Assembly (NCBI GenBank): GCA_031278715.1
Contig: JAITJW010000116.1
Coordinates: 1 to 44,885 of the forward strand
Direction of reading: 5' to 3'
DNA length: 44,885 bases
Source: Treponema sp.
Lineage (GTDB): Bacteria > Spirochaetota > Spirochaetia > Treponematales > Breznakiellaceae
Of this stretch, positions 1 to 44,885 are shown piece by piece. Under the pieces are notes generated by a model. It searched no databases, was not told the DNA's origin, and was given only the letters and a program-made list of their open reading frames with translations. Made by a program: the position numbers and the translations under genes. The stretch's first letter is position 1. Each line of letters starts with the position of its first letter.

Positions 1-132
1 GTGGCGGGGATGGCGGTAGCCGAAGAGGTAAGGAAGTATGCGCAGAGGAAAGGACTGTACGTGCTGGTACAGTCGGGGGACTCGGTTACCGTGGCGGATA
101 CGCCTGAAAACTTCAAGGCACGGGAGTGGTAA
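1..132 (+). CDS. C-terminal fragment of a hypothetical protein (DUF3782-like)
   Basis: The frame is open from the first base of the window and stops with TAA at 130-132, leaving 43 residues. The end reads as a helix (AVAEEVRKYAQRKG), a strand (LYVLVQSGDSV) and the terminal motif NFKAREW. This ending resembles the C-terminus of the DUF3782 / PD-(D/E)XK-nuclease-like proteins that are common in treponemes. That match is from memory and cannot be tested here. The start and any catalytic residues lie outside the window. Confidence 0.55.
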   Translation: MAGMAVAEEVRKYAQRKGLYVLVQSGDSVTVADTPENFKAREW

Positions 133-255
133 GAGACCGGCATGATTTAAGATGCAGACAACGTGTGGGTTAGTATAAAGACAGGGGGTAAAGCAATGAC
201 GGCAATGACAGCAGGGGGTGTACTTTGGGGCCGGGGGCGGGCGGAATTCCGTTTT

Positions 256-702
256 TTATCTGTTCTGGAACGCCAAAAAAAGCCCCAGTTTGTCTGTGCC
301 TTTTACCGTATAGGTTTTTTCTTTTCCGTACTGATAGACCATTACTTCTACGTCGTTGTCATCGGCGGAGCGTATGTTTATGGTAACGACTTCCGTCGGC
401 AGTATGGAAAATTTGTATTCATCCCCTGTGGCAAGATGTTTTGTTTCATTTTTTGTAATCATTCCCGCCGTAATTGCCGGCTTGTCGTAGTATTTTTCAT
501 CTTTTATTTTGGAATCAAATATACCGTCGTAGTACAAATTCTCGTTCAGCTTTCCGTCTGCCTTTAGCACCGCTCTGCCGTGGGAGATTTTTATTCCTAC
601 ACTTATGGCGGATGACGAAGAGGTGGTTCTTGAATGAAGGCAGGAGGCGAATAGAAGCAACGGTACGACAAAACCAATGAAATATATCTTCCTGTACGAC
701 AT
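256..702 (-). CDS. Small hypothetical lipoprotein
   Basis: This encodes 148 residues. The N-terminus has a basic start (MSYRK), a hydrophobic stretch and the lipobox LLFASC, so it is probably a lipid-anchored envelope protein. The rest is hydrophilic and probably beta-rich, with no motif I recognise. The frame stays open upstream to 786. A strong promoter at 721-749 puts the transcription start near 714, so ATG at 702 (GGGA a few bases upstream) is preferred over ATG 732 or 786. It is a single-gene unit, and its base composition is lower in G+C than the genes that follow. Function unknown. Confidence 0.7.
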   Translation of the reverse strand: MSYRKIYFIGFVVPLLLFASCLHSRTTSSSSAISVGIKISHGRAVLKADGKLNENLYYDGIFDSKIKDEKYYDKPAITAGMITKNETKHLATGDEYKFSILPTEVVTINIRSADDNDVEVMVYQYGKEKTYTVKGTDKLGLFLAFQNR

Positions 703-720
703 ATATTTCCCAGTAATTTT

Positions 721-749
721 ATGATATGTCATAGATGTGTTCTTGTCAA
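721..749 (-). promoter_or_regulatory. Sigma70-type promoter of the lipoprotein gene
   Basis: On the minus strand there is a perfect -35 box TTGACA (744-749), a 17-base spacer and a -10 box TATCAT (721-726). Transcription would begin about 12 bases before ATG 702, which decides the start of that gene. Confidence 0.65.
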
Positions 750-831
750 TCGCTGATAGCCGCAGGGCAGCAATTCTCGGTTTCAAGCATGAAACGGCGC
801 CTTGAAAAATTTGGCGGGGCCCGGCGGAGGG

Positions 832-854
832 AGCCCCTGCCGATAGGCGGGGCT
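832..854. other. GC-rich hairpin
   Basis: The arms GCCCCTGCC and GGCGGGGC flank a GATA loop in the 207-base gap between the lipoprotein gene and the SGNH hydrolase. There is no T-tract, so it is not a classical terminator. It could be a leader structure of the gene that starts at 910. Confidence 0.4.
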
Positions 855-909
855 ATCGTCATTTTACCGGCTTTAGGGTAAACTTGCCTGAGTAAACAGG
901 AGGTTCTGT

Positions 910-1548
910 ATGAAACGTTATTTGAATGAATCGTCGCTTGTTCTTTTTCAGGGTGATTCCATTACCGACTGTGGCCGGGCACGGGACGATGGAAGCGATC
1001 TTGGCGATGGGTACCCCGCCGGGGTTGCGGGGCTTTGGCGGAATCTGTTCCCCGGTTCCGGGCTAAGGTTTTTGAACCGGGGGGTTTCGGGGGATCGAAG
1101 CAAGGACCTGCTGGAACGCTACGATGTGGATTTTAAGGCCCTAAAGCCTGACCTGGTTTCCGTTCTTATCGGCATAAACGACACCTGGCGCCGGTACGAT
1201 TCCGGCGATCCGACATCCACGGAGACCTATGAAAAGAATTACCGTACCCTGCTTGAGAATCTGAAGCGGGATCTTCCCCGGACGGCTATCGTTATCATTG
1301 AGCCGTTTCTGCTTAACTCCGATCCTGCCAAGGCCCTGTGGCGCGAAGATTTGGACCCCAAGATCCAGGCTGCACGGCGTTTGGCAAAGGAATTTGCCGA
1401 TGTCTTTATCCCTATGGACGGTATTTTTGCCCGTTGCGCGGTGGAAGGGATAAGCGAGACAGATATGTCCGCCGACGGTGTACATCCGGCGCCCAGGGGC
1501 CACGGTATCATTGCGGCGGAATGGCTCAAGGCGCTGGGAGTCCTGTAG
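910..1548 (+). CDS. SGNH/GDSL-family hydrolase (esterase)
   Basis: This 212-residue protein belongs to the SGNH hydrolase fold. It has the block I motif GDSIT with the nucleophilic Ser near residue 17, a block II Gly in GVSGDRS, the block III motif GIND and the block V motif DGVHP carrying the catalytic Asp and His. There is no signal peptide, so it is probably a cytoplasmic esterase or deacetylase acting on acylated sugars or small esters. The ATG has a good AGGAGG site ten bases upstream. It lies 75 bases before vanR on the same strand, with no obvious terminator or strong promoter between, so the van regulator could be transcribed with it. Its substrate cannot be read from the sequence. 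Confidence 0.85.
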   Translation: MKRYLNESSLVLFQGDSITDCGRARDDGSDLGDGYPAGVAGLWRNLFPGSGLRFLNRGVSGDRSKDLLERYDVDFKALKPDLVSVLIGINDTWRRYDSGDPTSTETYEKNYRTLLENLKRDLPRTAIVIIEPFLLNSDPAKALWREDLDPKIQAARRLAKEFADVFIPMDGIFARCAVEGISETDMSADGVHPAPRGHGIIAAEWLKALGVL

Positions 1549-1623
1549 CGGCCGTTTCACAAGCGGCTGTCCCTGCTGTCCGCCGGATGCGGAAAAGTAA
1601 ATCCATAAGGGGGACCTGATACG

Positions 1624-2319
1624 GTGGATGATAAGATCCTTGTTGTGGACGATGAGCGCGAAATTGCGGATTTGGTTGAACTATACCTGAAAAATGAGAA
1701 CTATTCGGTTTTCAAATATTATACTGCCAAGGAAGCGCTGGAATGTATCGAAAAGACTGATCTTGACCTTGCCATATTGGATATAATGCTTTCCGGCACA
1801 AGCGGCCTTGCTATCTGCCAGAAAATACGGGACAGGCATACGTATCCAATTATCATGCTGACCGCAAAAGATGCGGAGGTGGATAAAATTACAGGATTAA
1901 CGCTGGGAGCGGACGATTATATAACAAAGCCCTTTCGTCCTCTGGAACTGGTTGCGCGTGTTAAAGCGCAGTTGCGCCGGTATAAAAAATACAATGGTGT
2001 AACGGCACAGAACGCTGATATAATTGTCCATTCCGGCCTTGTCCTTAATATAAAAACCCATGAATGTCTCTTGAACGAAAAGCCGCTGTCCCTTACCCCT
2101 ACCGAGTTTTCGGTTCTCAGGATACTCTGTGAGAGTAAGGGAAATGTGGTAAGTTCCGAGCAGTTGTTTCACGCGATATGGGGTGATGAGTATTTCAGCA
2201 AAAGTAATAACACCATTACCGTGCATATCCGGCACCTCCGTGAGAAGATGAATGACACCGTTGATAATCCGAAATACATAAGAACAGTATGGGGGGTTGG
2301 ATATAAAATTGAAAAGTAA
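1624..2319 (+). CDS. vanR: VanR-type response regulator (OmpR family)
   Basis: This 231-residue transcription factor is controlled by phosphorylation. The receiver domain (about 1-120) has the acidic pair D9-D10, the phospho-acceptor D53 in LAILDIML and Lys in the ITKPF motif. The winged-helix OmpR domain spans about 130-231. Long stretches match the enterococcal VanA-type VanR as I remember it, for example DDYITKPFRPLEL and KSNNTITVHIRHLREKMND. The length (696 bp) also equals that of Tn1546 vanR. GTG at 1624 follows a GGGGG stretch and is the start that matches VanR. The 3' end overlaps vanS by 23 bp, as I recall for Tn1546. It should activate the vanH promoter, and probably its own. Confidence 0.95.
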   Translation: MDDKILVVDDEREIADLVELYLKNENYSVFKYYTAKEALECIEKTDLDLAILDIMLSGTSGLAICQKIRDRHTYPIIMLTAKDAEVDKITGLTLGADDYITKPFRPLELVARVKAQLRRYKKYNGVTAQNADIIVHSGLVLNIKTHECLLNEKPLSLTPTEFSVLRILCESKGNVVSSEQLFHAIWGDEYFSKSNNTITVHIRHLREKMNDTVDNPKYIRTVWGVGYKIEK

Positions 2320-3451
2320 GAAAACAGACAGAAAAACCGACTACTCAAAAATAAAACGCAAGCTTTACCTGTATGTCCTGGTTGCGATACTAATAGCTGT
2401 CATTGTTGTAGTGTTCTTGCGCGTATTTTTACAGCGACAGGGGGTTGTGGGAGACGGAATTGTAAGTTTTCTGGAAAACAGGTTTTATTTACAACACCAG
2501 GACGCAATGATAATATATCAGTACGCCATACGGAATAATATGGGAATCTTTATATCCGTTGCAATTGCCGTCTGTTTTTTCTTTTTGTGTCGCATTATAC
2601 TCTCCAGTTTTATGAAATATTTTGATGAGGTGAATGATGGCATAGACTCACTTATTCAGGGTGAAGGCAGGCAAATCGAACTTTCTGCGGAAATGGCCTT
2701 TTTAGAACAGCGGCTAAACATGTTAAAGCAGACACTTGAGAAACGTGAGCAGGATGCGAAGCTGGCCGATCAAAGAAAAAATGATGTTGTTATGTATCTG
2801 GCGCATGATATTAAAACGCCGCTTACCTCTGTTATCGGTTATTTGAGCCTGCTTGACGAAGCGCCGGACATGCCGGTGGAACAAAAGGCAAAATATGTGC
2901 ATATCACACTGGACAAGGCGTACCGGCTCGAACAGCTTATCGACGAATTTTTTGAGATTACACGTTATAATCTCCAAACGGTTACGCTTTTGAAAAAGAA
3001 TATCGACCTTTACTATATGCTGGTACAGATAACTGACGAATTTTATCCGCTGCTTGCCGCGAGCGGTAAGCGGGCGGTCATTCACGCTTCCGAAGATTTG
3101 GGCGTTTACGCCGATCCCGATAAGCTGGCGCGGGTTTTTTCCAATATTCTGAAAAATGCCGCCGCGTACAGTAAGGACAACAGTGTTATTGATATAACGG
3201 CCGGTCTTTCCGGGGATGTGGTGTCTATCACATTCAAAAACGCCGGAAGCATCCCCAACGACAAGCTTGCGTCTGTATTTGAAAAGTTCTTCAGGCTGGA
3301 CGCCGCCCGTTCTTCAGACACAGGCGGCGCGGGTCTTGGCCTGGCAATTGCCAAAGAAATTGTCGTTCAGCATGGCGGGCAAATTTTCGCCGAAAGCGAC
3401 AACAATTACACAACATTTACGGTAGAGCTTCCACTCCAGCCCGCCGTCTAA
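2297..3451 (+). CDS. vanS: VanS-type sensor histidine kinase
   Basis: This 384-residue inner-membrane kinase/phosphatase partners VanR. Two membrane segments (about 23-45 and 83-104) flank a short extracytoplasmic loop of roughly 40 residues. The phospho-acceptor His is H170 in YLAHDIKTPLTS, and the HATPase_c domain shows ILKNAAAYS (N box) and DTGGAGLGLAIA (G box). The cytoplasmic half is nearly that of VanA-type VanS as I recall it, while the sensor half is more divergent, so the signal sensed may differ. The start is TTG inside vanR, giving a 23-bp overlap and translational coupling. The A+T-rich 5' third differs from neighbouring chromosomal genes. Confidence 0.94.
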   Translation: MDIKLKSKKTDRKTDYSKIKRKLYLYVLVAILIAVIVVVFLRVFLQRQGVVGDGIVSFLENRFYLQHQDAMIIYQYAIRNNMGIFISVAIAVCFFFLCRIILSSFMKYFDEVNDGIDSLIQGEGRQIELSAEMAFLEQRLNMLKQTLEKREQDAKLADQRKNDVVMYLAHDIKTPLTSVIGYLSLLDEAPDMPVEQKAKYVHITLDKAYRLEQLIDEFFEITRYNLQTVTLLKKNIDLYYMLVQITDEFYPLLAASGKRAVIHASEDLGVYADPDKLARVFSNILKNAAAYSKDNSVIDITAGLSGDVVSITFKNAGSIPNDKLASVFEKFFRLDAARSSDTGGAGLGLAIAKEIVVQHGGQIFAESDNNYTTFTVELPLQPAV

Positions 3452-3513
3452 GGAAAATCTCAAGATCATTTTTATTTTATCTTAATAAATTAACAAGCTA
3501 ATATTAAAAGACG

Positions 3514-3558
3514 GCCCGTTCTTGCGCGGTAAACTTATAGCGTAAGAACGGGCTTTTT
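3514..3558 (+). terminator. Intrinsic terminator after vanRS
   Basis: Two 14-base arms (3514-3527 and 3540-3553) pair with only one G-T pair around a 12-base loop and are followed by TTTTTG. It separates the regulatory genes vanRS from vanHAX. It could also act as an attenuator if the vanH promoter lay in the A+T-rich stretch at 3452-3513. Confidence 0.8.
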
Positions 3559-3561
3559 GTT

Positions 3562-3590
3562 TTGCCAGAGGGGGATGTGGTGCAGATATT
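3562..3590 (+). promoter_or_regulatory. Candidate vanH promoter
   Basis: TTGCCA (3562-3567), a 17-base spacer and GATATT (3585-3590) lie just after the terminator and before vanH. The -10 box is weak, which would fit a promoter needing activation by phosphorylated VanR. I could not identify a VanR box with confidence. Confidence 0.35.
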
Positions 3591-3617
3591 CGTCATGGAA
3601 GGGTTTGCGGTGTACGT

Positions 3618-4583
3618 ATGAGCAGAAAAAGATTGGGGATTACAATTTATGGCTGTGGGCAGGATGAGGCCGTTTTGTTCCGGAAGATGGCGCCCCGCTT
3701 TGGCATTGTACCGGCGATCACGGATGCAGCGGTATCTGAAGCTAATATTGAACTGGCATCCGGAAACCGCTGTATCAGTGTCGATCATAAAACCAGAATT
3801 CCAAACTCCGTTCTTTTTGCGCTCCGCCGGGCCGGTGTAATGTACATTTCCACAAGAAGTATCGGATATGACCATATTAACATAAAATGTGCTAAAAGTG
3901 CCGGTATTTCGGTTGAAAATGTCATGTATTCACCCGACAGTGTGGCCGATTACACAGTAATGCTGATATTGATGCAGATGCGGAATGTAAAATCCATTAT
4001 CAGCCGTGCGGATATTCACGATTTCAGATTGAATGATGTACGCGGGAGAGAGTTGCGCGATATGACCGTTGGGGTAATTGGAATGGGGCGTATTGGCACA
4101 GCGGTTATGGACAGGCTGCGGGGCTTTGGCTGCCGTGTATTGGCCTATGACCAATGTCCTAAACCATTTGCCGGCTATGTTCATCTTGATGAATTGTTGC
4201 AGCAAAGCGATATTGTAACGCTGCATATACCGCTTAACGCGGGCACATACCATTTTATTAATCGTCAGCGTATCGGACAGATGAAGCACGGCGTATGTAT
4301 TATCAATACCGGACGTGGTTCACTTCTTGATACCGAAGCTCTTATTCCGGCGCTGGAAAGCGGCAAAATAGGCGCTGCGGCGCTGGATGTCCTTGAAGGG
4401 GAAGAAGGTGTTTTCTACTTTGACTACAGAAAAAAACCTATTGAAAACAAACTGTTGCTGCAGCTTCAAGAATTACCAAATGTGCTTATTACTCCGCATA
4501 CCGCCTATCATACAGAACACGCGCTAAACGATATTGTTGAAAATACAATTGTCAATTGCCTGAAATTTGAAAGTGAAATTTGA
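3618..4583 (+). CDS. vanH: VanH-type D-lactate dehydrogenase
   Basis: This 321-residue cytoplasmic D-2-hydroxyacid dehydrogenase reduces pyruvate to D-lactate with NAD(P)H, supplying the ligase encoded next. The Rossmann motif GMGRIG is at 155-160. Catalytic candidates are Arg233 in NTGRGS, the Glu cluster of VLEGEEG near 260-263 and His294 in ITPHTAY. Family-specific VanH signatures include STRSIG, YSPDSVADYT and RNVKSI. Length is close to Tn1546 VanH (322). The ribosome site is poor (GAAGGG 14 bases upstream), and an 8-codon mini-ORF (3595-3621) ends in ATGA across this start. The gene ends 14 bases before the ligase, so it heads a vanHAX operon. Confidence 0.94.
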   Translation: MSRKRLGITIYGCGQDEAVLFRKMAPRFGIVPAITDAAVSEANIELASGNRCISVDHKTRIPNSVLFALRRAGVMYISTRSIGYDHINIKCAKSAGISVENVMYSPDSVADYTVMLILMQMRNVKSIISRADIHDFRLNDVRGRELRDMTVGVIGMGRIGTAVMDRLRGFGCRVLAYDQCPKPFAGYVHLDELLQQSDIVTLHIPLNAGTYHFINRQRIGQMKHGVCIINTGRGSLLDTEALIPALESGKIGAAALDVLEGEEGVFYFDYRKKPIENKLLLQLQELPNVLITPHTAYHTEHALNDIVENTIVNCLKFESEI

Positions 4584-4597
4584 AAGGAGAAGACAGC

Positions 4598-5638
4598 ATG
4601 GATAAGTTGAAGATAGCGATCATATTCGGAGGCTGCTGCGAAGAACATGCCATTTCCGTTAAATCCGCACAAGAGGTTGCAAAAAACCTTGACATTGAAA
4701 AATATGAACCGTTCTATATCGGAATTACGAAAGACGGTATTTGGAAGCTTTGCCATTCCCCTGACGCAAATTGGGAGAGCGGTAACTGCCATCCGGCTAT
4801 ACTGTCGCCGGACAGAAGCGTACACGGATTAATCGTTCAGGAACAGGGACAGTACAAAACGATCCGTATGGATATGGTGTTTCCTGTTCTGCATGGCAAA
4901 CTTGGTGAGGATGGTGCAATGCAGGGTTTGCTGGAACTTTCCGGCATCCCCTATGCAGGCTGCGATGTTCAAAGTTCTGCTTTGTGTATGGATAAATCCC
5001 TTACTTATATCGTCGCCGCAAACGTGGGAATTGCCACGCCAAATTTCCGGACACTTACGCTAAACGAAAATATTGATGCCGGCCGGTTTGTGTATCCTGT
5101 TTTTGTAAAACCGGCCCGTTCAGGTTCATCGTTTGGCGTCAGCAAGGTATGCCGGGAAGAAGATTTACGGGGTGCGGTAGAAACCGCACGGCAGTATGAC
5201 ACGAAGGTGCTGATTGAAGAGGCTGTTACCGGCAGCGAGGTAGGGTGCGCGATATTGGGGAACGATACGGATTTGATAGCAGGCGAGGTAGATCAGATTT
5301 GTCTGTCTTATGGTTTTTTCAGAATCCATCAGGAGAATAAGCCTGAAAACGGTTCAGAAAATTCCACGGTAATCGTTCCTGCCGGTATTTCGGCAAAGGC
5401 GCGTGTGCTTGTTAGGGAGATGGCAAAAACCGTGTATCGTGCCCTGGGATGCAGGGGACTTGCGCGAGTGGATATGTTCCTGAAGGAAGACGGGAGCGTA
5501 ATACTAAACGAAGTTAATACTTTGCCCGGTATGACCTCATACAGCCGTTATCCGGGAATGATGGCGGCCGCAGGGCTGCCGTTTGCCGGCGTGATCGACC
5601 GGATTATATGGCTGGCAATGAAAGGGGGGAAACGATGA
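4598..5638 (+). CDS. vanA: VanA-type D-alanine--D-lactate ligase
   Basis: This 346-residue ATP-grasp ligase should make D-Ala-D-Lac for peptidoglycan precursors. The VanA/VanB loop signature EVDQICLSYGFFRIHQE places His at residue 244, exactly the His244 position linked to D-Lac selectivity in VanA. Ordinary Ddl enzymes have a Lys-Tyr pair there. Other conserved parts are GGCCEEH (E16), CMDKSLTY, PARSGSSFGV, GCRGLARVDMF and LNEVNTLPGMTSYS. VanA has Ser where the first motif here has Cys14. ATG 4598 has AAGGAG eight bases upstream, so the longer in-frame TTG at 4580 is rejected. The stop overlaps the vanX start (ATGA). The VanA/B/D/F/M subtype cannot be settled by eye, and the symbol is given by function. 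Confidence 0.93.
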   Translation: MDKLKIAIIFGGCCEEHAISVKSAQEVAKNLDIEKYEPFYIGITKDGIWKLCHSPDANWESGNCHPAILSPDRSVHGLIVQEQGQYKTIRMDMVFPVLHGKLGEDGAMQGLLELSGIPYAGCDVQSSALCMDKSLTYIVAANVGIATPNFRTLTLNENIDAGRFVYPVFVKPARSGSSFGVSKVCREEDLRGAVETARQYDTKVLIEEAVTGSEVGCAILGNDTDLIAGEVDQICLSYGFFRIHQENKPENGSENSTVIVPAGISAKARVLVREMAKTVYRALGCRGLARVDMFLKEDGSVILNEVNTLPGMTSYSRYPGMMAAAGLPFAGVIDRIIWLAMKGGKR

Positions 5639-6342
5639 AAAACGATTTTGTCTTTGTGGACGAACTTGTATCCGGAATACGCTGGGATGCCAAATACGCC
5701 ACATGGGACAATTTTACCGGTAAACCGGTTGATGGATACGCAGTAAATCGAATTGTTGGTACAAGAGCTTTATGCGCAGCTTTGGAAAAAGCGCGGGAAA
5801 AAGCCGCATCTTTTGGTTTTGGCCTGCTTCTTTGGGATGGTTACCGTCCTCAATGCGCTGTAGATTGTTTTCTGCGCTGGTCAAAACAACCGGAAGATGG
5901 CCGGAAGAAACAGAAACACTATCCGAATATTGACAGATCCGAGATAGTTGAAAAGGGGTATGTAGCTGCCAAGTCAAGCCACAGCCGGGGCAGTGCAGTT
6001 GATTTAACGCTTTATCATTTAACTGCCGGTACGCTTGTTCCAATGGGCGGCGATTTTGATTTGATGGATTCGCTCTCACATCATGGGGCAAAGGGAATTA
6101 CGCACGTCGAAGCGAAAAACCGTCAATGCCTTTGTTCCATCATGGAATCCTGCGGTTTTATGTCATACGATTGTGAGTGGTGGCATTATATGCTGAAACA
6201 CGAACCTTATCCAGACACGTATTTTGATTTTTCCATTGAGGCTGTTCCAAAACCGTGCGCGTTTAGCGCACAGTCAATTAGTTTTGGAACAAGCTCCATT
6301 GTTACAGAATATCTTTTAGCGCGGAACTGTCCGCAGGAATAA
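5635..6342 (+). CDS. vanX: VanX D-Ala-D-Ala dipeptidase with a repeat-encoded C-terminal tail
   Basis: This zinc D,D-dipeptidase hydrolyses D-Ala-D-Ala so that D-Ala-D-Lac precursors dominate. Zinc ligands H116, D123 and H184, the catalytic base E181 and R71 all occur at the exact published VanX positions, in the contexts SSHSRGSAVD, EWWHY and DGYRP. ATG 5635 overlaps the ligase stop as ATGA behind a GGGGGGAA site. Normal VanX is 202 residues; this one is 235. The body ends in YFDFSIE at 202, and the remaining 33 residues come from a 59-bp palindromic repeat (6238-6296) and then from sequence antisense to the end of thrC. The tail lies beyond the family's normal end, so activity is probably kept. 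Confidence 0.93.
   Translation: MKNDFVFVDELVSGIRWDAKYATWDNFTGKPVDGYAVNRIVGTRALCAALEKAREKAASFGFGLLLWDGYRPQCAVDCFLRWSKQPEDGRKKQKHYPNIDRSEIVEKGYVAAKSSHSRGSAVDLTLYHLTAGTLVPMGGDFDLMDSLSHHGAKGITHVEAKNRQCLCSIMESCGFMSYDCEWWHYMLKHEPYPDTYFDFSIEAVPKPCAFSAQSISFGTSSIVTEYLLARNCPQE
6238..6296 (+). repeat. 59-bp nested palindromic repeat, copy 1 (inside vanX)
   Basis: The outer arms are near-inverted (GAGGCTGTTCCAAAACC against AGTTTTGGAACAAGCTC), with an inner hairpin TGCGC-GTTTA-GCGCA. It matches 13752-13810 at 58 of 59 bases. It lies 5 bases beyond the thrC stop, where it could end thrC transcription, and is read through in frame by vanX. Confidence 0.92.
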
Positions 6343-7732
6343 TGCTGCTCTGCGGGCTACGTTCCATGACTTTTGCCAAAGAGGGGGGGACGGGGACAGG
6401 GCCGGTAAGGAGTTCCACAGTTTCGGCGAATTTCGCCGGGTGGGCGGTGGAAAGAATTCCCAGGGGGCCGGAAACAAGACCGCGCTCCAGAAGCTTATCC
6501 GCCGCGGTCCAGCCCACGCTGCTGTGGGGGTCCAGAACATAACCGGCCAGGGCGTGAACCGCGCGGATGGTATTGCGGGTTTCGTCATCGGTAACAAAGG
6601 CGCCCAGGATGGATTCTTTCATGTCCGTCCAGGACAGATGGGCGGCCATACGCTCAAAATTGCTGGGGGTCCCTACGTCCATGGCGTTGGAGATGGTGGC
6701 CTGCGAAGGCCGGGCAAGGTAGGTCCCGCTTGAAAGATAATCGGGGACGGTTTTGTTGATATTGGTGGCCGCCACAAAGCGCCGGACCGGGGCCCCCATC
6801 TTCCAGGCGTAGACGCCGGCGGTAAGGTTCCCAAAGTTGCCGGAGGGAACCACCAGGGTGATGGCCTGGCCCTTCCGTACCCGGTGTTCCGCAGTCCCCG
6901 CAGATCCTGTAGCTCCCGCAGCCCCCGGCGCTTCCCCGTTCCGCGCTGAACGGTCCTGCCCGGACGCGGCGGGACCGTAATCCCCTGTCCGGGGGCTGGC
7001 CTCCCCGCCGGGATCAAGGCGGCCCGCCAGGGCCCGGCCCGCGGCGGCGGCGTAGTAGGCTGCCTGGGGGATAAGGCGGGACACGTTGATCGAGTTGGCG
7101 GAGGAAAGGTTAAGGCGTTTTTTTAGTTCTGCATCCGCCAGGGCTGCCTTAACCATGCGCTGACAATCGTCAAAACTCCCTTCCACCGCCAGGGCGCTGA
7201 CATTGCCCCCCAGCCCCGCTATCTGCCGCTCCTGCAGGGGGCTTACCCGGCCCCTGGGGTACAGCACGGTAACGGAAATACCCTCTACCCCGAAAAAACC
7301 ATCGGCCACCGCGCCGCCCGTGTCGCCGGAGGTAGCCACAATGATCCGCAGGGGCTTATCTTCCCCCCGGCGGAGGTAGGAAAAAGCCCGGGCCATAAAA
7401 CGGGCGCCAAAGTCCTTAAAAGCCGCCGTAGGGCCGTGAAAGAGTTCCAGTACCTGCCGGTCCGCTACTCCGACAAGGGGGGCGTCAAAGGGATAGGCTG
7501 AGTAGACTATTTCTTCCAGCGCCGGGTCCGGTATGTCGGGGTTTACCCAGGGTTTAATGGTCTCAAAGGCAATGTCGCGGTAGTCCATCGTTCCCAGGCA
7601 GGAGCGGACCGCTGCCGGATAGGGGGGAATTTCTTCGGGCACAAAAAGCCCTCCGTCCGGGGCAAGCCCGGCCAGGGCCGCGGCGGTAAAATCCACGGCT
7701 TCCGACTTGTTACGGGTACTGAAATAACGCAT
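6302..7732 (-). CDS. thrC: Threonine synthase
   Basis: This 476-residue PLP enzyme converts O-phospho-L-homoserine to L-threonine. It begins with the family-typical MRYFSTRN and LAPDGGLFVP, has the PLP Lys106 in AAFKDFGARF, the phosphate loop ATSGDTGGAV and VPSGNFGNLTAG. Residues about 237-288 (6869-7024) are an Ala/Gly/Pro/Arg-rich, probably disordered insert between two conserved core segments, which explains the extra length. It starts 10 bases after uraA with no promoter seen, so the two are probably cotranscribed. Its 3' end overlaps vanX by 41 bp in convergent orientation. It is markedly G+C-rich compared with the van genes next door. Confidence 0.93.
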   Translation of the reverse strand: MRYFSTRNKSEAVDFTAAALAGLAPDGGLFVPEEIPPYPAAVRSCLGTMDYRDIAFETIKPWVNPDIPDPALEEIVYSAYPFDAPLVGVADRQVLELFHGPTAAFKDFGARFMARAFSYLRRGEDKPLRIIVATSGDTGGAVADGFFGVEGISVTVLYPRGRVSPLQERQIAGLGGNVSALAVEGSFDDCQRMVKAALADAELKKRLNLSSANSINVSRLIPQAAYYAAAAGRALAGRLDPGGEASPRTGDYGPAASGQDRSARNGEAPGAAGATGSAGTAEHRVRKGQAITLVVPSGNFGNLTAGVYAWKMGAPVRRFVAATNINKTVPDYLSSGTYLARPSQATISNAMDVGTPSNFERMAAHLSWTDMKESILGAFVTDDETRNTIRAVHALAGYVLDPHSSVGWTAADKLLERGLVSGPLGILSTAHPAKFAETVELLTGPVPVPPSLAKVMERSPQSSIIPADSSALKDIL

Positions 7733-7742
7733 GTGCGGCCCG

Positions 7743-9050
7743 TTATTTTTTTACCGGCCTGGTAAGATTTCCGGGGAACACAAGGTTAAGGATGATCCCT
7801 ACCACGGTGGCAAGGGCCACACCGGCCAGTTCAAACTGCAGGTCTTTGGTAATGGCGAAGGCCAGTCTGCCGCCGCCAATGCCGATGACGAAGATCACCG
7901 ATGAAATCGTAAGGTTCCGTTTGTCTTTGTAGTCAACGCCGCTTTCCACGATGGTCCTTAAGCCGCTGGAGGCGATGATTCCGAAGAGGAGCATGGAGAT
8001 ACCCCCCAATACGGGGGTAGGGATAGTCCTGATAAGGGCGCCGAACTTGCGGAAGAACGACAGAATAATGGCGATGACCGCCGCCCCGCCGATAACCCAG
8101 ACGGAGTACACCCTGGTAATGGCCATAACGCCGATGTTTTCACCGTAGGTAGTGTTGGGCGGGCCGCCCCAGAAGGCCGCCCAGGCGGTCGCCAGGCCAT
8201 CACCGGTAAGGGTACGGTGAAGCCCGGGGTTCTTGTAAAAATCCTGCCCCACAACTTTGCTGGTTACCAGGGTATCTCCCAGATGTTCACAGATAGTGGC
8301 AAGGGAGACAACGATAAAGGTGAGCATTGCCACCGGGTTAAAAGCGGGAATACGGAACACGGGAAGGCCGAACCAGGGGGCGTCCCTGACAACCTGGAAG
8401 TCGATGATGTGGTAGGCCGGAAAGAAAAGGCCCATGATCAGGGTAAAAAGATAACCTGCCACCAGGCCGATAAGTATGGGGATAACGCTGAAAAAACCCT
8501 TGAGGAAGATATTCGCCCCCACCGTTACTGCCAGGGTGAATATGGCGATAGACAGGAGTACCAGGCTGTATTCGCCGTCCGCGCCGCCCCCCTGGTTCAT
8601 GGCCATAGCCATAGCGGTTGGGGCCAGATTAAGGCCGATAACTACGATAACCGAGCCGATAACTACCGGGGGCAGGGCCCGATCCAGCCAGGAATAGCCG
8701 GTAAATTTGATAATAGCCCCCACCAAACAGTAGAAAACGCCCGCCGCCACAGCGCCTCCCAGGGCGTAGGCCATGTTGGGTCCTCCGGGACCGCCGGCTA
8801 TGGCGATGATAGGCGGGATGAACGCGAAGGAGGAACCAAGAAACGCGGGGACTTTGGCGCCGGTAAGCAGGATGTAAATAAGGGTCCCCGTACCCGCGGT
8901 AAACAAGGCTGCCGCCGGATCCAGACCCGTCAAAATGGGTACCAGAATTGTGGCCCCAAACATGGCAAATACATGCTGGACGCTTAAGGGTATCCAGCGG
9001 CTCAGGGGTGGCCGTACACGGGGCCCCAGAGTTTCAAACTGCTGTAACAT
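7743..9050 (-). CDS. uraA: Uracil/xanthine permease (NCS2 family)
   Basis: This 435-residue inner-membrane nucleobase transporter, probably a uracil-proton symporter, has about 12-14 hydrophobic segments. NCS2 marks include LSVQHVFAMFGATILVP at the N-terminus, the FAFIPPI segment, ATICEHLGD with its substrate-binding Glu, and GGPPNTTYGENIG. ATG 9050 follows GGAGGT at a good distance. A GTG/ATG-type upstream start at 9062 would place the ribosome site inside the coding sequence. A promoter lies at 9087-9115. The leader could form a short AGCCC/GGGCT hairpin near the ribosome site. thrC follows closely. Confidence 0.92.
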   Translation of the reverse strand: MLQQFETLGPRVRPPLSRWIPLSVQHVFAMFGATILVPILTGLDPAAALFTAGTGTLIYILLTGAKVPAFLGSSFAFIPPIIAIAGGPGGPNMAYALGGAVAAGVFYCLVGAIIKFTGYSWLDRALPPVVIGSVIVVIGLNLAPTAMAMAMNQGGGADGEYSLVLLSIAIFTLAVTVGANIFLKGFFSVIPILIGLVAGYLFTLIMGLFFPAYHIIDFQVVRDAPWFGLPVFRIPAFNPVAMLTFIVVSLATICEHLGDTLVTSKVVGQDFYKNPGLHRTLTGDGLATAWAAFWGGPPNTTYGENIGVMAITRVYSVWVIGGAAVIAIILSFFRKFGALIRTIPTPVLGGISMLLFGIIASSGLRTIVESGVDYKDKRNLTISSVIFVIGIGGGRLAFAITKDLQFELAGVALATVVGIILNLVFPGNLTRPVKK

Positions 9051-9086
9051 GATTACCTCCATAACAGCCCAAGGGCGGTGGGGCTT

Positions 9087-9115
9087 ATTATAATACTAAA
9101 AACACGTTCAATGAA
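9087..9115 (-). promoter_or_regulatory. Promoter of uraA-thrC
   Basis: On the minus strand there is a perfect TATAAT (9087-9092) with a weak -35 TTCATT (9110-9115) 17 bases upstream. Transcription would start near 9080, about 30 bases before the uraA start. Confidence 0.5.
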
Positions 9116-9134
9116 CCGGCGGCGCATTGCTACG

Positions 9135-9971
9135 TTAATCCTGGTTCAACCCCGCAAAAGCTTTGTCTGCCTGGGTAGTGAACCAGCCAAGGATGGCCTG
9201 GGCCCGGTTGGTAAAGGAGCTGCCGATCCGGTTCCCCAGGCCGGGAAGGGCCGCGGCCTTGGCCAGAGAAACGGCGTAGACTAAAAGACCATCCCCGGTG
9301 TCAATGACGGCCACCAGGGAACGGAGCCTGTCTTTGCCCACCGCGGAAATAATGCCTATTTTGAGGGCCGTAATGTTCCGTTGAATGAAAACAAAAAAAT
9401 CGGAACCGCTGCGGTAGCGGTACTCGTAGATGTTATCACCAAAGGTAAGGTCCCGCTGACGGGCGTAAAAGCTAAGGTCCGCGGGAAGTTCCGGGTAATA
9501 GGGATCGGCAAGTTCCTGTTTCGTATCCGGTGAATCGATCACCCGTGAATATTCGTAGAAGGTTCGCATGGCCCCGCGGCTTGCAGAGTAGTACTGGATA
9601 CCCTCCAGGCTGGAAATAGCCAGCGTACTGTTAAAGATGGCGACCCGTTCAGCGTTACTCCAGCCGGACCGGGATGCGGACGGTGGTTTTTTATAGAAGA
9701 TCAGGCTTTCGGCCATGATACCGGAGTCCAGCTCCGCCAAAGTCCCCTCCACAAGGGCCAAGGCCCCCCCATGCCGGGGACTAAGGGTGGGACTTGGGTT
9801 TCTAAGCTGGACCTGGGAAAGGGTTTTACCGGCCCGCAGCTCCGCCGCCGCCTCTGGCCCGGCCAGTTCTTCCAAGCTCAGGGCCCTGGCCGGGGTGGGG
9901 ACAAGAAACAGAAACAGGACAAGGACCGGCATTAACCGGTACGCAGAGGACAGGATCGGGGCGTATACCAT
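9135..9971 (-). CDS. Secreted hypothetical protein (possibly DUF6675)
   Basis: This 278-residue protein has an N-terminal signal sequence (hydrophobic LMPVLVLFLFLVP followed by ARA) and no lipobox Cys, so it is probably periplasmic. A conserved-looking opening, LSLEELAGPEAAAELRAGKTLS, and an internal stretch of beta strands resemble a treponeme family I remember as DUF6675. That assignment is tentative. It is the last gene of the rpmH-jag operon: its ATG (9971) overlaps the jag stop as TGATG, so it is translationally coupled. This position suggests an envelope role, but no function can be read. Confidence 0.75.
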   Translation of the reverse strand: MVYAPILSSAYRLMPVLVLFLFLVPTPARALSLEELAGPEAAAELRAGKTLSQVQLRNPSPTLSPRHGGALALVEGTLAELDSGIMAESLIFYKKPPSASRSGWSNAERVAIFNSTLAISSLEGIQYYSASRGAMRTFYEYSRVIDSPDTKQELADPYYPELPADLSFYARQRDLTFGDNIYEYRYRSGSDFFVFIQRNITALKIGIISAVGKDRLRSLVAVIDTGDGLLVYAVSLAKAAALPGLGNRIGSSFTNRAQAILGWFTTQADKAFAGLNQD

Positions 9972-10717
9972 CAACGCGCACCGCTGCGATAGTAGACCCG
10001 CACCTGCTTGTAGAGCCCTTCCCCCTCGCTCTTGGTCTCCACATCGGCAATATCGTTCAGCGTGGTGTGGATCAGGCGGCGGTCAAAGGGGTTCATCGGT
10101 TCCAGAAGGATGGAACTGCGGCTTTCCCGCACCCGGTCCGCCACCGTGTAGGCAAGCCGTACCAGGGATTCTTCCCGCCGGATACGGTAGTTTTCACTGT
10201 CCAGGATGATCCGCATATCCTCCCGGCCCTGGCGACCGGCGTAAATGTTGGCCAAAAGCTGCAGGGCATCCAGGTTTTTCCCCTTCTTCCCGATGAGGAT
10301 CGAAGAAAACTCCGACTCAATTTTGAGCCCCAGCTTCCGGTCCTCCCGGAACAAAACGCTTACCTTGGCGGCGTAACCCATCCGTTCAAGAAGCCCTTCC
10401 GTAAAGTCGATCATGGTACTTTCAAAACCGGTTTTGGGTTCCGGATCGCCGTAGACCGGCTGGCTTTGCCCCCGCCTCTGCGTTTTTTCCGCCCTGGTTT
10501 CAGGTTCCTCCCCCTCCCCCGCATCATCCACCGAAACTTTTTCGGACGTTACCGGCTTTTCCGTATGGACCTGAATTTTTACATAGCCCCGTTTGAACAG
10601 TCCCTGCCGCTGGGTTTCCAGAATTTCCACATCAAAATCGTCCTTCTCAAGCCCCAGCTCTTCCGCCGCCCGGTCAATGGCTTCCTTTTCGGTACGGCCT
10701 TCAAATTCGTATACCAT
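9971..10717 (-). CDS. jag: Jag/KhpB RNA-binding protein
   Basis: This 248-residue cytoplasmic RNA-binding protein has a Jag-N domain (about 1-52, beginning MVYEFEGRTEKEAIDRA), an acidic/Gln-rich linker (about 55-95), a KH domain with GKKGKNLDALQ near 140-150, and an R3H domain ending in LEPMNPFDRRLIHTTL. In other bacteria Jag/KhpB works with KhpA in post-transcriptional control and cell-envelope homeostasis. It follows yidC across a gap holding a palindrome (10776-10808), an arrangement conserved in many bacteria. GAGGAG precedes the ATG by about ten bases. Confidence 0.93.
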   Translation of the reverse strand: MVYEFEGRTEKEAIDRAAEELGLEKDDFDVEILETQRQGLFKRGYVKIQVHTEKPVTSEKVSVDDAGEGEEPETRAEKTQRRGQSQPVYGDPEPKTGFESTMIDFTEGLLERMGYAAKVSVLFREDRKLGLKIESEFSSILIGKKGKNLDALQLLANIYAGRQGREDMRIILDSENYRIRREESLVRLAYTVADRVRESRSSILLEPMNPFDRRLIHTTLNDIADVETKSEGEGLYKQVRVYYRSGAR

Positions 10718-10775
10718 ATATTTACGCTCCTCGCGGTTAAAGATTACACATCGTCCGGGTTTTACCCCTGTCGAG

Positions 10776-10808
10776 CCTGTTTCAAAACCCGGCCGGTTCT
10801 GAAACAGG
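10776..10808. repeat. Palindrome between yidC and jag
   Basis: Arms CCTGTTTCAAAACC and GGTTCTGAAACAGG pair with one mismatch around a short CGGCC centre. The core TTTCAAAACC links it to the dispersed palindromic family. It lies just after the yidC stop and could attenuate or process the transcript before jag. Confidence 0.65.
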
Positions 10809-10813
10809 GCCCC

Positions 10814-12694
10814 TTACTTTTTCTTTTTTCTGGGGGCAATAACGGGCCCCTTGCCGTTCTTTGCCTTAAAGACCTCGGCGCCGGTTTTGGCGCTGTTGCT
10901 TGTCCCTTGTGCCAGTTCCGCCCGTTTTTTGGCAAGGTACTTGTTGATTGTCAACTGCTGCACTATGGTCAGGACATTTGACATGATCCAGTACACCAGA
11001 AGCCCGGAAGGTACGTCGTAGAGGACGAAAAAGAAAAAGATGGGCAGGGCGTACTGCATGATCTTCATCTGGGCATTGCTCTGCTGATCCGGAGTCTGGG
11101 TAGCTTTACCGTAAAGCAACTGGGAACCTACATAGATGAAGGGGAGAAGCCGGATATCGGTCCAGCCCAGAATGGGCAAACTGAAATTTTCAAAGTGGAA
11201 TACCGACTCGGGAACTGCAAGATCCGGTATCCAGCCGGGGATAAACATGGCCCCCCGCAGGTCAAAGTGGTTGTTAAAAAGGTTGTACATGGCAAAGAAA
11301 ATGGGAAACTGCAGCAACATGGGCAGGCAGCCGGAAAGGGGATTGTAGCCCTCTTTTTTGTAGAATTCCGCCATTGCCATGTTCATTTTTTGGGAGTTAT
11401 CCTTGTATTTCTCCTGAATCTCCTTGATTTTCGGGGTCAGGGCCTGCATCCGCAGCATCGATTCGGAACTTTTTTTGGTAAGCGGAAAGAGAAGCACCTT
11501 GACCAGCAGGGTTAAAAGGATAATCGCCACCCCGTAGTTATGAACAATCCGGTTAAAAAACGTGAGCAGCACCTTCAGAATCGTTTCCAGCGGCGCCAGG
11601 AGCCCCTTGGAATTGGCAACTTCTACCAGCTGCATGTCCCGCAGGAAAAAGCCGTTGGCCCCGGTGTTGTAGGGCTGCAGGTCCTCCTGGGTCTTGGGGC
11701 CCAGGTAAAACCGGTACACATCTTCATTGCGGGGGGAACTTAGCTCCTGCCGGGAAATGTAGAGCCGGGATGCGCTGGGAAGCCCCGGTTCCGGCAGGGA
11801 GGAAAAGACCAGATCGTATTGGGGCAGCAGAGGAATGGCAATAAGGGTAAAATACTTCCCTGCAATGGCGGACCATGATGCCCGGCTGTTGTTCAAAATG
11901 GCAGGACTTCCCTCGCTTACCTTTTCCTGCTTCCTCTTGCCGTTGGTAAAGCTAAAATAGTTCCGGTACTCGTAGCGCTGGTCCAGTTTTTCAAATGCCG
12001 GACCAATTTGGGGGCCAAAACCCAGGGTATAGGCCGCCGCCGTTGCGCCGGGATTTCCGGGAAAACTGAAACCCGTCATCGAATGTCCGCCATCCAGCGC
12101 TACTACCAGCTCAAACATGTACTCATTGGGTTTTAAGGTGTAACGTTTGGTCAGACGGAACTGTCCGCCCTCCGGAGACATGAAGTCCTGGGAAAAAATC
12201 ACCGTGTAGGGATCCCCGGCGGGACGCTCTACCCTGAACAGGGCGTCTAAGGGCTGGGTGTTCATGCCGCCAAAGGCCACGCTAAACCCCTGGACCCCCC
12301 GGTCCCCGCTTAACAGCATTTCCAGGGGCCCGGAATCGTCGTTGTGTTTTTTAAGCTTCCAGGAAACAAGGTCCCCCCCGGCGCTGCTGAACTCCGCGAT
12401 TACCAGATCGGTTTCAACCGAAATCCGCTGTTCCCGCAGGGTCTCCGCCTGGCTCAGGTCGGCGGTTGTAAGCTGTCCCGCGGCAGGGGGAGGGGTATCG
12501 GCGGGAACCTGCGGGGTTTCCGGAGCCCCAAGACCGGGAACCGGGGTGCCGGTAACCACGGGAACATCACCGGAAGTGCCGCCGGATGCCGGAAGAGCGG
12601 GCTGGACGGGAGGGTAAACAAGGCCCATGATGAAATAGAAGCCCAGCATCACCACAATCGAAAGTACAACAGCCAGAATAGTTCTTTTTTCCAT
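10814..12694 (-). CDS. yidC: Membrane protein insertase YidC
   Basis: This 626-residue inner-membrane insertase and chaperone for Sec-dependent and independent proteins is of the diderm type. It has an N-terminal membrane anchor (about 6-25), a Pro/Ala/Thr-rich linker (25-75), a large periplasmic beta domain (about 80-350) and the conserved C-terminal core. The core holds YGVAIILLTLLVKVLLFPLT, a cytoplasmic Lys/Glu-rich hairpin (LTPKIKEIQEKYK), CLPMLLQFPIFFAMY and two more membrane helices. The tail is basic (APRKKKK), as needed for ribosome binding. It lies 22 bases after yidD in the rpmH operon. Confidence 0.97.
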   Translation of the reverse strand: MEKRTILAVVLSIVVMLGFYFIMGLVYPPVQPALPASGGTSGDVPVVTGTPVPGLGAPETPQVPADTPPPAAGQLTTADLSQAETLREQRISVETDLVIAEFSSAGGDLVSWKLKKHNDDSGPLEMLLSGDRGVQGFSVAFGGMNTQPLDALFRVERPAGDPYTVIFSQDFMSPEGGQFRLTKRYTLKPNEYMFELVVALDGGHSMTGFSFPGNPGATAAAYTLGFGPQIGPAFEKLDQRYEYRNYFSFTNGKRKQEKVSEGSPAILNNSRASWSAIAGKYFTLIAIPLLPQYDLVFSSLPEPGLPSASRLYISRQELSSPRNEDVYRFYLGPKTQEDLQPYNTGANGFFLRDMQLVEVANSKGLLAPLETILKVLLTFFNRIVHNYGVAIILLTLLVKVLLFPLTKKSSESMLRMQALTPKIKEIQEKYKDNSQKMNMAMAEFYKKEGYNPLSGCLPMLLQFPIFFAMYNLFNNHFDLRGAMFIPGWIPDLAVPESVFHFENFSLPILGWTDIRLLPFIYVGSQLLYGKATQTPDQQSNAQMKIMQYALPIFFFFVLYDVPSGLLVYWIMSNVLTIVQQLTINKYLAKKRAELAQGTSNSAKTGAEVFKAKNGKGPVIAPRKKKK

Positions 12695-12716
12695 GCAAAT
12701 TCCTTATTGGCGGATA

Positions 12717-12935
12717 CTACGTAACCGGGTCATAACCGCCCGGATGGAAGGGATGACAGCGCAGAATCCGCTTGATTGTCATAAAACCGCCCCGGCAAAC
12801 CCCGTACTTTTCCACTGCCTGGTACGCATAGGCCGAACAGGTGGGGACATAACGGCAACACGAGGGGAAATAGGGAGAAATGGCATATTGATAAAAACGG
12901 ATCAAAGACAACGCTGCTTTCCGTATGAAAACCAT
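12717..12935 (-). CDS. yidD: YidD membrane insertion efficiency factor
   Basis: This 72-residue membrane-associated protein helps insertase function. Family marks are FYQYAISP, the Cys cluster [24 protein letters not shown] and the ending [13 protein letters not shown]. Length is typical. It is packed between rnpA (3-base gap) and yidC in the conserved rpmH-rnpA-yidD-yidC order. Confidence 0.96.
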
Positions 12936-12938
12936 GAT

Positions 12939-13337
12939 TCAACTTCCGTTTAGAAGAAGGCCGGCCCGGGCACAAAGCACGGTAAACTGATCCATGCGGG
13001 ACCTAAGCCCCCCGGCCCCGGAATTTTGCAGCCCTTTCGGGGACTCCGGAGGCGGGTAAACCAGCAGGACCAGATCGAAACCTGAGACAAGACGGGGCCG
13101 TAGCAACCGGTACGCCTCCCGCCCCAGCCGCTTGGCCCGGTTTCGTGCCGGGGCATTGCCGAATTTCCGCGCCAGGGTAAAACTTATCCGGTTATAGGGA
13201 AGGCCGCTTTTCATCACAAACAACTTGGCGCCCGGACAACTGTAGGCCCTTCCCAGCTTAAAAACTTTCCGTATCCCTTCGCTCTGTTTTAACCGCTCGT
13301 AAGTCCGGAACCGGAAACCAGGACCGGACTCTTCCAC
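12939..13337 (-). CDS. rnpA: Ribonuclease P protein component
   Basis: This 132-residue basic protein binds RNase P RNA and aids 5' maturation of tRNA. The RNR motif is present in ARNRAKRLGREAYR, preceded by the core strand RISFTLARKFGNA. The N-terminus is FRTYERLKQSEGIRKVF. Start is GTG at 13337, without a clear ribosome site but 4 bases after rpmH, so translation is probably coupled. The C-terminal 20-25 residues are extended relative to short RnpA proteins. Confidence 0.92.
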   Translation of the reverse strand: MEESGPGFRFRTYERLKQSEGIRKVFKLGRAYSCPGAKLFVMKSGLPYNRISFTLARKFGNAPARNRAKRLGREAYRLLRPRLVSGFDLVLLVYPPPESPKGLQNSGAGGLRSRMDQFTVLCARAGLLLNGS

Positions 13338-13341
13338 ACCG

Positions 13342-13497
13342 TTAATAAGGCTTCTTCTCGTCGGAAACCGTAAGCTTGTAACGCCCCTTGGCCCGGCGGC
13401 GTTTCAAAATCAAGCGCCCCCCCCGGGTTTTCATCCGTGCCCGGAAGCCGAATTTACGGTTCCTTTTTACCTTGCTGGGCTGATACGTCCGTTTCAT
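13342..13497 (-). CDS. rpmH: Ribosomal protein L34
   Basis: This 51-residue protein of the 50S subunit starts [18 protein letters not shown] and has the conserved [20 protein letters not shown] 13497 follows AGGAGA at a normal distance; the open frame upstream to 13557 is not coding. It is the first gene of the rpmH-rnpA-yidD-yidC-jag operon. In many bacteria dnaA and the origin lie upstream, but here ileS lies in the divergent direction. Confidence 0.97.
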
Positions 13498-13562
13498 TGG
13501 AACATCTCCTATATATAAAACACATAAGATCGCTTTTAGGCTGCCCGGGGGCAACAAAGGAT

Positions 13563-13591
13563 AGTATAGACAATTTAGCCAAGGCTGGCAA
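13563..13591 (-). promoter_or_regulatory. Promoter of the rpmH operon
   Basis: TTGCCA (13586-13591) and TATACT (13563-13568) are separated by 17 bases on the minus strand. The start would be near 13556, giving a leader of about 60 bases before rpmH. Confidence 0.65.
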
Positions 13592-13877
13592 GGGGCGCTC
13601 TTTGAACGAACCGTCGGTTCACTCCTTTGCCGCGTCCATGTTCATCACCTGGGCGGGGGCTTCGGGAGAGTCGTGAGGAAGTTGCCAGATCTCTCCCTTG
13701 TGCTGCTGGCAGCATGTCAGCTTGGAATATCACCCCTTTTGTGCCATACTTGAGGCTGTTCCAAAACCGTGCGCGTTTAGCGCACCGTCAATTAGTTTTG
13801 GAACAAGCTCACTTAGTACAATATTTTCCGGGATACCCCTCTACAACCTGTTTTGGAGGATCCCAGAGGAGTGGTGT
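13592..13877. other. Divergent intergenic region between rpmH and ileS
   Basis: Together with the rpmH leader this is about 380 bases without a gene. It holds the rpmH promoter at its left edge, repeat copy 2 (13752-13810) and the ileS ribosome site (AGAGGAG, 13865-13871). No convincing ileS promoter or T-box-like element was recognised. Confidence 0.5.
13752..13810 (+). repeat. 59-bp nested palindromic repeat, copy 2
   Basis: It differs at one base from 6238-6296 and lies in the same orientation relative to the window. It has the same outer arms and the same inner TGCGC/GCGCA hairpin. It is open in the ileS frame, which makes a false N-terminal extension of ileS possible. Confidence 0.92.
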
Positions 13878-16800
13878 GTGTATAAACCAGTAGACCCAAA
13901 GGTTAATTTTCCCAAAATGGAAGAGGAGATACTTGCCTTTTGGGAACAGCATCACACGTTTGAACAATCCCTATCCCGGCGGGAAGGCGGGGAGGACTAC
14001 GTATTCTATGACGGCCCCCCCTTCGCCACAGGACTCCCCCACGTCGGCCACTTTTCCCCCAACACCATCAAAGACATCGTCCCCCGCTACCAAACCATGC
14101 GAGGCAAAAAAGTCGAACGCCGCTTCGGCTGGGACTGCCACGGCCTCCCCGTAGAAAACCTCATAGAAAAAGAACTAGGCCTTAACTCCAAAACCGACAT
14201 CGAAAGCTACGGCGTCGCCCGCTTCAACGAAGCCTGCCGCGCCTCAGTACTGCGCTACGTCAACGAATGGCGCCAAGTCGTTACCCGCCTGGGCCGCTGG
14301 GTGGACTTCGACAACGACTACAAGACCATGGACCCCGCCTACATGGAAACCATCTGGTGGGTCATGAAATCCCTCTGGAAAAAAGGCCTCCTCTACGAAG
14401 GCCACTACATCCTGCCCTACTGCCCCCGCTGCGCCACCGTCCTGTCCAACCACGAACTTAACCTGGGCGGCTACAAAGATGTCCACGACCCCGCCATCAC
14501 CGTCCGCTTCAAAGTTAAGGAGGGGGGGAGCCCCCCCCCTGCCTCCAGCCCGCTTCGCGGTCTTTCGGCCCCCCCCTCTGCGGGGGCACAGGGCCGGTCC
14601 CCGGGCGCCCCCGCAACGCCCCCACCTCTTCCCGACAGCGCCTACTTCCTGGCCTGGACCACCACCCCCTGGACCCTCCCGTCCAACCTGGCCCTTACCC
14701 TGGGGCCGGATATTGACTACGTGCTGGTGGCGGACGCGCAGTCCGGCGGCAAAGATCATTACATCCTGGCGGAAGCCCGGCTCCCCGCCTACTACAAAAA
14801 CCCCGCGGACTATCAAGTCGTCTGGAAAAAGAAGGGCGCGGATCTGGCTGGAATCGCCTACGAACCCCTGTTCCCCTACTTTGCCTGGGCCGCGGAGCAG
14901 AATGCCTTCCGTACCTACCTGGGGGATTTTGTCTCCACCGAAGACGGTACCGGCATCGTCCATACCGCGCCGGGTTTTGGCGAAGACGACGCCAGGGTCC
15001 TTAAGGGTACGGGCGTTCCCGTAATCTGCCCGGTAGACGCAGAATGTAAGTTCACCGCGGAAGTTAGCGATTACCAGGGCGTTTTTGTGAAAGACGCGGA
15101 CAAGGCCATCATGGAACGGCTTAAAGCCGAGGGCAAACTTGTCAAACGAGAGCAGGTACTCCACGCCTACCCCCACTGCTGGCGCTGTAACAGCCCCCTC
15201 ATCTACCGGGCGGTGGGTTCCTGGTTTGTCAATGTAGAGAAGATCAAACAGGACATGCTTGCCGCCAACAGCCGGATCCACTGGGTACCGGAGCATATCA
15301 AAGATGGCCGTTTCGGCAAGTGGCTGGAGGGCGCACGGGACTGGGCCATCAGCCGGAACCGCTACTGGGGAAACCCCCTGCCCATTTGGAAATGCCCGGA
15401 CTGTGGCAAGACCATCTGCGTGGGAAGCCGGGCGGAACTGGAAGAACTGTCCGGGGTATACCCGGAAGACCTCCACAAACACTTTGTAGACACGATCACC
15501 ATTCCCTGTGCCAAAGTCCCCCCGGAACAGGGAGGCGGGGCCGCCGCTTGTCAGGGAACCATGAGACGGATCCCGGAAGTATTGGACTGCTGGTTTGAAT
15601 CCGGCGCCATGCCCTACGCCCAAAACCACTACCCCTTTGAGAACAAGGAATTTTTCGACCACCATTTTCCGGCGGATTTCATCATGGAAAGCCTTGACCA
15701 GACACGGGGCTGGTTCTACACCCTTACGGTCCTGGCGGCGGCGCTCTTCAAAAGACCGGCCTTTAAGAACTGCGTAGTGGGCGGCATTGTATTGGCCGAA
15801 GACGGCAAGAAGATGAGCAAGAGCCTGCGGAACTACACGGACCCCATGGAACTGGTAAATACCTACGGCGCCGACACCCTGCGGCTTTTTCTGGTCCATT
15901 CCGCCCTGGTCAAAGCCGACGATCTCCGCTTCAGTGACGAGGGGGTCCGGGACGTACTCAAAAGCATCATCATCCCCCTGTGGAACGCCTACAGTTTTTA
16001 CGTAACCTACGCCAACATCGACGGGGTAAGCCCCGCCGCCGCGCCGGAAAACCCCTCGAACCCCCTGGACGCGTGGATCCTCTCCGAAGCGGAAAACCTG
16101 GTGGAAAAGGTAAGCGGCGCACTGGACGCCTACGACATGAGCCGGGCCGTGGATCCCATCGTGGAATTTATCGATCTCCTCAACAACTGGTACATCCGCC
16201 GCTCCCGCCGCCGCTTCTGGCGCCCCTCCGGAGAAGGTTCCGATACGGACAAACTGGAAGCCTACGGCACGCTTTACGATGTACTTAAAACACTGATCAA
16301 GGTGGCGGCCCCGTTTATGCCCTTTACGACAGAGGCCATCTGGCGGAATCTCCGGTGTTCAAAAGAGACAGAATCCGTACACCTGGCGGACTTCCCCCTT
16401 ATCCGGGAGGAGCGCCGGGACCGGGAACTGGAGTACCGCATGGCCACGGTACAGCACGCCGTGTCTATGGGCCGGTCCCTGCGCTCCCAGTACAACATCA
16501 AAGTACGTCAGCCCCTGCGCATGGTGGAACTGGTTACCCGGAATGTGGAGGAAAAAAACGTACTCCTGGAAATGGAGGACATTATCCGGGAGGAGCTGAA
16601 CGTTAAAGAAGTCGTGTTTGGGGACAACGAGGAAGACCTGGTAGAATACGAGGTAAAAGCCAACTTCCGTATCCTGGGTAAAGAACTGGGCAAAGACATG
16701 AAGGCCGTGGCAGCCAAGATCGAGACCCTCAGCCAGACCGAAATCCAGGGCCTCTTGGAAGGAGCCGCCCTGGTACTTGAGGTGGGGAACCACTCTGCGG

Positions 16801-17264
16801 ACGCTCCGCCACGAACGGTGGACGCTCCGCCACGAACGGTGGACGCTCCGCCACGAACGGTGGACGCTCCGCCACGAACGGTGGAGTCTCCACCGCGAAC
16901 GGTGGAGATCACCGCGGAAAAACTGGATATTCGGCGGATCGAGAAGGCCAATCTCCGGGTCCTCAACGAAGGGACCCTTACCGTCGGCCTGGACACGGAG
17001 ATAACCGAAGAACTTTCCAAAGAAGGGGATGTTCGGGACCTGGTGCGGGGAATTCAGAACCTCCGTAAAGAAGCAGGGCTGGAAGTTACAGACCGGATCC
17101 GCCTGTTCCTGTACGGCCCCGCCGAACTTAAGGCAGCCTGGGAGAGTTTTGCCCCCCTGGTGGCCGGGGAAACCCTGGCCCGGGAAGTTTCCTGGGCCCC
17201 GGTGGATGGACAGAAACCCCTGGAGGACAACCGCTGGTTGGTAAAAATTGAGAAACTTTCGTAA
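13878..17264 (+). CDS. ileS: Isoleucyl-tRNA synthetase, eukaryote-like (IleS2) type
   Basis: This 1128-residue class I synthetase charges tRNA-Ile. The HIGH motif is H55-V-G-H58 in ATGLPHVGHF and the KMSKS loop starts at K645. FYDGPPFATGLPH and RFGWDCHGLPVEN are of the eukaryote-like, mupirocin-tolerant class, not the usual bacterial class. The CP1 editing domain contains WTTTPWTLPSNLAL. A Pro/Ser/Gly-rich insert (about residues 214-253) interrupts CP1, and residues 975-1009 are five heptapeptides from a 21-bp tandem repeat. Start GTG 13878 (AGAGGAG upstream; MYKPVDPKVNFPKMEE) matches treponeme IleRS. The open frame back to 13698 runs through repeat DNA and is rejected. Confidence 0.95.
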   Translation: MYKPVDPKVNFPKMEEEILAFWEQHHTFEQSLSRREGGEDYVFYDGPPFATGLPHVGHFSPNTIKDIVPRYQTMRGKKVERRFGWDCHGLPVENLIEKELGLNSKTDIESYGVARFNEACRASVLRYVNEWRQVVTRLGRWVDFDNDYKTMDPAYMETIWWVMKSLWKKGLLYEGHYILPYCPRCATVLSNHELNLGGYKDVHDPAITVRFKVKEGGSPPPASSPLRGLSAPPSAGAQGRSPGAPATPPPLPDSAYFLAWTTTPWTLPSNLALTLGPDIDYVLVADAQSGGKDHYILAEARLPAYYKNPADYQVVWKKKGADLAGIAYEPLFPYFAWAAEQNAFRTYLGDFVSTEDGTGIVHTAPGFGEDDARVLKGTGVPVICPVDAECKFTAEVSDYQGVFVKDADKAIMERLKAEGKLVKREQVLHAYPHCWRCNSPLIYRAVGSWFVNVEKIKQDMLAANSRIHWVPEHIKDGRFGKWLEGARDWAISRNRYWGNPLPIWKCPDCGKTICVGSRAELEELSGVYPEDLHKHFVDTITIPCAKVPPEQGGGAAACQGTMRRIPEVLDCWFESGAMPYAQNHYPFENKEFFDHHFPADFIMESLDQTRGWFYTLTVLAAALFKRPAFKNCVVGGIVLAEDGKKMSKSLRNYTDPMELVNTYGADTLRLFLVHSALVKADDLRFSDEGVRDVLKSIIIPLWNAYSFYVTYANIDGVSPAAAPENPSNPLDAWILSEAENLVEKVSGALDAYDMSRAVDPIVEFIDLLNNWYIRRSRRRFWRPSGEGSDTDKLEAYGTLYDVLKTLIKVAAPFMPFTTEAIWRNLRCSKETESVHLADFPLIREERRDRELEYRMATVQHAVSMGRSLRSQYNIKVRQPLRMVELVTRNVEEKNVLLEMEDIIREELNVKEVVFGDNEEDLVEYEVKANFRILGKELGKDMKAVAAKIETLSQTEIQGLLEGAALVLEVGNHSADAPPRTVDAPPRTVDAPPRTVDAPPRTVESPPRTVEITAEKLDIRRIEKANLRVLNEGTLTVGLDTEITEELSKEGDVRDLVRGIQNLRKEAGLEVTDRIRLFLYGPAELKAAWESFAPLVAGETLAREVSWAPVDGQKPLEDNRWLVKIEKLS
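16800..16904 (+). repeat. In-frame 21-bp tandem repeat in ileS
   Basis: There are five direct copies of a 21-bp unit: four of the GACGCTCCGCCACGAACGGTG type (first part of the copy written) and a last variant beginning GAGTCTCC. They encode DAPPRTV repeats. The last copy holds a perfect hairpin, CTCCACCG-CGAA-CGGTGGAG. Confidence 0.93.
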
Positions 17265-18279
17265 CCTGGCGCCAGGCGCCATTTTTGCCTGTATGCTGGC
17301 GGCCTGCGTCAGCGTCCCCAAGCCTGTGGACCCTCTGTTGGAACAGAGGATCCCCCTGGATGAGGGCGCTATGGCCTATGCCGTTGTCAATGTGCCGGAA
17401 GCCCGGTCCATTCTGGATCACGTCAATATCGAAGGGTATAGTTCCGTCCAGGTGGCGGAAATCCTGGACAAGACCCGCCTTGCCGCGGTGGCTCTGTACT
17501 CCCCGGAAAGCGGCCGGGGTATCCGGGCCGTAACCTGGGGGACTTACCCCAGCACACGGGCCGGCCTGGCCTTTAGCATGAGCAAAGACTGGAAACGGCG
17601 GCGGTCTGCATCCGGAAAATCCTACTGGTATTCCTCCGCCTACGGCCTCTCCCTGGCTGTAAGTCCGGGCCAGGCTTTTGCCGCTGTGGCGCCGGCCGCA
17701 GTGCGGGAGACGACCGTGACCCGGGGAACAACCGGGCCAACGGCACGGGAAACCTGGGAATCGACCGAACTGGCGGCCGGCCCCTTTACACAGGGCCCCG
17801 GAATAGAGGTCCCCGACGGCTTCAACGCCTTCCGGCAGGGGACCAGCCTGGCCCTGTGGATGGACAAGCCCGCCGAATCCCTGGATCGCTTTTTAAGCGC
17901 CCTGCGAATCCCCCTTAAGATCCCCGCAGAGCAGCTCATGGCCGGTTTTTCGGCCCTGCCCCCGGATGCGGACTTAACCTACAGCCCCGGCGAGGCAGCC
18001 CTGGAACTTTCCGGGCCCCTGCACGAACTCAAACTGCGCATCAAGGTTTCATCGGAGGCCAACGCCCGTACCATGATGACCCTGTTTTCCACGGCCCGGA
18101 TCTTTATCTTTCGGGCCGGGAACCAGGCGGGCGTAGACCCGGAGATCTTTGAACTCCTCAGCCTCCTCTTTTCCCGGCCCCCGGAGCAGGATGGCGTCTA
18201 CCTTACCCTGCGCAGCCCGCCCTTGGATGAAGAGGGCATTGCTTTACTTTTCAACCTGTTTTCAGTATATTCACATTAA
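17248..18279 (+). CDS. Hypothetical lipoprotein
   Basis: This 343-residue protein has a signal peptide ending in the lipobox MLAAC (Cys20), so it is probably anchored in a membrane facing the periplasm. The body has no motif I recognise. It contains a Thr/Arg/Ala-rich, probably flexible loop (about 155-175) and alternating strands and helices. The likely start is TTG 17248, overlapping the ileS stop by 17 bp. The only ATG downstream sits just before the lipobox and is too late. Linkage to ileS suggests cotranscription. Function unknown. Confidence 0.75.
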   Translation: MRNFRNLAPGAIFACMLAACVSVPKPVDPLLEQRIPLDEGAMAYAVVNVPEARSILDHVNIEGYSSVQVAEILDKTRLAAVALYSPESGRGIRAVTWGTYPSTRAGLAFSMSKDWKRRRSASGKSYWYSSAYGLSLAVSPGQAFAAVAPAAVRETTVTRGTTGPTARETWESTELAAGPFTQGPGIEVPDGFNAFRQGTSLALWMDKPAESLDRFLSALRIPLKIPAEQLMAGFSALPPDADLTYSPGEAALELSGPLHELKLRIKVSSEANARTMMTLFSTARIFIFRAGNQAGVDPEIFELLSLLFSRPPEQDGVYLTLRSPPLDEEGIALLFNLFSVYSH

Positions 18280-18299
18280 AAGCCGGTTACAAAATAAAT

Positions 18300-18358
18300 G
18301 GGGCTGTTTCAAAACCAGCGGGTTTTGGGACCATCTCAGATAGTTTTGGAATCGCTCC
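18300..18358 (+). repeat. Degenerate copy of the 59-bp palindromic repeat
   Basis: It has the same 59-base span and the same outer cores (GGGCTGTTTCAAAACC at the left, TAGTTTTGGAATCGCTCC at the right) as copies 1 and 2. The middle is different and includes its own AAAACC-AGCG-GGTTTT hairpin. It lies just after a lipoprotein gene and before an FmdB-like gene. Confidence 0.65.
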
Positions 18359-18368
18359 AAGGACAGCT

Positions 18369-18686
18369 ATGCCTACCTACGAATACGAATGTAAAACCTG
18401 CGGCTATACGTTTGATGTTTTTCAGAATATGAGCGATGCTCCGCTCAAGGCTTGCCCGCAGTGCGGTAAAGAAGTACGCCGCCTTATCAATGGCGGTACA
18501 GGCGTTATTTTTAAGGGTTCCGGTTTTTACGTTACCGATAAGAACAAAAGTTCCGGTAAAACACCCCCCGCGCCGCCTAAAACCGATAAAAAACCGGATG
18601 CCGGGACGGACGCCGGAAAACCCGCCGCCGCCGACAAGAGTGTTGACAGTACCCCCAAGCCCCAGGCAGAAACCGGCAAGGTCTAG
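18369..18686 (+). CDS. FmdB-type zinc-ribbon protein
   Basis: This 105-residue protein has an N-terminal zinc ribbon with C8, C11, C29 and C32 in the FmdB/CxxC_CxxC_SSSS arrangement (MPTYEYECKTCG). It is followed by GSGFYVTD and a long Pro/Lys/Ala/Asp-rich disordered tail (about 58-105). Members are called putative regulatory proteins; the biochemical role is not established. ATG has AAGGA upstream, and the preceding 59-bp repeat forms its upstream region. Confidence 0.85.
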   Translation: MPTYEYECKTCGYTFDVFQNMSDAPLKACPQCGKEVRRLINGGTGVIFKGSGFYVTDKNKSSGKTPPAPPKTDKKPDAGTDAGKPAAADKSVDSTPKPQAETGKV

Positions 18687-18761
18687 CAGCCTGTTGCACT
18701 GCGGTTTTATGCGCAGGGCGCAGCAAACTCCTGGCAGCCCCGATACGTGGAGTACTAGCAG

Positions 18762-19121
18762 ATGGGTAAGAAACCCCGTTTTTTCTGTGATAACTGCGGC
18801 GCCGAAGTAGTCATGTCGGCAAAGAGCTGTCCCGCCTGTGGGCGTTTTTTTGCCTCCGTCCGTTGTCCCGCCTGTGGTTTTACCGGCAGGGAAGAAGATT
18901 TTGTCCGGGGCTGTCCGTCCTGCGGCTATTCTACCCCGCCGGCCGGTCCCTCCGGCGCCGGGAATCCCAAAGCCAATTCCGCAAAAGGTGTACCCTGGTC
19001 CGGGAGGCGGGGGCAAGCGGCGCCGCGGGAACCGGGTTTCGCACTGCCGTTCTGGCTTTACCTGGTCGCCGTCCTTGCCCTTGTCTGTGTTCTTGCGCTT
19101 CTTTACAACTTACTGCGTTAA
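18762..19121 (+). CDS. Zinc-ribbon protein with C-terminal membrane anchor
   Basis: This 119-residue protein has four CxxC knuckles (C9/C12, C23/C26, C35/C38, C51/C54) forming two zinc ribbons. A Pro/Gly/Ser-rich linker follows, then one C-terminal hydrophobic helix (about 93-117, LPFWLYLVAVLALVCVLALL). It is probably tail-anchored in the inner membrane with the zinc ribbons in the cytoplasm. It follows the FmdB-type gene by 75 bases on the same strand, a pair of zinc-ribbon genes. No specific function is known to me. Confidence 0.8.
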   Translation: MGKKPRFFCDNCGAEVVMSAKSCPACGRFFASVRCPACGFTGREEDFVRGCPSCGYSTPPAGPSGAGNPKANSAKGVPWSGRRGQAAPREPGFALPFWLYLVAVLALVCVLALLYNLLR

Positions 19122-19157
19122 AATTATTACGTTAAATGGGAAAATTACGAGCATTTT

Positions 19158-19276
19158 GAGCTATTCCCAAAACTCGGTTAGTTTTGGGAATAGCTTTGGA
19201 AAAAGCGGCCGAATGTCCGCTTTTTCCTCTAAATCTAAGGTTGCTTTCCCAAAAACTGAAGTTTTGGGAAAGCCTC
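19158..19276 (+). repeat. 119-bp triple-hairpin repeat, copy A
   Basis: It contains three consecutive hairpins: GCTATTCCCAAAACT/AGTTTTGGGAATAGC, GGAAAAAGCGG/CCGCTTTTTCC, and GCTTTCCCAAAAACT/GTTTTGGGAAAGC. The reverse complement of 33160-33278 has the same length and is nearly identical; differences fall in the middle loop and the last arm. It sits between convergent genes and may also serve as a terminator. Confidence 0.93.
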
Positions 19277-19292
19277 TTTTATCAAAACGGGC

Positions 19293-19799
19293 CTATTTTA
19301 TGATTAGGCGCTGGCCTTCCGCACCTGTGGCGGGGACTTGCTGTTTAACTTTCATGGTAATACTGTGCAGAGTCCCTTCCCGCTTCAGTTTGACAAGGTA
19401 GATGCCCATCTTCTTGTCGCATACGGCAATATGGGCCAGAACCCAGTCTTTAAGAAACAGGACAAAATCGTTGGCGCTGACTTTTTGACCCGCCTGAAAG
19501 TCCTGAACCTGGCGGAGTACCTCTTTAACAAAGTCCGAGTGTTCTTTTTTGTGGCTTTTGTAATCCGGGTAGTTAACCCGTTCCATGATCTTTTCTTCGG
19601 TACTAAAGTGATAACCTACATAGTCTACTGCGGCGCGGATTGCGCTCATAAAGGCAACCTTGGACTTGTCCCAGCCCAGGACGCTTGCTTCGTGGAGTCT
19701 GTTGGTAAGGTTGATCAGTTCCTTGTGTTGATCGTCAACAAGACGGATACCTATTGAATATGAATCGTGCCACTCCACAATCTGTTTTTTGGGATTCAT
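19293..19799 (-). CDS. Bacteriohemerythrin
   Basis: This 168-residue four-helix protein binds O2 at a non-haem di-iron centre. Expected ligands are visible: H25 (DDQHKEL), H64 and E68 (HFSTEE), H83 and H87 (HKKEH), H123 and D128 (HIAVCD). The last 25 residues are an added basic tail. It is the last gene of a minus-strand operon: its ATG overlaps the stop of the acyl-CoA synthetase (ATGA) behind a strong GGAGGT. In an anaerobe the likely role is O2 sensing, scavenging or delivery. Confidence 0.93.
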   Translation of the reverse strand: MNPKKQIVEWHDSYSIGIRLVDDQHKELINLTNRLHEASVLGWDKSKVAFMSAIRAAVDYVGYHFSTEEKIMERVNYPDYKSHKKEHSDFVKEVLRQVQDFQAGQKVSANDFVLFLKDWVLAHIAVCDKKMGIYLVKLKREGTLHSITMKVKQQVPATGAEGQRLIIK

Positions 19800-21526
19800 G
19801 CTTGTTTACCTCCTCTGTCTGTATCTCTGCTCCGGATCACGTTCCGCTGAACCTTACCGCTAATGGTTTTGGGCAATTCCTCTACAAATTCCACTATCCG
19901 GGGATACTTATAAGGGGCAGTAACCCGTTTCACATGGTTCTGCAGCTCTTTGATTAGTTCCTCCGAAGCCTTGTAAGCCCGGGTCAGAACGATAGTGGCC
20001 TTAACCACCTGGCCCCGGATCGGATCCGGTACAGCAGTTACCGCACATTCCAGCACCGAAGGATGTTCCATCAGGGCGCTTTCCACCTCGAAAGGACCGA
20101 TGCGGTAGCCGGAACATTTTATCACGTCATCGTTTCGTCCGACAAACCAGTAGTAACCGTCCCCGTCGTGCCAAGCCATATCCCCCGTATGGTAAACCCC
20201 GTCATACCATGCAGAACGGGTAATCTCCTCATCGTTCCAGTAACCTGTAAACAGCCCTGGCAGGGGGCCGGTTTCTAACGCTTTACCGGGTTCCTGAAAC
20301 GGACTGCCGGGCGTCCCGGCGGCAGTGATACTTATATTACCTACAATGCCGTCATCGCAGGGGTTTCCCTCCTCATCCAGCAGGTTAAGGCCAAAAAGAG
20401 GGGCGGGCTTCCCCATGGAACCTGGTTTTACCGGAAGCCACTTAAAAGCGGCCGCCATCACCGATGTTTCAGACTGACCAAAACCTTCCCGAATTTCCAG
20501 GCCCGTCATTTCTTTCATTTTGTAATATACTTCAGGGCTCAGGGGCTCCCCCGCCACCGATGTATGTTCAATAAAGCTAAAATCCCAGCCGGAAAGATCC
20601 TCCTTGATAAGAAAACGGAAGATCGTCGCCGGGGCGCAAAAACTTGCCGGCCGCAGCCGCTGCAGGGCGGAAAGCATCCCCTGGGGGCTGAACTTTTCCG
20701 TGTCATAGGCCCCAATCGCGGCCCCGCAGATCCACTGACCGTAAATCTTACCCCAGGCGAACTTGGCCCAGCCCGAATCGGTCTGGGTCATGTGGACCTT
20801 GTTGTCCTGCACGCACTGCCAATACTTGGCGGTAACAATGTGACCCAGGGGAAGGCTGTGGTTGTGAAGCACCATCTTGGGCATCCCCGTGGTCCCGGAA
20901 GAAAAATACACCAGCATAGGGTCCAGTGTCTGGGTATCCGCGTTACCCCGGGGGCGGCTAAAGGTTTCCGGGGCCTTTTCAATCCCGGCCCAAAGATCGA
21001 TAAAACCGGCGGGCACATCCTTTCCCGCCAGAGCTACCTTTTTTACCGTCCCGCAATCCGGCAGGGCGGTACGGATACTCTCCACCAATTCTTTATCGTC
21101 AATACCGATCAAAAACTTAACTCCCGCGATATTACAGCGGTAAATAAGGTCTTTAAGGGTAAGCTGGTAGGTTGCGGGGATGCAGATTGCGCCGATCTTC
21201 ATGAGGGCAGTCATTAAAACCCAAACTACCGGCCGCTGTTTCAGGATCAGCATGACCACTTCCCCCTTGACTATTCCCTGGGCCAGGAGCATGTTCGCCG
21301 CCTTGTCGGAAAGGCGCTTCATGTCCGCGAAGCTGTAGGAACGCATCTCCCCCTGGTCGTTGGTCCAGCGCAGGGCAAGCTTATCCGGCTGTATCCGGGC
21401 CCATTCGTCAACTACATCGTAGGCAAAGTTAAAATTTTCAGGCACTTCACAACGGTAGTTAGCGTAAAAATCCTCATAGCTGTCAAATTCAATCCGGGGA
21501 CAGTACCGGGAAAGTATCTCGTTCAT
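19796..21526 (-). CDS. AMP-forming acyl-CoA synthetase (MACS/AcsM-like)
   Basis: This 576-residue ANL-superfamily enzyme activates a carboxylate to acyl-AMP and then acyl-CoA. Motifs are YFSSGTTGMPKMVLH (A3, phosphate loop), REGFGQSE (A5), YHTGDMAWHDGDGYYWFVGR (A7/A8) and the catalytic Lys in PKTISGKVQR (A10). The overall form resembles medium-chain acyl-CoA or benzoate-type synthetases; the substrate cannot be told by eye. There is no signal peptide. It lies 6 bases after the XRE-cupin gene and overlaps the hemerythrin start by 4 bp, so the genes form one operon. Confidence 0.9.
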   Translation of the reverse strand: MNEILSRYCPRIEFDSYEDFYANYRCEVPENFNFAYDVVDEWARIQPDKLALRWTNDQGEMRSYSFADMKRLSDKAANMLLAQGIVKGEVVMLILKQRPVVWVLMTALMKIGAICIPATYQLTLKDLIYRCNIAGVKFLIGIDDKELVESIRTALPDCGTVKKVALAGKDVPAGFIDLWAGIEKAPETFSRPRGNADTQTLDPMLVYFSSGTTGMPKMVLHNHSLPLGHIVTAKYWQCVQDNKVHMTQTDSGWAKFAWGKIYGQWICGAAIGAYDTEKFSPQGMLSALQRLRPASFCAPATIFRFLIKEDLSGWDFSFIEHTSVAGEPLSPEVYYKMKEMTGLEIREGFGQSETSVMAAAFKWLPVKPGSMGKPAPLFGLNLLDEEGNPCDDGIVGNISITAAGTPGSPFQEPGKALETGPLPGLFTGYWNDEEITRSAWYDGVYHTGDMAWHDGDGYYWFVGRNDDVIKCSGYRIGPFEVESALMEHPSVLECAVTAVPDPIRGQVVKATIVLTRAYKASEELIKELQNHVKRVTAPYKYPRIVEFVEELPKTISGKVQRNVIRSRDTDRGGKQA

Positions 21527-21532
21527 GCTGTG

Positions 21533-22123
21533 CTATTCCTGGATAATGGTGATGAATTGGGCGGAATCTCCGCTGCCGTTTTCCAGGGCGCACTGGGCAT
21601 GGGGAAGCCGTGCGTCAAAGTAGACGGTATCCCCCGCCTCAAGATCGTAGTCCCGGTTTCCCACGGTTACCCGGATCTTGCCCTTTACGACGTAGTTAAA
21701 CTCCTGCCCCGAATGACAGACCAGGGGGGCGGGAGGCTTGCGGGTATCCAGTGTTACCAGAAGGGGTTCCATGGTCCGGCCCTTGAAATTGTAGGCCAGG
21801 CTTGAATACTCATAGCCGGGGTACCGTTCCACCTGGATGCCTTTACCGGCGCGGCAGACACTGGCGGTTTCCATCCGGGGGTCTTCACCGGTCAAAAGCA
21901 CTGTGGTGTCCGTACCCAGGCGGTTTGATATCTTGTAAAGTACACTGATGGGAATGTCCAATTCGCCGGATTCGTAGCGTTCGTATGTTTCAAATGAAAT
22001 ACCGATGTCCCGTGCCATGTCGATAGCGCTTATTGCCATGATCTCCCGGAATTCCTTAATACGACCGCTGATCTCCTTTGGTTCTACCGGAAGGTCCGGC
22101 GGGGATAAGAACGTATCGTCCAT
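21533..22123 (-). CDS. XRE-family regulator with cupin domain
   Basis: This 196-residue transcription regulator has an HTH_3 DNA-binding domain at about 17-75 (ISAIDMARDIGISFETYERYESG) and a cupin_2 domain at about 115-190 (HSGQEFNYVVKGKIRVTVG, YDLEAGDTVYFDARLPHA). This is the classic fused layout for sensing a small ligand. It lies between a PHP phosphoesterase gene and the acyl-CoA synthetase, so it probably controls this operon in response to a substrate or product. A TTG at 22141, directly after the PHP stop and near GGGG, would add six residues and is an equal alternative start. Confidence 0.88.
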   Translation of the reverse strand: MDDTFLSPPDLPVEPKEISGRIKEFREIMAISAIDMARDIGISFETYERYESGELDIPISVLYKISNRLGTDTTVLLTGEDPRMETASVCRAGKGIQVERYPGYEYSSLAYNFKGRTMEPLLVTLDTRKPPAPLVCHSGQEFNYVVKGKIRVTVGNRDYDLEAGDTVYFDARLPHAQCALENGSGDSAQFITIIQE

Positions 22124-22141
22124 ATCAGGTACTATACCCAA

Positions 22142-22942
22142 TCAGCCCCGTTCCAGGAAGTCCCAAAAATTGCGGGATATGGGCCTTTCGTTTTCATTCA
22201 GGATTTTAAGGGGGATACGTATTGTCTCGTCCTCCCGGCTTTCCAGGCGGCCCTCCCCAATCTTCAGGTCTGCGGTATCCCGTATCCCCTTGATCATGGC
22301 CGCAAAGCCGGAAGCGTTTTTCGGCTTTTCCTGCAGATAGACCCCGTACAGGTCCCCGGCCTCCACCTGATCGATGTGGTGAATATCGGAACCGGCACTT
22401 ATGGGAAGGCCAAGTTTTTCGGCGTAGCGCAGGGCCAGGACATCGTAGTACTGCTCCCGGTTTCCTGCATTGGCTACCTCTACGGCGTCAATCAGACGAG
22501 GCGCCAGGCACACTTCCCGAATATAATTGTGCTGCCGGAAGGGGTGGGCGTGGACCACACAGCCCCCGGCGGCTTGTACCGCCCGGTATTGAGCCCTCCG
22601 GGTCCAATGCCGGGCTTCGGGGTGCTCCAGGAGCCATTCCTTGTCCAGCCCGTAAACCAGGTAATCATCACCCTCAAAGGTCTCCTCCCAGCCAAAAAAC
22701 ACGTCCAGCCCCCGGCGGGCCCCCTCCTCCTGGGCGTCCTCAAACCCCCGGCAGAATTCCTTAACCCATTCCCGCCAGGGAAGGTTTCGGTCCACCAGAC
22801 AGTTTCCCCTGAAAAAATGATCGGTAACGACAATGCCGGAATACCCGGCGTCCAGGTAGTATGCTATATAATCCCGCCCCCGTGCGGAAGCACAGCCGCT
22901 GGTCAGACAGGTATGTAAATGTGTTTCGTAAAGATAGGCCAT
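22142..22942 (-). CDS. PHP-domain metal-dependent phosphoesterase
   Basis: This 266-residue protein has the PHP metal-binding motifs in order: HLHT (8-11), VTDHF, GWEETF, HAHPFR and AGSDIH. Related stand-alone PHP proteins are phosphoesterases that use two or three metal ions; the substrate is unknown. It is the first gene of the operon PHP, XRE-cupin, acyl-CoA synthetase, hemerythrin. AGGGGC precedes the ATG. Confidence 0.88.
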   Translation of the reverse strand: MAYLYETHLHTCLTSGCASARGRDYIAYYLDAGYSGIVVTDHFFRGNCLVDRNLPWREWVKEFCRGFEDAQEEGARRGLDVFFGWEETFEGDDYLVYGLDKEWLLEHPEARHWTRRAQYRAVQAAGGCVVHAHPFRQHNYIREVCLAPRLIDAVEVANAGNREQYYDVLALRYAEKLGLPISAGSDIHHIDQVEAGDLYGVYLQEKPKNASGFAAMIKGIRDTADLKIGEGRLESREDETIRIPLKILNENERPISRNFWDFLERG

Positions 22943-23100
22943 GCCCCTATCGTAGCATAACAGGGCCGGTAAAACACGGGCGCCGCGCCCGGGATAGGAA
23001 CACGACGAACTGCTAAGTACAACTAACTGCTAAATTTCACCTTGGGGGTTTACGCAGAACGCACACTCCCAAGGCAAATTGACGATTTTTTGTTGGAGCG

Positions 23101-23140
23101 AATAGCCCGGTCCCCACCGCAGGCGGGGATCGCCCTATTT
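23101..23140. other. Imperfect hairpin at the end of the ugpC-like gene
   Basis: Arms AATAGCCCGGTCCCC and GGGGATCGCCCTATT pair with three mismatches around a short loop, just after the stop of the ABC ATPase gene. There is no clear U-tract in either direction. The rest of the 196-base gap at 22943-23138 shows nothing recognisable. Confidence 0.4.
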
Positions 23141-24263
23141 AGAAATCTTTGGCGGCGGCGTCCAGTTCTGCCAGGACAGCCTCTTCCGTATCCCTGTCAA
23201 AGTAGCGGGCCTTGTCCATGTGGGGGACAAAATTTACCTCATCACCCACCTTGAAAAGGTGGTGGGGTTCGGTACGGGCTACCAAGGGCTGGGTAACAGT
23301 GGTTAACCACAGGTGAATATCGGCGCCCAAAGGCTCAACCACGGTGATCTTCACGGGGAAACTGTTATCCGTTGGCCCGGCGGCGGAGAAGGTGAGGTCT
23401 TCAGGCCGGATGCCGAAGAACAATTCCTTGCCCGTGTACTTTTTAAGGTAATCCACATGGGTGGCATGGGGTTTAATTTTGAAGGAACCTTCGTCCAGGA
23501 CCAGGGAACCCCCTTCTTCCAGTACCTTGACGGTGAGGAAGTTCATGGGAGGAGAACCGATAAAGCCCGCGACGAATTTGTTAATGGGATGGTTGTAGAG
23601 GTAAAGGGGAGAACCGATTTGCTGGATTTTCCCGTCCTTCATAACCACGATCTTGTTTGCCATTGTCATGGCTTCCACCTGGTCGTGGGTAACGTAGATC
23701 ATCGTGGCGTTAAGCCGGTGGTGCAGATCGGAAAGTTCAGCACGCATCTGGACACGGAGTTTGGCGTCCAGGTTGGAAAGAGGTTCGTCAAACAGGAACA
23801 CCTTGGGGTTCCGGACAATGGCCCGGCCTACTGCAACACGCTGGCGCTGACCGCCGGAAAGGGCCTTGGGCTTGCGGTCAAGGAATTTCTCAATATCCAG
23901 GATCCGGGCGGCCTCATGAACACGGCGATCGATCTCGCTTTTTTCAACCTTTTTGATGCGGAGCCCAAAGGCCATATTGTCATACACGGTCATGTGGGGA
24001 TACAGGGCGTAATTCTGGAATACCATAGCGATATTCCGGTCTTTGGGGGGAACATCGTTCATTAACTCCCCGTCAATGTAAAGCTCGCCTTCGGTAATAT
24101 CTTCCAACCCGGCGACCATACGAAGGGTGGTGGATTTTCCACACCCGGAAGGGCCTACGAAGACAACAAATTCTTTGTCTTCAACTACAATGTTGGCATT
24201 GTCCACAGCACGGACATTACCCTCGTACACCTTAGAAATACCTTTCAGTTCTACCTTTGCCAT
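23139..24263 (-). CDS. ugpC: Sugar ABC transporter ATPase (UgpC/MsmK/MalK type)
   Basis: This 374-residue ATPase powers carbohydrate ABC importers from the cytoplasmic side. Walker A GPSGCGKST is at 37-45, the Q-loop is VFQNYALYPHMTV, the signature is LSGGQ at 135-139, Walker B is VFLFDE at 155-160, and the H-switch is YVTHDQ. The C-terminal part (about 240-374) is the OB/TOBE regulatory domain with GIRPEDL. No permease or binding-protein gene is nearby, so it is probably a shared ATPase serving several importers. The MsmK/UgpC name is by family, not proven substrate. A good promoter lies at 24298-24326. Confidence 0.92.
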   Translation of the reverse strand: MAKVELKGISKVYEGNVRAVDNANIVVEDKEFVVFVGPSGCGKSTTLRMVAGLEDITEGELYIDGELMNDVPPKDRNIAMVFQNYALYPHMTVYDNMAFGLRIKKVEKSEIDRRVHEAARILDIEKFLDRKPKALSGGQRQRVAVGRAIVRNPKVFLFDEPLSNLDAKLRVQMRAELSDLHHRLNATMIYVTHDQVEAMTMANKIVVMKDGKIQQIGSPLYLYNHPINKFVAGFIGSPPMNFLTVKVLEEGGSLVLDEGSFKIKPHATHVDYLKKYTGKELFFGIRPEDLTFSAAGPTDNSFPVKITVVEPLGADIHLWLTTVTQPLVARTEPHHLFKVGDEVNFVPHMDKARYFDRDTEEAVLAELDAAAKDF

Positions 24264-24297
24264 AAAATGGCCCCCTGTTAGGTTAGTTTATAGGGCC

Positions 24298-24326
24298 AGA
24301 ATAAGGCCGATACCGAGAAAAGTCAA
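24298..24326 (-). promoter_or_regulatory. Promoter of the ABC ATPase gene
   Basis: TTGACT (24321-24326), a 17-base spacer and TATTCT (24298-24303) lie on the minus strand. The start would be about 28 bases before the coding sequence. Confidence 0.6.
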
Positions 24327-24465
24327 GAAAAAGTCAACAAAAATGTCTATGAAAACTAAATAAAACAAATTTTGTACGACTATGGTTTTATCCGGCCTCC
24401 TGATCTTCAATAAAAACATATTATTTCTATATGAAATATAGGATAACTGTATATCCAGCCAAACC

Positions 24466-24495
24466 TTGCTACGATTTCCCCCCTAATGCTACACT
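24466..24495 (+). promoter_or_regulatory. Candidate smc promoter
   Basis: TTGCTA (24466-24471), an 18-base spacer and TACACT (24490-24495). The predicted start near 24502 lies inside the longer open frame and supports the TTG start of smc at 24542. Confidence 0.45.
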
Positions 24496-24541
24496 TGGCG
24501 GATATGCGGCGGAAGAAATTCGCCCGGACACGGAGTTTGTC

Positions 24542-27511
24542 TTGTTCCTGAAACGATTGGATATATTTGGGTTTAAGTCTTTTCCCGACCGGACCCAGGT
24601 TGAATTTACGAAGGGGATTACCGCCCTTCTGGGTCCCAATGGTTGCGGTAAATCCAATGTAGTTGATGCCATTAAATGGGTCTTGGGTGAACAGGCTTCC
24701 CGGGCGATGCGGGCCGAAAAGATGGAGGACGTGATCTTTAACGGCACGGAAAACCGCAAGTCTCTCAACGTGGCGGAGGTAACCCTTACCATTGCCAACG
24801 AGAAGGGCCTGCTGCCCCTGGACGTGCCGGAAATTGAGATTAAGCGGCGGCTCTACCGTTCCGGCGAAAGTGAGTACTACATCAACGCCCAGCCCGTGCG
24901 GTTGCGGGAACTGCGGGAACTCTTCTGGGATACCGGGGTTGGCAAGGGGGCCTATTCGGTCATGGAGCAGGGCAAGATCGATCAGGTCCTGTCCTCCAAA
25001 CCGGAAGAGCGGCGCTATCTGTTTGAAGAAGCGGCGGGGATTACCCGTTATAAGCTGCGGGGGGCTGAGGCGGAACGGAACCTGGCGAAAACCGAGGAGA
25101 ACATGCGCCAAGTGGAAGGTATTCTGGGGGAGATTAAGCGTTCTTACGACACTCTCAAACTCCAGTCGGAAAAAACCATCAAATACCGGGCCCTGCGGGA
25201 GGAGAATTTCAATCTGGAACTGGATATCCACCTCCTCAAGCTCAAACAGTTCAAATATGAGAGTGACGCGCGGAAGGAAACCCTGACAAAACGCAGCGCC
25301 GAACGGGATTCTATCCGTGCGGAGATGGAGGCGGCGAACAGGGCCCTGGAAGAGGGCATGGACGAGGTAAACCTGATGGAGGAAAAACTCGTCGAATACC
25401 AGAAGAATATCTACGGCCTGGCCGTGGAAAAACGGGCCCGTGAAAACGAGGCCAGACTTCTTACGGAGCAACGGGGGGAGATTCAGGGGAAGATCGGGCA
25501 AAACGAGGGCCGGGAACGGATCGTACTGGAAAAAAGTCAGGAGCTGGCCGCCGATGCGGAAGTACAAGATGCGGCGGTGCTGGATCTGCGGAAAAAGACC
25601 GTGGACATTGAAGGTAATATCTCATCGTTTCAGGAAAATATTCAAATTGCCAGTTCCCGTATCGGGGACAATGAAAGTCAGGTTCTCCGGCTGGAGGAGG
25701 AGATCCGCCAGAAAGAGCGCGAACAAGCCGCTTATGAAAAAGACCTGGCGGCCATCACGGATGATATTGTGGCCGCCCTGGATGCGGGCCTTAAGGAGGC
25801 AGGCTATTCGGTAACGGAACGCCGCGTTCTGGAGGCGGAACTGTCGGAGACCCTGGGGCGGCTTAGGACTCTGCTGGCGGGCCGGGAAACCCTGATCCGG
25901 GATCTGGCCGCGGCCGCGGGGGCGGCCGCTGAACGGGGGGGCGCCGGCGGGCCCACGTCGGGGGAACTTGCCCACATTGCCACCGGTCTGGCGGGGGCCC
26001 TGGAAGAAGCGGCCCTGGGGGCCGGCAAGGCTCTGGAACTGTTCGACAGTTACCGGAAAACTTCCCCCTCGTTTATCGACGACTTTCTTGCCCCCGAAGG
26101 GATCATCACCCAAAAACGCTCCCTGGATGCCAATATCCGGCTTATTAAAGACGGCATTGAGGAACGGAGAAACACGATCAGCGCCCTGCGCCGGGACAAC
26201 ACGGACCTGGGGGAACGGATCAACGAGTACCGTAAAACCCTTGAGGATCTGCGGATAAGCCGGGCCCGGATTGAAACCCAGGCCCACGCCGCCGAGGAAC
26301 AGGCCCGCTTAATACGCAGGGAATTGGCAGGTCAGGAAGGGCTTCTTAAAACTGTCCGCGACGAAATTTTTCTGGACCGGAAACGGCTTGAGGAGACAAA
26401 CGAAAGAATCGCCATCATGGGCGGTGAAATTGCGGAGATTGAGCAGAAGGGACTGCAGCTTCAGGCGGAACTGGGAAAACTGGAACAGGACATAGCCAGG
26501 CGGAACGGGGATGTGGCGGGAAAACAGGAAACCATCAAGAAACGGATGGCGCAGCTTAACAAGGTTCAGGAATCCCTGGAAAAAATCCACCTGGAACTTG
26601 TTCAGTCGGAAACCGAGATTAAGAATATCCGTGATAACTTCCGGGAGACCCATTCCCGTGATCTGCTGGAATTTGAGGAGCGGACATTTACCATTACCGC
26701 ATCTTCGGCGGAACTAAGGGAAAAACTTGCCGCAGGCCGGGAACGGCTGCGGGCCCTGGGATCGGTCAACCTGATGGCCCCGGAAGAATTCGCGGAGGTA
26801 AAGGAACGCTACGATTTTCTTACAAACCAGCTTGAAGATCTGAACAAGGCCCGGAAGGACCTGGAAAACCTGACCGCGGAGATTCGGATGGAATCCAGCG
26901 ATATGTTCATAAGGGCCTACAATAAAATCAAGAAAAATTTCCACAACATGTTCCGCCGTCTTTTTGGCGGAGGCCAGGCAAAGCTGCACCTGCTGGATGA
27001 AAATCACGTATTGGAATCGGGAATAGAGATCTACGCCCAGCCGCCCGGAAAAAAGCTGGAGAACATCAACCTCCTTTCCGGGGGGGAGAAATCCATGACC
27101 GCCGTAGCGCTACTGTTCGCCACGTACATGGTAAAGCCTTCGCCCTTCTGCCTTTTGGACGAGATTGACGCCGCCCTGGACGAGGCAAACGTGGGCCGCT
27201 TTGTACAGCTTTTGCGGGAGTTCGGCACGAAAAGCCAGTTTATCGTTATTACCCACAACAAGCGGACCATTACCGGGGCAGGTACCATGCTGGGGGTAAC
27301 GATGGAGGAATCGGGGGTAAGTAAGATGATCTCCGTGCGCCTTGAAAACGAAGAACAGGAGGCCCCGCTTCCGGAGGCTGAGTCCTACGAAGATGAAGAA
27401 GTTGAATACGAAAGCGGGCGGGAACTTCCCCCCGGTATAGACGATCCTGCCCTGGTCAGCGATGCGGAACTGCGGCCCATACGGGGGAAGGACCTTAAGG
27501 AAAACCGCTAG
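24542..27511 (+). CDS. smc: Chromosome segregation ATPase SMC (short, atypical hinge)
   Basis: This 989-residue SMC protein organises and segregates the chromosome. The N-terminal head has FLKRLDIFGFKSF and Walker A GPNGCGKSN. The C-terminal head has the signature NLLSGGEKSM, Walker B with FCLLDEIDAALDE, and a D-loop/H-loop region. Between them lie two long coiled coils. Typical bacterial SMC has about 1150-1200 residues and a Gly-rich hinge domain. Here the centre (about 430-530) is Ala/Gly-rich and lacks the usual hinge motifs. The C-terminus adds an acidic tail (about 935-989). TTG 24542 with CGGAG upstream gives the family-typical start. The open frame to 24431 is rejected. Confidence 0.92.
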   Translation: MFLKRLDIFGFKSFPDRTQVEFTKGITALLGPNGCGKSNVVDAIKWVLGEQASRAMRAEKMEDVIFNGTENRKSLNVAEVTLTIANEKGLLPLDVPEIEIKRRLYRSGESEYYINAQPVRLRELRELFWDTGVGKGAYSVMEQGKIDQVLSSKPEERRYLFEEAAGITRYKLRGAEAERNLAKTEENMRQVEGILGEIKRSYDTLKLQSEKTIKYRALREENFNLELDIHLLKLKQFKYESDARKETLTKRSAERDSIRAEMEAANRALEEGMDEVNLMEEKLVEYQKNIYGLAVEKRARENEARLLTEQRGEIQGKIGQNEGRERIVLEKSQELAADAEVQDAAVLDLRKKTVDIEGNISSFQENIQIASSRIGDNESQVLRLEEEIRQKEREQAAYEKDLAAITDDIVAALDAGLKEAGYSVTERRVLEAELSETLGRLRTLLAGRETLIRDLAAAAGAAAERGGAGGPTSGELAHIATGLAGALEEAALGAGKALELFDSYRKTSPSFIDDFLAPEGIITQKRSLDANIRLIKDGIEERRNTISALRRDNTDLGERINEYRKTLEDLRISRARIETQAHAAEEQARLIRRELAGQEGLLKTVRDEIFLDRKRLEETNERIAIMGGEIAEIEQKGLQLQAELGKLEQDIARRNGDVAGKQETIKKRMAQLNKVQESLEKIHLELVQSETEIKNIRDNFRETHSRDLLEFEERTFTITASSAELREKLAAGRERLRALGSVNLMAPEEFAEVKERYDFLTNQLEDLNKARKDLENLTAEIRMESSDMFIRAYNKIKKNFHNMFRRLFGGGQAKLHLLDENHVLESGIEIYAQPPGKKLENINLLSGGEKSMTAVALLFATYMVKPSPFCLLDEIDAALDEANVGRFVQLLREFGTKSQFIVITHNKRTITGAGTMLGVTMEESGVSKMISVRLENEEQEAPLPEAESYEDEEVEYESGRELPPGIDDPALVSDAELRPIRGKDLKENR

Positions 27512-27571
27512 AAACATGGCTTTTCGCCGTAGCCCCCTCTCCCGATGACACAATAGAGCGGCTTACCGGAG

Positions 27572-27603
27572 GCCGATCTGTCTAAAAAATCAGACAGATC
27601 GGC
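27572..27603. terminator. Perfect 12-bp stem hairpin after smc
   Basis: GCCGATCTGTCT and AGACAGATCGGC flank an 8-base A-rich loop, 60 bases after the smc stop. There is no T-tract, so it is a terminator-like hairpin or RNA-stability element. Confidence 0.5.
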
Positions 27604-27674
27604 GGCGCACGGGGGGTTTGCCGGGATTTGAGGTCCGTATTGGGGAAAATAAGCAGCGCGAAGAACGAGAATCC

Positions 27675-27703
27675 TTGACTTTTCGAACATCCGGCCTTAC
27701 ACT
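27675..27703 (+). promoter_or_regulatory. Promoter placing the start at the ptsN ATG
   Basis: TTGACT (27675-27680), a 17-base spacer and TACACT (27698-27703). Transcription would begin at about 27710-27711, which is the ATG itself, so the mRNA may be leaderless. Confidence 0.6.
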
Positions 27704-27710
27704 ACTACCT

Positions 27711-28157
27711 ATGAACCTTAAGACGGTACTTACATCAGAAACGATTAAACTCCACCTGAAAGGGACCACGAAAGACGAGATTATCAACGAGCTGCTGGAT
27801 GTGCTGTATACGGCCCATAAAATTCCCGATCGCGAAGCCGCTTATAATGCGGTTATGGAACGGGAACGGAAGATGTCTACGGGGATGAAGCACGGTATCG
27901 CCATTCCTCATGGCAAGAGCCCTACAATTACGGATCTGGTTGCCTGTATTGGAATTTCGGAACAGCCGGTGGATTTTGAAGCCCTGGACCATGAACCGTG
28001 CAGGATTTTTATCATGACCCTTTCGCCGGTGGAAAAGACCGGCCCCCATCTGCAGTTTCTGGCGGAAATAAGTTTGCTTTTCAAAAGCGCCGAAAAACGG
28101 CAGGAAATTCTGGCTACCGACACGGTGGAAGACCTGCTTAAAATTCTCTCTGTGTAG
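27711..28157 (+). CDS. ptsN: PTS EIIA (nitrogen/fructose-type, PtsN-like)
   Basis: This 148-residue EIIA domain protein accepts phosphate on a His from HPr or NPr. The active site is H67 in HGIAIPHGKSP. The fold signature runs from TVLTSETIKLHL to the C-terminal LLFKSAEKRQEIL. It stands alone without EIIB or EIIC, which suggests a regulatory rather than sugar-transport role. The open frame upstream to 27618 is not used: a promoter (27675-27703) puts transcription at the ATG, and no ribosome site is visible. Confidence 0.88.
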   Translation: MNLKTVLTSETIKLHLKGTTKDEIINELLDVLYTAHKIPDREAAYNAVMERERKMSTGMKHGIAIPHGKSPTITDLVACIGISEQPVDFEALDHEPCRIFIMTLSPVEKTGPHLQFLAEISLLFKSAEKRQEILATDTVEDLLKILSV

Positions 28158-28246
28158 TTCTTCACCTTGTAAACGGCAGACGGCATGTTCCATGTTCGTG
28201 TACAGCCGGACAGGGGGAATAGAGCAGTTTTCCCATTTATTACAGA

Positions 28247-30223
28247 ATGATCATTATGCGGATTCACGACGGACGAATACTTGATGAACAGGGACGGACC
28301 CTGATACTGCGGGGGGTAAACCTTGGAGGAGATTCCAAGGTTCCCCAGGGACCGCCGGCCTGGGGCTTGCAGGCGGAATCCCTTCAACATCCCGAAGAGG
28401 TGTCGTTTGTAGGACGCCCCTTTCCCCTGGAAGAGGCGGAAGGGTGTTTTGAGCAGCTTGCCCGCTGGGGTTTTACTTTTATCCGGCTGCTTATTACCTG
28501 GGAGGCACTGGAACACCAGGGCCCCGGGCAGTACGACGAAGCTTACCTGGCCTACCTGCGGAAACTTCTGCTTGCGGCGGAAAAGTGGGGAATTTCGGTG
28601 TTTATCGACCCCCACCAGGATGTCTGGAGCCGCTTTACCGGCGGAGACGGGGCCCCTGTCTGGACTCTGGAAGGGTTGGGTATAAGACCGGAACTGCTGG
28701 ATGCCACGGGGGCGGCCGTTACCTGGCAACACTACGCTGAGTACCACGGGGGCCGGCCCTGTCCCCTCATGACCTGGCCTTCCAACTACAGCCGTTACGC
28801 CACAGCCACCATGTTTACGTTGTTCTTTGCGGGAAATACCTATGCCCCGGATATACGGATCGAGGGAGAACCGGTTCAGGACTGGCTCCAGGGACGCTAC
28901 ATTGCCGCCATGAGGCACGCCTTCCGCCGGCTTAAAAGCTGCCGGGCCATTGTGGGTTGGGGAACGATGAACGAACCCAGCCTGGGTTTTGTGGGACACC
29001 GGGATCTGGCCTCTCAGGAACAGCCTATGGTCCCCCTGGGATCGGTTCCCAGTCCCTTTCAGACCATGATGGCCGCCGGCGGTCATTCGGTAGAAATACC
29101 GGTATACGGTCTTACCCCCCTGGGGAAGCGGATAATCCGGTGGGAAACCCTGAACCCACGGGGATTATCCCTGTTCCGGGAAGGTTTTGACTGTCCCTGG
29201 AAGCAATCGGGGGTCTGGGATGAACAGGGAGGAAGTCCCCGCTTATTGCGGAAAGATCATTTTGCCCTGTACCGGGAACGGCCCCCCCATTTTGAAGATG
29301 ACTTGCTTAAGCCTTTTATGACCAAATTTATCATGGCTATGGAGGAAGGCCGGAAAGCCCCCCTGTTTTTTATCGAGGGGATTCCCAACGGAGGGCACCC
29401 AGCCTGGCATGAGGGGGATCCTTCCAACACGGTAAACGCCTTCCACTGGTACGACGGTTTCAGCCTTTACATCCGGTTTTTCCGCCCCTGGTTCGGTATT
29501 GATACCACTGGCCGCCCCTTGCTGGGCAGAAAAGCCCTGGCCGCCTACTATCGGAAAGCCCTGGGGAAAGCCCTGGACTGGGCCAAAGAAAAGATGGGAA
29601 ACATGCCCTGTTTACTGGGGGAATTCGGTATTCCCTACAACATGAACGGGGGAAGGGCCTACCGGACCGGAAATTATTCGATGCAGGAAGAAGCCCTGAC
29701 GTTTTACTATGACGCTATCGACGAAGCCCGGCTCCATTCTACCATTTGGAACTACAGCGCCACCCATAACGAGGAAAGCGGAGACGGCTGGAACGGTGAG
29801 GACCTGTCAATCGTAACCCGGAGTCCCGATGGCAGGATCCTGGGCCGGGCAGCGGCAGGCTGGCTGCGGCCCTATCCTCTGGCTACCGCAGGCATCCCCC
29901 TGGCGTACCGCTGGGACCGGAAAAAGGGTATCTTCAGTTTTCGTTACCGGGCGGACGGGAACATAACGGCTCCTACCGAAATTTTCCTGCCCGGCGAGTA
30001 TGTGGGGCCGGAACCGGAGATAAGCTGCGTTGCGGCGGAGGTACTGCCGGATCTCCCCAAGGTTTCCCCCGAATCTCCCGCAGAAGGGGGCGGGAAAAAA
30101 CTCCGGTGGGAGTACCTTCCCGCCAATGGCCGCCTCCTTGTTTACCACGGAGGCTGCCAGGGGGAAATAGTGGTACGGGTGGTACGGACAGGGCCGGCGC
30201 GCCGGCTGTCCGCATTTTTATAG
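28247..30223 (+). CDS. GH5 glycosidase resembling fungal sterylglucosidase (GH5_12-like)
   Basis: This 658-residue (beta/alpha)8 retaining glycosidase starts DGRILDEQGRTLILRGVNLGG. DPHQDVWSRFTGGDGAP (121-137) and ATGAAVTW recall the EGCrP2/GH5_12 group that splits sterol or lipid glucosides. The acid/base is probably E243 in TMNEPSLGF and the nucleophile E459 in LLGEFGIPY. A C-terminal beta-sandwich-like domain (about 550-658) follows. There is no signal peptide, so it acts in the cytoplasm. ATG 28256 is an alternative start; neither ATG has a clear ribosome site. Family call is firm, subfamily is from memory. Confidence 0.85.
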   Translation: MIIMRIHDGRILDEQGRTLILRGVNLGGDSKVPQGPPAWGLQAESLQHPEEVSFVGRPFPLEEAEGCFEQLARWGFTFIRLLITWEALEHQGPGQYDEAYLAYLRKLLLAAEKWGISVFIDPHQDVWSRFTGGDGAPVWTLEGLGIRPELLDATGAAVTWQHYAEYHGGRPCPLMTWPSNYSRYATATMFTLFFAGNTYAPDIRIEGEPVQDWLQGRYIAAMRHAFRRLKSCRAIVGWGTMNEPSLGFVGHRDLASQEQPMVPLGSVPSPFQTMMAAGGHSVEIPVYGLTPLGKRIIRWETLNPRGLSLFREGFDCPWKQSGVWDEQGGSPRLLRKDHFALYRERPPHFEDDLLKPFMTKFIMAMEEGRKAPLFFIEGIPNGGHPAWHEGDPSNTVNAFHWYDGFSLYIRFFRPWFGIDTTGRPLLGRKALAAYYRKALGKALDWAKEKMGNMPCLLGEFGIPYNMNGGRAYRTGNYSMQEEALTFYYDAIDEARLHSTIWNYSATHNEESGDGWNGEDLSIVTRSPDGRILGRAAAGWLRPYPLATAGIPLAYRWDRKKGIFSFRYRADGNITAPTEIFLPGEYVGPEPEISCVAAEVLPDLPKVSPESPAEGGGKKLRWEYLPANGRLLVYHGGCQGEIVVRVVRTGPARRLSAFL

Positions 30224-30236
30224 CCGGACCGGGATT

Positions 30237-30518
30237 TCAAGATTTGGCCGGTTTCAGCGGTTTTATATATTCGTCAAGTATTTTGATAATATGCGCCTGA
30301 TGTTTTTTATCGTCTTTAAGCCGTATGATTTTGTCCTCTCCGTTCTTTTTTATGCATATTGTATATCCCGCGTCATAGAGGTAATAATCATAGAGTTCAA
30401 ATTCGAATTTCTCCCCGACAGGATGTTTGTTTCCGTCATAATCCGTAAATTCCTTGACAACGGTATAGGTTTCACCTTCTATCAGATTGGAAACGCAGGA
30501 CAACCGGCTTTTGTCCAT
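30237..30518 (-). CDS. Small hypothetical protein (DUF3601-like)
   Basis: This 93-residue soluble protein contains EGETYTVVKEFTDYDGNKHPVGEKF and a following YDAGYTICI strand. That pattern resembles DUF3601, a family of small bacterial proteins without known function. ATG follows a strong AAAGGAG. The gene lies convergent to the GH5 gene, with 13 bases between stops, and has its own candidate promoter at 30557-30585. Its A+T-rich composition differs from the GH5 gene. Confidence 0.72.
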   Translation of the reverse strand: MDKSRLSCVSNLIEGETYTVVKEFTDYDGNKHPVGEKFEFELYDYYLYDAGYTICIKKNGEDKIIRLKDDKKHQAHIIKILDEYIKPLKPAKS

Positions 30519-30556
30519 GGGTGACTCCTTTTGTTTGCAGCGGGGAGGATCATCTC

Positions 30557-30585
30557 AGCATACTATTATCCGGGGTGAATGTCTA
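30557..30585 (-). promoter_or_regulatory. Candidate promoter of the DUF3601-like gene
   Basis: TAGACA (30580-30585), a 17-base spacer and TATGCT (30557-30562) lie on the minus strand, about 40 bases upstream of the start. The -10 box is weak. Confidence 0.35.
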
Positions 30586-30633
30586 TAACCCGTCTATAGC
30601 AGAATCTGCAGAAAATCCTGTGGCCCGTTAAAT

Positions 30634-32844
30634 CTATTCTATCTTGAACTTCGATACTTCCTTAACAAGGACATTAATGCTTTCCTTGTTTTGTTCGCTG
30701 ATACTGTTCACCCGGCTCACCGCCACGTTGATTTCATCTGCTCCGCCGGCCATCTCGCTCATTCCGTGGCTTATCTGCTGGGTTACCACTTCAAGATTTT
30801 TGCTTTCCTCAATGATCTGGTGGCTCCCTTCAAGCATCTCCTTGGAACCGTTCTTAACCGTCTGGGTTACCCCGTTCAAGTGTCCGATGGCTTCCAATAT
30901 CTGTTTGCTCCCCTCGTTCTGTTCCTCCATGGCGTTCCTGATGTGTTCTTCCTGATCCGAAACCTTCATAACTCCCTGCTCTATAGCCTCAAATTTGTTA
31001 AGAACACTCTCGGTTGATTTGGTGATCTTATCTATGGAGTCTTTGATTTTTTTAAGAACCACGGAAATAGTCTTGGATTGTTCCCCGGAATTCTCAGCCA
31101 GTTTGCGGATTTCATCGGCCACTACTGCGAAACCTTTCCCCGCTTCTCCGGCGTGGGCTGCCTCGATAGCGGCGTTCATGGACAGGAGGTTTGTCTGGCT
31201 GGCAATGTTTTGCATCACCGCGTTGATCTCCAGGAGTCCTTCGGATTCCCGGGCAATTCCCTGAATATCTTCCGCCACACCATGAAGCCCCGCCCGGCCT
31301 ATTTCGGACGATTCAATCAATTCCTTCACATTACCGGCGTTGTTGGACAGGGTTTGGGAAACAGATTGGATGTTGGCAAGCATTTCCTCAACAGCTGCGG
31401 ATGATTGCGCTACACTGGAACTTTGCTGATCTACCTGGGCACTGAGCTTGTCAATGTTAAGGGTGATTTGTTCCATGGTTGCGTTAGTTTCCGTTACCGA
31501 TGTGGACTGGTTAATCACCTGGCCTTTAATACTCTGAATATTGGCGGTAATCTCGTTAATGGCAGAAGCTGTCTGGCCCATGTTGTTGGAAAGTTCGTTT
31601 CCAATATCAAAAAGTGCCACGCTTTGACTCTTGATAGTAGCCACCAGGGTCCGTATTTTGTCCAGAGTCGCGTTAAAGTATTTGGCAAGGTCGCCGATCT
31701 CGTCTTTGGAACTGGTGCTAACGTTTTTCGTCAGGTCTCCCTCACCTTCGGATATATCTTTAAGCGTTGTGGCCACATTAACGATAGGTTTGGCGATTTT
31801 TCCAGAAACAAAGAAAATAATTATCGCTACAATAAATATTGAGCTTAGCCCAAGGATAATAGTGAACAAGGTCAGGGCGTTGACTTCTTCAAGGATAATA
31901 TTTTTTTCTGTGCCCAGCATAAGGGCCCAGCTGACCCCGGTTTCACTGATGGTAAAAGGAAAAAGGATAACTTCCAGATATTTTCCGAGAAAAGTTGAAT
32001 ATACCGAAAACCTCTCTTTTTTCCCCGTCAGCACCGCATTGCTGGCAGTATTAATGTCATCGCCATAAAATACTTTTTGGGCATCGCTAAGGACCTTGCC
32101 AACATGCGCTTCGGAAAAACTGGCGATGATCGTGGTGTTATCAGAATAAATCGCCATGGCGCTGATATCCCTTAGCGTTGAATTTTTGATGATATTGTCC
32201 ACTACCGGCTGGACATTACGTATGTCAATATTTAGTCCAACCCGTCCTATTACTTCATCGGTTGCACGGTGAATAACCGGCACAGTAAGCCGTATGGTAT
32301 GGGTGTCTTTTGAGGCTACCGTCTGGGGTACCGGGTCGTACATTATTTCTTTCCGTGCCATTGGTCCGGTTATGGTTTCCATGATCATCGGTATATCACT
32401 GTAAGTGAAATACTCAATCTGCCCGGACCGCCGGGTATACCAGGGGGCCCACTGGCCGGTTTCAGTATTGCCGACGATTCCCGCAAAATTGGAGTCTGCG
32501 CCGGGATCAATAGTATTTGGTTTGAAGACCGCAAAAATAGCGATAATCTCATCGTCTGACTCCAGTATTGATTCCAGTACTTGATTAAGACGGGTGCGTT
32601 GTCTGCCCACATCGGTCTTATCAAAATCGCCCATGATAGCCGCCAGGGTAAAGGCGGTATGTATATGCCCTTCATAGATTATCTGGATAATCCGGCTCTG
32701 CTCCGCAGCAAGCCGTTCCTGGCTTTGATGCGCAGTTTTCATCTGCAGGGAAGATGCCCGGTTCAGTAAAATAATTGATATGGCCGCTACAATGACGACT
32801 AAAATCGAAATAACGATAGCACACAGGCGATATTTTATTTTCAT
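30634..32844 (-). CDS. Methyl-accepting chemotaxis protein (dCache type)
   Basis: This 736-residue chemoreceptor spans the inner membrane. A first membrane helix (about 7-28) is followed by a periplasmic dCache_1-like sensor domain (about 40-310; [11 protein letters not shown] is typical), then a second helix (about 335-355), a HAMP domain ([23 protein letters not shown]) and a long signalling coiled coil. The hairpin tip is [28 protein letters not shown]..., the conserved CheA/CheW contact. AAGGAAAG precedes the ATG. It stands alone, with no che gene nearby. The ligand is unknown; dCache domains often bind amino acids. Confidence 0.95.
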
Positions 32845-33159
32845 AAACTTTCCTTATCTGTCTATACAAAATGGATGTCCATTCTCAAGACCACAAATTT
32901 GCCGGATTTTCAGGCCCGGCTTTTCGGCTGTTGAATTATGAAAGTATGGTAATATACCGTATTTCATATTTCTCCAATTCGCCATTAAAGAAAATAGGAT
33001 CGGCGCTATTTCTTGTCAATGACACAGTTACATTATTGATGCCGGTATAAAAATAACATAGGTGTTATTTATAGGTTTTCTTGATAAATTTATGATTTTA
33101 ATATACAGCCCCGGCAGATTAAAAATATAAACCACCGGTTTAACAAATTTTTTATTATC

Positions 33160-33278
33160 GAGGCTTTCCCAAGATTTCAGTTTTTGGGAAAGCAACCTTA
33201 GATTTAGAGGAAAAAGTGGACTTTTTGCCGCTTTTTCCAAAGCTATTCCCAAAACTAACCGAGTTTTGGGAATAGCTC
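33160..33278 (-). repeat. 119-bp triple-hairpin repeat, copy B
   Basis: Its reverse complement aligns without gaps to 19158-19276. The outer hairpins are conserved, the middle loop reads CAAAAAGTCCAC in place of CCGAATGTCCGC, and the last arm carries changes at two bases. The two copies are 14 kb apart in opposite orientation. Confidence 0.93.
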
Positions 33279-33391
33279 TATCGTTAGATTTTCAATCACA
33301 AAAATCTACAGGGGGAACTTCTAAAATTTCAGCTTTTAGAGTTTTTTCACTTAAAAATGGCATGTTTTGCGTCTTTGGGCATAAAATCACA

Positions 33392-33429
33392 GGGTATTTC
33401 TAAAAACCGGCCGGTTTTTAGAAATACCC
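33392..33429. repeat. Perfect 38-bp palindrome
   Basis: GGGTATTTCTAAAAACCGG is followed at once by its exact reverse complement with no spacer. The TTTCTAAAAAC core resembles the other palindromes of the window. It could be a cruciform, a terminator or a mobile-repeat end. Confidence 0.85.
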
Positions 33430-33466
33430 CGCAAGGTGAAATGAAAGCCGGCCGTAAGGCCCCATC

Positions 33467-33498
33467 GAAGAACCCAGGAGATTGCTCCTGGGTTCTTC
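33467..33498 (-). terminator. Hairpin after the giant gene
   Basis: GAAGAACCCAGGAG and CTCCTGGGTTCTTC form a perfect 14-bp stem with a 4-base ATTG loop, 37 bases after the giant gene's stop. No T-tract follows, but position and stability suggest transcription termination. Confidence 0.6.
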
Positions 33499-33534
33499 AC
33501 CGTTGTCAAACGTATTCCCCAGCCCCATGTTTTT

Positions 33535-36500
33535 TTATTTTGAGTATTCTAACAATCTTTGCCATGCATTGTTATACTGGTAAATACTCAGGTTGCCACC
33601 CAGAATATCATGTGAAGGATTGTAATAGCTTTTTATTTTATCCAAATCAAATCGATACGCAACAAAATTAGTAGACGGCGCAGCACGATATCTAATTACC
33701 CCTGGGTTACTAGATATATTTGCTTCACCGCCAAACGGGTCAATCACCCGGTTAGTATCAGTAAATGTCTGCACATGTGTAATACGTCCGTTTGAGTCCA
33801 GGTTGGCATTGATATCACCAGGGCGTATCGTTCCGTCGGATATTTCGGTTGTGAAATTTTTGATGATATCGTTAGCGGTTACTCTTGGTAAATCGTAGCC
33901 CATTAGCTGCAGCGCAAACAATATCGCCCCCGAACAATCTACTCCTGGCATGGATGAATTGAAAGGATTTTCGTAGCCCCATACATATCTTCCACCGGCA
34001 AGAATCAGTGCTGCCTGCGCAAGTTTGGTTCCAAATGAATTTCCCGATGGATTGTTTTGTAACTCTGACAAACGCTGCTCTGCATCAAGAACATATTGCT
34101 CATATATTTCACGATGCGCTGTTTCTGCGGGTGATAATTGATCTTTAATAAATGATAAGGCAGCTTCAGTGTTAACACGGATTTGCGTCGAGGTAAGCCG
34201 CATGACTATTGCATCTAACGGCGCGGTTCCCCAATACAATTCATCGATTGGTTTTTTATATTCGGATGTTTTTCTGATGTAAGACATGATATCAATTGAG
34301 GTATTAGAATTTGTGTCTATGCTGTAACGCTCAACCCCCGGTGAGAGTTTTGAGAAAACCGCATCGGCTATTGTGTTGCCGGCAGCACGGAGCAGGAAGT
34401 CCATATCCAATTCTTGGCCCGTGGTATTACCAGTCCATGATCGATCCCTTGGCCAGACGAAAGCTATGCCATCTGACATTTTATAGGTCATTGATGAAGC
34501 TTGCATAGCATGTTGCGCAACAAAAATTTGCCATGAAGTATATTCACCGTAAGCTCTGTTCGATGTTCCACCATATAAAATATTCAGTAGGCCGGTTTCT
34601 ATGCCCGGTGCGCCAATTGGTTTTCCGTCCTTATATATTGGATCCCCCCTTTCGTCTGTCAGCCAGCCTGAGTTATCATTCACAAGTGTACCATTATCCA
34701 TGAGTTTCCAGTAATCCCCACTCGAATCGTAGTTCTCAGATACATATTTGGCAAAGGCAGTCGTATCACCGCCCATACCAAGATACATCATCAAATCATC
34801 TATTAGTAGCCCATTTAGCGGGAGTTCGACAGTGTCATTCAGCATTTTTACTGCCATTTGGATGTGGCTTAGTACGGCTTTGAAAGTTTCGATGTCGTTA
34901 TCGCTTGTTATGTATCCGTCCCGCCAGGATTCGTGCTGCAGTGCTATTGCGTTAAGGTTGGTGTTTCCTGTATCTGCTATGGTGATAAGGCGGCCGGTAC
35001 CATCGTCCTGCCTTCTGGTTTGTGCCACGGTAGTAGTCCCCAATTCTCCCTGGTTAACTACGTTTAGTATATCACTTCCGGCCTCTATTCTCATAGAGGT
35101 ATTCTCCGCTACCCAGTCGCCGTCCAGATAATTGGTGACTAGTATATCACGATTCTCCGAGCCTTCATAGGTTCCATACGCCAGCGACATATAATCGAGG
35201 CCGTGTTTAGCGGTGTTGTAGAGGTTACCCGCCAGATCGATGCCGCCTGTTCCGAATGAAAGGGAAGTACCGTCAAGGCCGAGATTCAGTTCCATGAGGC
35301 CTACCCCTGAGAACATTTGGCCCAGGGTTCCAAGATTAGTATCGTAATTTTCACCTAGCCGGAAGCTTGCGGTTCCTATAAAGTCCAGTATACTCCCCAG
35401 GTTGGCAATGTTCAATGTAACGCCCCCCATGTCCTCGTATGCCTGTCCAAGGCGTTCACCAAAACTGCCCTTGCCATTAATCAAGCTGTCCGCTGCGTAT
35501 ACCCCATAGCGGGAAGCTTCTGTAAGTCCGGCTACCCCCAGGTTGGCAAGGCCGCTAAAGAGTTTTTCATTACCTGCTGATATGACCTTGTTTGCAATAC
35601 CGTTAAGTCCCACTCCTACCAGGGTGCTTACGGTACCGGACAGAGTCTCTGTACTATACAGGCTTTCTGTGAATGTTTTCGTATCAAAATCTCCAGTTTT
35701 GAAGTTTATGGCCTGTATAGCGTTTACTGCCATAGTAGTCGTATAAGATTTAATGGCGGCACTTCCCGCTTTTAAAATAATATCACCGCCGACTTTTTTG
35801 AATTTGTCAAAAGTTTTAACGATACTTTTGGCGACGTTGGTTTTGCCAAGGGCGCCAAAGCCAAGGGACAGGACTGATGTTGCGGCAGTGGTTGTCAGAC
35901 TCTTCATGACTTCATCGGTAGTCCGGTAACTAAAGGATAGATCAAGACCGGAGAACAATAAATCGTCAACCATGTTTATAAGGGAAGCTGCAAAGGGAGT
36001 TATGACCCCGCTTAATGCTATTGACGTAATGTCCAGTGCAAAGTCAAGCGTATCCCTGATGGTGGGAGCGGTGAAACCCGGAGTGTATGCCTGGGCCCAG
36101 AATTTTTGATCATAGACGGCCTTACCCATTTCGGAATACCCTACGGAACTGACCATTCCGTTCCACCAAAAGTCCAGCAGGATCTTACCCATTTCTCCGG
36201 CGCCGGGATCTTCGGCGTCTTCCAGGGGGCTGTGGAGGTAACTCACTTCATCTTTCAATAGCGGTCCATAGCCGATATGGGCGCCCAATGCCCCGTCCCG
36301 TACCGTAACCAGGGCATTATCGTCGTTCCCGTTGCTGCGAAGAACCTGGTGTTCTACTGTTTTGTTGTTTTCAACGCGCCCAAAGATCATCTCTCCCCAT
36401 TTGTCCAGATTCAACCTGGCTGTTTCCGCCATGTACATGATCGTATCCGCATCCAGGCCGTTTAAGGTCGCGGCGTTTAGATCCACTCCCGATACCGGAC

Positions 36501-39500
36501 CGGATTCCGGGACGTAGAATTCATAGCGGTGTACCGTTTGGGTTACCGTATAGTTTCCAAAAAGAGCCGAATCGACGGTTGCCTTTCGTCTGATCTGTCC
36601 GTCAATCTGGTAACCATAGGATTGAACCAGCTGTTCTTCCCATGCAAGCATGGTCCTGTTTTCCCTGTCGAGCCGGCTGTATAACTGACTAATTGCCTCT
36701 TCAATAAGCTGTTGGGCCTGCTGGGCGGCAAGTTTTGCCGCGGTTTTCTGCATATCGTTGTCCATTTCACCGATTAGTTTTGCTGCCTGGGCAAGGTTTC
36801 CGGCGGTGCTTGTCCGCTTTGCCGCCGTCAGGACCTTCTGCGCCCCCAGGTCTCCGCGGCCGGCCAGGTTATCCGCTCTGGCAAGGAGTTCCCCTAAAAT
36901 TGAATCTTCTAAAAGCATATCGGTATAGGATAAAGGATCGATAGTTTCACGGTTCATCCGTCCAACCGAGACTTTTGCCAGGCTTTGCTCGATTATCTGA
37001 TCCGCATTATCTCCTGCGTATTCAAATAACCCTGAATTTCCCACATTTACTGCGTAAAGGTACTGATCCTCAACCCAGATCTGTTTTTCATTCACAAACT
37101 CAAGATAATTAAGGTCCCATGCCGCAGTTTTTGCCTGGTACTCGTCATTGAAATTTTTTCGCCAGGTGTTGTAGCCTTCGTTCATCCTTGAGCGGGCTTT
37201 GTTCCATTCGGAAAGCCCCGCCTGCCTAATCTGGTCTACCTGTTCCAGCCACGCGCTGTATTGGTTGAGAAAATCCTCAAAGATGATTCCCCATTCCTGT
37301 TCTTTTACGGAAAGCCGGAGAGCCGTATCTGTGTCCAGGGCGGCAAGGCCCGCCTCCCGCAGCAGCAGTATTTCATGCTCCGTGTATGCTTCTGTTGGCC
37401 GGCTGTACCGTGTCAGGGAACCGAACAGTTCCCCCTCAAGATTTATAATATTCTGCCCGTGATTTGTACTGTTCCAGCTGTTGTCTCCAAGGGCACGATC
37501 CAGTAATATCCGCATATCTTCCCGCAGGTCTTCCGTGTCAAATGACAGCTCGCTAATAAGCCTTTCGTATTCCGCGGATGATTCCCGGCGTTCCGCAATA
37601 TCCAGACTGGGATCGCCGGCCCGCAGGGCCAGGGCCCTTAATTCCGCCTGCCGGTCCTGGGGAATAGACCGCGCGACATTCATCATTTCGCCGTAAAGTT
37701 CAAGAGCGCCCTGTTGTTCCTCTTTGAGCCGTTCAATTTCCCCGTTCATAAGGGCCTGCTGATTTTTTGACCTCGCCTCCAGTGCTGCGTTAAGAATACT
37801 AATAGCTCCGGTTACTGTAGAGCCTGCTCCGGCGTTAGTTTCTTCATACAGAGTTTTACTGTACACCGCTATAGCGTCATTAAATGTAACGGTATTGTTA
37901 TTACCTCCGAAAATGAACAGGTTTGTCAGACCTGTGCGGAAATCGTCATAGCTTAAGGTATTTGTTTTTCCCTCTCCTGCCGGGCCCTGTGCCGAACCAT
38001 AGTAGAACAGGTTCAGCTTTTCCCGTTCAGCCTTAAGCCGGACTGCCGCTTCCATCCATGTACCATATTCGTCACGGAACTGGCTATTTTGACCGTTTAC
38101 AATATCCGTGTACCGGTTCCCAAGGTTTTTCACATCAGTCCACAGACTGTTGATTTGTTTGCGGGCAAACTCGGCAGTCCCGGCCAGTGCGTAAAATGTA
38201 GCGGCAAGCGCGAATGATTGAATGGAAATGGCCCAGAGGGATGGGATGAAGATGGCCCCTATCGCGGCCGCTGTCCCCGCGGCGGTGTATCCAATTGCTA
38301 TTCCCGTGTAGGTTCTGACATCAACAACGTATCTTTCGTGAGTTTTCCCGATAGATTCAGATAATTTCTGCAGTGCCCGTGATTTAAGCAAATCCTCTTC
38401 ACGGGAGTCGGCTCCGGTTACAAGATTTCTGTCGCGGTAAAGCAGGTAATAGGCGATATCTTCTTCCCCGCCTTTTTGCCGTATAACCCGGTTATACGCT
38501 TCCTGCAGCGCCGTTTTTCTGGCCTCGCTATACCTGGTTTTTACATCAATTCCATGGAACGATGTGTTCAGGGGAATGTCCCCCAGCGTGTAATCTCCGT
38601 TACGGCGGGGGTCCCCCCCGTTAATAAACCATGTGTTTCCCTCAGCGGAATCTTCCTGACTGCAGTATTTTATGTAAAGGGATGCCAGCATTACATCGTT
38701 AAGGTAATCGATCCCCCGGTTCATTGTTTTTTTTAGCCATTCCCCGGCCTCCCACTCGGCCAAAGTCATGCTTGTCCCACTGCCGGCCTTTTCTATGGAT
38801 ACTGCCGTATCATCGCCAAAGTATTTCTGAAAGACTTCTCCGTCAATTTCACTGTCCGGTTTTCGTACCGCCTCGTGGGAAACCGTACCGGCCTGTTGAA
38901 GATTTTCCAGCGTATAAGTCAATACCGGTTTATAGCCCCCGTTTCCGTCATCAACAAGGTTTACCAGTTCATACTGGCCTGGGGAAACGGATGTAAATGT
39001 TCCTACCAGCCTGCTTCGCGCCGCCTCTTCAGCAAGTTCCGCTTCCCGGACAATAGTTTCCAGTCTGACAATCGACTGAGTGGTCTGGTAGGCGGTTGCC
39101 TGGGCAAGATAGTAGGCGCGGCGGCTCTCCCTGTAGGATTCCAGCGCCTGGCCGTAATTGGCATCAGTCCGGGCCGGAACACCATTTGATATTTCATTCA
39201 GTACTTCTACGGCAATCAGTGCCCGTTCCCTGGCGTACTGTACCTGGACCAGTTTTTCCTGGGGTGTTACGTAATATTCATCATAATTGCTTCCGAAGTC
39301 TTTCAGGTAAACACTTTCCGCCCAATCGTATATCTCCTGTTTTTTGCGTAATTGAAGCCGGGCTTCTGTCATTGCCCTGTAATATTCATCCGCCAAGTCT
39401 ACTACAGCGTTGTAGTCTATACAGCTCTGATCAATGGCCCGGATTGCCGCATCGTACTCATTGTTTGCATAGTCATTGTATTTCTTTTGTACCGCCGTTA

Positions 39501-42500
39501 AAATTTCCTCTTTTTCGGCTTTTATGGCTGCAAGTGTTTCAGCTCCTTCGTTTATGTACCGAAGTTTTTCCAATTCGTCATGTATCATCAGGCAGAGCCA
39601 GGAGTCCGTGTTTATTCCGTTCTGGAATTCCTGCCAGCTATTTTCCAGGGCCGCGCGGGCGGATTCCAGCATAAGCGTACCGGCTGCTTCCCGGTATTGG
39701 GTTTGATCCCACTCATCCATTGTGTCAAACCATATTCCAATCCGGTATATTTTTTGTTCCAGTCCTTCCAGATATGTCTTTTTAGCATCGGAGGCAAACA
39801 GTGGTTCTATTTCCATTAATGATTTACTGTCAATTCCGCTGGAGCTTATCCGCGCACGGTGGGCAGCCAGGCTTGTCAGCCATGAAGACCGGTTTTCCTC
39901 TTTTTCTCCAACGTAGTACTGGGTGTAAACTAACGCATCGGTTCTGCGTACAAGTTCTTCTGCAGATGTGGTTCTTAAATTTTCAATCAATGTGTAAAGG
40001 GCCAGGGTGTCTCCCAATTCGACACAGGAAAGAAACCATTCCCGTTCCTCATCCGCAAGAGCCGCAAATTCGGCACTACCCGTTATTTCTTCCAGGCCTG
40101 CCGTGTCATAGATACCGTAGCGCCACGAGTCATAGGCAGTGTAAGAGGTCAGGGCCTCCTGGTATTCTTTTTCACGGGATTCCCTGTCCGCCAGGCTTTC
40201 AAGACCGTTTTCGTAATCGCGGACTGCCGCATATTCCAGAAACGACATGATAAAATATTCAAGGGCCTCTTGCCCCGATTCGTTAAGGCCCTTTCCCGCG
40301 TCTCTCAGTTCTGCCGCGTATTCCAGGGTCTTTTTCTCTCCCGCGGTGTTCAGTCCTGCTTTCAGGGCCGCTATAAGTTCTGCTACCCGTTGTCCGGCTT
40401 CGCGATTTTTCTGGTTCTGCAGCCCGGCATCGTACTGTCCGTAGCGTTCCCGGATTAAATTGGCCCGTTCCGCTCCTTCGCTGTCAGGATCCGGCAGTGT
40501 TCCTGTTTTAAGGTATTCGATGGTCTCTTTCCGCAGCAGTACTTCTTCATCGTAATACAACGCCGCTTCTTCCCATACCCAGCGCATCAGGACCAGCAAG
40601 TCTTCCCGTTCCACCGGGTCCCCGGTCTCCCGGTAAGCCATGTCAAGTTCAATAAGAAACTCTTTACCGTTCCATGTTCGTTCTTCCCCCTCCGTATCCG
40701 TTCCCCAGGTACTTCTTAACAGAAGTTCCGCCGGATAAAGTCCCGCCGCGGCCCGCAGATCTTCTTCCTGACCGGACCGGGAAAGGAACCGCGCATCTTC
40801 CGCCTTTGTCTCAAGTCCGGTAATCCCGTCTTGCCCGGGACCGGAGCCTGTTTCCAGGGAATTGATCAGGGAACTTATTTCCAAAGAATGTAGAATATCC
40901 ATATACTCATGGGAAAGCTGGTAATAAGTATGTATAGTATCTTCAAGTGATAGTTCTTTTCCCTCTGCGTTCTGTATTTTTCCTTTCCAGAAATCCAGAA
41001 TCATTCTTGCCAGTTCCGTCAGTTCCGCATAGACAAGGGTCGGGTTCATTTCTTTCATGGCGGAAATTATATTAAGATAATCACGCTGGGCATCTTCCAC
41101 CTCTTTCTTAAACCCCGCCAAAACCGCCTGTGCTTTCTCAAAATCTTCCCGGGTTCTTTCCAGGGCCGTACTTTTTTGACTGATAAGTTCCGTGATACCC
41201 TGATAGTCTTTTACTGATTCTTCGTAGGCGGCCTTGGCCTTTTCCAGTTCTTCCCGGGTCTTTGCCGCGTCTTCAATAGTGGAGCTTGTCTCCTGTGCAT
41301 ACTGGTGCAGGGCGCCGGCTACCTCAAGTTCCTTATCCCAGTAATTCAACAGGGCCTCAGCCTTTAACAGTTCCGCGGTAAGCTCGCCGCGGTAATCTCC
41401 GGAGTTTCCCGCGGCGCTGCCCGCCAGTTCGTAGAGCCGCCTGGCGCTGTCATCCGCGAATTCCCGGTACTTCATAGCCAGAGAAAGCCAGCCCGTGTCC
41501 GTGTTGATAAGGGAGCCGGCGCTTTCTAAAAGCTCATCAATTGATGACAGTATCTCTCTTTCCTGCAGTACCAGACAGGCTTCTACCCAAACTTCAATTT
41601 GGGCCTGCAGTATCTGTGCGTTATTCTTGTTTGGATTTGTCAGATCATCAATATCAATAGCGGTAAGCAGGTTTTTGAATACTTCATAGTCCAGCCCGGC
41701 AAATCGTTCTGCCAGGGACGCTTCTTTTTCGATAGCGTTTTTCATATACGTGTAAACCATAAGGTACTTGTCGTCCCAGAGATTGAACCAGCTTTCAATT
41801 CCCTGGTTGACCAGGTCCATCATCTGACGACTGCGGATATAGATTGCCTCCTGGGATTCCAGCATCGTTTCCTTTATGCTACGGCTTTCCGCCGCCGCCG
41901 CAAGAAATTCTGTCCGGGCATCCTCAAGTTCCGCCGCCAGGCGTGACTGGTTTTCCTGCCATTTGGCAAAACCCTCGTCAATTTTCAGCAGTATCGCTGC
42001 TTCCCACTGTTTTTGCCGTTCGGTCAGTTCAAGGTAGGCCTGATTCCATGATTCTTCTCCGGCAAGGTAAGCGTCTTCCGCATCATGTTCCCATTCAGAA
42101 CGGGCCGCCAAAAAGCCAAGTTCCGCCTCTTCCCAGCGGGCCAGGGCCTCTTCAAAGACAGCCCGGAACTGGTTAAGCCAATCTTCAGCACTAAGCTCTA
42201 TGTCCCCCTGTGCTTCCGCGGAGATCATTGTGTCCAGTTGGTTAAACAGTTCCCTTGCCCGTTCCTCCGTGGCCTCTTCCGCTTCTCTGGCCAGCTCCCT
42301 GGCAATAACTGAGGCGGCCTCATTAGCGGCAAGTTTTTTCATACTTCCCTGGTCGTAGAGCAGTTCCGTCATAAAACGGTTCCCCTCTGCCAGGGCAATA
42401 CGGTTGTATTCCCGCCGAACCTCGATCCGCCGGATTTCTGCTGTTTCGAGGATCAGGCTTTCCCGTTCTTTATCGCTTAATCCCAGGTCCTGGAAGCGAC

Positions 42501-43047
42501 TTTCCAGTTCGATGTAAACCGCACCCTGTTGTTCCTCCCAGCCGTTCAGGTAGCGCTCTACAATTTCGGCGGCCACCTGTTCCCAGGCAGCCCGGACTTC
42601 CCCTGCGTCTGCCAGATTTACTATCTGCCCGGAATTTTCATAGTTCCACAGTTCCGCCGCTTCCTGCAGCGCCTTTTCCAGCCCGGAACCTTCAAAACCA
42701 GCCCGTTCACTGTAGACCCGCTCACTTGCCCAGCGTACATAGGCAGTCTCCATTTCCTTGCGGTAACTCGTTTCGGCCCATTCCCGTTCTTTCCGCCATG
42801 TCTCACTGTCCTGCTCCTGCAGCCATACAGCCCCGCTTTCCCATTCGTACATCGCCGCTTCCAGTCCTGATTGGGCAAGCTGTTCCCAGTTTTGGACTTT
42901 TCGCTCTGCCGCAGCTTTGTCCAGGTAGTGTTCCAGCCGCGCCATACCCTGCCGCAGATCCGTCCGCAGTTCTATTGCCGGAAGCATTGCCGCCAACTGA
43001 CATTGTACCAGTACCAGAGCAATAATCTTGCTTAGCTTCGAATTCAT
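33535..43047 (-). CDS. Giant 3170-residue exported protein with C-terminal NlpC/P60-like peptidase
   Basis: MNSKLSKIIALVLVQCQLAAMLPA forms a signal peptide. Residues about 30-1500 are Glu/Ala/Trp-rich helical coiled coil with irregular W-containing repeats (SWNQAYLEL, KQWEAAILL). A hydrophobic pair of helices lies near 1570-1620, another coiled coil near 1620-2150, and Gly/Ala-rich hydrophobic segments near 2330-2480. The C-terminal 160 residues look like NlpC/P60: C3038 in PGVDCSGAI, H3091 in GRITHVQTF and D3103 as possible third residue. Such domains cut peptidoglycan peptides. ATG 43047 has AGGAGGGG upstream; the frame to 43074 is not used. It may belong with the very long Leptospira family TIGR04388, which I cannot verify. 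No partner gene adjoins it. Confidence 0.85.
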   Translation of the reverse strand: MNSKLSKIIALVLVQCQLAAMLPAIELRTDLRQGMARLEHYLDKAAAERKVQNWEQLAQSGLEAAMYEWESGAVWLQEQDSETWRKEREWAETSYRKEMETAYVRWASERVYSERAGFEGSGLEKALQEAAELWNYENSGQIVNLADAGEVRAAWEQVAAEIVERYLNGWEEQQGAVYIELESRFQDLGLSDKERESLILETAEIRRIEVRREYNRIALAEGNRFMTELLYDQGSMKKLAANEAASVIARELAREAEEATEERARELFNQLDTMISAEAQGDIELSAEDWLNQFRAVFEEALARWEEAELGFLAARSEWEHDAEDAYLAGEESWNQAYLELTERQKQWEAAILLKIDEGFAKWQENQSRLAAELEDARTEFLAAAAESRSIKETMLESQEAIYIRSRQMMDLVNQGIESWFNLWDDKYLMVYTYMKNAIEKEASLAERFAGLDYEVFKNLLTAIDIDDLTNPNKNNAQILQAQIEVWVEACLVLQEREILSSIDELLESAGSLINTDTGWLSLAMKYREFADDSARRLYELAGSAAGNSGDYRGELTAELLKAEALLNYWDKELEVAGALHQYAQETSSTIEDAAKTREELEKAKAAYEESVKDYQGITELISQKSTALERTREDFEKAQAVLAGFKKEVEDAQRDYLNIISAMKEMNPTLVYAELTELARMILDFWKGKIQNAEGKELSLEDTIHTYYQLSHEYMDILHSLEISSLINSLETGSGPGQDGITGLETKAEDARFLSRSGQEEDLRAAAGLYPAELLLRSTWGTDTEGEERTWNGKEFLIELDMAYRETGDPVEREDLLVLMRWVWEEAALYYDEEVLLRKETIEYLKTGTLPDPDSEGAERANLIRERYGQYDAGLQNQKNREAGQRVAELIAALKAGLNTAGEKKTLEYAAELRDAGKGLNESGQEALEYFIMSFLEYAAVRDYENGLESLADRESREKEYQEALTSYTAYDSWRYGIYDTAGLEEITGSAEFAALADEEREWFLSCVELGDTLALYTLIENLRTTSAEELVRRTDALVYTQYYVGEKEENRSSWLTSLAAHRARISSSGIDSKSLMEIEPLFASDAKKTYLEGLEQKIYRIGIWFDTMDEWDQTQYREAAGTLMLESARAALENSWQEFQNGINTDSWLCLMIHDELEKLRYINEGAETLAAIKAEKEEILTAVQKKYNDYANNEYDAAIRAIDQSCIDYNAVVDLADEYYRAMTEARLQLRKKQEIYDWAESVYLKDFGSNYDEYYVTPQEKLVQVQYARERALIAVEVLNEISNGVPARTDANYGQALESYRESRRAYYLAQATAYQTTQSIVRLETIVREAELAEEAARSRLVGTFTSVSPGQYELVNLVDDGNGGYKPVLTYTLENLQQAGTVSHEAVRKPDSEIDGEVFQKYFGDDTAVSIEKAGSGTSMTLAEWEAGEWLKKTMNRGIDYLNDVMLASLYIKYCSQEDSAEGNTWFINGGDPRRNGDYTLGDIPLNTSFHGIDVKTRYSEARKTALQEAYNRVIRQKGGEEDIAYYLLYRDRNLVTGADSREEDLLKSRALQKLSESIGKTHERYVVDVRTYTGIAIGYTAAGTAAAIGAIFIPSLWAISIQSFALAATFYALAGTAEFARKQINSLWTDVKNLGNRYTDIVNGQNSQFRDEYGTWMEAAVRLKAEREKLNLFYYGSAQGPAGEGKTNTLSYDDFRTGLTNLFIFGGNNNTVTFNDAIAVYSKTLYEETNAGAGSTVTGAISILNAALEARSKNQQALMNGEIERLKEEQQGALELYGEMMNVARSIPQDRQAELRALALRAGDPSLDIAERRESSAEYERLISELSFDTEDLREDMRILLDRALGDNSWNSTNHGQNIINLEGELFGSLTRYSRPTEAYTEHEILLLREAGLAALDTDTALRLSVKEQEWGIIFEDFLNQYSAWLEQVDQIRQAGLSEWNKARSRMNEGYNTWRKNFNDEYQAKTAAWDLNYLEFVNEKQIWVEDQYLYAVNVGNSGLFEYAGDNADQIIEQSLAKVSVGRMNRETIDPLSYTDMLLEDSILGELLARADNLAGRGDLGAQKVLTAAKRTSTAGNLAQAAKLIGEMDNDMQKTAAKLAAQQAQQLIEEAISQLYSRLDRENRTMLAWEEQLVQSYGYQIDGQIRRKATVDSALFGNYTVTQTVHRYEFYVPESGPVSGVDLNAATLNGLDADTIMYMAETARLNLDKWGEMIFGRVENNKTVEHQVLRSNGNDDNALVTVRDGALGAHIGYGPLLKDEVSYLHSPLEDAEDPGAGEMGKILLDFWWNGMVSSVGYSEMGKAVYDQKFWAQAYTPGFTAPTIRDTLDFALDITSIALSGVITPFAASLINMVDDLLFSGLDLSFSYRTTDEVMKSLTTTAATSVLSLGFGALGKTNVAKSIVKTFDKFKKVGGDIILKAGSAAIKSYTTTMAVNAIQAINFKTGDFDTKTFTESLYSTETLSGTVSTLVGVGLNGIANKVISAGNEKLFSGLANLGVAGLTEASRYGVYAADSLINGKGSFGERLGQAYEDMGGVTLNIANLGSILDFIGTASFRLGENYDTNLGTLGQMFSGVGLMELNLGLDGTSLSFGTGGIDLAGNLYNTAKHGLDYMSLAYGTYEGSENRDILVTNYLDGDWVAENTSMRIEAGSDILNVVNQGELGTTTVAQTRRQDDGTGRLITIADTGNTNLNAIALQHESWRDGYITSDNDIETFKAVLSHIQMAVKMLNDTVELPLNGLLIDDLMMYLGMGGDTTAFAKYVSENYDSSGDYWKLMDNGTLVNDNSGWLTDERGDPIYKDGKPIGAPGIETGLLNILYGGTSNRAYGEYTSWQIFVAQHAMQASSMTYKMSDGIAFVWPRDRSWTGNTTGQELDMDFLLRAAGNTIADAVFSKLSPGVERYSIDTNSNTSIDIMSYIRKTSEYKKPIDELYWGTAPLDAIVMRLTSTQIRVNTEAALSFIKDQLSPAETAHREIYEQYVLDAEQRLSELQNNPSGNSFGTKLAQAALILAGGRYVWGYENPFNSSMPGVDCSGAILFALQLMGYDLPRVTANDIIKNFTTEISDGTIRPGDINANLDSNGRITHVQTFTDTNRVIDPFGGEANISSNPGVIRYRAAPSTNFVAYRFDLDKIKSYYNPSHDILGGNLSIYQYNNAWQRLLEYSK

Positions 43048-43244
43048 AGCCCCTCCTGCGCCGTGCGGCGCCATTAGATGATTGCCGTTGCCCTAACGGG
43101 CCCGGTTTTTTCTCACCTATATAGAGGGGCGGATATGCGTTTTTGAATCGATTTTTAGGATTTTTTTTGTTTTTTTTGGCGAATTAACGCTGATTGTTAC
43201 TTCATGGCAGATTCATGGGTGATGTACCCGTCGGCTTCTGGCAG

Positions 43245-43276
43245 CCTGTTTCAAAATCTCACCTGTTTGAGACAGG
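43245..43276. repeat. Hairpin of the palindromic family after gltD
   Basis: CCTGTTTCAAA and TTTGAGACAGG pair with one mismatch around a 10-base loop, 18 bases beyond the gltD stop. The core matches the palindrome at 10776-10808. It may end gltD transcription. The rest of 43048-43294 holds only the giant gene's upstream region, with a possible TATATA near 43119-43124. Confidence 0.6.
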
Positions 43277-43294
43277 ATCGAATGGCACAGTACC

Positions 43295-44737
43295 TTACAG
43301 AGTCCTGATAATCGCCTCTGCAGCGGAACGGCCTTCCGCCATGGCCCGGACCACAAGACTTGCGCCGTTCTTGGCATCCCCCGCAGCCCAGACTTTGGGG
43401 TTGCTGGTGTGGAACGTGCCCCGTGTTTTGATGTTGCCCCGCTCATCGGTTTCCAGCCCCAGGCCGGCGACAACGCCACCCTGGACGACATGCGTAAAGC
43501 CCATAGCCAGAAGCACCAGGTCCGCGCCTATCTCAAACTCACTGCCCGCGACTTCGTTCATTACCCAGCGGCCGTTTTCCCGGGTCCAGTCCACCCGGCA
43601 GGCCAGGACAGAATCCACACCCCCCCCCTTACCGCGGAACTCTTTGGTATTGACGGACCAGAGCCGCTCCCCCCCTTCCAGGTGGGAACTTGAGGTCTTA
43701 AGCACCGTAGGCCAGAGAGGCCAGGGCGCGGAATCCGGACGGTGTTCCGGGGGCATGGGGAGCAGCTCTATCTGGGTAACTTTCCGGGCCCCCTGACGGT
43801 TGGCCGTACCGACACAATCCGAACCGGTGTCGCCACCGCCGATGACCAGCACCCGCTTGCCGTAAGCGATAATAGGATCCACCGGTTCCCCCCCCAGACT
43901 ACGGTTCTGCAGAGAGAGAAAGTCCAGGGCCTGAACAATACCGGAAAGTTCCCGGCCCGGCGCCCTGAGATCCCGCGCATCCCGCGCCCCAATGGTAAGG
44001 AGGATCAGGTCGAACGAGGATTCCAGACTCCGGGGCTCAATTACCCGGCTGTCACCCCCTCCGGTACCGAAAGCGTAGGGAGCATCGCCGATCCGGGTAT
44101 GCGTCTTAAAGCTGACCCCCTCGGCCTCCATGATCCGCACCCGCCGGTCTATGAAGTTTTTGTCCAGCTTAAAATCAGGAATACCATAGCGGAGGTAACC
44201 ACCCGCTTTGCGGTCCCCTTCGTAGACGGTAACGGAAAACCCCGCCCGGTTCAGATACCAGGCGGCGGAAAGACCCGCAGGACCGGCCCCCACTACGGCG
44301 ACCTTCCTGCCGTTCCGCTTCCGGGGAGGCTGGGGGACCACAAGACCCAGACTAAAAGCTTTTTCGATAACCGCCAGTTCGTTCTGCCGGATAGTTACAG
44401 GATCATCGTTGGCCCCCAGAACACAGGAGGCTTCGCAGAGGGCAGGACAGACCCGCCCGGTAAATTCCGGGAAAGGAGTAGTGTCCTGCAGCGCCACCCA
44501 GGCCCCCACCCAATCGCCCCGGTAAAGCCGGTCCTGCCATTCAGGCATGGCATTCCCCACCGGACAGGCCCAGTGGCAAAAGGGCGCCCCGCAGTCCATA
44601 CAACGGGAAGCCTGCGCCATCCGCTCCCCGTCGGAAAGCTGAAGCTCCACCTCGCTGTAGTCGTTGATCCGTTCCTCGACAGGACGATACCCCGCAACCT
44701 GCCGCTTCACCCTTAAAAATGCCCCGGACTTTCCCAT
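43295..44737 (-). CDS. gltD: Glutamate synthase small subunit / NADPH oxidoreductase
   Basis: This 480-residue flavoprotein passes electrons from NAD(P)H to the large subunit GltB for glutamate synthesis. The N-terminal Fe-S region has Cys at 46, 49, 54 and 58 (CMDCGAPFCHWAC) and again at 97, 101 and 105. The FAD-binding motif is VAVVGAGPAGLSAAWYL and the NADPH motif VLVIGGGDTGSDCVG. The C-terminal AAGDAKNGASLVVRAMAEGR is typical. ATG 44737 has GGGAG seven bases upstream; a GTG at 44767 is less likely. A promoter at 44795-44824 suggests its own transcript. gltB is not seen within the 118 bases upstream. Confidence 0.93.
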   Translation of the reverse strand: MGKSGAFLRVKRQVAGYRPVEERINDYSEVELQLSDGERMAQASRCMDCGAPFCHWACPVGNAMPEWQDRLYRGDWVGAWVALQDTTPFPEFTGRVCPALCEASCVLGANDDPVTIRQNELAVIEKAFSLGLVVPQPPRKRNGRKVAVVGAGPAGLSAAWYLNRAGFSVTVYEGDRKAGGYLRYGIPDFKLDKNFIDRRVRIMEAEGVSFKTHTRIGDAPYAFGTGGGDSRVIEPRSLESSFDLILLTIGARDARDLRAPGRELSGIVQALDFLSLQNRSLGGEPVDPIIAYGKRVLVIGGGDTGSDCVGTANRQGARKVTQIELLPMPPEHRPDSAPWPLWPTVLKTSSSHLEGGERLWSVNTKEFRGKGGGVDSVLACRVDWTRENGRWVMNEVAGSEFEIGADLVLLAMGFTHVVQGGVVAGLGLETDERGNIKTRGTFHTSNPKVWAAGDAKNGASLVVRAMAEGRSAAEAIIRTL

Positions 44738-44794
44738 CGTATACTCCCGCACCAGCCCGCGCCCCACAGGGACAACGGTGTTTTGTCATGCGGC

Positions 44795-44824
44795 ATCATA
44801 TCCAGAAAAGTCTGTCATCCGCAA
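44795..44824 (-). promoter_or_regulatory. Candidate gltD promoter
   Basis: TATGAT (44795-44800) lies 18 bases from TTGCGG (44819-44824) on the minus strand. It predicts a start near 44788 and a leader of about 50 bases before ATG 44737. The -35 box is weak. Confidence 0.4.
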
Positions 44825-44885
44825 TAAGGACACCTGACGCCTCTGCGTTACCATAAGCTTTTTGTAAAATAGTAGGGGGGGCCTG

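What the first reader, a model, noticed from the sequence alone, without database searches (positions are those of the whole stretch)
33535..43047. Giant exported coiled-coil protein ending in a peptidoglycan peptidase-like domain
Seen: one 9.5-kb gene, signal peptide, about 2000 residues of Trp-dotted helix, hydrophobic glycine-rich segments, and a terminal Cys-His domain (C3038, H3091). Inferred: an envelope-spanning fibre, adhesin or polymorphic-toxin-like device that presents a peptidase at its tip. The layout N-terminal scaffold plus C-terminal enzyme suits contact delivery, but no immunity gene or secretion partner is next to it.
Basis: partly seen in the sequence, partly recalled or inferred. 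Interest (0 to 1): 0.72.

Follow-up and report, generated by a model that had tools for sequence, protein, structure and literature searches.

The report
Spirochaete giant toxin with swappable tips
A 3,170-residue exported spirochaete protein carries at its end a cell-wall-cutting enzyme that near relatives have replaced by quite different cell-wall enzymes, which marks it as one version of an apparently undescribed family of interchangeable antibacterial weapons.

Summary
It is single-copy in a spirochaete MAG.

The polymorphic-toxin reading is strongly supported by comparison. Relatives of 2,600-3,800 aa are widespread in Spirochaetota. Homology stops about 300 residues before the end. A same-genus relative is ~80% identical up to residue ~2,780 and then has an unrelated tip. 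Three other pairs (82-94% identical bodies) also carry different tips; in two, one member keeps the other's tip downstream as a displaced orphan. Orphan-cassette arrays exist. 56 of 88 tip genes are directly followed by a signal-peptide-like gene (control 67/375, p=1.6e-16).

Most tips look like peptidoglycan hydrolases (M23, NlpC/P60, VanY, CHAP by Pfam; LD-transpeptidase-like and papain-like by motif). The window's tip also occurs on an Rhs toxin and a gp19 tail-tube protein, each with a homologous putative periplasmic immunity gene.

The window itself has neither immunity gene nor orphans. Outer-membrane crossing, target cells and killing are unshown. I found no published description in the literature held.

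The parts
33535..43047 (-). whole gene, 3,170 aa from the RBS-supported ATG (ORF open to 43074)
   Evidence: start conserved in relative L103
42973..43047 (-). Sec signal peptide (residues 10-34)
   Evidence: hydrophobic segment and LPA-like cleavage site; similar N-termini in most complete relatives
41725..43047 (-). conserved N-terminal region (residues 10-450)
   Evidence: BLAST matches q10-445 in distant spirochaete giants
37075..42972 (-). long helix-rich, Trp-dotted body (residues ~35-2000)
   Evidence: composition by 200-residue blocks; no steady heptad signal; no Pfam, NCBIfam, PHROG or PADLOC match
38182..38304 (-). hydrophobic glycine/alanine-rich segment (residues 1591-1631)
   Evidence: Kyte-Doolittle windows above 1.5
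35986..36042 (-). hydrophobic segment (residues 2345-2363) inside the conserved pre-tip domain
34576..36306 (-). conserved pre-tip domain (residues 2257-2833), the part shared by giants and orphan cassettes
   Evidence: profile found in 61 and then 102 ORFs
34864..34935 (-). HE-S-W-R ... E ... H motif (residues 2714-2737), metallopeptidase-like
   Evidence: HExxR or HExxH in 85 of 102 copies; invariant H, E, G, H in an 18-sequence alignment
34702..34731 (-). junction motif YDSSGDYWKL (residues 2782-2791), just before homology ends
   Evidence: alignments
33538..34569 (-). variable tip (residues 2836-3179), unrelated to the tip of the ~80% identical same-genus relative
33727..33993 (-). NlpC/P60 domain (residues 3028-3116), catalytic C3047, H3100, probably D3112
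33389..33432 (-). long stem-loop, terminator-like, directly downstream of the gene
   Evidence: 20-pair stem followed by T-rich tail
33149..33278 (.). copy of a ~120-bp dispersed repeat in the region where relatives usually carry a putative immunity gene
   Evidence: about 40 copies in the MAG; 92% copy at 19158-19287

Best explanation
It is one allele of a spirochaete polymorphic-toxin family. A giant Sec-exported scaffold (signal peptide, ~2,200-residue helix-rich body, conserved ~580-residue pre-tip domain) carries a replaceable ~340-residue tip. Here the tip is an NlpC/P60 peptidase expected to cut peptidoglycan stem peptides in the wall of a target cell. Tips are exchanged by recombination at the end of the pre-tip domain, together with the gene behind them, which in most relatives encodes an exported or lipoprotein-like product that I take to be periplasmic immunity. 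Shown: gene, domain, swapping, orphan displacement, adjacent signal-peptide genes in relatives. Inferred: toxicity, immunity, contact delivery, crossing of the outer membrane, processing by the HExxR/H pre-tip domain.
For: Tip swap in the window's own lineage: same-genus relative L103 is ~80% identical to residue ~2,780 and then unrelated. Giant pairs with 94%, 89% and 82% identical bodies have unalignable or 25%-identical tips. In two of these pairs the tip and downstream gene of one are found as a displaced orphan behind the new tip of the other, at 94% DNA identity. Pre-tip homology ends ~300 aa before the stop in giants and in 440-1,340 aa orphan ORFs, which occur in arrays. 93 complete tips fall into many unrelated groups; Pfam gives Peptidase_M23 in 23 tips, M15 in 2, CHAP and NLPC_P60 in one each. 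A signal-peptide-like gene follows 56/88 tips against 67/375 control ORFs, p=1.6e-16. The same NlpC tip sits on an Rhs-repeat protein and on a gp19 tail-tube protein, each followed by homologous signal-peptide genes, 34% identical, E=5e-25.
Against: The window gene has no candidate immunity gene within 690 bp downstream; the known NlpC-tip partner family is not found in its 84%-complete genome; and that genome has no orphan cassette. No secretion partner is adjacent. Several relatives with papain-like tips also lack a following gene. Toxicity is untested. LD-transpeptidase-like and papain-like tips are assigned by motif only; their profiles hit nothing in the PDB.
Confidence: 0.84

Rival explanations
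1. A housekeeping envelope protein: a periplasmic or surface scaffold whose peptidoglycan hydrolase remodels the cell's own wall (division, flagellar insertion).
For: Almost all identifiable tips are wall enzymes, and this copy has no immunity gene next to it. NlpC/P60 and M23 enzymes are often autolysins (7cfl).
Against: Tips of unrelated catalytic families replace each other on 80-94% identical bodies; orphan tips are kept downstream; the gene is patchy (51 of 393 phylum genomes, 75 of 150 family genomes at this sensitivity).
Confidence: 0.09
2. A secreted lytic or adhesive exoprotein for predation or nutrient release rather than a contact-delivered toxin with kin immunity.
For: No dedicated secretion partner seen; the window lacks an immunity gene.
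Against: Exported genes directly behind most tips, replaced together with the tip, point to self-protection in a kin-discriminating system.
Confidence: 0.05
3. A phage tail tape-measure or tail-associated lysin in a prophage remnant.
For: Long helical protein with hydrophobic stretches and a terminal wall hydrolase.
Against: Signal peptide; no PHROG match; neighbours are chromosomal housekeeping genes, such as genes for a chemoreceptor, an SMC protein and an isoleucyl-tRNA synthetase; relatives likewise show no conserved tail genes beside the giants.
Confidence: 0.01

Closest known systems
Classical polymorphic toxin systems (Zhang et al. 2012, PMC3482391), Sec-dependent class
   Same: Conserved exported N-terminal part, variable C-terminal enzyme, orphan cassettes, downstream immunity-like gene; Tox-NLPC/P60 and Tox-LD-peptidase tips are listed there
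   Different: Scaffold family not matched by Pfam, NCBIfam, PHROGs or PADLOC; tips are almost all cell-wall enzymes rather than the usual mix rich in nucleases; in that paper Tox-NLPC/P60 is listed for Bacteroidetes and deltaproteobacteria, not spirochaetes
Rhs toxin of another spirochaete genome (L066, ORF 4349-10369)
   Same: NlpC/P60 tip 35% identical to the window's, in a toxin with RHS repeats, followed by a signal-peptide gene
   Different: Scaffold is an RHS/YD shell, not a helical body; the window lacks the partner gene
gp19 tail-tube fusion (L065, ORF 9642-10598)
   Same: Same NlpC/P60 tip (38%) and a homologous partner gene
   Different: Carried on a contractile-system tube protein
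TANFOR polymorphic toxins of Bacteroidetes (Jana et al. 2020, PMC7073777)
   Same: Lineage-specific class of large proteins with an N-terminal scaffold domain and C-terminal toxin domains plus downstream immunity
   Different: Linked there to T9SS and a DNase tip; no TANFOR match here
TIGR04388 'Lepto_longest' family
   Same: Two giants of the present family match it weakly (1.8e-7 and 1.4e-5) over ~160 positions
   Different: Below the family cut-off; no match to the window protein; the pre-tip profile does not hit the TIGR04388 proteins fetched

Membership tests
Polymorphic toxin systems | Conserved N-terminal part with exchangeable C-terminal domains | tested here: met
   80-94% identical bodies with unrelated tips, including the window's own lineage
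Polymorphic toxin systems | Orphan C-terminal cassettes, displaced tips downstream | tested here: met
   met in relatives; none in the window's own genome
Polymorphic toxin systems | Immunity gene directly downstream of the toxin | tested here: inconclusive
   signal-peptide-like gene behind 56/88 tips against 67/375 controls; none in the window; neutralisation untested
Polymorphic toxin systems | Same toxin domain found on other delivery scaffolds | tested here: met
   NlpC tip on Rhs and on gp19 proteins
Polymorphic toxin systems | Export signal or trafficking domain | tested here: met
   Sec signal peptide; outer-membrane step unknown
Polymorphic toxin systems | The tip is toxic and the partner protects | not testable with these tools
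   needs expression experiments
NlpC/P60 peptidases | Papain-like fold with Cys-His-polar triad | tested here: met
   PF00877 above cut-off; C and H invariant in 36 sequences; model and Foldseek to 7cfl, 4hpe, 6b8c
NlpC/P60 peptidases | Peptidoglycan endopeptidase activity | not testable with these tools
   needs enzyme assay
Rhs toxins | RHS/YD repeats | tested here: not met
   no RHS_repeat in the protein or anywhere in the genome held
CdiA (two-partner secretion) | Haemagglutinin-type N-terminal domain and repeats, CdiB partner | tested here: not met
   no such Pfam match; no adjacent transporter among the neighbouring ORFs read
TIGR04388 Lepto_longest | Score above curated cut-off | tested here: not met
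   no match for the window protein; sub-threshold matches in two relatives
Phage tail tape-measure proteins | Phage family match and tail gene neighbourhood | tested here: not met
   no PHROG; neighbours

The most novel reading that the evidence does not exclude
Spirochaetes own a separate class of polymorphic toxins, built on a giant Sec-exported helical scaffold, specialised for cell-wall-cutting tips neutralised in the periplasm, and released by a built-in HExxR/HExxH metallopeptidase-like domain just before the tip. They would be a delivery route independent of T6SS, T5SS, T9SS and Rhs machinery.
Probability: 0.35. Interest if true: 0.85.

Novelty: new variant of a known kind. Interest (0 to 1): 0.72.

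Why it matters
I found no description of a spirochaete-own contact weapon in the literature held, although spirochaetes live in dense gut communities. A widespread giant scaffold with swappable wall-cutting tips and periplasmic partners would give them one, make kin discrimination in treponemes testable, and supply many new hydrolase-inhibitor pairs. It also raises the open question of how a ~350-kDa Sec-exported protein reaches another cell without a known secretion machine.

Tried and rejected
Pfam, NCBIfam, PHROGs and PADLOC on the whole protein gave only the tip. Leptospira TIGR04388 as parent family: only sub-threshold matches. Profiles of the LD-transpeptidase-like and papain-like tips against the PDB: no hits. 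Pre-tip profile against the PDB: only chance-level hits, among them a snake-venom metalloproteinase at E=0.067, which I do not count as evidence. AlphaFold of the pre-tip domain with four rows: pLDDT 35, discarded. Immunity homologue and further scaffold copies in the window's genome: none. Phage tape-measure idea: rejected. Literature searches for spirochaete polymorphic toxins returned nothing describing this family; most subscription journals are not in that library. Structure jobs were restricted to window and the search for related loci sequences as the tool states, so the other tips were not folded.

Full report
WHAT IS THERE. The gene lies on the minus strand, 33535-43047. A signal peptide opens the protein. 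The body is helix-like in composition (few Pro, much Glu and Ala, scattered Trp) but shows no steady heptad signal, so 'coiled coil' is only a description of composition. Hydrophobic Gly/Ala-rich segments lie at 1591-1631 and 2345-2363. The C-terminus holds an NlpC/P60 domain above Pfam's cut-off, with phmmer matches to solved NlpC/P60 enzymes (7cfl 2.8e-5, 8er5 2.9e-5). In a 36-sequence alignment C3047 and H3100 are invariant. The AlphaFold model reaches pLDDT above 90 over most of this domain and Foldseek finds autolysins 7cfl and 4hpe first, with the T6SS effector Tae3 further down. The first ~130 residues of the tip are not confidently modelled.

GENOME. The window is a whole contig of a 2.74-Mb, 84%-complete spirochaete MAG, and the gene is single-copy there. 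The neighbours read are ordinary chromosomal genes. Downstream come a long terminator-like stem (33389-33432), about 690 bp without a gene and a chemoreceptor.

THE FAMILY. The last 1,179 residues match 51 of 393 genomes sampled across the phylum, a few only through an NlpC domain; the body matches 75 of 150 in the window's own family. The relatives are giants of roughly 2,600-3,800 aa, mostly with signal peptides. A profile of residues 2257-2833 finds 61 ORFs in the first set of loci and 102 when the second set is added. In giants and in short ORFs alike the homology stops 200-400 residues, mostly about 300, before the stop codon. The short ORFs start at different points within the pre-tip domain and often lie in arrays (for example four in a row in L046, others in L032, L043, L052, L053). 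These are orphan cassettes.

TIP SWAPPING. Giants L035/L036 are 94% identical over 2,654 columns with 25%-identical last 170 residues; L048/L058 are 89% and L049/L056 82% identical with tips of different families. At the DNA level the tip plus following gene of L058 is found in L048 behind L048's own different tip, at 94% identity; likewise the end of the tip plus following gene of L056 is found in L049, at 93.7%. The earlier tip was pushed downstream and kept. For the window itself, the same-genus giant L103 (a contig end cuts its last residues) is about 80% identical up to residue ~2,780 and then unrelated, with a papain-like SGCNFM motif; the next relative L104 has a CHAP-like tip. So the tip has been exchanged in the window's own lineage.

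WHAT THE TIPS ARE. Of 57 and 31 C-termini scanned, Pfam finds Peptidase_M23 in 15 and 8, Peptidase_M15_4 in one each, CHAP in one, NLPC_P60 in the window's. Clustering of 93 complete tips gives about 33 M23-like, about 21 with a His...Ser-x-Gly-Cys pattern like LD-transpeptidases, about 29 Cys...His papain-like (the window's included), 3 VanY-like, and about 7 unassigned. The LD-transpeptidase-like and papain-like labels rest on motifs and conserved Cys/His and found no PDB profile match, so they are inference. I saw no clear nuclease among them.

PARTNER GENES. A gene of at least 100 codons with a hydrophobic N-terminus, starting within about -110 to +200 bp of the stop, follows 56 of 88 testable tips against 67 of 375 other ORFs in the same loci (Fisher p=1.6e-16; relatedness among loci is not corrected for). 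The products carry SH3_3, NADase_transloc, LRR, ankyrin or RCC1 domains or none. Exported partners fit a target outside the cytoplasm. The window's NlpC tip has its nearest relatives on an Rhs-repeat protein (L066) and on a gp19 tail-tube protein (L065), 35-38% identical. Both are followed by signal-peptide genes homologous to each other (34%, 5e-25). That partner family was not found in the window's genome. The window therefore lacks its expected partner; loss, a partner elsewhere, the missing 16% of the genome, or misassembly near the dispersed repeat at 33149-33278 are all open.

PRE-TIP DOMAIN. 85 of 102 copies carry HExxR (77) or HExxH (8), usually followed by a conserved Glu and His. This resembles a metallopeptidase site and would suit release of the tip, as peptidases next to the tip are proposed to do in other polymorphic toxins (PMC3482391). 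The model of this domain failed, so this is a lead only.

MECHANISM. Most likely (0.84): Sec export; display or release of the scaffold; delivery of the tip to the wall of a neighbouring cell, probably kin or near-kin; cleavage of stem peptides by the NlpC/P60 tip; protection of the producer by a periplasmic partner in relatives. Shown: gene, domain, swapping, orphan displacement, adjacent exported genes. Inferred: delivery, toxicity, immunity, processing. Rivals, a housekeeping wall remodeller or a secreted lysin, are weakened by swapping and orphan retention.

NOVELTY. It works like, and by the comparative criteria is, a polymorphic toxin. It is not Rhs, CdiA, TANFOR or TIGR04388 by the tests made. 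The scaffold family has no entry in the four libraries searched and no description in the papers searched, so I call it a new variant of a known kind. The library lacks most subscription journals, so prior description cannot be excluded.

Noticed in passing
1624-6342 (+): A complete glycopeptide-resistance-type operon vanR, vanS, vanH, D-Ala-D-Lac ligase (closest to VanI), vanX in a spirochaete MAG; VanR, VanS, ligase and VanX pass NCBIfam cut-offs.
   Followed up: partly
33149-33278 and 19158-19287: A ~120-130 bp dispersed repeat with terminal palindrome (AGCTATTCCCAAAACT...), about 40 copies in the MAG, several at contig ends; MITE- or REP-like.
   Followed up: partly
6236-6306 and 13750-13820: A 71-bp repeat (93%) with GTTCCAAAAC...GTTTTGGAAC ends; the first copy overlaps the 3' end of vanX and seems to extend its C-terminus, the second lies in the 5' part of the longest frame of the isoleucyl-tRNA synthetase gene.
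   Followed up: no
16778-16903 (+): A 21-bp tandem repeat inside the isoleucyl-tRNA synthetase gene encodes DAPPRTV repeats.
   Followed up: no
L065 9642-10598; L066 4349-10369 and 10996-11889: One NlpC/P60 tip carried on a gp19 tail-tube protein and on an Rhs protein; next to the Rhs toxin an orphan Rhs end carries an Amidase_2 tip.
   Followed up: yes
L153 1764-16805 (-): A 5,013-aa relative in a more distant spirochaete family matches the N-terminal and middle body of this scaffold (profile E about 1e-24, compositionally biased).
   Followed up: no
genes behind the tips in L032-L070 (alignment A2): Putative immunity proteins repeatedly carry SH3_3 (12 of 46) or NADase_transloc F5/8-type domains (8 of 46).
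   Followed up: no
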